Shown here: piece by piece, positions 1-25,439 of the stretch
How positions within the stretch are numbered: position 1 is the stretch's first letter
How the letters are laid out: each line of letters opens with the position of its first letter
IMG/VR virus record: IMGVR_UViG_3300045999_012222
Location: 1-25,439 of that record
Strand: one strand, 5' to 3'
Length of the DNA: 25,439 nt
Origin: a virus
The notes under the pieces: model-generated
The model's database searches: none
Told to the model about the DNA's origin: nothing
The model's input: only the letters and a program-made list of their open reading frames with translations
Position numbers and translations under genes: made by a program

Positions 1-1
1 A

Positions 2-211
2 GCCGTGTTGGATGCGTTCCGCACTAGCCATACAGGGCAAGGATGTCTCGCTGCCGCCCTTCGCGCTGCCGTTAACGAGGTGGCCCCAGAGAAAACCATT
101 GAAGACATTAGCTACGTTCATCAGAGCTATGTCGATGGTTACAAAGATGCTCTGTACGAGATCCTCATTATTGCTAATGAGCTTGAGCTTAATTATCAGG
201 ATTTCCAATAA
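2..211 (+). CDS. Small hypothetical protein, 5' end outside window
   Basis: The reading frame is open from the window edge to a TAA at 209-211. A GTG at 5 could be the start, but no stop or ribosome site precedes it, so the gene is probably truncated by the window. The visible 69 residues are mixed alpha-helical in character and include a Tyr-rich stretch (SYVHQSYVDGYKDALYEI). I do not recognise the family. A good rho-independent terminator follows 24 bases downstream, which supports a real plus-strand gene ending here. Confidence 0.6.
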   Translation, partial: AVLDAFRTSHTGQGCLAAALRAAVNEVAPEKTIEDISYVHQSYVDGYKDALYEILIIANELELNYQDFQ

Positions 212-233
212 ACGCCATTTATCAAGAATCCTG

Positions 234-401
234 CTAAGCCCCTTTAAGGGGCTTTTTCTTTGCCCAAGAGCGATCACCAGGAAGAGGCTCCATTCCTACG
301 CTCCAAGTATCAAAATCATCTTCATTGCGAGGATCGTAAACTTCCCCACTTGCCATCCATCGCTTAAGCCTTTCTCTTTCTTGCTCTGCAGAAAGCTTCA
401 T
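234..401 (-). CDS. Small hypothetical protein (55 aa)
   Basis: This minus-strand frame starts with ATG at 401 and ends with TAG at 234-236. A strong Shine-Dalgarno (TAGGAG) lies about seven bases before the start, one of the best in the window. The N-terminal part is charged and helical (SAEQERERLKRWMASGEVYD), followed by an acidic segment (NEDDFDTW) and a basic end. Family unknown. Its last codons are the stem of the terminator for the opposing plus-strand gene, so two convergent genes share that hairpin. Confidence 0.6.
   Translation of the reverse strand: MKLSAEQERERLKRWMASGEVYDPRNEDDFDTWSVGMEPLPGDRSWAKKKPLKGA
236..260 (+). terminator. Rho-independent terminator
   Basis: A seven-base-pair stem AAGCCCC/GGGGCTT with loop TTTAA is followed by TTTTT. 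It lies just after the plus-strand gene ending at 211 and overlaps the last codons of the minus-strand gene 234-401. Confidence 0.8.
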
Positions 402-430
402 AACAATCTCCTAGCCCTTTAAGCATAGGC

Positions 431-456
431 AAAAGAAAAGGGGCTCAAGGCCCCCT
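431..456 (-). terminator. Rho-independent terminator of gene 462-719
   Basis: Read on the minus strand, GGGGC-CTTGA-GCCCC is followed by TTTTCTTTT. It starts six bases after the stop of the minus-strand gene 462-719. Confidence 0.7.
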
Positions 457-461
457 TTCTC

Positions 462-719
462 TCATGGCTTCCGATGCCTTTTTCCCTGAAGATACAAGGG
501 AGATGATGCGCCTCGCAGGAGACCATGCAAAACTCCTTGGCTAAACCATACGGTTTCGCCCGCATCATCAAAGGCGTCCACCCTTACGGCTCGCCCGAAG
601 ACGAGAGCAGCAATTAAGCCACTAGGACCAACCACTGCGAAATCATAACATGCTTTGCATTCCCGGCAGACGGAGCAGGTTTCATGGCACAATGGGCATT
701 GCCTTGTCGGAGACGGCAT
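462..719 (-). CDS. Cys-rich small protein, possible zinc-binding
   Basis: This 85-residue frame has six closely spaced cysteines near the N-terminus (C8, C11, C15, C18, C21, C24 in CPLCHETCSVCRECKAC), a pattern that fits metal binding. The rest looks like a small beta-rich domain. A GAGGG sequence sits just before the ATG at 719 and a terminator follows the stop, so transcription from the minus strand is plausible. It is divergent from the RlpA-like gene at 749. Family not recognised; metal binding is an inference from the Cys spacing. Confidence 0.5.
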   Translation of the reverse strand: MPSPTRQCPLCHETCSVCRECKACYDFAVVGPSGLIAALVFGRAVRVDAFDDAGETVWFSQGVLHGLLRGASSPLYLQGKRHRKP

Positions 720-748
720 GGCCCTCGCTAGTTCTTTCGTACTAATTG

Positions 749-1096
749 ATGAAACGCTTTTTTCTTTCCTTCCTGCTGCTATGCCCCTTCCAAGCGCAAG
801 CAGCTCTCGAATGTGGCTACGCCTCGCACTATGGCGTTGGGGATTTTTATCACGGTCAACGCACGGCCAGCGGATCCACGTTCAATGCCTATTCCATGAC
901 TGCTGCCCACCCATGGCTTCCATTTGGCACGCGACTGCGTGTGAAGAACCGTAACAATGGAAAGTCAGTGACTGTAACGGTGGTCGACAGAGGTCCATAC
1001 TACGGGGGTCGCATCCTCGACCTGTCCTACGGCAGCTTCTCTCGTATTGCTTCCCCTTCCCAAGGCGAAGCGTCCATCTGCATCTCAAGACTATGA
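749..1096 (+). CDS. RlpA-like double-psi beta-barrel protein, secreted
   Basis: A 115-residue protein with an apparent signal peptide (MKRFF then a hydrophobic run, AQA-A near residue 18). The mature part is almost only an RlpA-like double-psi beta-barrel: GYASHYG (23-29), RTASG (38-42), MTAAH (50-54), LPFGTR, and DRGPYYGGRILDLS (80-93). The His of TAAH and the Asp of DRGP are the two residues known to matter in characterised RlpA lytic transglycosylases. It lacks the SPOR domain of bacterial RlpA. It probably acts on peptidoglycan during lysis or entry; that role is inferred. The start is ATG 749 rather than TTG 746. The next gene overlaps as ATGA. Confidence 0.85.
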   Translation: MKRFFLSFLLLCPFQAQAALECGYASHYGVGDFYHGQRTASGSTFNAYSMTAAHPWLPFGTRLRVKNRNNGKSVTVTVVDRGPYYGGRILDLSYGSFSRIASPSQGEASICISRL

Positions 1097-1281
1097 AAGA
1101 CGCAGCTTCATTTCTCTTGGTGAGCTTGGCGTTTGGACTTGGCATTTTTGCCATCGTCGCAGGCCCTGAAGCAATGCCTAACAAGGCAGGGCTTGACAAA
1201 TGCCTTCAGCACCATCCCGAGCGCTACTGCCGCATTGCTAATGGCTTTCCCGTGGCCAAGCTTGACAACTCAGCTCAGTAG
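1093..1281 (+). CDS. Small membrane or exported protein
   Basis: The ATG overlaps the RlpA-like stop (ATGA), so the two are translationally linked. The 62 residues comprise a hydrophobic segment at about 6-24 (FLLVSLAFGLGIFAIVAG) and a short tail with two cysteines (KCLQHHPERYC). This could be a signal anchor or signal peptide. The pairing with a cell-wall enzyme makes a lysis accessory such as a holin or spanin-like role possible, but there is no direct evidence for it. Confidence 0.6.
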   Translation: MKDAASFLLVSLAFGLGIFAIVAGPEAMPNKAGLDKCLQHHPERYCRIANGFPVAKLDNSAQ

Positions 1282-1308
1282 CCTCTACACTCTCCCTGGA
1301 TGACGGAC

Positions 1309-1337
1309 GGGGCTTCCTAAGCGGGAGCCCTTCTTTC
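1309..1337 (+). terminator. Terminator hairpin
   Basis: GGGCTTCC (1310-1317) pairs with GGGAGCCC (1323-1330), including one G-T pair, around loop TAAGC, followed by TTCTTTCC. It separates the RlpA-like pair from the next unit. Confidence 0.65.
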
Positions 1338-1371
1338 CTCCCTCCATACTCCCCCTGGCGACAGGCTCCTC

Positions 1372-1650
1372 ATGGACAAAACCTCCCGCATTAAACAGTT
1401 CATCTTCAATGCTGGTCACAGCATTGTTTCAGTGGAATTCATCAAGGCTGATGGTTCCGTGCGCAAGCTCCAATTTAACCCTTGGGACACCAAGGAAATC
1501 AAGGGAACAGGCACAGCAGTCAAGAAGCCCAGCATTGTGCGTTGTCGTGATTTCTCCATTGCTCGTAAAGAAGGAGAAGGTGCATGGCGTTCGTTTGATT
1601 GTGAGCGCGTGACAAGCATCAAGGCCAACGGGCAAACCCTCGTCTTCTGA
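1372..1650 (+). CDS. WYL_2-like (Sm-like SH3 barrel) protein
   Basis: A 92-residue protein with alternating beta-strand pattern. VSVEFIKADGSVRKLQF (about 20-36), followed by a charged central loop and RSFDCERVTSIKANGQTLVF at the end, matches by eye the small phage WYL_2/DUF2693 group (SH3-like barrel). In that family the usual signature is VEFxKxDGxxR near the start and a final INxxxIxxLxxxG strand. Function is unknown, with nucleic-acid or effector binding assumed from the fold. No Shine-Dalgarno precedes the ATG (CTCCTCATG). Confidence 0.55.
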   Translation: MDKTSRIKQFIFNAGHSIVSVEFIKADGSVRKLQFNPWDTKEIKGTGTAVKKPSIVRCRDFSIARKEGEGAWRSFDCERVTSIKANGQTLVF

Positions 1651-1654
1651 GATC

Positions 1655-1861
1655 ATGCTTCTCTCTCGCACGCAACAAGCCATTGCCAAAATGGTTTCCA
1701 ATAATGTTCGCCACAAGTGGCAAGATTACAGCTCCGATGATCGCTCTTCTGCTCGTAGCTTCATTCTCTCTCGCGCTAACAAGCCTGCTTATAAACAAAA
1801 GAAGGCCCTACTAATCACGCTTGCAGACGCTCTGCAAGATGACATTTGGAAATTGCTTTAG
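1655..1861 (+). CDS. Small helical hypothetical protein
   Basis: A 68-residue basic, helical protein that starts four bases after the previous stop and ends in a TAGTG overlap with the next gene. Its position in a tightly packed series and ordinary codon use support it. Family not recognised. Confidence 0.55.
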   Translation: MLLSRTQQAIAKMVSNNVRHKWQDYSSDDRSSARSFILSRANKPAYKQKKALLITLADALQDDIWKLL

Positions 1862-2049
1862 TGGCAACTAAAGACAATAGACGAGCAGTAATGGCCTTGG
1901 CTGCAAAATATGGCTTTGTTCTCCAGCGTGAAACAAAGCATTATGTTTTTAAGCATCCTTCTGGCAAAATGTTCGTCACAAGCAAAAGCACATTAGACAA
2001 GCGCTTCCTCAAGAATCTTGAAAGCGTTATTAAACGCCTCGTTTCCTAA
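1861..2049 (+). CDS. HicA-like dsRBD-fold small protein
   Basis: I place the start at GTG 1861, which overlaps the upstream TAG by one base; a TTG at 1846 is also in frame. The 62 residues have a helix, then GFVLQRETKHYVFKHPSGK and a C-terminal helix (LDKRFLKNLESVIKRL). This order (GF..R...H..F.HP.G) resembles the HicA/YcfA mRNA-interferase fold. There is no recognisable HicB antitoxin next to it, and the similarity was judged only by eye, so a toxin role is not claimed. Confidence 0.5.
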   Translation: MATKDNRRAVMALAAKYGFVLQRETKHYVFKHPSGKMFVTSKSTLDKRFLKNLESVIKRLVS

Positions 2050-2061
2050 CCTCCCAAAACC

Positions 2062-2433
2062 ATGCTTTCTCTTCTTCTCGCAACTGCACTGCCTGAACTT
2101 CCTCCCGTGCAGCAACAAGCTCCCACTAAAGAAGAAGCGCTCCTTGAGCGCATCATCAAAGAAGGACAAACTGCCACTGAGCGTAAGTTTGGTGACTGTC
2201 ATTATGCTTGGGGCTCTTGGAAGCTTTCTTCTGATGGCGTTAGAACTACCACGCGCCAATGTAAAGATGAAAGCGCTCAAACGCCAGTGCCGATTGCCGT
2301 TAGTTGCCCTCTCTTGAAAGTAAACGTGCTTCAAGAGAAACAATGGCAGGGCTGGCGCAGTCCAGTGGCAAAAGGAGCAAAGCTAGGAGAGGCGAATATG
2401 GTCGCTGCTCTCTGCGCTAACGTCACCAACTAG
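2062..2433 (+). CDS. Putative exported Cys-containing protein
   Basis: A 123-residue protein with a short hydrophobic start (MLSLLLATALP), a Pro/Gln linker, then a domain with four cysteines (FGDCHYAW, TRQCKDE, AVSCPLL, AALCANV), consistent with two disulfides outside the cytoplasm. Hydrophobic N-terminus and paired cysteines suggest export. Family not recognised. The stop is followed by the hairpin cassette at 2454. Confidence 0.6.
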   Translation: MLSLLLATALPELPPVQQQAPTKEEALLERIIKEGQTATERKFGDCHYAWGSWKLSSDGVRTTTRQCKDESAQTPVPIAVSCPLLKVNVLQEKQWQGWRSPVAKGAKLGEANMVAALCANVTN

Positions 2434-2453
2434 CTTTGTAACGAAATGCTACA

Positions 2454-2490
2454 GGCCCCGGAAACGGGGCCTTTTTCTTGTATTGTTCCA
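2454..2490 (+). promoter_or_regulatory. GNRA hairpin plus TATTGTTC cassette (copy A)
   Basis: GGCCCCG-GAAA-CGGGGCC (2454-2471) is followed by TTTTTCTTG and TATTGTTCC (TATTGT 2481-2486). The hairpin with T-run is a rho-independent terminator. The TATTGT box ten bases later recurs in the same position after other hairpins in this window, and may be a promoter -10 element or a processing signal. Confidence 0.7.
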
Positions 2491-2517
2491 AAGCGTTCGG
2501 CAGCGATGCCTCTCCAA

Positions 2518-2778
2518 ATGGCAACCATCCCCACCATCCATCTCAACGGCACTGGCTTCACCACACTGCGTGATGAATACGCTGCTGCTTACGACGCCAT
2601 TGGCAAAGCAGTGGATGCGCTAGTGGCAGCCACGTCTAATGCTCGTGATTTTTATCCCCAAGGCGCTGATGCTTACTACAAGCACAGAGATGAAAGAGCA
2701 GAAGCTTTTGATAAGCTCCGCCAAGTACAACACTATGTGGGAGAAATGTTGATGGGCATCTGTGACCAAATGCCCTGA
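2518..2778 (+). CDS. Conserved small phage hypothetical protein
   Basis: An 86-residue helical protein starting MATIPTIHLNGTG and containing RDFYPQGADAYYKHRDE. This IPTxxLNGT...L..Y, then RDYYPQG pattern is one I know from small conserved phage proteins of unknown function. I chose ATG 2518 because the family motif begins right there; ATG 2506 in the same frame is an alternative. No Shine-Dalgarno is visible. It is the first gene after the cassette at 2454. Confidence 0.7.
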   Translation: MATIPTIHLNGTGFTTLRDEYAAAYDAIGKAVDALVAATSNARDFYPQGADAYYKHRDERAEAFDKLRQVQHYVGEMLMGICDQMP

Positions 2779-2788
2779 AGCCAGAGCT

Positions 2789-2814
2789 GAGCTAGGCTTC
2801 ACGAGGCCTAGCTC
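2789..2814 (+). terminator. Nine-base-pair hairpin after gene 2518-2778
   Basis: GAGCTAGGC and GCCTAGCTC pair perfectly around loop TTCACGAG. There is only a short TT after it, so it may be a weak terminator or an mRNA 3'-end stabiliser. Confidence 0.55.
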
Positions 2815-2878
2815 TTACCGCCTGCTCCATGGCGTGTAACGCCTCAATGAAGAAATCATTGGGAACACCAATACTATC

Positions 2879-3088
2879 ATGCCTTTTCCCATTGGAACCC
2901 TCGTTGATCTCTACGATTCAGGCTTCAAACAATGGAGAGGCGAATACACCGTAGTGAAAATCACAGAGACTGGCCTGCATAAAATCAAAAATACAAAAAC
3001 CAATAGCCAGCAATTTGTTAGTGAAGACAAACTGCGCATGGGCAGGCTTCGTCCGTTTCGCATGGACTGCCTTTATGAACCTTTGTAA
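2879..3088 (+). CDS. Small SH3-like hypothetical protein
   Basis: A 69-residue, beta-rich protein (MPFPIGTLVDLYDSGFKQW, then EYTVVKITETGLHKIKN) with a basic end. The pattern of a short barrel is compatible with an SH3-like or KOW-like fold, but I cannot assign a family. Confidence 0.55.
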   Translation: MPFPIGTLVDLYDSGFKQWRGEYTVVKITETGLHKIKNTKTNSQQFVSEDKLRMGRLRPFRMDCLYEPL

Positions 3089-3091
3089 CAA

Positions 3092-3148
3092 GCCTCGTTG
3101 AGCGGGGAATGGTGCTGTATTGTTCTCTGCATGGGCGGCGACGCCCCT
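3092..3148 (+). promoter_or_regulatory. Hairpin and TATTGTTC cassette (copy B)
   Basis: A weaker hairpin (CCTCG-TTGAG-CGGGG, about 3093-3107) precedes TATTGTTC (TATTGT 3118-3123). A second hairpin with a GNRA loop (GGGCG-GCGA-CGCCC, 3133-3146) follows, then AAGGAG and the ATG at 3165. The order differs from copies A, C and D because the GNRA hairpin comes after the box. Confidence 0.55.
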
Positions 3149-3164
3149 CGTTAAGGAGCTAACC

Positions 3165-3545
3165 ATGGCAATCATCAACCACTCCGTCGATCAGCTCACT
3201 GGTCCTGGCTACTGGACCAAATTTGAAGGGCTTGAGCGCATCAAGATCACTGTCACCGTTCCCAACTGGCACCAGCCCTTCCCCACTCAGCAAAGAGCTG
3301 GCGCCGAGGATCCTCGCTCCCTTGAACTGACTGGCTTGCTCCACGTTTGCCAGAGCTGGTACATCAATGGGCCAGTAGTGGATCAATGGACCATCAGCAC
3401 GCTCTCTGGCCCCATCAAAGTGCCTGCTGGCACTCGCATAGTCTCCGAGCTTCTTCCTGAGAAATGGGCAGCATGGGAGCAGGAAGCTAGCGAAGGCACC
3501 AAGCAATGGCATGCCTATTCCAATGGGCGCACTGGTTTCTGTTAA
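3165..3545 (+). CDS. Hypothetical protein (126 aa)
   Basis: The start is ATG 3165 because AAGGAG lies seven bases upstream; this is one of few plus-strand genes here with a clear Shine-Dalgarno. The protein is mixed alpha/beta, with aromatic-rich strands (NWHQPFPTQ, SWYINGPVVDQWTIS) and a C-terminal helix (LLPEKWAAWEQEASEG). I do not recognise it. It is bounded by cassettes B and C, so it may be a single-gene transcription unit. Confidence 0.65.
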   Translation: MAIINHSVDQLTGPGYWTKFEGLERIKITVTVPNWHQPFPTQQRAGAEDPRSLELTGLLHVCQSWYINGPVVDQWTISTLSGPIKVPAGTRIVSELLPEKWAAWEQEASEGTKQWHAYSNGRTGFC

Positions 3546-3558
3546 GCATTGTTACGAA

Positions 3559-3594
3559 GGGGCGGCAACGCCCCTCTTCTTCTCTATTGTTCCA
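3559..3594 (+). promoter_or_regulatory. GNRA hairpin plus TATTGTTC cassette (copy C)
   Basis: GGGGCG-GCAA-CGCCCC (3559-3574), then TCTTCTTCTC and TATTGTTCC (TATTGT 3585-3590). It is preceded by AAGCATTGTTACGAA, which is nearly repeated before copy D. Confidence 0.7.
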
Positions 3595-3612
3595 TTGTTC
3601 GCGCTTCAAACC

Positions 3613-3852
3613 ATGCACCGCCCCTACGAAGGCCACAGAGAAGATTCCTATCTCGCCAAGCTTGAAGCCGATCGCCAAGCGCAACACAGTGGCTATGGCG
3701 TGCAGCAATATCTTTGCGCTGATGGCTCTACAAAATGGGAAGCTTATGGTTGGGAACGCACTACAGCACTTTCCATCCATACCACTTCCTACGGTTTGTT
3801 TGACCACAAGTGGCAAGCTGAGCAATTCTTCAACAATTGCATCAATGGTTAA
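3613..3852 (+). CDS. Small hypothetical protein (79 aa)
   Basis: Start taken at ATG 3613, the first ATG after cassette C. It has a charged helical N-terminus (HREDSYLAKLEADRQAQ), then aromatic strands (VQQYLCADGSTKWEAYGW). The upstream in-frame extension would run through the hairpin and is unlikely. Family not recognised. Confidence 0.6.
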   Translation: MHRPYEGHREDSYLAKLEADRQAQHSGYGVQQYLCADGSTKWEAYGWERTTALSIHTTSYGLFDHKWQAEQFFNNCING

Positions 3853-3854
3853 CA

Positions 3855-4091
3855 ATGAACAATTCACAATTTGCTCTTTCAATTAATCAACGCAACATCT
3901 ATTTGCATTATTTGGCCCACAAGAAAAAGCATGGCAATGTGCCATGCAGCGTGCCAAAATCACCATTGCAAGGCAGCAGACTTGCTGATCATTTGAAAGC
4001 AATGGCGAAATTAGAAGAACGCGGCTTCATTCGCATAGAACGCCCTTCTGAAGACTATCTTTCCTGGATCATCATTTCTCCTGAATCATGA
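3855..4091 (+). CDS. Winged-helix-like small protein
   Basis: ATG 3855 follows the previous stop by two bases. The 78 residues include INQRNIYLHYLAHKKKHG and SRLADHLKAMAKLEERGFIR, followed by a short wing-like strand pair (IRIERPSEDYLSWIII). This is the order of a winged-helix DNA-binding domain (recognition helix then wing), as in MarR-like or replication-initiator domains. A phage transcription regulator is plausible. The fold is inferred by eye. Confidence 0.55.
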   Translation: MNNSQFALSINQRNIYLHYLAHKKKHGNVPCSVPKSPLQGSRLADHLKAMAKLEERGFIRIERPSEDYLSWIIISPES

Positions 4092-4309
4092 CTTTTCCCG
4101 TTAGCTTCGTTTCAGAAGATGAATATGGCGTGCCTTACGCTGCATGTACATTCTCTTCCATGAAAGAACTCTGTGATGAAATTAGAGCGCTAGAAGAACT
4201 GCTAGATGAAAGCTCTATCACCAGAGGCTATGTCATTCAAGCGGCAATAGATCAACTCAGGCAACTTGTCCATGGACAAGAGCTTGAAGACGAGCAACTG
4301 CCAGAATGA
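4088..4309 (+). CDS. Small acidic helical protein
   Basis: ATGA overlap with the winged-helix gene. The 73 residues begin with a short beta segment (FVSEDEYGVPYAACTFSS) followed by long acidic helices (ELCDEIRALEELLDE, QAAIDQLRQLVHG). Strongly acidic, so DNA mimicry or a protein partner is possible but not shown. Confidence 0.6.
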   Translation: MTFPVSFVSEDEYGVPYAACTFSSMKELCDEIRALEELLDESSITRGYVIQAAIDQLRQLVHGQELEDEQLPE

Positions 4310-4461
4310 TTCCCTTCACCATCGTTGCTCATAAGCACGGGCAACGCCGTACGCTTCAACTGCTAGCCAGGGACAAAGCTTCCGCCATTCTCTCTGCTCA
4401 AGAGCTTCTCCCTGGCTGGCTCCTTTCCTTTCCTTCTCTTTCCCCGCAGTGGCATCAGTAG
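4306..4461 (+). CDS. Small hypothetical protein (51 aa)
   Basis: ATGA overlap with the previous stop. The product begins MIPFTIVAHKHGQRRTLQLL and continues with a helix (DKASAILSAQELLPGW). The beta-turn-beta then alpha order, and the phrase AILSAQELLPGW, look like a short conserved cyanophage protein. Function unknown. Confidence 0.6.
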   Translation: MIPFTIVAHKHGQRRTLQLLARDKASAILSAQELLPGWLLSFPSLSPQWHQ

Positions 4462-4625
4462 TATTCCTTTCAGATGAACAGCTAAACCGTTTGCATCAAT
4501 GGATGGCGGAAGAGTGGCATGTCAACAATGATGAAGAAATGCCACCTTGGGCTTTTGCAAGAGCTGCCATTGAAGCTAACGAAATAGCTCGTAAGGGTGG
4601 CAATGTTTCCTTTTTCTGCGATTGA
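4449..4625 (+). CDS. Small hypothetical protein (58 aa)
   Basis: Begins at GTG 4449, overlapping the end of the preceding gene by 13 bases, and ends TGA 4623-4625. It is a helical protein (SDEQLNRLHQWMAEEW, PPWAFARAAIEANEIARKGG). The frame is supported by dense packing and by the TTGA overlap with the next gene. No family recognised. Confidence 0.5.
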   Translation: MASVVFLSDEQLNRLHQWMAEEWHVNNDEEMPPWAFARAAIEANEIARKGGNVSFFCD

Positions 4626-4945
4626 TCATTCTCGTGACACTCACTACCATCCGCACCTATCAAGACAACGGTCCTTATTTCCCTGCTACAAAAGGCAGCT
4701 ACCAAGCTGCCACGCTCCAACAGCTCATCTTCCACGTCCGCCAAGCAATGGAGGACAGAGAGGATGTAGTGGCTGTCTACGGACCTAATGGCGCCTGCAG
4801 AGGAATCTGGAGCCGCGAGGTTGAAGGTCACGTGGATAGCGCTGGCGACAGCATCGTTGACCACGAGGGCTACGAGCTGCTGCGCCCCTCCACTCGGGAG
4901 CAATGGTTGTGGAACAGGCTCCAAGCCCTGTTCAGTCATTGTTAA
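4622..4945 (+). CDS. Hypothetical protein (107 aa)
   Basis: The start is TTG 4622 (TTGA overlap with the previous stop) or GTG 4634; no ATG is available in frame. The protein has a beta strand, a helix (LQQLIFHVRQAMEDRED) and strands (VVAVYGPNGACRGIWSREV), then an acidic and aromatic end. Compact alpha/beta; family not recognised. It ends directly before cassette D. Confidence 0.6.
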   Translation: MIILVTLTTIRTYQDNGPYFPATKGSYQAATLQQLIFHVRQAMEDREDVVAVYGPNGACRGIWSREVEGHVDSAGDSIVDHEGYELLRPSTREQWLWNRLQALFSHC

Positions 4946-4956
4946 GCATTGTTACA

Positions 4957-4994
4957 AGCCCCGGAAACGGGGCTCTTCTGTTGTATTGTTCTCT
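4957..4994 (+). promoter_or_regulatory. GNRA hairpin plus TATTGTTC cassette (copy D)
   Basis: AGCCCCG-GAAA-CGGGGCT (4957-4974), then CTTCTGTTG and TATTGTTC (TATTGT 4984-4989). It is preceded by AAGCATTGTTACA, as at copy C. The hairpin is nearly identical to copy A. Confidence 0.7.
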
Positions 4995-5032
4995 TGTCGG
5001 GCGAGATCCTGACAGTTCTTCGCTTCTCCACC

Positions 5033-5287
5033 ATGGAATTCCTTGTTAACGCTGGCGGCATCATCATCAAGCACGATGAAGAGCAGCTCATCTCTCTCAT
5101 TGCTAAGTTCATCAATGAAGGCAAGCCTAGCTCTGGTTTCTTTATCAAAGACGTGGGCTGCATTGCCAAGCACGAAGATGGCCAGATGATGATGGGCCGC
5201 ACCATTGAAACTGTTAGTCGCCTCTTCAATGAAACCAGCGACGACATTATGCACAGAGTTAAGCGTTGGGCATCTGAGGCTGCTTGA
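5033..5287 (+). CDS. Hypothetical protein (84 aa)
   Basis: First ATG after cassette D. It reads MEFLVNAGGIIIKHDEEQL, with two helices and an intervening strand pair; the middle has GFFIKDVGCIAKHEDG. The N-terminal 30 residues of the longer open frame would translate the hairpin and are rejected. Family not recognised. Confidence 0.6.
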   Translation: MEFLVNAGGIIIKHDEEQLISLIAKFINEGKPSSGFFIKDVGCIAKHEDGQMMMGRTIETVSRLFNETSDDIMHRVKRWASEAA

Positions 5288-5295
5288 ACTCACAA

Positions 5296-5318
5296 GGGGC
5301 GCCCAAAGTGCCCCGCTC
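5296..5318 (+). terminator. Hairpin between small genes
   Basis: GGGGCGC (5296-5302) pairs with GTGCCCC (5308-5314), one G-T pair, loop CCAAA. It is followed by a C/T-rich run without a T-tract. It is a transcript-end or stabilising hairpin of modest strength. Confidence 0.45.
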
Positions 5319-5334
5319 TCTCCTCCGTAAAATC

Positions 5335-5523
5335 ATGCAAGACGCCATCAACATCCTTGCAATCAGCAAGAAAGGTAAAAGCCGAATTGGCACTAAGCTC
5401 ACCACTGGCATTGTTGAACAGGATCATCACGACAAGCTTTTCGTAGTGTTTCCTGAACTAAATCAATGTCGATGGATTAAAAAGGACAACGATCCTGATT
5501 TTCGCATTATTGGAGAAGATTGA
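5335..5523 (+). CDS. Small hypothetical protein (62 aa)
   Basis: ATG 5335 chosen because the upstream in-frame TTG at 5284 would place the hairpin inside the gene. The protein has a basic N-terminal helix and strands (GKSRIGTKLTTGIVEQ, LFVVFPELNQCRWIKKD). The order suggests a small barrel. Unassigned. Confidence 0.5.
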   Translation: MQDAINILAISKKGKSRIGTKLTTGIVEQDHHDKLFVVFPELNQCRWIKKDNDPDFRIIGED

Positions 5524-5525
5524 CC

Positions 5526-5870
5526 ATGGGAACAAATTATTATCTTCATGCTCCAAAATGCTTTCATTGCGGCAAGGAAGAAGAGTCTCCTATTCACCTT
5601 GGCAAAAGTTCATGGGGTTGGTGCTTCAGCCTTCGCGTGATGCCAGAAGAAGGTATTTGCAATTGGCAAGACATTCAACAACTCATTGAAGACAAACTAT
5701 GCGAAGAATGGTGCATAAAGAATGAATATGACGAGCAAATTAGCTTGGTTGATTTCATTAAAACCGTCACTAAACGCAGTGGCTCTCTTCGTCGACACGA
5801 TATTGATCATTGGCATTGCATTGGCCATGGCGAAGGCACTTATGACTATATCATTGGAGAATTCTCATGA
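5526..5870 (+). CDS. Conserved phage hypothetical protein (MGTNYYLH family)
   Basis: The 114-residue product starts MGTNYYLHAPKCFHCGKEEE and has HLGKSSWGWCFSLRV and PEEGI. This signature (MGTNYY, CxxCG, HIGKSSxGWCF) is one I recognise from widely spread phage and bacterial hypothetical proteins. The CxxC pair and His residues suggest metal binding. Function unknown. The ATG at 5526 is preferred over the TTG at 5520; the end overlaps the next gene as ATGA. Confidence 0.75.
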   Translation: MGTNYYLHAPKCFHCGKEEESPIHLGKSSWGWCFSLRVMPEEGICNWQDIQQLIEDKLCEEWCIKNEYDEQISLVDFIKTVTKRSGSLRRHDIDHWHCIGHGEGTYDYIIGEFS

Positions 5871-6025
5871 TCCTCATTGATTTCTTTGACGAAGCTTTGT
5901 GCAAAGGCACTGAGCTTCTTGAAGGCTGGTATTATTACAGTGATAGCGACGAGCAAACTGTTGGAGGACCGTTTGAAAGCGAAGAAGCGGCCATCAAGGC
6001 CGCTTTTGATGGGAAGGGCTGGTAA
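5867..6025 (+). CDS. Small acidic protein (52 aa)
   Basis: ATGA overlap with the preceding gene. It reads MILIDFFDEALCKGTELLEG followed by WYYYSDSDEQTVGGPFES and a final helix. The WYYY...GPF...EEAAIKAA pattern is shared with small cyanophage proteins I have seen. It is the last gene before the repeat-rich non-coding region. Confidence 0.6.
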   Translation: MILIDFFDEALCKGTELLEGWYYYSDSDEQTVGGPFESEEAAIKAAFDGKGW

Positions 6026-6046
6026 AAATTTTGGAAACGATGGAAA

Positions 6047-6107
6047 GCGGTATAAAGGGACTTGTTAAAAGGCGGTATAGGGACTTGCTGAAATGCGGTA
6101 ATATGGG
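6047..6107. repeat. Three direct repeats (iteron-like), GCGGTATA...GGGACTTG
   Basis: Copies at 6047-6064 (GCGGTATAAAGGGACTTG), 6072-6087 (GCGGTATAGGGACTTG) and 6095-6107 (GCGGTAATATGGG) lie 25 and 23 bases apart. The spacing is near two helical turns, so bound protein would face one side of the DNA. They sit in a non-coding gap directly upstream of the dyad cluster. Confidence 0.7.
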
Positions 6108-6129
6108 AGCGCTAAAATAGGCCGTTTTT

Positions 6130-6316
6130 CTAGTACATCTGTACTAGTGCTAACGATACGGAACCGTAGCAAAACCGCTGCTGATACGGATCAGTATCAG
6201 GCCTAATTCTCGATACGGATTGTGATCAGGCCCCAATTCCTGATACGTATCAAGACCAGGCTCTGATCAGGATAATTATCCAAGGCGGCTGTTGATACGA
6301 TTCCGTATCATGATCA
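6130..6316. promoter_or_regulatory. Cluster of dyad-symmetric sites (TGATACG family)
   Basis: Perfect or near-perfect inverted repeats: CTAGTAC-ATCT-GTACTAG (6130-6147), TACGG-AA-CCGTA (6157-6168), TGATAC-N6-GTATCA (6182-6199), a decayed copy at 6211-6228, TGATACGTATCA (6241-6252), GGATAATTATCC (6270-6281) and TGATACG-ATTC-CGTATCA (6293-6310), plus three TGATCA. Several begin about 29-30 bases apart. This looks like a multi-site operator or replication origin. It lies in a gene-free stretch (6026-6426). Confidence 0.65.
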
Positions 6317-6382
6317 GCTCACAGGCCTCCCTCGGGCTAGTTGCAATTGAGAATCAGTCGCAATAAAGAGGCTTTGCCTCCT

Positions 6383-6424
6383 ATGCTCCTATGCGGCAAG
6401 ACGCATAAAAACAAATATAAAGAG
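6383..6424 (+). repeat. Left boundary repeat of the A-poor island
   Basis: ATGCTCCTATGCG, seven variable bases, GCATAA and ATATAAAGA. The same series occurs at 9145-9178 on the other side of the island. The core GCGGCAAGACGC can form a small hairpin and TATAAA could be a -10 box. Confidence 0.65.
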
Positions 6425-6429
6425 ATGTG

Positions 6430-6508
6430 ACAATCCGGCGAGAGCGCTCTGGCTCCTTCGCCTCTGCTCTCTATTGTCTCTGGCAGAGGCGAGCGATCGC
6501 CTCGCTCC
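6430..6508 (+). promoter_or_regulatory. Island leader element, copy 1
   Basis: Contains TGTGACAA, a CGGC-rich imperfect hairpin, TATTGTC (TATTGT 6472-6477), and GAGGCGAGCGATCGCCTCGC with a HIP1 octamer (6493-6500). It matches the segment 7336-7418 almost base for base in its last 40 bases, and the ATG follows the HIP1 octamer by about the same distance in both. Confidence 0.65.
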
Positions 6509-6522
6509 TTCGCTGTCTTGCC

Positions 6523-6888
6523 ATGCTGGCTCCTTCTCTCCGTTCCCCTTCCTTCCCTCCTCTGTCTGACGCGATCGAGGCGCTCTTCTCGCTCCCTTGG
6601 CAGGCGATCGCCTCTCGCTCCTTTGAAGCTCTCCTCTTCTCTGTGGCTCTCTGCCATGCTCTCGCCTCTCGCCTCTGGCAAGAGCGAGGCCGACTCGCTC
6701 CCTTCCTTCGCTCTGTTGCCGCTCTGCTCGAGCGCCTCGCCGCTTCTCTGCCAGAGCCTCTCTCCTCTGCCTCTCCTCGCGCTCTGCTGATCGAGGCTCT
6801 GACGCAAGCTGGCGAGAGCTCCTCTTCTCTTGAGAAGGCTTCCCGCTCTGCTCTGCTCAAGCGAGCCTCTCGCCTCGGCCTCCTCTGA
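6523..6888 (+). CDS. Island protein 1, Leu/Ser/Ala-rich helical
   Basis: A 121-residue product rich in Leu, Ser, Ala and Arg with almost no Asn or Tyr, as expected from its A-poor DNA. It has amphipathic helices (SDAIEALFSLPWQAIASRSF, RSVAALLERLAASL). ATG 6523 is chosen because it lies 30 bases after the HIP1 octamer, matching the 31-base distance at 7434; a GTG at 6427 would extend through the leader. No Shine-Dalgarno. Function and family unknown. The AGGCCT palindrome at 6901 follows the stop by 12 bases. Confidence 0.5.
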   Translation: MLAPSLRSPSFPPLSDAIEALFSLPWQAIASRSFEALLFSVALCHALASRLWQERGRLAPFLRSVAALLERLAASLPEPLSSASPRALLIEALTQAGESSSSLEKASRSALLKRASRLGLL

Positions 6889-6900
6889 GATCCTCCTCCT

Positions 6901-6922
6901 AGGGAGGCCTCGAGGCCTCCCT
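6901..6922. terminator. Perfect 22-base AGGCCT palindrome after island gene 1
   Basis: AGGGAGGCCTC/GAGGCCTCCCT is a perfect inverted repeat. It is not followed by a T-tract but by a C/T-rich run. Related hairpins follow other island stops. Confidence 0.55.
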
Positions 6923-6952
6923 CCTCTCCTCTGTTCTCTCGCTCTCCTTCCT

Positions 6953-7147
6953 ATGTCGACTCACGAGCTCCTCGCCTCCGATCTCTCCTGGCCTCGCTTC
7001 TCCTTCTCCTCTCGCCGCGAGGCCGCTCTACTCGCTCGCGAGCTCGAGGAGCGCCTCTCCTCTGGTGAGCTCTCCCCCTCTGTCAGAGCAGAGGCCGAGG
7101 AGATGCTCGAGGAGCTTCTCTCCCTTCTCTTCTCTCCTCTCTCCTGA
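6953..7147 (+). CDS. Island protein 2, acidic-basic helical
   Basis: A 64-residue product: MSTHELLASDLSWPRFSFSS, then a long charged helix (AALLARELEERLSSGELS, RAEAEEMLEELLSLLF). The heptad-like Leu spacing suggests a coiled coil or helical hairpin. Preceded by CTTCCT immediately before ATG, with no Shine-Dalgarno. Unknown family. Confidence 0.55.
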   Translation: MSTHELLASDLSWPRFSFSSRREAALLARELEERLSSGELSPSVRAEAEEMLEELLSLLFSPLS

Positions 7148-7156
7148 GGCTCTGCC

Positions 7157-7339
7157 ATGCCATCTCCCCTCTCTCCCTCTGAGCTCGCCTCGCTCCTCGA
7201 TCGAGCCGAGAAGGCAGGCCTCGCCTCCTCTGGCCTCCCTCTCGTGCTCGAGGAGCTCGCTAGGTGGCTCCCCTCTGCCACGGTTGAGGCCTTTCTCTCT
7301 GATCTAGAGGAGCTCCTCGCGGATTGTGACGGATTGTGA
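7157..7339 (+). CDS. Island protein 3, helical
   Basis: A 60-residue protein starting nine bases after the previous stop: SPSELASLLDRAEKAGL, LPLVLEELARWLPSATVEAF, LSDLEELLADCDGL. Clear amphipathic helices with acidic end. The stop lies inside a tandem GGATTGTGAC repeat (7321-7340). No known family. Confidence 0.55.
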   Translation: MPSPLSPSELASLLDRAEKAGLASSGLPLVLEELARWLPSATVEAFLSDLEELLADCDGL

Positions 7340-7418
7340 CAACACGGCCGGGAGGCTCTGGCCTCCCTTCCTGGCTTCTCTATTGTCTCTGGCATGAGGC
7401 GAGCGATCGCCTCGCTCT
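7336..7418 (+). promoter_or_regulatory. Island leader element, copy 2
   Basis: TGTGACAA, then hairpin GGGAGGC-TCTG-GCCTCCC (7350-7367), TATTGTC (TATTGT 7381-7386) and GAGGCGAGCGATCGCCTCGCTC with HIP1 at 7403-7410. Same order as copy 1 at 6430-6508. The hairpin-then-TATTGT order also matches the cassettes at 2454, 3559, 4957 and 10407. Confidence 0.65.
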
Positions 7419-7433
7419 CTCGCTTCTCTTCTC

Positions 7434-7547
7434 ATGCGCTCCCCCTCCTCCTCCTTCGCCTTCTCTGCTCTCTCTGAGCTCGAGGCCTTTCTCCTCTGGC
7501 TTCCTGAGGCCTCGGCCTCTCTCCTCCTTCCTTCGCTCTCCCTCTGA
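7434..7547 (+). CDS. Island small protein 4 (37 aa)
   Basis: ATG CGC ... TGA encodes MRSPSSSFAFSALSELEAFL followed by LWLPEASASLL and a Leu/Ser end. The start is preceded by CTTCTC, as for gene 7610. The WLPxA phrase also occurs in island protein 3 (RWLPSATVEAF). Could be a small hydrophobic peptide. Low confidence because of its size and biased composition. Confidence 0.35.
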   Translation: MRSPSSSFAFSALSELEAFLLWLPEASASLLLPSLSL

Positions 7548-7560
7548 GCTCCTCCCCTCT

Positions 7561-7582
7561 GAGGAGGCCTCGAGGCCTCCTC
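7561..7582. terminator. Perfect 22-base AGGCCT palindrome after 7547
   Basis: GAGGAGGCCTC/GAGGCCTCCTC. The central 18 bases are identical to the palindrome at 6901. It lies in the gap before the GP88-like gene. Confidence 0.55.
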
Positions 7583-7609
7583 GCCTCCCCTTCCTTCGCT
7601 TCCCTTCTC

Positions 7610-8728
7610 ATGGCCTCTGCTCTCCTCGCTCCTCCCGCTCCTCTCAAGTTCGGCCGAGCTCCTCGGCTCCCTCAGGAGCTCCGCTCCTTCCTTGATCGCT
7701 TCGGCCTCTCCCTAGATTCTCTCCTCACCTATGGGAGTTCAAACGCGAAGCTCGCGAAGGGGAGCGGCCTCGCCTTCTCTGCTCTGTTGCATCTCCTCCC
7801 CTCTCGCTCCCTGGCTCGCGCTCTGTCCCCTTCTCTGCCTGGCTCTGTTGCCGTAAGAGGGGAGCTCCCTGGCTTGCGAGAGCTCGCTGATCGCGAAGGC
7901 CTCACCGCTCGCGCTCTCCTCTTTAATGCCTGCCCTTTTGCTACAGAGAGCTGTCAGGATCTCTGCCTCGCCTTCTCTGGCCACGGTGGCCTCTCTACTA
8001 ATGTGGCCTCCTGCCGTGCTCGCCGTGCTCTCGCCTTCCTCGCTGATCGCGAGGCCTTCGCTCGCTGTCTCCTATGGGCCGCTGGCCTCTCCTATCGTAA
8101 GGCTCGCCGTCTCGGCCTCCCCTTCGCTCTGAGGCTCAATGGTACGCAAGAGCTCCCTTGGTGGGAGGCCTGGCTCGCTGCTCGCCTCTCCACAGAGGAG
8201 GCCGAGGCGCTCTCCCTCCTTTTCGGCGCTCCTATACCCTCTGGCATCCGTACCGTCCCTGAAACTCTCTCCTCGGTCCCCTTCCTTTCTCTTTATGACT
8301 ACACCAAGGCGCCTCTGTTCGGCGCTGCTGGCCTGATCGCCGCTCGCGAATCTGGCGTGCACGTAACGGCCTCCTTCGCGGTTGATCAGGAGCGCTGTTC
8401 CTCTCGCGCAATCGATGCGGCAGAGGCAGGCTTTTCTGTTGCCGTGCCGATCATCCTTCCTAAGGCCTCGCCTCTTCCTGCCTCGCTCTTCCTTCGCGAT
8501 CCTCACGGCCGCGAGGCTCTCCTTCAGTGTATCGATGGAGACGCAAACGATCTCAGGATGCTCGATCCCTCTCCCGCTCCTGGCTTCTCTGGCCTCGCCG
8601 TGCTCCTTCGCCTCAAGCGCTCGAGAGGAGCAAAGCCTGAGAGCGCCTCTCGCTTCGCTCTCCCTCTTGGCTCTGGCTCCTGGCAGGCTCTCCCTGATGG
8701 TGGCTCCTTCGCCTTCTCTCGCTCTTAA
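7610..8728 (+). CDS. GP88-family phage protein (function unknown)
   Basis: A 372-residue protein recognisable by YGSSNAKLAKG (about 42-52), NACPFATESCQDLCLAFSGH with a three-Cys cluster (about 105-124), RLNGTQELPW (about 174-183), a YDYTK motif, and a late GDANDLRMLDP segment. These are the signatures of the mycobacteriophage gp88-like family found in many phages and plasmids. Its molecular role is not known to me; the Cys cluster suggests metal binding. Codon use is extreme (CTC, TCC, CGC, GCC) and the coding strand is pyrimidine-rich, yet the conserved motifs survive, so the bias is at the DNA or RNA level. No Shine-Dalgarno (CTTCTCATG). Confidence 0.8.
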   Translation: MASALLAPPAPLKFGRAPRLPQELRSFLDRFGLSLDSLLTYGSSNAKLAKGSGLAFSALLHLLPSRSLARALSPSLPGSVAVRGELPGLRELADREGLTARALLFNACPFATESCQDLCLAFSGHGGLSTNVASCRARRALAFLADREAFARCLLWAAGLSYRKARRLGLPFALRLNGTQELPWWEAWLAARLSTEEAEALSLLFGAPIPSGIRTVPETLSSVPFLSLYDYTKAPLFGAAGLIAARESGVHVTASFAVDQERCSSRAIDAAEAGFSVAVPIILPKASPLPASLFLRDPHGREALLQCIDGDANDLRMLDPSPAPGFSGLAVLLRLKRSRGAKPESASRFALPLGSGSWQALPDGGSFAFSRS

Positions 8729-8762
8729 GGTTCTGGCCTCCTCCTTCCTCTCTCCTCTCCTA

Positions 8763-8782
8763 GGGAGGCCTCAGGGCCTCCC
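8763..8782. terminator. Hairpin after the GP88-like gene
   Basis: GGGAGGCC-TCAG-GGCCTCCC, an eight-base-pair stem with four-base loop, the third of the AGGCCT-type hairpins. It lies between the GP88 stop (8728) and ATG 8795. Followed by a C/T run. Confidence 0.55.
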
Positions 8783-8794
8783 GCTCCTCTTCCT

Positions 8795-9016
8795 ATGATC
8801 GCGCCTCGCCTCCTTCTCCTCTCCTCTCGCTCCTTCCTCTTTCTCCTCTCTCCTCCTCCCTTCCCTCTCCCCCTCATCTCTCGCTACGGCTCCTGGTCTC
8901 GAGAGCCCGGCTGGCTCTCTATCCTCTCCCTTCGCCTTCCCTTTCTCTGGCTCATTCTCCTTCGCTCTCGCACCACTAAACGGCGCCTCAAGCAGCTAGG
9001 AAACCTCCTCCCCTAA
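8795..9016 (+). CDS. Island protein 6, putative membrane protein
   Basis: A 73-residue protein with two hydrophobic segments (LLLLSSRSFLFLLSPPPF, about 6-23, and WLSILSLRLPFLWLILL, about 40-56) and a basic end (RSRTTKRRLKQLG). The basic tail following the second segment suggests a small two-pass membrane protein. Codon bias relaxes near its 3' end, approaching the island border. Preceded by CTTCCT, no Shine-Dalgarno. Confidence 0.45.
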   Translation: MIAPRLLLLSSRSFLFLLSPPPFPLPLISRYGSWSREPGWLSILSLRLPFLWLILLRSRTTKRRLKQLGNLLP

Positions 9017-9036
9017 CATCCCCTCAACCTCTAGCC

Positions 9037-9094
9037 AGAGGCCTCTTTCGGCCTCTCTCCTGCGCCTCTTAGCCTCTCAGGCTGAGAGGTTTTG
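9037..9094 (+). terminator. Tandem hairpins and terminator at the end of the island
   Basis: AGAGGCC-TCTTTC-GGCCTCT (9037-9056), then CCTCTC-AGGCT-GAGAGG (9074-9089) followed by TTTT. Only this last island hairpin carries a T-run, so it is the best terminator of the island. Confidence 0.6.
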
Positions 9095-9144
9095 CCGTGC
9101 TTGGCTTTACTGTTGGCGTCTGGCTTCTCTCGCTATAAGGGGAG

Positions 9145-9179
9145 ATGCTCCTATGCGCATAGCCGCATAATATAAAGAA
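9145..9179 (+). repeat. Right boundary repeat of the A-poor island
   Basis: ATGCTCCTATGCG, seven variable bases, GCATAA and TATAAAGA, in the same orientation as 6383-6424. The two differ mainly in the seven-base middle and a six-base gap before TATAAA. Confidence 0.65.
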
Positions 9180-9180
9180 T

Positions 9181-9205
9181 AAAAAAGGCCCGCTAATTTG
9201 CGGGC
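9181..9205 (-). terminator. Rho-independent terminator (minus strand)
   Basis: Read on the minus strand: GCCCGC-AAATTA-GCGGGC followed by CTTTTTT. It begins nine bases after the stop of gene 9214-9375. Confidence 0.85.
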
Positions 9206-9213
9206 TATTGTTG

Positions 9214-9375
9214 TTAGTTTTCGTTCTCCAGGTTAGTTATAGCTTGGCAGATTTCTTCAGTCTCGGTAATTAACTGGCGGATTCTCGTTAGAGTTTCCTG
9301 GGTTTTTCGCTGTGACTGTTCATCAATCCGCTTCAGTTCTTCTAACCTTAGCGCGAAAGTTTCGGCGATCGACAT
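9214..9375 (-). CDS. Small coiled-coil-like protein (53 aa)
   Basis: ATG 9375 to TAA 9214-9216. The product is almost entirely one helix: SIAETFALRLEELKRIDEQ, then RKTQETLTRIRQLITETEE. The hydrophobic spacing fits a coiled coil. It has its own terminator and a TATACT box upstream with an operator-like palindrome, so it is a single-gene unit. A regulator or antirepressor is possible but not shown. Codon usage is ordinary, unlike the neighbouring island. Confidence 0.6.
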   Translation of the reverse strand: MSIAETFALRLEELKRIDEQSQRKTQETLTRIRQLITETEEICQAITNLENEN

Positions 9376-9396
9376 AATTCAGTTTTCGAGGTTAGT

Positions 9397-9439
9397 TGCA
9401 GGATCTCTCCTGCACCCTCAGTATAGGCGAAATTTCGCC
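9397..9439 (-). promoter_or_regulatory. Promoter and operator-like palindromes for gene 9214-9375
   Basis: On the minus strand TATACT (9425-9420) is directly preceded by the perfect palindrome GGCGAAATTTCGCC (9426-9439), where a repressor would block sigma factor access. Downstream, TGCAGGA-TCTC-TCCTGCA (9397-9414) is a seven-base-pair hairpin in the leader. I see no good -35 hexamer. Confidence 0.5.
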
Positions 9440-9483
9440 AGGTTTTCGAAAATGTAACATTTCGTAACATAAGCTTTGCTGAT

Positions 9484-9513
9484 AGTACAAGCGTACTGTT
9501 ATGCGGTTATGCG
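9484..9513. repeat. AGTAC-N4-GTACT dyad and GTTATGCG tandem
   Basis: AGTAC-AAGC-GTACT (9484-9497) matches the dyad core at 6131-6146 (AGTAC-ATCT-GTACT) on the other side of the island. It is followed by two tandem GTTATGCG copies (9498-9513). The reverse complement CGCATAA occurs in both island boundary repeats. This sits in the 243-base gap 9376-9618 with no gene. Confidence 0.5.
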
Positions 9514-9618
9514 TGTAGAGCAATAGTACGGCATAACGATTGCGTGATGGCGGGCATACCTCCTCAAAAAGTGGCGCCAAAAATGATACGAAATTTTCAC
9601 TTTACTAAGTATAAATAC

Positions 9619-10206
9619 TCACCAGTTGCACAAATGTTCTTGTGCTTTTAATTCGCGCCACCAAGCATGTGATCGCCCTTGTCCGCGTTGACAAGAAAGT
9701 TGTCCTGGCCACCAATAAGCGCCTTTAGAAATATTTTGAGAAGCTTCTAGGACCATAAGATTTGCAGGCACGTGCAATCCGCAAACAAAATCGTTTTGCA
9801 ATGGCACGATGTGGTCCACGTGAAAAGACTGACCAGTGGCTTGTTCTAGCCATTCAGCGTGAAGATAATGAGCTTGCATTTCTTTTCTCACATCTCCTTT
9901 TCTGGCCCACGAGGGACACGCATTAAGCTTTTGAGCTTTTCTTAAGCGACTCTTCGCTCGTTCCTTGCCAGGATTTTCTTTTCTCCAGCGTTTAACTCTT
10001 GCCCTGACAATTTCTGCGCAACGGTTGCCATATTCGCGATTCCTGCTCCGCTCTTTTTCTCTATTGGCTTCTCTGTAGGTATGGCGAGAAGCTTTATTGC
10101 AAGCAGTGCATTCATTCATTTTGCCATCGCGCCTTTTGACTTCGTTGTAAAACTCAGAAAAGGCCTTAAAAGTCCTACATTTTACGCAAGCTTTAATACC
10201 TTGCAT
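9619..10206 (-). CDS. HNH homing-type endonuclease
   Basis: A 195-residue protein from ATG 10206; an in-frame TTG at 10227 would add seven residues. It begins with paired CxxC motifs (CVKC 7-10, CTAC 33-36), as in zinc-ribbon starts of phage HNH proteins, then a long basic helical region. The HNH core follows: FHVDHIVPLQND (128-139), GLHVPANLMVLEASQNISKG (143-162). The DH pair and two Asn are the expected catalytic and structural residues. It would cut DNA and probably spreads by homing. It sits alone between the island and nrd genes on the opposite strand. Confidence 0.85.
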   Translation of the reverse strand: MQGIKACVKCRTFKAFSEFYNEVKRRDGKMNECTACNKASRHTYREANREKERSRNREYGNRCAEIVRARVKRWRKENPGKERAKSRLRKAQKLNACPSWARKGDVRKEMQAHYLHAEWLEQATGQSFHVDHIVPLQNDFVCGLHVPANLMVLEASQNISKGAYWWPGQLSCQRGQGRSHAWWRELKAQEHLCNW

Positions 10207-10321
10207 TTTCGTGAAACTGCTCCACAAATCTTAACGATGCAAAAGCTAGTCGCACTACGCTGAAAGCAAGCCAAAGGCGCCGCTTGAAGCGTTTCAGACG
10301 ATTAGCTAGACCAATGGAGCC

Positions 10322-10336
10322 CCCCTAAAGGGGCGT
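10322..10336. other. Small GC hairpin in a gene-free stretch
   Basis: GCCCC-CCTAAAG-GGGC type hairpin near 10320-10336 in the region 10207-10562, which otherwise holds no convincing gene. It could end transcription from either side, but there is no T-tract. Confidence 0.3.
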
Positions 10337-10406
10337 AATGACGAACAAAAAAGCAATCACAAAACAATTAGCACCCTCTTTCCTCCATCGTTTTCCTTCT
10401 GTGAAA

Positions 10407-10450
10407 AGCGGCCCTGAAGGCCGCTGCCCTAGCTTTTTTTGTATTGTCAC
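10407..10450 (+). promoter_or_regulatory. Hairpin plus T-run plus TATTGTC cassette (copy E)
   Basis: AGCGGCC-CTGAA-GGCCGCT (10407-10425), then a TTTTTTT run (10434-10440) and TATTGTC (TATTGT 10442-10447). The same order as the cassettes of the early region. No gene ends immediately before it in plus orientation. Confidence 0.55.
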
Positions 10451-10559
10451 TGTCTTTTTAGCCTTTCCCCGGCAGCGACCACAATTTCAGCGACTCATCA
10501 CATGAGACTGAGTCAGCTCTTGATTTTCTAGTGTAGGCCTTTTATTTTCGCCGCTTGTC

Positions 10560-10647
10560 TAGATGCTTCGCCCTGGGGGGCTCAGCTTGTCTAGCTTTTC
10601 GCGGCTAGTTTGGCCTTTTGTCAGTAGACGCTCCGCCCTTGGGGGCT
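10560..10647 (+). repeat. Direct repeat TAGAYGCTYCGCCCTKGGGGGCT
   Basis: Copies at 10560-10582 and 10625-10647 match at 20 of 23 positions, 65 bases apart. The offset is not a multiple of three, so the repeat is not conserved as protein. Confidence 0.55.
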
Positions 10648-10742
10648 ACGCTCGCTTGATGCACTGGCATAAGGAGCGTCGTCTAGCTAGGAAGCTGCAT
10701 CTAGCCCGCATGAGGCAGCAGCTTCGCTTACGTCTATCGTAA
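10563..10742 (+). CDS. Possible small basic protein (59 aa)
   Basis: Open frame from ATG 10563 to TAA 10740-10742. The second half is very basic and helical (LMHWHKERRLARKLHLARM). It could be a small nucleic-acid-binding protein. Against it: no Shine-Dalgarno, and the direct repeat inside it is out of frame with itself. Treat as tentative. Confidence 0.3.
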   Translation: MLRPGGLSLSSFSRLVWPFVSRRSALGGYARLMHWHKERRLARKLHLARMRQQLRLRLS

Positions 10743-10765
10743 CTCACGCTGTTGGGAGCTGTTTT

Positions 10766-10792
10766 GTCCCTGCTGTCCCGATCCTGTTATGA
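10766..10792 (+). promoter_or_regulatory. Extended -10 promoter upstream of gene 10816
   Basis: TGTTATGAT (10784-10792) is an extended -10 (TGnTATAAT) with TTGTCC about 18 bases before the -10 hexamer. Transcription would begin near 10799, just before the GGAG and ATG 10816, which supports that start over ATG 10789. Confidence 0.55.
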
Positions 10793-10815
10793 TGAGGGTT
10801 CTCAGCGGAGCAGGC

Positions 10816-11511
10816 ATGGTTCAGGCGAAGGAAAAGAAGCGCAAAACAGAGGGCTGGGTGTATTTCATTCAATGGGCGAGCATGCCCTATCACGTGAAAA
10901 TTGGCTTCTCCACGTCGCCGGGAGAGCGCTTTGCATCGTTCCTCACGTCATCGCCTGACACGTTGATCGTCGTGAAAGCTTTTGAGGCCAATCGAGACGA
11001 TGAGAAAGATTTGCACGAGCGCTTTGACAATTCTCGTCACGCTGGCGAATGGTTCCATCTTTCCATGGCAATCAAGAAATATCTTGAGAGTGAAGCACCT
11101 TGTCAAACGCTGGAAGCGAAGATTAAGTTTGGCCATAAAAATGAAAGTCGCATTCAATGGACGCCCATGCGACCGGGGCTGGCTCAGTCTCTTGAGAAAT
11201 TGCATCAAGAGAAACGCCTACCTCGCTACGTGAAGAATGCCAGAACGTTTGTACTATGGGCCATTGGAGACATCGAAGCCTGCGATTATTTCGCCACTTC
11301 TAATGCCATCATTCATCATGAGGCCAATCGTGATGCTTATCAAGCAAAAACCATCTATAACCAACTCATTGCATTGGAGGAAGAAGAAGTGATTGTAAAG
11401 AAGCCTGGCAAAACATTTACCTTGCTTCCTAAGGGAGAAAGTGAACTAATTGCAGCGGAAAAGGAGAATGCACAAAAGCGCAAAAGCGCGCGAAGCTTAA
11501 GGCTTGATTAA
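10816..11511 (+). CDS. T5orf172/GIY-YIG-like domain protein with C-terminal winged helix
   Basis: A 231-residue protein. Start ATG 10816 because GGAG lies five bases upstream. Residues about 13-83 (GWVYFIQWASMPYHVKIGFS, then a charged central helix DEKDLHERFDNSRHAGEWFHLS) match the T5orf172/Mug113 branch of the GIY-YIG fold. The C-terminal part (about 150-215) looks like a winged helix (QLIALEEEEVIVKKPGKTF, LLPKGESEL). Expected to bind or cut DNA; whether it is an active nuclease is unclear. It lies between a non-coding region and nrdA. Confidence 0.7.
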   Translation: MVQAKEKKRKTEGWVYFIQWASMPYHVKIGFSTSPGERFASFLTSSPDTLIVVKAFEANRDDEKDLHERFDNSRHAGEWFHLSMAIKKYLESEAPCQTLEAKIKFGHKNESRIQWTPMRPGLAQSLEKLHQEKRLPRYVKNARTFVLWAIGDIEACDYFATSNAIIHHEANRDAYQAKTIYNQLIALEEEEVIVKKPGKTFTLLPKGESELIAAEKENAQKRKSARSLRLD

Positions 11512-11587
11512 AAAGAAAGTTTGTATTAAATGCTGCTTTTCCTTCCATGGAAAAGAACTAGCGTGAGGTGATCTTCGTGAAGCTTTT

Positions 11588-11779
11588 ATGTGGAGCCTTC
11601 CTGATCGCCAGCCATTTAATATTGGCCCGTATAAATTGTGGCCATGTTTTAGCAAGCCAGAATTTCAATGGTTTTCTGCCATTGATGGCAAGCCGCATTA
11701 TTTCCGCACGACCAATGAAGCTAAATTATTTATTAAGGACTTGTTAGCCATGGACGACCCAGAAGGGCTTTGCGACTAA
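11588..11779 (+). CDS. Small hypothetical protein (63 aa)
   Basis: An aromatic-rich product (MWSLPDRQPFNIGPYKLWP, EFQWFSAIDGKPHYF) with a C-terminal helix (TNEAKLFIKDLLAMD). The end resembles that of the small protein at 15442 (AEALVKDLQAQD), suggesting a shared small-fold group. A hairpin CTTTTCC-N6-GGAAAAG lies upstream near 11533. Unknown function. Confidence 0.5.
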   Translation: MWSLPDRQPFNIGPYKLWPCFSKPEFQWFSAIDGKPHYFRTTNEAKLFIKDLLAMDDPEGLCD

Positions 11780-11812
11780 AGCTGTTTGCGCTAGCCTGCT
11801 TCTGTTGATTCT

Positions 11813-11839
11813 CAGGGGACCATGGTCCCCTTTTGTCGT
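11813..11839 (+). terminator. Terminator upstream of nrdA
   Basis: GGGGACCA/TGGTCCCC is a perfect 16-base palindrome followed by TTTTG. The longer nrdA frame (from ATG 11822) would start inside this hairpin, so the ATG at 11843 is favoured. Confidence 0.7.
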
Positions 11840-11842
11840 CTT

Positions 11843-13288
11843 ATGAAGCTGAAGGAAAAGGCAAAATGTGAGCCGATTGCCCGGACGGGGCGCGTCCAGG
11901 ATTGGCTGGAAAGCCCTGATGGACGCCTGCCCGTGAGCTGCACGGTGTTCAACGTAGAGGATTCAATGGAGGGCGAAGATGGTATTGAAGCGTCTTGGCG
12001 GTTTGTCAGCCATGGCTTGCGCAATGGTGCGGGCGTCGCTGTTCATTTGTCTTCTCTGCGTGAAAGGGGCGCTGAAAATGGCAAAGGCCTCGTGGCAAGC
12101 GGACCAGTAAGTTTTGGCAAGATTTATTCCACGCTTAATGAAATCCTTCGTCGTGGTGGTCTCTATAAAAACGGGGCTGTAGTGCTTCATCTTGACTATA
12201 CTTCTCCTGATGCCATTGAATTTGTTAATGCTTCGCGGAGCGAGCTTCCCTGGGTGAAGCGCTGCTTGAACGTCGACGATAATTTCCTTGATGCATCGTC
12301 TCCCGAGTTGATTAATGCCTGTCTTCGTTCCATCTCTTCTGGCGATCTCTGGCTCAACAAAATTCGCTACAACAATCGAGGAGAACGCATCCGGGCTAAT
12401 GTATGCTTGGAGGTTTATCTTCCGCATCGCGGCACTTGTCTTCTTCAGCACGTTAATTTGGGCGCATGCACGCTGGACAATATTCAGGGAGCCTTCATTG
12501 AAGGGATGAAGCAGCTTTGTGAGCTGCATCCTGGAACTGGCGTTGGTGACACCGGAGAATACCTTTCTCCCTCCATTGACAAACAAATTGGCCTTGGCGT
12601 GTTGGGCCTAGCTAATTTCCTTGCTATTCAAGGGATTAGCTACGAAGATTTTGGCAATGCACTAGAGGCTTATCTTGACGAAGATCCGCATCCTTGGGCG
12701 CACCACTGGAAAGATACCATTTCTGGCGAAGCCGTATGGCAGATTGACCAAGGCATTCAGAAGGCTGCTGAAATTGCTCGTGAGCATGGCATGGAACGTG
12801 CTTTCTGCATTGCCCCCACTGCATCGTGCTCCTATCGCTACCTCGACACGAAAGGCTTTACTACAGCCCCTGAAATCGCTCCTCCCATTGGACGTATTGT
12901 TGATCGTGATAGCGGCACTTTTGGCGTGGAACAATTTGACTACGGCGATGTAGAAATTGCTGCAGAAGTGGGCTGGGACGTTTTCTTTAAGGTGGCAAAT
13001 GGCATTGTTGCGTTGTATCAACGCACTGGCTTGATGCACGGGTATTCGTGTAATAGTTGGTCGGATTGTGTGATTTACGATGAAGCATTCCTTCGCGCTT
13101 GGCTAGAATCACCTCAGACGAGCCTCTATTACAGCTTGCAAGTCCTGCCTGATACTCAGCGCAAGGATGACGCCTATGCCGCTCTAGACGACGACTTCAA
13201 AAGCATGTTCGGCCTTGATAGCGAGGCTGACCAAAATTCTGAAGCTTGCTCACTGGACGGCGGATTCTGTTCTAGTTGCGCTGAATGA
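11843..13288 (+). CDS. nrdA: Ribonucleoside-diphosphate reductase, class I alpha subunit (short phage form)
   Basis: This 481-residue protein reduces ribonucleotides for phage DNA synthesis. By eye it carries the class I set: redox Cys 33 (VSCTVFN), the N-x-C-x-E catalytic triad at 186-190 (NVCLE), the second redox Cys at 199 (GTCLLQHVNLGA), APTASCSYRY near 324-333, the radical-transfer YY pair (429-430) and a C-terminal CSSCAE (476-481) for electron delivery. It lacks the N-terminal ATP cone and is far shorter than bacterial NrdA (about 750), like the compact cyanophage RNRs once mistaken for class II. nrdB follows after a terminator-like hairpin. Start ATG 11843 has no strong Shine-Dalgarno. 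Confidence 0.9.
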   Translation: MKLKEKAKCEPIARTGRVQDWLESPDGRLPVSCTVFNVEDSMEGEDGIEASWRFVSHGLRNGAGVAVHLSSLRERGAENGKGLVASGPVSFGKIYSTLNEILRRGGLYKNGAVVLHLDYTSPDAIEFVNASRSELPWVKRCLNVDDNFLDASSPELINACLRSISSGDLWLNKIRYNNRGERIRANVCLEVYLPHRGTCLLQHVNLGACTLDNIQGAFIEGMKQLCELHPGTGVGDTGEYLSPSIDKQIGLGVLGLANFLAIQGISYEDFGNALEAYLDEDPHPWAHHWKDTISGEAVWQIDQGIQKAAEIAREHGMERAFCIAPTASCSYRYLDTKGFTTAPEIAPPIGRIVDRDSGTFGVEQFDYGDVEIAAEVGWDVFFKVANGIVALYQRTGLMHGYSCNSWSDCVIYDEAFLRAWLESPQTSLYYSLQVLPDTQRKDDAYAALDDDFKSMFGLDSEADQNSEACSLDGGFCSSCAE

Positions 13289-13297
13289 TCAAGATAA

Positions 13298-13340
13298 GGG
13301 GGCTTGCGCCCCCTTTTGTCCCCCTTTTTTTTTATTGAAC
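13298..13340 (+). promoter_or_regulatory. Hairpin, T-run and ATTGAACC box between nrdA and nrdB
   Basis: GGGGGC-TTGC-GCCCCC, then TTTTGTCCCCC and a nine-T run leading into TATTGAACC just before ATG 13347. The order hairpin, T/C-run, TATTG box resembles the cassettes elsewhere. It suggests nrdB has its own transcript or attenuated read-through. Confidence 0.55.
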
Positions 13341-13346
13341 CATACC

Positions 13347-14078
13347 ATGACTGCTACGAGCCCCTACCTGTCCATGATCTCCAAGAAGCGCCCTTGGCAG
13401 GCTACGCCTGTGGATGCTGCCCCCGTGAAAGAAGGCGCAGAGGAGACACTGTTCAAGGCTTTGGCGCTGCGCCACATGGAACTGCCAGTGAAAGATCTAC
13501 TTGAGCAGGGTCTCCAGCGCGATCTCCCTTCCACTCCTGGCATCATTGAAGCCCTGCACTCCAACCAAAAGGACGAAGAGCGGCACGATGAAGCTTTGAA
13601 CTATGTAGTTTCCACTTACGGCACTGATGAGAAAGCTGAGCGCGAAGTGAAGCAGATTCTCAAAACATGGATGGAGCACCCCGCCCATCCCATTCACAAG
13701 GTGGCAATCATTGAGCGCTCTATTTTCTTTGTTGCATTGCCCTTCTTTAGGTTCAATGGCAACATTGGCATGAGGACCGTCTCAGCCGACATTAGCCGCG
13801 ATGAGCAAGTGCACTGCGGGGTGCATGGTCTTGTTGCTCGGGAGCTAAACGAAAAAGATTCGGAAAGCCTAAACAAGCTCCGCAAGGCAACTGTTGGATG
13901 GCTCTTTGAAAAGCTTGGTCGTCATGAGGACAAGTGGTTGGACAAAGATGCTTGGATGAAGCGTTCTGAGCGCTTGTTTTGGGAAGGGAAAGCTCCTGAC
14001 ATGGTGGAGTCTCGCGCAAGCCGCATGATTTCGTTCTTTGAAGCGCCGAATACATCGCTGCCTAGCTACGGGATATAG
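13347..14078 (+). CDS. nrdB: Ribonucleoside-diphosphate reductase, class I beta subunit (short)
   Basis: A 243-residue ferritin-like protein, about two thirds of bacterial NrdB length. Dimetal ligand candidates are visible: E45 or D50, E77-x-x-H80 (DEERH), E123 (IIERS) and E153-x-x-H156 (DEQVH). At the position of the tyrosyl-radical residue (four after the first ligand His) there is Leu84, not Tyr. It supplies the radical or oxidised metal centre to NrdA. Start ATG 13347 follows the inter-nrd hairpin; a longer frame from 13215 overlaps the nrdA end and is rejected. No Shine-Dalgarno. Confidence 0.88.
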   Translation: MTATSPYLSMISKKRPWQATPVDAAPVKEGAEETLFKALALRHMELPVKDLLEQGLQRDLPSTPGIIEALHSNQKDEERHDEALNYVVSTYGTDEKAEREVKQILKTWMEHPAHPIHKVAIIERSIFFVALPFFRFNGNIGMRTVSADISRDEQVHCGVHGLVARELNEKDSESLNKLRKATVGWLFEKLGRHEDKWLDKDAWMKRSERLFWEGKAPDMVESRASRMISFFEAPNTSLPSYGI

Positions 14079-14082
14079 CTTC

Positions 14083-14106
14083 ATTCGGTAGTAGCGATGT
14101 TATACT
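14083..14106 (+). promoter_or_regulatory. Extended -10 promoter upstream of GIY-YIG gene
   Basis: TGTTATACT (14098-14106) is an extended -10. Predicted start near 14113 puts it just before ATG 14129. The -35 region (around 14078-14083) is weak, as usual with an extended -10. Confidence 0.5.
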
Positions 14107-14128
14107 GGAGCGGTCTTGCGCGTGATTC

Positions 14129-14947
14129 ATGTCAGAGCAAAATCGCTCCTACTACATCTATGCCTACTTGAGAAGTAAAGATAGCGAAAGGGGGCCGAGA
14201 CTGTCCCCGTACTACATTGGCAAAGGCTCTGGGCGTCGCGTGTACGACAAGAAGAGGTCTATTGCCAAGCCAGCCGACAAGTCTTACATTGTCTTCCTAG
14301 AAGAAGGTTTAACAGAAAGCGAAGCTTTTGCCTTGGAAAAATACGCAGTCGCTTTGTATGGGCGAATTGACAAGGGAGAAGGAATCCTTTGGAACATGAC
14401 TGATGGCGGCGAGGGATGCAGCGGAGTCATTATGTCACAAGAAACAAAAGATAAAATTGCCAATTCTCTGACAGGGAGAAAGCGCCCGCGCAGCGTTATT
14501 GAAAAAGCGCTCCAGTCCCGAGCAGGTTTTCGGCACAGCGAAGAAACCAAAAAGAAAATGTCCAAAACGAGAACGGGAGTAAAGAAGAAGCCGCATACGC
14601 CAGAAACAAAGCTGAAAATCTCACAGGGAAAGGCAAAGTATGAATATGAAATTACGGACCCAGACGGCAATGTTTATTTCACTAAGAGCTTGAATAAGTT
14701 TTGCAAGGACCATGGATTGCACCAAGCTCACATGTCTGCCACTGCCCATGGCGCCATAAACGGCTATAAAGGATGGCAAGTCCGTATTGTTCAAGATCTT
14801 AGGAATCCTTCCGGTGAAAACGAATCATCTTTGCCACCCATTGCGAGTAGCGAAGTTCTTGCTCAAAGAAAAGAACGGAAGCGTTTGTACGATAAGGCTC
14901 GTTACGAACGAAGGAAAGCCCAAGAAGAGGGCTTGATGCTACAGTAG
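14129..14947 (+). CDS. GIY-YIG homing endonuclease with NUMOD3 repeats
   Basis: A 272-residue protein. The GIY-YIG core is at the N-terminus (SYYIYAYLR 7-15, YYIGKGSGRRVY 28-39, catalytic-type Glu in EKYAVALYGR). Three NUMOD3-type DNA-binding repeats follow (MSQETKDKIANSLTGRKRP, HSEETKKKMSKTRTG, HTPETKLKISQGKAK). A C-terminal module (DPDGNVYFTKSLNKFCKDHG ... GYKGWQVR) is typical of segment-type homing enzymes. It is free-standing, directly after nrdB, a favourite target of such elements. The tail is basic and low-complexity. Probably cuts and spreads into nrd-linked DNA. Confidence 0.88.
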   Translation: MSEQNRSYYIYAYLRSKDSERGPRLSPYYIGKGSGRRVYDKKRSIAKPADKSYIVFLEEGLTESEAFALEKYAVALYGRIDKGEGILWNMTDGGEGCSGVIMSQETKDKIANSLTGRKRPRSVIEKALQSRAGFRHSEETKKKMSKTRTGVKKKPHTPETKLKISQGKAKYEYEITDPDGNVYFTKSLNKFCKDHGLHQAHMSATAHGAINGYKGWQVRIVQDLRNPSGENESSLPPIASSEVLAQRKERKRLYDKARYERRKAQEEGLMLQ

Positions 14948-14984
14948 GTAAGTTCCCGCTCTGCGCTAGCATCGGGCAGACAGA

Positions 14985-15034
14985 GCCTAAGCCTCTGAAG
15001 CGATTAGCGCTTGTTAATCGCTTCACGCTTAGGC
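14985..15034 (+). other. Long two-part RNA hairpin
   Basis: GCCTAAGC (14985-14992) pairs with GCTTAGGC (15027-15034), and inside it GAAGCGATTA (14997-15006) pairs with TAATCGCTTC (15015-15024), both perfect, with an eight-base loop and a small internal loop. The 18 base pairs make a stable structure at the start of the gene-free stretch 14948-15441. Confidence 0.7.
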
Positions 15035-15039
15035 CATCC

Positions 15040-15130
15040 GGGAGAGCACCTTGGCTTGGTGGGCGCGACGGCGTCAGAGGCGGTTCGATTCCGTTCTTCG
15101 GCAATGGTGGTTCGATTCCACCTTCTCCCC
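15040..15130 (+). tRNA. tRNA-Leu(CAG)-like element, possibly degenerate
   Basis: The 91-base element has acceptor GGGAGAG (15040-15046) pairing with TTCTCCC (15123-15129, one G-T). The anticodon stem is ACGGC/GCGGT with loop GTCAGAG (15073-15079; anticodon CAG, T33 and A37 present). A long variable region holds CCG-TTCTT-CGG, and the T arm GGTGG-TTCGATT-CCACC is perfect. The anticodon position and the ...GGGCGCGACGG... stretch fit class II tRNA-Leu. Against a working tRNA: the D stem does not pair well and base 73 is C, followed by TCCA. Fold done by eye only. Confidence 0.4.
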
Positions 15131-15143
15131 TCCATGATTTTGC

Positions 15144-15152
15144 TGCTATAGT
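15144..15152 (+). promoter_or_regulatory. Extended -10-like box
   Basis: TGCTATAGT is an extended -10 of the same type as those at 10784 and 14098. It lies in the structured gap, about 290 bases before the next gene, so a long leader RNA would be produced. A hairpin CTTGGCA-TG-TGCCAAG (15169-15184) follows. Confidence 0.4.
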
Positions 15153-15311
15153 GTCGAGACGGTGCAAGCTTGGCATGTGCCAAGGGCGTACCTTTCTCCC
15201 CCCTCCATTGCTCTGTCAGTGGAGAGCAGCCAGTTCTGAGGTCCATCGTTGGTTGTGGGTAGCCTTTCCTGGTTTGCGTGATTCGCCCCCAAGCTTAGCT
15301 CTCAGACGGAA

Positions 15312-15339
15312 ACCATTTTGTTGGCGCCAACAAATTGGT
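15312..15339. repeat. 28-base palindrome
   Basis: ACCATTTTGTTGGC and GCCAACAAATTGGT are reverse complements at 13 of 14 positions, with no spacer. It may be an operator, a recombination site or a cruciform. Lies in the gene-free stretch. Confidence 0.6.
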
Positions 15340-15371
15340 CTCTAGAGATGATGCTCAAACAGGGGGCTCCT

Positions 15372-15440
15372 GGCCCTGAAGTGTTGGCACACGTTAGGCA
15401 AATAGCCTAGAATTCCGTGGTTCGATTCCCGGCAGCGCCC
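15372..15440 (+). other. tRNA-like fold directly 5' of a start codon
   Basis: GGCCCTG pairs with CAGCGCC at six of seven positions as an acceptor. AA, then D-like arm GTGT-TGGC-ACAC, then TTAGG-CAAATAG-CCTAG as the anticodon arm, AATTC as variable, T arm CGTGG-TTCGATT-CCCGG, then C. All arm lengths match a tRNA except the very short D loop. T33 is replaced by A and the T stem has two mismatches, so it should not decode. It ends one base before ATG 15442. Confidence 0.4.
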
Positions 15441-15441
15441 T

Positions 15442-15642
15442 ATGGCCCGCTATCGCATCGTTAAGCGTGGAGGCCTGGCCAATCCCACAAAAGCCTATTA
15501 CGACGTTGAAGAGCGCGTGTTATGGTTTTGGTTTTGGCAAAATACATTCACAAAGCTCGAAAACGCTGAAGCGCTAGTAAAAGACTTGCAAGCACAAGAC
15601 AGGCGAGTCAAGAGGAAAGTAATTGGAGAATACGAGGAATGA
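15442..15642 (+). CDS. Small hypothetical protein (66 aa)
   Basis: MARYRIVKRGGLANPTKAYY, then an aromatic strand (VEERVLWFWFWQNTFTKLEN) and a helix (AEALVKDLQAQD). The YRIVKR...FWFWxxTFxxLExAE pattern is one I associate with small cyanophage proteins. The ATG abuts the tRNA-like fold and has no Shine-Dalgarno. The ATGA-type overlap with the metallophosphoesterase gene at 15639 supports co-translation. Confidence 0.6.
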   Translation: MARYRIVKRGGLANPTKAYYDVEERVLWFWFWQNTFTKLENAEALVKDLQAQDRRVKRKVIGEYEE

Positions 15643-16196
15643 GTGCTTTCGTTATTGCAGACACTCATTTTGGCCATGTCAAAAGCTTGTCTTTCATCAC
15701 GCCTGATGGCTCTCCATTGCGTCCGTTTTCTTCGTGCGAGGAAATGGACGAAACTATGGTGGAGCGATGGAATGCAAAAGTAGGCAAGCGCGACACAATT
15801 TACCACCTTGGTGACGTGGTGATTCCGCGTGCAAGCTTGAAGATTTTGGATCGCCTCAATGGGAGAAAGATTCTCATTCGCGGGAACCACGATTTGGGAC
15901 GCTTATCTGATTTTTCAAGGTATTTTGAAGACGTGCGTGGCGCATTCTTTCACAATGGCGATTCAACAATGCGGGGAGGCCTAATCTTCACTCACATTCC
16001 CGTCCATCCATCGTGCCTTCAAGGGCATTATCTGGGGAATGTACATGGCCATCTCCATTGCCATCAAATTTTTGACGATGGAAAAGTAGACAGACGGTAT
16101 TTCAATGCCTGTGTAGAAAGGAACGATTTCGCCCCTGTAGCATTTGATGAGATAAAAGCCTTCTTCAAGGGCCATGACAGAACGCAGGACTTTTAA
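15639..16196 (+). CDS. Metallophosphoesterase (calcineurin-like)
   Basis: A 185-residue protein with the full set of metal ligands: D8-x-H10 (ADTHFGH), GD 58-59 (HLGDVV), GNHD 82-85, H119 (THIPVHP) and GHLH 137-140. It hydrolyses phosphodiesters or phosphomonoesters with a two-metal centre; the substrate is unknown. Similar compact phosphoesterases are common in phages. Overlaps the preceding small gene by four bases and the next by 23. Confidence 0.88.
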   Translation: MSAFVIADTHFGHVKSLSFITPDGSPLRPFSSCEEMDETMVERWNAKVGKRDTIYHLGDVVIPRASLKILDRLNGRKILIRGNHDLGRLSDFSRYFEDVRGAFFHNGDSTMRGGLIFTHIPVHPSCLQGHYLGNVHGHLHCHQIFDDGKVDRRYFNACVERNDFAPVAFDEIKAFFKGHDRTQDF

Positions 16197-16374
16197 CACT
16201 CCCCTGCGCGAGCCGCTCAATCCCATCATTTACCAATCATTGCGAGCCATTGATTGGCACAATGCTCAATATTTTTTGACCATGGACCAGTGGCATCTTG
16301 AAAAAGCTGCCATCATTAGGCAGTATGTGACAGAGTTAAAGGCTTGGATTTATGAGCAGGAGGAAATGGTTTAG
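16174..16374 (+). CDS. Small hypothetical protein (66 aa)
   Basis: Overlaps the end of the phosphoesterase gene by 23 bases and the next gene by 23. It is helical (PLNPIIYQSLRAIDWHNAQY, WHLEKAAIIRQYVTELKAW). Overlaps on both sides and usual codon use make it plausible. Family not recognised. Confidence 0.5.
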   Translation: MTERRTFNTPLREPLNPIIYQSLRAIDWHNAQYFLTMDQWHLEKAAIIRQYVTELKAWIYEQEEMV

Positions 16375-16558
16375 GCTTTGGGCAAAAGCCCTTGGCGAGA
16401 AGGCGAGTAAGCATGATCATGAAGCAGACAGCGTGGCGCTAATTCGCACGCTGATCTTCGCTTCCTATCTCATTACAAATTGTTTCATCATTGCCAATGC
16501 CATTGTCCATTGGCCAAAAGAAAAGCCCGCCGTAGCGGGCTCTTGTCTTCAGCGATAA
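16352..16558 (+). CDS. Small membrane protein (68 aa)
   Basis: A basic helical N-terminus (SRRKWFRLWAKALGEKASKH) is followed by a single membrane segment (about 31-50, LIFASYLITNCFIIANAIVH). AGGAGGAAATGG lies inside the preceding gene. The rho-independent terminator (16524-16550) overlaps its last codons. Resembles small membrane proteins of other cyanophages; role unknown. Confidence 0.6.
   Translation: MSRRKWFRLWAKALGEKASKHDHEADSVALIRTLIFASYLITNCFIIANAIVHWPKEKPAVAGSCLQR
16524..16550 (+). terminator. Rho-independent terminator
   Basis: AGCCCGC-CGTA-GCGGGCT followed by CTTGTCTT. Ends the plus-strand series from 15442. Confidence 0.75.
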
Positions 16559-16560
16559 GC

Positions 16561-16680
16561 TCAAAACCAATGGGGCTTAGGCACATAGGCAACGCCGCGA
16601 TAAACGAGACTTGCCATTTGTGCTTCACGCAGACGAGCTGCTTTCTCAAGCTGTTGCTTGATAAGGGCGAGTGGGTTCAT
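16561..16680 (-). CDS. Small DUF4278-like protein (39 aa)
   Basis: ATG 16680 encodes MNPLALIKQQLEKAARLREAQ, then LVYRGVAYVPKPHWF. The LxYRGvxY motif is that of the cyanobacterial DUF4278 family, here preceded by a basic helix. A longer frame to 16806 reads through the hairpin TGCTGGT-N10-ACCAGCA (about 16695-16718) and is rejected. It converges on the terminator at 16524. Confidence 0.55.
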   Translation of the reverse strand: MNPLALIKQQLEKAARLREAQMASLVYRGVAYVPKPHWF

Positions 16681-16865
16681 GATGGTTCCCGATGATGCTG
16701 GTCCCGTTCCGTACCAGCAGGTCATGCGCCCCTTGCGGGGTGAACGTACCATCAGTGTAGCAAAGGGGAGGCTAGAGGAAGTTGAGGGCGCTGGGCGGGG
16801 CTTCAATCCGCCTTGTACAGCATTTCAAGATGGGTAGGCCCACCTCCCTCTTCCCCTGGGAGCCC

Positions 16866-16892
16866 TGTTGCACAGGGCCGCGATGTGCAACA
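16866..16892. repeat. 9+9 inverted repeat TGTTGCACA/TGTGCAACA
   Basis: Two perfect nine-base arms around a nine-base spacer. It lies in the gap 16681-16992, where no gene is convincing, next to the packaging genes. It may be a terminator-like hairpin or protein site. A 34-codon plus frame at 16909 (MAPETIVPFELTLASVLRES) overlaps this gap and is not called. Confidence 0.45.
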
Positions 16893-16992
16893 TCGCTTTT
16901 CTGAAACAATGGCGCCTGAAACCATTGTTCCTTTTGAACTAACGCTGGCCAGCGTGCTTCGCGAAAGCTTTGAAATCATAACATGCCTAGGT

Positions 16993-17256
16993 TTAGGCGT
17001 CATATTCTCTTAAGGATTGCTCTTCGGGAAAGCTGCGGTCTCGGCAATAGTCATCTTCTTCTCCCCCATCGCTTTCCAAGGCAGCAAGCTCAGCTTGTCT
17101 TAGCTGTTTTGCATGAGCTTTGAGTTTGGGCAGGAGCGTGGGAATATAGAGGTGCTCGGCGGCTAGAAGCTGAAGGCAAGTTTGCTTGCTAGTGGTGCCA
17201 TTCATTAATAGTGCAACAAGAAACTGAGTCTCTTGCATAGTTAAATTACAGCTCAT
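16993..17256 (-). CDS. Small HTH-like protein next to terminase
   Basis: An 87-residue protein: LTMQETQFLVALLMNGTTSK resembles the first helices of a helix-turn-helix, then a basic helix (LPKLKAHAKQLRQAELAALE) and an acidic tail (SDGGEEDDYC). HTH plus oligomer helix plus acidic tail is the outline of a small terminase subunit. It lies just downstream of the large terminase on the same strand. The role is inferred from outline and place only. Confidence 0.5.
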   Translation of the reverse strand: MSCNLTMQETQFLVALLMNGTTSKQTCLQLLAAEHLYIPTLLPKLKAHAKQLRQAELAALESDGGEEDDYCRDRSFPEEQSLREYDA

Positions 17257-17290
17257 CGCGTTATGAGAGAACTATTGTTTGAAAATCATA

Positions 17291-18658
17291 CTAGGAGATT
17301 AGGCTTTCAATCCAACCAATGTCGTCGTCTTTACTTGCAGCAAGAATTGCACCTGCCATTGCAAACGCTAAGTCGTCAATTCCTGATGCCTTGCCACCAG
17401 TTACACTCCATTGTCCACTGGGCTTGTAGACAACAGTGAGGTTTTTGAGCTGCATAATTGCTTTTTCATGGCGATATAAATTGATTTGTCCTGCATTGAA
17501 CAATTCTCGCATCTTGCTGAATGCTTTCATCTTGGAGCTAACAGTCCAAGTTAGTTCCGTGATGGGCAAATCGCTTGCCAAACTTTGAATGGTGCCAGCG
17601 CTATTGAACTGGTCCATCACAATGGTGTCAAAGACATACAGGCGATGTTGCTCCTTAATCCAATCTTCCACTGCATTAATATTTACTTCCATTCGTCCAT
17701 TGATCTCAAAATCAGCCACGAAGGAATGAAACTTATCAACGACTAACGTGCCGTTCTCATAATGAACAATACAAGCAGTGTAGTCGTCACGGCCAACGCC
17801 ACCACGGGCGGGGTCAAGGGCAAGTACGTAAGCTCCTTGGAATTCGGGACGTGGTGGTAGAGCCGCTCGACGGTCATCAATACAGGCGTCAACAACATCG
17901 CTTGCAACAAGGGCTGAAAGATTGCTCGCGAATTGCGCCCCATATTCCACCTTAAACTTCTCAGGATCACGCTGTCTCTCTGTGTCAAGAAACTCTTGCG
18001 AAATGCTTGGGTTCATCTCCCACGTTGGGAGATTCACTGCTTGCATGAAAGGAAAACGGCCAGAGCTTGCTTCTTTGAAATGCTGATAAAAGATGCCGTC
18101 TGTTAACCATGGAGAAGAGAGTTCAAGGATGCGTCCTTTCCCTCCGAACTGAGCAATAGCAGGCGAGAGAGCATCGTAGATGCCACGTCCGCCACTGTTT
18201 GCATCGCCTTCAGTGGCAAAGGCAAGCTCGTCAAACACTGCGCCTGCACAAGCAAGACCGCGGGCAGCACGCCCTGAGGTGGGGATAGCTTTGAATACGC
18301 AATTGTTGCTTAGTTCAATGATGTCGGCAGTTTCGCGAACAATTTCTTGGGCGAAGGGGCTATCAAGGATGAGCTGGCGAATGTTGTTCAGAGCAATGCG
18401 AGCCTGGTCTTGACTGTTTGCCACCGTCACGATGTACCATTTCTCGCCTTTCCTGACGCGCCTACGGTATTCATCTTCCAAGACGAAGCACATATAGACG
18501 CATGCCACTGCAGCCATGACAGTCTTTCCTGATCGTCGCCCAAGAGCCCACACTGCATGGCTCTTATCTGGCTGGAAGAAATTATCAAGGATCTTTGCCT
18601 GTTGAGGATAGAGATCAAGCTTGAGGGCGTGCTTGGAAAAGTCAGAGCATTTGAGCAT
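17291..18658 (-). CDS. terL: Terminase large subunit
   Basis: A 455-residue DNA-packaging motor. The ATPase has Walker A GRRSGKT (40-46), Walker B AVFDEL (140-145, D143-E144) and coupling motif SSPW (181-184). The nuclease domain shows LALDPARGG (D282), VMDQF (D349) and GIDDLA near the end, the three acidic positions of the RNase H-like fold. Length is typical. The start overlaps the preceding gene by 17 bases. Unusually, it faces away from the portal gene across a 75-base divergent promoter region. Confidence 0.93.
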   Translation of the reverse strand: MLKCSDFSKHALKLDLYPQQAKILDNFFQPDKSHAVWALGRRSGKTVMAAVACVYMCFVLEDEYRRRVRKGEKWYIVTVANSQDQARIALNNIRQLILDSPFAQEIVRETADIIELSNNCVFKAIPTSGRAARGLACAGAVFDELAFATEGDANSGGRGIYDALSPAIAQFGGKGRILELSSPWLTDGIFYQHFKEASSGRFPFMQAVNLPTWEMNPSISQEFLDTERQRDPEKFKVEYGAQFASNLSALVASDVVDACIDDRRAALPPRPEFQGAYVLALDPARGGVGRDDYTACIVHYENGTLVVDKFHSFVADFEINGRMEVNINAVEDWIKEQHRLYVFDTIVMDQFNSAGTIQSLASDLPITELTWTVSSKMKAFSKMRELFNAGQINLYRHEKAIMQLKNLTVVYKPSGQWSVTGGKASGIDDLAFAMAGAILAASKDDDIGWIESLIS

Positions 18659-19148
18659 GGCGAAGATCTATTAAAGGAAGCAGTTCAAAGGAGGGAATGA
18701 AATATGCTGGTCTTCCACCTGCAGGATCTTTCCTCCATTGTTCCTGCATTGCATCTTCACTTTTTATCCAACCATGGATGAGAGTGATTTTGTTCTGTAT
18801 CGTAACCAACACTAATGTTTTTCCAGGCTTCTCGTCCAGTTGGCAAATGAGATCGTAATCATGACGGGAGCGTGTTTTCACGTCAATATTGGGAGGCAAG
18901 TCAAAGGACCCTCGTTTCGCTTCTGTTTCTTGATAGAGAAACTCCCGTAACTGGAGATAATCTGCCACTGCTAGCTCGCCAGCGGCGCCAAGCTTGTGAA
19001 AGAACAATGCTTTACTGCCATCCGCTGGCCCTCCATTGCGCCCCTTCAGGCCTTTGCTTTCGTTTACGCGCTGTCTACGCAGCGCTTCTGCCCGTACAAT
19101 CTCCTTGTCTTCCTCGCTAAAGCCAAAAACAAGAGGAGAACTGGCCAT
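18642..19148 (-). CDS. PD-(D/E)xK nuclease-like protein
   Basis: A 168-residue protein. A charged basic N-terminus (EEDKEIVRAEALRRQRVNES) is followed by GAAGELAVADYLQ (E58), then a FDLPPNIDVKTRSRH segment (D83, D89-x-K91). This order (Glu in a helix, then D...DxK on strands) fits a PD-(D/E)xK restriction-like nuclease core. It overlaps terL, so it may process DNA ends or act in packaging; that is inferred. It is the first gene of the minus-strand packaging unit. Confidence 0.65.
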   Translation of the reverse strand: MASSPLVFGFSEEDKEIVRAEALRRQRVNESKGLKGRNGGPADGSKALFFHKLGAAGELAVADYLQLREFLYQETEAKRGSFDLPPNIDVKTRSRHDYDLICQLDEKPGKTLVLVTIQNKITLIHGWIKSEDAMQEQWRKDPAGGRPAYFIPSFELLPLIDLRHAQML

Positions 19149-19223
19149 AGTGTGTATAAGCTACGTGACAATGTAGCCGGCTTCTAGAATAAAAGCAACA
19201 CATTACGGCCATAAATAAAGCTT
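19149..19223. promoter_or_regulatory. Divergent promoter region between packaging and portal units
   Basis: Only 75 bases separate the two starts. On the minus strand TTGCTT and TACATT are 17 bases apart. On the plus strand CATAAATAAAG supplies a TAAATA-like -10 and a weak AAAG ribosome site five bases before ATG 19224. Assignments are tentative. Confidence 0.4.
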
Positions 19224-21323
19224 ATGGAAGGCGAAGCAATTGATCTCGGCCACGTTGGCAGTGGCGGAGTGAGGGCCGATGGCCTCCAAAACGTCTTAAC
19301 AGGGATGAATACTGGCCGTGATAAGAGTCAGTACACTAAAACTACTGCCACTGTATTCTTAGCTCAAGAAGAACTAGAAAATCTTTATGGTGAATGGCTT
19401 CCTCGTCGCATCGTTGACATTTATGCTGATCAAGCCACTCGGAAAGGCTTCAAAGTATTGTTTGGCGGAGAGGGCGTTAGAGCCGAAGAAGTGCAGGGCA
19501 TTGAACAAGTAATTGAAGATCTCTATATCCTTGAACACCTCAACCTCGCAGCGAAAAACTCCCGCTTATATGGGGGTGCTTGTCTACTTCTTTTTATTGA
19601 CGATGGGCGTCCCGCTTACATGCCTGTCGATAAACGCAATATACGTCGCGTCGAAGACATTGAATGTTTGGATAGATGGCAAATTGCTCCCGTTATCAAC
19701 GAAGAAAACCTCTACGACTATTCAAAAGCCACTTATTATCAGATCATCTCTGGAGATTTAATTAACCAGCCGCAATTGTCCTACATTCACAAAGACCGCA
19801 TTCTTCGCTTTGATGGAGATTGGCTTCCCTATCGAGTGAGGCAAAGGAACTATGGATGGGGCATGAGCAGCTTGCAGACTGTTTATGACAGCTTCAGGCA
19901 TTATTGGACTGGCTTGAATTCTGCCGCCACGCTTCTCACTGAGTTTGACATTTTTGTTCATAAAGTGAGGGGATTGGCGGCGATGCTTGCTGCTGGCAAA
20001 GAAAGCTCCATTCGTGATCGCTTACAAGTGAACGACATGAGCAAGAGCATTTATCGCGGTTATGCCATTGATGCAGAAAAGGAAGAACTTGAATTTATCA
20101 CTCGCAACTTTGGCGGCATTGGAGAAATATTAGAAAAGCTGCGCGTAGATATTATTGGCGCCAGCAAAATTCCTCACACTGTTCTATTTGGTGAAAGCCC
20201 AAGTGGCTTAGGCTCCACTGGTCGTAGCGAAGAGCGTGATTTCGCTAAAACGCTTGCTGATTACCAAAGCGTGCATTTCAAGCGGCCCATCAAAAAGCTG
20301 ATGGAACTGATCATGCTGAGCAAGGAAGGCCCCACGAAAGGAGAGCTTCCTGAATCGTGGCGCATTTCCTTCAATCCATTGTTTGAGCTTAATGAGCGCG
20401 AAATGGCGGACGTGCGGGCGCGTGTGGCGGCTGTGGATGGCCGCTACATTCAGCTAGGCGTGCTGAGTCCGAAGGAGGTGGCAGATGCCCGTTACGGCGG
20501 TTCTGAATGGAGCATGGAGCTTACGCTCGATCCGTCCGTAGTGCGGGAACTTCCCACTCAAGCCGGAGGTGGTTCCACTCAGGATGGGGGTGGTTCTGGA
20601 AAGATGGCAGTGCCTCCTGGTGGCCGCGATCCAATGAATGAGGAGAATGGCACTCTTCCCATGGACGGAAGCAGGGAAGTAGAGGACAGCCGGGAGGACA
20701 GCGCTGGCCTTTATTTGCCTGGCGATCTTGAGAAAGTTCGTGGCGACGTCAAATTCACTGACGAGGCTTTGCATTCACGAGCGGTGAGTGCTGCCAAGGC
20801 GAAGTTCAAAGTGTGGCCATCTGCTTATGCCAGCGGCTACGTCGTGCAGCAGTACAAGCAAATGTACAAGAAAAAGCATGGCTCACTGAGTGGCGCTTTT
20901 AAGAGCGACGATCAGGAGCTTCATGCCGATGATCTTGATAAGTGGTTCAAGGAGAAATGGGTGAGGATTGGTGGCAATGGCGAAATCCTTGGACCTTGTG
21001 GCGCTCGCGAGGAGAAAGAAGGCAAGCCCAAGTGTCTTCCTGAAGCCAAAGCTCAATCAATGAGCAAAGAAGAAAGACAGACGATTGTCGCTCGAAAGCG
21101 TAAGGCCGATCCCAATCCAGAGCGCAAAGGGCCAGCGAAGAATGTCAGCAGCAAAGTTGATGCGCTTGAACCCATGAAAGTGGAAGGTCTCATCCTTTCT
21201 GACGTGGACGAAGCATCGTTAATTAGCCCTGAAGACATTGATGCTGCATTGAACCAATGGAAGGAGGAAGCTCCAGAGCGTTTTAAGGATATTCTGGAGG
21301 CTGAAGATGCAAGGCCTGAATGA
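19224..21323 (+). CDS. Portal protein (DUF1073 family) with fused C-terminal domain
   Basis: The N-terminal 430 or so residues are a DUF1073-type portal: WLPRRIVDIYADQATRKGF, LYGGACLLLF, and IGASKIPHTVLFGESPSGLG with STGRSEERDF, ending in the clip/stem helices (SPKEVADARYG). It forms the DNA channel vertex. A Gly/Ser linker (about 448-465) leads to an added tail: KFKVWPSAYASGYVVQQYK (about 524-542), DLDKWFKEKWVRI (about 570-582), a Cys/basic segment (CGAREEKEGKPKCLPEAKAQ) and an acidic end. The tail resembles DUF5872-type basic modules known in phage and giant virus proteins. Portals usually lack it. Confidence 0.88.
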   Translation: MEGEAIDLGHVGSGGVRADGLQNVLTGMNTGRDKSQYTKTTATVFLAQEELENLYGEWLPRRIVDIYADQATRKGFKVLFGGEGVRAEEVQGIEQVIEDLYILEHLNLAAKNSRLYGGACLLLFIDDGRPAYMPVDKRNIRRVEDIECLDRWQIAPVINEENLYDYSKATYYQIISGDLINQPQLSYIHKDRILRFDGDWLPYRVRQRNYGWGMSSLQTVYDSFRHYWTGLNSAATLLTEFDIFVHKVRGLAAMLAAGKESSIRDRLQVNDMSKSIYRGYAIDAEKEELEFITRNFGGIGEILEKLRVDIIGASKIPHTVLFGESPSGLGSTGRSEERDFAKTLADYQSVHFKRPIKKLMELIMLSKEGPTKGELPESWRISFNPLFELNEREMADVRARVAAVDGRYIQLGVLSPKEVADARYGGSEWSMELTLDPSVVRELPTQAGGGSTQDGGGSGKMAVPPGGRDPMNEENGTLPMDGSREVEDSREDSAGLYLPGDLEKVRGDVKFTDEALHSRAVSAAKAKFKVWPSAYASGYVVQQYKQMYKKKHGSLSGAFKSDDQELHADDLDKWFKEKWVRIGGNGEILGPCGAREEKEGKPKCLPEAKAQSMSKEERQTIVARKRKADPNPERKGPAKNVSSKVDALEPMKVEGLILSDVDEASLISPEDIDAALNQWKEEAPERFKDILEAEDARPE

Positions 21324-21990
21324 TTTATCAACGTTCGCTGCCGCTCTTGAATTGCGTCTTGATGAATCCTCATGGCGCTACGATCCCATTGCTGGCCGTT
21401 ATCGCGGAAGCAACGGACGCTTCCTTAGTCAGTCTGCCGTGGAAGCTTTGGTTGATGGTCGAATTAACAAGCTTGGCACTTTGCTACGTCGTCTTACAAA
21501 CATGCTTAGCAGGGGCGATATTACGCTGGTTCAATGGCAAGAAAGCGTAAGGGAAGCACTTAAGCTTGCGCATGTACAGGCGGCAATCATCGGCAATGGT
21601 GGACGAGACAATATGCAGGCTTCGGACTGGGGCCGCATTGGTCAGCGCCTTCGTGCGGAATATCGTTATCTGGAGAATTTTGCTCGCGATCTTCTGGCTG
21701 GGAGCATTTCTACTCCCATGGCTCTTGCTCGTATCGGCATGTATTCTCAAGCTGTGCGAGGTTCTTACTGGGAAGGCAGTGCAATTCGTCAAGAGCGACA
21801 AGGCTATAGCCTGATGCGGCGCATTCTCGATCCACAGGCAAAGCATTGTGATGATTGCGTGCGCTTTGCCGCCCGTGGCGCTGTTCCCATTGGAAGCCTG
21901 CCAATGCCAGGACAGCGGTGTGCGTGCATGAGCAATTGCAAATGCCGCGTACAATACATGCGTCAACAAGCGCCCGTCGTGGCAGTGTGA
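21307..21990 (+). CDS. Head morphogenesis protein (SPP1 gp7-like)
   Basis: A 227-residue helical protein that overlaps the portal gene by 17 bases. The end has HCDDCVRFAARGAVPIGSLP (about 180-199) and QRCACMSNCKCRV (about 203-215), a Cys-rich pattern typical of the C-terminus of gp7/minor head proteins. It likely joins the portal in procapsid assembly. Place after the portal supports this. Confidence 0.75.
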   Translation: MQGLNDLSTFAAALELRLDESSWRYDPIAGRYRGSNGRFLSQSAVEALVDGRINKLGTLLRRLTNMLSRGDITLVQWQESVREALKLAHVQAAIIGNGGRDNMQASDWGRIGQRLRAEYRYLENFARDLLAGSISTPMALARIGMYSQAVRGSYWEGSAIRQERQGYSLMRRILDPQAKHCDDCVRFAARGAVPIGSLPMPGQRCACMSNCKCRVQYMRQQAPVVAV

Positions 21991-21992
21991 GC

Positions 21993-22718
21993 ATGGATGT
22001 TTTGGTTGGAAGCACGGGGTTAATTGGAAGAGTGCTGCGCGAGCATCACGACTTTGGCTATCTTTTTAATTCCGAAAATATCCACTTGGCGCCATCGTTA
22101 AAACAAGATATTGACAGGCTTTATTTGGCTTGCTTGCCAGCAGAGAAGTGGAAGGCCAATCAGGCTCCTATGGCTGATTTTGATAACATGTATCACGTTT
22201 TAACAAAAATGAGACTATGGAGGCCAAGGGAAATTGTTCTCTATTCCACCATCGACATTTACAGCCAAACTTATAAATATGTGGAAAACTTTCCAGAAAT
22301 CCATGGCATTAACTATGGTTCCACGCGATACATCTTTGAACTGCTAATTAAGACCACTTTTCCCGAGGCGATAATTACCATCATTCGTCTTCCCGCGTTA
22401 TTTCATCGGCGCATCAAGAAGAACGTTCTATTCGACCTTCTCAATGGCAATAACATTGAAAAGATTAATGCCAATTCCTGTTATCAATGGTACGACTTGA
22501 AGGACTTATGGCTTCACACCGAGGCGTGTCAAAAAGGAGGAATGCACCAATGGTTTTCAGAACCCATCGAGACGTTGGAAATTATTGACACGTGGTTCCC
22601 ATGGGCAAAAACAATTGTCGATTGCGGGCCACGCATTGAATATAATTACGGCCCATATTTTTCCAGCAAAGAAACCACCTTGAAAAAGATGGAGGAATTT
22701 ATCAGTGCTTGGAATTAG
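21993..22718 (+). CDS. NAD-dependent epimerase/dehydratase-like (SDR) protein
   Basis: A 241-residue Rossmann-fold protein with nucleotide motif VGSTGLIG (5-12), a strand-end Ser/Thr (LYSTIDIYS) and NYGSTRYIFELL at the expected YxxxK site. There Arg takes the place of Lys. The second half (IIRLPALFH..., QWYDLKDLW) resembles extended SDRs of surface-sugar clusters. Probable role: nucleotide-sugar modification. Start ATG 21993 is two bases after the previous stop. Confidence 0.75.
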   Translation: MDVLVGSTGLIGRVLREHHDFGYLFNSENIHLAPSLKQDIDRLYLACLPAEKWKANQAPMADFDNMYHVLTKMRLWRPREIVLYSTIDIYSQTYKYVENFPEIHGINYGSTRYIFELLIKTTFPEAIITIIRLPALFHRRIKKNVLFDLLNGNNIEKINANSCYQWYDLKDLWLHTEACQKGGMHQWFSEPIETLEIIDTWFPWAKTIVDCGPRIEYNYGPYFSSKETTLKKMEEFISAWN

Positions 22719-23445
22719 TGCTATTGGTTGGAAGGATGAGGAAGAGCACGAAATCTTGAGCGCCAATGCTGGCGCTTTTAATTTCATCGAACTTGTTCCG
22801 TCTCGCATCTTTGCCAGGAACGAAGACCCTAGTGACATTGCAAAACGCTACCGGGAGCAATATGGCCTATGGGCTTATTCTGCTCAGTCGTTGTTCTACT
22901 ACGCAAACGTGGCAAGCTTTGAAGATATTGCCGCCACTCAAGAGCATCTGTTGCGAGTGGTGAAGCTTGGTTCTCTTATGGGAATCAAGCGCTTCGTGCT
23001 GGGCAGTCCTGCGTTACGAAGGGGAAGTCCATCATGCTTAATGGAGACGCTCAAGCGGATGGATTCAATTTTGGAAGCAAACGATGCCATTCTCTGCATT
23101 GAACCCATTGCTAAAGCATTTGGCGGGAAGTATTTCCATACTGTTGAAGAAATTGTCAACCATATTGATTTTTGTAACTTGCGCAATGTAAAAACAATGC
23201 TCGACACCAATAATGCTTGGTTACAAGGAGATAGTCCCACAAAAATTATCAAGCATTATTTCCGTTTCATTGCCCATGTGCATATTAGTGACACTGATAA
23301 TGGTCCCATTCTTAATCAATATGAGCACAAGCAAATCAAACTTCTTCTTAATGCAAGTTCGTATCAATATGGCATCACTCGCGAACTAGCTAATGCCTCT
23401 AAGCACTATCGTGAATATCCTTTATTTAGGCAGCTTTATGGCTGA
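22705..23445 (+). CDS. Sugar phosphate isomerase/epimerase-like TIM barrel
   Basis: GTG start within the end of the SDR gene (14-base overlap). The 246 residues match the AP endonuclease 2/xylose isomerase-like barrel: FNFIELVPSRIF, AYSAQSLFY, KRFVLGSP, CIEPIAK (metal-binding Glu), KTMLDTNNAW (Asp) and AHVHISDTDNG (His). Together these form the usual metal site. Substrate unknown; likely acts with the SDR protein on a sugar. Converges on the following minus-strand gene with a 10-base overlap. Confidence 0.75.
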   Translation: MLGISAIGWKDEEEHEILSANAGAFNFIELVPSRIFARNEDPSDIAKRYREQYGLWAYSAQSLFYYANVASFEDIAATQEHLLRVVKLGSLMGIKRFVLGSPALRRGSPSCLMETLKRMDSILEANDAILCIEPIAKAFGGKYFHTVEEIVNHIDFCNLRNVKTMLDTNNAWLQGDSPTKIIKHYFRFIAHVHISDTDNGPILNQYEHKQIKLLLNASSYQYGITRELANASKHYREYPLFRQLYG

Positions 23446-24389
23446 GCAATAATTTGCTTGACCATTTGCTCAATGGCATAGATGCCTTGAATTTTGCCCG
23501 TGAAGAAAGAAAATAAGTTTTCGTCTTGGCGCATCAATGGCGTGCGATTGGCGCTGCAGTCTTTTGTTTTTGCCTTAATCGAAAGAGTGGGAAATAGATA
23601 GTCAAGGCTATCAGCAAAGCCTGGCCAGTAGCGCTCCACGTGTTGTTCAATTAATCGCCTTGCATTGTCAGCGTTATCGAGCGAATTGCCATTCATGATG
23701 CCGTATTTGACATGGCTTAATGAAAAGCATTTGTCGTTATATGGATAGATAGAAAATAGACTCCCATCAATATAAGTGAGTGCGCCAAAAGGAAGAGAGG
23801 TCTTGGGGCGGTAAATAAACATTGTCACCGCCTCAAAGAAATGAGAAGGCAATGGATCCAAGAGGGCGTTATTGGTGCAATCAAAAACGAAATCGTAATC
23901 TTGCTTTAGTGCATGCAAATCAGAACGTTGAATTGTTTCTTTTTTGACCAATGACTCTAGTTGCCATTGGAAATACAAGCTCGCCCCAATGGCATCAATA
24001 CGCTTTTCAGGAGTATTCAATAGAAGCGATGTATGGTTAAAAACTTGTGGATCCAGCGAAGTATGTGGCCCTTTGCCAAAAATAATTGAAATTGTTTCAG
24101 CGTCAAGAAGGCTTTCATCTTCCGACACTGCGTAATAATTATTGTCTACGTCATGAACCAGATCTCCATAGTCTTCCATAAAGCGCACGAAGGTGGTTGC
24201 GCATAAACGGCGAGTGGCAGCATTCCTGGCGTAGTGATAGCCATAGTGCAAGCGGTTTTGATTGATAAAGGACGTTTCTGAAATGAGCGTATGATTCTTC
24301 TCATATAGAACCACGTCCATCTGGTCCCGTAGAACCATCGCCAAATGACACCCGACCCAGCCGCCACCAATAATTGCCGCTCGTTTCAT
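23436..24389 (-). CDS. FAD-dependent oxidoreductase (DAO-like)
   Basis: A 317-residue flavoprotein: N-terminal GIGGGWVGCHLA-type dinucleotide fold (IIGGGWVGCHLAMVL, 6-20), a Glu ending strand 2 (VVLYEK), and SFINQNRLHYGYHYARNAATR (about 41-61), the signature of DAO-like enzymes in polysaccharide clusters. FDCTNNAL and PLMRQDENLFSFFTGKIQGIYA lie later. Likely modifies a glycan or sugar. Translationally coupled (TGATG) to the upstream glycosyltransferase-like gene. Confidence 0.78.
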   Translation of the reverse strand: MKRAAIIGGGWVGCHLAMVLRDQMDVVLYEKNHTLISETSFINQNRLHYGYHYARNAATRRLCATTFVRFMEDYGDLVHDVDNNYYAVSEDESLLDAETISIIFGKGPHTSLDPQVFNHTSLLLNTPEKRIDAIGASLYFQWQLESLVKKETIQRSDLHALKQDYDFVFDCTNNALLDPLPSHFFEAVTMFIYRPKTSLPFGALTYIDGSLFSIYPYNDKCFSLSHVKYGIMNGNSLDNADNARRLIEQHVERYWPGFADSLDYLFPTLSIKAKTKDCSANRTPLMRQDENLFSFFTGKIQGIYAIEQMVKQIIAQP

Positions 24390-25084
24390 CAGATGTCAAT
24401 GCAGAGGTGAGGTTGTACGCCTTGCCAGTTGCTTTTGGCCTTAGCGAGGTGCAGTTGAGGAAAGTATTCAATACGGCGCTGCATGCCAGTGCCATATGGA
24501 TCGGCATGCCCTTGATAGTTCCATTCATCGGGACCATGCTTGTCGGGATGGTAAATGTGACAAGGCACGTCTTGAAGCTTCCAAAGCATATAGTCCTCGT
24601 TGGGCACGCCCCATTGCTTCCACCATTGCAGTGCTTCTGGCGAGCTGTCCATGTTTTTGATGGCCAAGAGGCGCTCCTTGTGAGCCATGAGATAGTCGTG
24701 GCGGTAAAGGCCAATGCTCATGGATGGAGTGTGCTTCATTGCCACCTTCTCTGGTGCTTCCACTGGCGGCTCATAAGCTAATGCCTTGAAAGTGGGACCA
24801 GCTATGCAGGTGTCATGCAGAAGGAACCAGTATTGGCTTTCTAGTGAATGCTCAACAATTTCAATGAGAGGCGTGTATTCAAAAGAATTCTGCTGCGTCA
24901 GAAGCATTGGCACGCCTTTATAGGCGCTATGTGCTCGAACGGTTTGCCCTCCATTGACAATCAAAATTTCTTCTTGCTTGATGCCAGCAGCAAGCAAGCT
25001 AGGAATTATCACTGGAATTGTATGCGGAGCAAACTTCTTGCACGTACTAATACAGAAGCGAATGGATCCTTCTGGAAGTGTCAT
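24389..25084 (-). CDS. Glycosyltransferase-like protein (GT-A-like), tentative
   Basis: A 231-residue protein with a good Shine-Dalgarno (AAAGGAGG four bases before ATG 25084). It starts RFCISTCKKFAPHTIPVIIP, continues with an NGG turn, TPLIEIVEHSLESQYWFLLH, and LLHDTCIAGPTF. HDT could stand in for a DxD motif. NEDYMLWKLQ and AHKERLL follow later. The outline suggests a GT-A fold, but no known Pfam signature is certain. Linked with the FAD enzyme by TGATG overlap. Confidence 0.5.
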   Translation of the reverse strand: MTLPEGSIRFCISTCKKFAPHTIPVIIPSLLAAGIKQEEILIVNGGQTVRAHSAYKGVPMLLTQQNSFEYTPLIEIVEHSLESQYWFLLHDTCIAGPTFKALAYEPPVEAPEKVAMKHTPSMSIGLYRHDYLMAHKERLLAIKNMDSSPEALQWWKQWGVPNEDYMLWKLQDVPCHIYHPDKHGPDEWNYQGHADPYGTGMQRRIEYFPQLHLAKAKSNWQGVQPHLCIDI

Positions 25085-25145
25085 CTAGCCTCCTTTTGCC
25101 ATCAGTATAAAAGGCCCTTAAGATGACGAAGATTCGAGGAAGGCT
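25085..25145. promoter_or_regulatory. Overlapping divergent promoter region
   Basis: In the 61-base gap, plus-strand TATAAA (25106-25111) and minus-strand TATACT overlap in the same short AT segment. A plus-strand AGGAAGG lies before ATG 25146, and AAAGGAGG before ATG 25084 on the minus strand. Confidence 0.45.
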
Positions 25146-25439
25146 ATGGCTCGCATTCTGTATTGTGGCGATGCGTTTGTAGAAACAGGATTTGGTCGAG
25201 TGGCGCAATATTTGCTTCCTGCATTGGCAGAAGAACATGAAGTGGCTGTGCTGGCCGTAAACTTTCACGGCGACCCGCATCCAGAAGCGAAGAACTATAC
25301 CGTTTATCCAGCCATGCTTCATGGCAATGATCCATTCGGCTCCCATCGCATTGCAGGAGTCATTCAAGCATTTAAGCCCGACTTGGTGTGGGTGACTAAT
25401 GACATTTGGATTGCCTTGAATCTATGGGAAAAAGCAAAA
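25146..25439 (+). CDS. Glycosyltransferase family 4-like, N-terminal part (3' end outside window)
   Basis: 98 codons to the window end. ARILYCGDAFVETGFGRVAQ with Gly-rich loop, VAVLAVNFHGDPHP, and AFKPDLVWVTNDIW are the N-terminal Rossmann strand patterns of GT-B (GT4) enzymes. It lies divergent from the minus-strand glycosyltransferase-like gene. The C-terminal donor-binding domain is not visible. Confidence 0.65.
   Translation, partial: MARILYCGDAFVETGFGRVAQYLLPALAEEHEVAVLAVNFHGDPHPEAKNYTVYPAMLHGNDPFGSHRIAGVIQAFKPDLVWVTNDIWIALNLWEKAK

Follow-up and report, generated by a model that had tools for sequence, protein, structure and literature searches.

An Adenine-Poor Cyanophage Operon Depleted in A...T Pairs at the Spacing of Type I Restriction Sites

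Introduction

The avoidance of restriction sites is usually described for one recognition sequence at a time. In bacteriophage T7, ocr (gene 0.3) is the first gene to enter the cell, and Type I restriction is already countered by its product when the remaining DNA arrives; all Type I enzymes characterised so far whose interval is known methylate one adenine per strand, 6–9 bp apart, and all the Me-intervals stated in the table of Type I restriction-modification systems are 6, 7, 8 or 9 bp (PMC3874165). In conjugative plasmids, restriction sites are shed by the mobile DNA, and the first-entering part bears counter-defence genes (PMC11602122).

The locus described here lies in a 25,439-nucleotide stretch of viral DNA (IMG/VR record IMGVR_UViG_3300045999_012222), referred to as the window, and contains an A-poor operon, or island, whose largest protein belongs to the GP88 family (PF17338, phrog_1617); what it avoids is an ordered A...T pair with 6, 7, 8 or 9 bases between (A-N6-9-T, that is, a distance d of 7–10). 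The locus recalls the leading region of T7 in that GP88 is similarly near a genome end in T7-like Pelagibacter, Roseobacter and Mesorhizobium phages; for the cyanophage locus itself, a position at the entering end is a possibility suggested by the ends of the S-CBS4 record. The early region of T7 shows no generic A-N6-9-T depletion, and GP88 has no recognised similarity to T7 Ocr. Avoidance in plasmids concerns particular recognition sequences, mostly of Type II, whereas at the cyanophage locus it concerns the spacing that Type I sites share, is focused on one operon and goes as far, in one clade, as the near loss of one base. Searches of phage and plasmid DNA and proteins for a known counterpart of the island gave none near, and in the literature searched no paper dealt with phage operons poor in A or with avoidance of Type I sites in general.

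Composition and Word Usage of the Island

The island (plus strand, about 6427–9130; Table 1) is poor in A, rich in pyrimidines and sharply bounded, with 9.8% A, 40.3% C, 22.4% G and 27.6% T against 25.7% A in the remaining window; between 6500 and 9000 the AT skew ranges from about −0.4 to −0.57, and in the rest it is close to zero. Of the span 6427–9093 given in a preliminary description of this DNA, the left edge is retained, while the right one lies closer to 9130; its base counts (3 A and 15 purines in the 60-base line at 6541, 5 A at 7141 and 6 A at 8041) and its flanks free of skew are reproduced. In a trinucleotide divergence scan the island alone stands out from the window (maximum z 19.7); likewise, several complete or near-complete S-CBS4-like genomes hold one such island each, at the same place.

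Table 1: Features of the locus, with positions in the window.
Feature	Position	Strand	Remarks
Upstream short-dyad array (CTAGTACATCTGTACTAG, GATACGGATCAGTATCA, TGATACGTATCA, others)	6130..6320	.	Repeat family D3, inverted repeats I1/I7
Left border copy, 39-nt imperfect direct repeat (ATGCTCCTATGCGGCA...GCATAAAAACAAATATAAA)	6383..6421	+	D18, 77% to right copy; putative promoter region
A-poor CTC/GAG-rich operon	6427..9130	+	A-N6-9-T 69/kb versus 262/kb in remaining window
ORF-A, 153 aa	6427..6888	+	Relatives in 17 islands
Intergenic palindrome GGAGGCCTCGAGGCCTCC	6903..6920	.	Inverted repeats I2, I3, I5
ORF-B, 64 aa, small protein family recurring in islands	6953..7147	+	
ORF-C, 60 aa, small protein recurring in islands	7157..7339	+	
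GP88-family protein, 372 aa	7610..8728	+	PF17338, phrog_1617, alignments, AlphaFold model
ORF6, 73 aa, small hydrophobic protein	8795..9016	+	L093 relative, 51% identity
Right border-repeat copy (ATGCTCCTATGCGCATAGCCGCATAATATAAAGAATAAA)	9145..9183	+	
Hairpin, intrinsic-terminator-like, right border	9187..9206	+	Conserved in relatives
Convergent small gene, 53 aa	9214..9375	-	Ordinary composition in window

CTC occurs 323 times within 2.67 kb and GAG is six-fold above the expectation from base composition; the depletion of A is one face of this word bias together with a distance-specific avoidance of A...T pairs. The words are reverse-complement symmetric, as expected for double-stranded DNA, and cross codon boundaries far more often than in a synonymous-codon shuffle, which the A-N6-9-T depletion also outlasts, so that a constraint on the nucleic acid and not on the protein, as first supposed, is upheld. 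The suggestion of a dedicated translation mode finds no support, and codon usage or tRNA supply in general was rejected as the cause, since CTC is enriched in all three reading frames and the sole tRNA of the window is Leu-CAG.

An explanation at the level of RNA, by which transcripts poor in A would escape RNases that depend on this base (cyanobacterial RNase E, for example), appears quite improbable. The published signature of the cyanobacterial enzyme has A at −3/−4 and U at +2, a Prochlorococcus phage has been reported to induce RNase E, 7 of 10 genomes have their minimum of coding-strand A at this locus (noncoding leaders included) and the island border coincides with a terminator-like hairpin; against this, the symmetry of the words points to double-stranded DNA and native RNA folding is no more stable or structured than that of control genes, a result which also disposes of RNA structure as the cause. 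Distances 4–5, in contrast to 7–10, are not avoided in all word dialects (observed/expected 1.11/.96 in G009,.80/1.03 in L050 and 1.34/1.13 in G005), and the AU-clamp spacing of RNase E is not a rule common to them. A phage-encoded RNase E was likewise discarded, as the S-CBS4 gene of that name does not read like RNase E.

Relatives and Cassette Exchange

The window is a fragment of a cyanophage like Synechococcus phage S-CBS4: its terL is 76% identical to that of S-CBS4 (with viral contigs the identity reaches 100%), it has the same RNR, terminase and exonuclease genes, and RNR and gene order are common to it and the S-CBS4-like phages; exonuclease and a Sak-like protein occur in the complete relatives. 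Unlike the window, S-CBS4 carries neither GP88 nor the island, and its record begins and ends at the homologous place. A search of related phages, as proposed in the preliminary description, showed that at least 20 relatives hold this CTC/GAG-rich operon in the same position, while others have different cassettes there, with or without GP88 and with ordinary composition or other word preferences. Exchange is frequent here: different cassettes occur even in phages whose terL is at least 98.9% identical. The locus is thus a hotspot, hypervariable among S-CBS4-like cyanophages, and the island is shown to be one of the cassettes (here an operon) that occupy it; position alone is ruled out as the cause of its composition, since ordinary cassettes sit at the same place.

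Such exchange would suit a foreign cassette keeping the composition of its donor, and yet this origin, previously offered as one possible explanation, is very improbable as a sufficient cause: the vocabulary has been kept although the proteins diverged to 73–92% identity, unrelated cassettes obey the same pair rule, and a Chargaff-violating composition of C 40% and A 10% matches, to our knowledge, no genome. Within the GP88 family, the A-poor vocabulary is limited to this cyanophage clade.

Nor is it likely that the island arose without selection, whether by a mutation regime that acts locally and depends on sequence context or by drift towards a vocabulary specific to the lineage, via slippage and short templated copying. 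The synonymous divergence of the island in distant pairs is below that of the flanks, not above, at about half the rate of flanking nrdA, which disfavours a mutation hot spot; ordinary-composition cassettes at the locus are also A-N6-9-T-depleted, and there is no evident reason for such a process to lose A...T at exactly 7–10, sparing 6 and 11. A process of this kind would fit the lineage-specific, reverse-complement-symmetric words, the lineage-specific repeat arrays found in relatives at the place of the upstream dyad array, and the excess of 10–16-mers over the entire island; within GP88 alone, however, repeats are not above a Markov-3 model, on which ground patch copying was rejected.

The A...T Pair Rule

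With the exception of that of G006, all cassette types at the locus share the A-N6-9-T depletion (the sequence of G008 is cut here). Observed/expected ratios for A...T at d7–10 are.51.75.71.78 in the CTC islands,.55.55.59.77 in G009,.63.68.65.58 in L050,.64.80.84.77 in G001 and.73.74.77.80 in G005, which is of ordinary composition; the corresponding values are 0.93–1.05 at d6, 1.00–1.24 at d11 and about 0.97 in the flanks. Neither the N5 and N10 spacings nor T...A pairs show a general depletion, and T...A has no dip like that of A...T at d7–10. The depletion is partial (0.5–0.85 of expectation); since the reverse complement of the pair is the same pair, both strands are affected together. The distance range was first read from the data and replicated afterwards.

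When whole genomes are scanned in 1.5-kb windows, 8 of the 10 long ones have their lowest values at this locus (z about −2.6 to −6.8). Copies of the gene with normal composition, regarded in the preliminary description as evidence against the constraint, do occur at the same locus in three of these genomes (G004, G005 and G007), and yet they are A...T-depleted too. Against a Markov-3 control, which keeps base composition and 4-mer words, 187 pairs were counted in the island versus 288 expected (z −4.5; −5.5 for G009); against a synonymous-codon control, in which amino-acid sequence and codon usage are kept, GP88 genes gave z −5.1 (G005), −5.5 (L190) and −4.1 (window), and seven control genes +2.2 to −1.3. 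Across 45 dereplicated GP88 genes, where the signal is weaker, z is −8.6 at d7, −5.9 at d8, −5.4 at d9, −4.3 at d10 and −0.6 at d11; ORFs more than 3.5 kb away on the same contigs show nothing at d7–10, and the effect in annotated isolates is weak (pooled.94–.97).

Relation to Type I Restriction

The avoided N6-9 range is the complete listed range of Type I methyl-adenine intervals, and DNA without A-N6-9-T therefore has no site of that Type I kind, whichever specificity subunit is involved. Because the two ranges coincide, we read the locus as an operon from which potential Type I sites have been removed whatever their specificity, so that its genes would survive in any host with such enzymes; we consider this reading, and evasion as its purpose, probable. 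Escape from a sequence-specific nuclease, among the options first listed, is thus the best-fitting one, in a generic form whose avoided geometry is the Type I methylation-interval range. Known Type I sites number 116 in the CTC islands versus 181 with shifted spacers, and 2.0 versus 6.6 per kb in the flanks; outside the CTC clade they are not significantly depleted (ratios 0.88–0.99), these sites being mostly enterobacterial and possibly not those of the hosts. An HsdS specificity domain is present in Synechococcus elongatus.

The enzyme-like geometry would also suit a cassette that avoids the target of its own, or a coexisting element's, nuclease or methyltransferase of Type-I-like geometry, and methyltransferase genes do lie close to GP88 in some annotated phages. 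We hold this to be quite unlikely: searches of the island yielded no enzyme of this kind, an HsdS domain search of the window gave none, the signal is carried by cassettes with and without GP88, and the remainder of the genome would stay unprotected. The island proteins gave no match to known defence families.

According to the clearing proposed here, selection against Type I restriction-modification would have removed A-N6-9-T from the locus. The clade of the window would represent the most extreme solution, in which coding-strand A is nearly eliminated, any residual A being surrounded by purines and T by pyrimidines (GAG, CTC), while other clades would have reached other vocabularies meeting the same pair rule. 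A genome gains protection from 3 kb of cleared DNA only when that part is exposed first; the operon would probably be used early, from unmodified incoming DNA and while restriction is still unchecked, in the manner of T7 gene 0.3 (ocr), and would need clearing for that reason. More tentatively, and with slightly less than even confidence in the whole, we propose an early operon made safe from the whole class of Type I systems, through loss of the geometry that the characterised ones need rather than of particular sites, with one clade almost abolishing coding-strand adenine, the depletion marking first-used counter-defence genes and GP88 being a new counter-defence family. If so, what is avoided matches a mechanical requirement common to an enzyme class and could therefore work against specificities still unmet; a bizarre base composition would be explained by one testable rule, and A-N6-9-T depletion, as a readable genomic mark of such genes, would provide a sequence-only score for finding early counter-defence operons in uncultured phages.

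The GP88 Protein

The GP88 protein of the island matches PF17338 (E=1.5e-9; 38.5 bits versus a gathering cut-off of 24.4) and phrog_1617 (E=2e-23). Most GP88 genes are of ordinary base composition, those of other phages included, which rules out GP88 as the cause of the A depletion. Three cysteines (C108, C115 and C119) are invariant in 19 relatives. The radical SAM superfamily is characterised by a CX3CX2C cluster motif and a partial TIM barrel; radical-SAM enzymes are the best structural matches of the AlphaFold model (pLDDT 85.6), at a Z of just 5–6 and with the invariant cysteines spaced CX6CX3C as against CX3CX2C. No match was found by sequence in the PDB, Foldseek returned nothing below E 0.001, and the GP88 profile had no confirmed match in genome contigs. 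In T7-like and similar phages, GP88 lies 0.3–1.8 kb from one end of the record; in mycobacteriophages, its distance from the right end is about 1.4–2.3 kb. From this analysis GP88 is a candidate early counter-defence or takeover protein, and this large unannotated phage family, often at genome ends, becomes a candidate for functional test.

Small Genes and Border Elements

ORF-A, for which family searches gave no family, has an alternative in-frame ATG at 6523 that would give about 121 aa, closer to the length in relatives. A conserved TATGCG..GCATA element is found at the left border, and Rfam gave only a sub-threshold Trp_leader match, across the terminator. Further copies of GGAGGCCTCGAGGCCTCC lie at 7563–7580 and, imperfect, at 8764–8781; the palindrome was rejected as the mark of a mobile element, its occurrences in cellular genomes being scattered over unrelated taxa, and its 20-nt form is found, among viral contigs, only in this clade. 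The convergent small gene is CTC/GAG-rich in L002, L006, L093, L101 and L125, and is equivocal on the strand dependence of the bias because both A and T are lost at its third positions.

The island and its place among relatives

The window comprises a whole virus record (25,439 bases) and is a fragment of a cyanophage akin to Synechococcus phage S-CBS4 (terL identity 76%). The A-poor island proposed in the preliminary description was recovered, the three base counts in 60-base lines being exact on recount: A amounts to 9.8% against 25.7% elsewhere in the window, C to 40% against 24%, and the island is the sole outlier in trinucleotide divergence along the window. The sole predicted tRNA of the window, a tRNA-Leu(CAG), does not read CTC, the dominant codon of the island.

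The further claim that the constraint acts on DNA or RNA rather than on protein is borne out by words spanning codon boundaries, as compared with a synonymous-codon shuffle: in 11 GP88 genes (PF17338/phrog_1617), CTC is observed 750 times versus 471 after shuffling (z 22.6), GAG 179 versus 75, GCCC 22 versus 110 and GGGC 24 versus 74; control genes show similar kinds of word preferences, but weaker. RNA folding of the island is not unusual, and repeats within GP88 are not in excess. In distant comparisons the synonymous divergence of the island is about half that of the flanking nrdA, at similar protein divergence, which argues against a mutation hot spot, for which the opposite is expected; this argument alone is not decisive, since a high rate of change in the GP88 protein itself may be enough to account for it.

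Searches with GP88 and ORF-A, both carried by the island, showed this island type (A ~10%, CTC ~10-13 per 100 bases) in at least 20 contigs; their GP88 proteins are 73-92% identical to that of the window in the first alignment, and contigs L126, L173, L174 and L130 widen the clade down to ~60% identity. In complete or near-complete relatives the island is flanked by two small genes and nrdA, and in other relatives the same locus holds different cassettes: a CTC/GAG cassette of unrelated genes, without GP88, in G002 and G003 (terL 99%); a GGCC/CTTTG vocabulary with a 47% identical GP88 in G009; a CTTC/GAAG vocabulary in L050; yet another vocabulary in G001; and, in G004, G005, G007 and G008 (the last cut by the contig end), a cassette of ordinary composition with a distant GP88. 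Because these cassettes differ, the A-poor composition is forced neither by the locus nor by GP88 as such. S-CBS4 has neither GP88 nor island, and its record starts and ends at the homologous place.

Two ORFs adjoining the locus, one HNH-like and one T5orf172/MUG113 (GIY-YIG-type), might promote cassette swapping. A convergent gene of ~50 aa beside the terminator-like hairpin has CTC/GAG vocabulary in five contigs (L002, L006, L093, L101, L125) and ordinary vocabulary in the window, L098, L099 and L117. The noncoding DNA upstream of the locus carries lineage-specific short repeat/dyad arrays in every S-CBS4-like genome read, and may be an operator or origin. Of five genomes profiled, four have their cumulative GC-skew minimum close to the locus. 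The S-CBS4 protein gp086, annotated as 'RNase E', has a sequence more like that of a DNA-binding protein, including a stretch resembling a helix-turn-helix; almost every complete S-CBS4-like genome searched has kept it.

Coordinates of features in the window and in compared genomes
Feature	Record	Position	Strand
A-poor island	window	6427-~9130	+
Convergent ~50-aa gene	window	9214-9375	-
HNH-like ORF	window	9619-10227	-
T5orf172/MUG113 ORF	window	10789-11511	+
tRNA-Leu(CAG)	window	15040-15130	+
Repeat/dyad array	L071	~20300-20700	-
Repeat/dyad array	L050	14600-14848	-
Repeat/dyad array	L135	~5700-6450	-
Repeat/dyad array	L149	~13100-13700	+
Repeat/dyad array	L166	~24900-25300	-
GC-skew minimum	G001	~41 kb	
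GC-skew minimum	G009	~40 kb	
GC-skew minimum	G010	~13 kb	
GC-skew minimum	G005	~11 kb	
gp086	L108 (NC_016766.1)	16648-17376 (61648-62379)	
GP88	HTVC120P	565-1311	
GP88	HTVC309P	1397-2128	
GP88	CRP-143	261-932	
GP88	Lo5R7ANS	1734-2552	
GP88	HTVC035P	817-1584	
GP88	mycobacteriophages, e.g. Goose, Steamy	~1.4-2.3 kb from right end	
Lowest A-N6-9-T stretch	L262 (Lo5R7ANS)	1000-2000	

Depletion of A...T pairs at distances 7-10

Avoidance of A...T at other distances was first met in a test of the RNase E signature known from the literature (A at three or four bases 5' of the cut, U two 3' of it), and the full pair matrix was then computed. Across the vocabularies occupying the locus, A...T is rarer than expected at distances 7, 8, 9 and 10, that is with 6-9 bases between (A-N6-9-T), and normal again at 6 and 11; the dip is weakest in G002 (.93.89.80.84), the ordinary-composition cassette of G005 shows it as well, and T...A is not depleted at distances 7-10. 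The A...T pair is its own reverse complement: each strand carries one adenine, and 6-9 bp separate the two. The A-N6-9-T score averages 0.97-0.99 along ten genomes and S-CBS4, and its genome minimum falls at this locus in 8 of the ten, three of these having ordinary composition; G006 does not follow this pattern, and the G008 sequence breaks off at the locus. The island holds 187 such pairs versus 288 expected under a Markov-3 model, at 69 per kb versus 262 per kb in the remaining window.

In GP88 genes of many phages the depletion survives the synonymous-codon shuffle. For 45 dereplicated genes, picked without regard to the signal and including a few from the discovery group, pooled z at distances 7-10 is -8.6, -5.9, -5.4 and -4.3, and -0.6 at 11, the effect size being small (0.89-0.96 of expectation). 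The depletion is weaker in ORFs within 2 kb of GP88 and absent from those >3.5 kb away; at distance 3 there is a mild dip of general occurrence, which lies outside the present finding.

Correspondence with Type I restriction-modification

The adenines of Type I sites are spaced in about this range. The distances had been seen first, and the exact limits were then taken from a published table, in which each stated methyl-adenine interval is 6, 7, 8 or 9 and none is 5 or 10 (PMC3874165). The pair rule is a wider regularity that includes the island, and its match to this geometry is the main discovery. Known Type I sites occur at 2.0 per kb in CTC islands versus 6.6 per kb in the flanks, and at 0.64 of the number obtained with shifted spacers; non-CTC cassettes give nothing significant, with little power, the listed sites being mostly from enterobacterial and other distant hosts. 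Avoidance of Type I enzymes is the best-supported explanation, and we regard it as moderately probable; it is less certain that the operon serves early counter-defence. A literature search of partial coverage turned up no account of the pair rule, of generic avoidance of Type I sites, or of phage operons poor in A.

The pair of half-sites that Type I enzymes recognise differs by host, but the adenine spacing is shared by those listed; a stretch without A-N6-9-T is unable to hold such a site. Clearing only a few kb would be useful if those kb are first exposed. A nearly A-free coding strand, in which leftover A sits in purine and leftover T in pyrimidine surroundings, is the strongest form found, and the CTC/GAG vocabulary would be its by-product. 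In T7 the first-entering gene codes for Ocr, a protein that disarms Type I enzymes ahead of the remaining DNA (PMC3874165). The early region of T7 shows no A-N6-9-T depletion, so the strategy is not universal.

Position and properties of GP88

GP88 lies near the genome end in several annotated relatives and away from the record end in several others, of which some are probably circularly permuted; pair depletion is weak in these annotated isolates. Since the pair rule also holds in cassettes without GP88, the restriction-countering protein need not be GP88. The structure model of GP88 is confident (pLDDT 85.6), and no solved relative was found by sequence search or by Foldseek at E <0.001; in VIA-align, radical-SAM enzymes rank highest, with Z of only 5-6, and the protein has three invariant Cys spaced as CX6CX3C. 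These two observations are to be taken as a lead only. In the Mesorhizobium phage Lo5R7ANS, the lowest 1-kb stretch of the first 16 kb (A-N6-9-T at 0.71 of expectation) lies over the first annotated gene.
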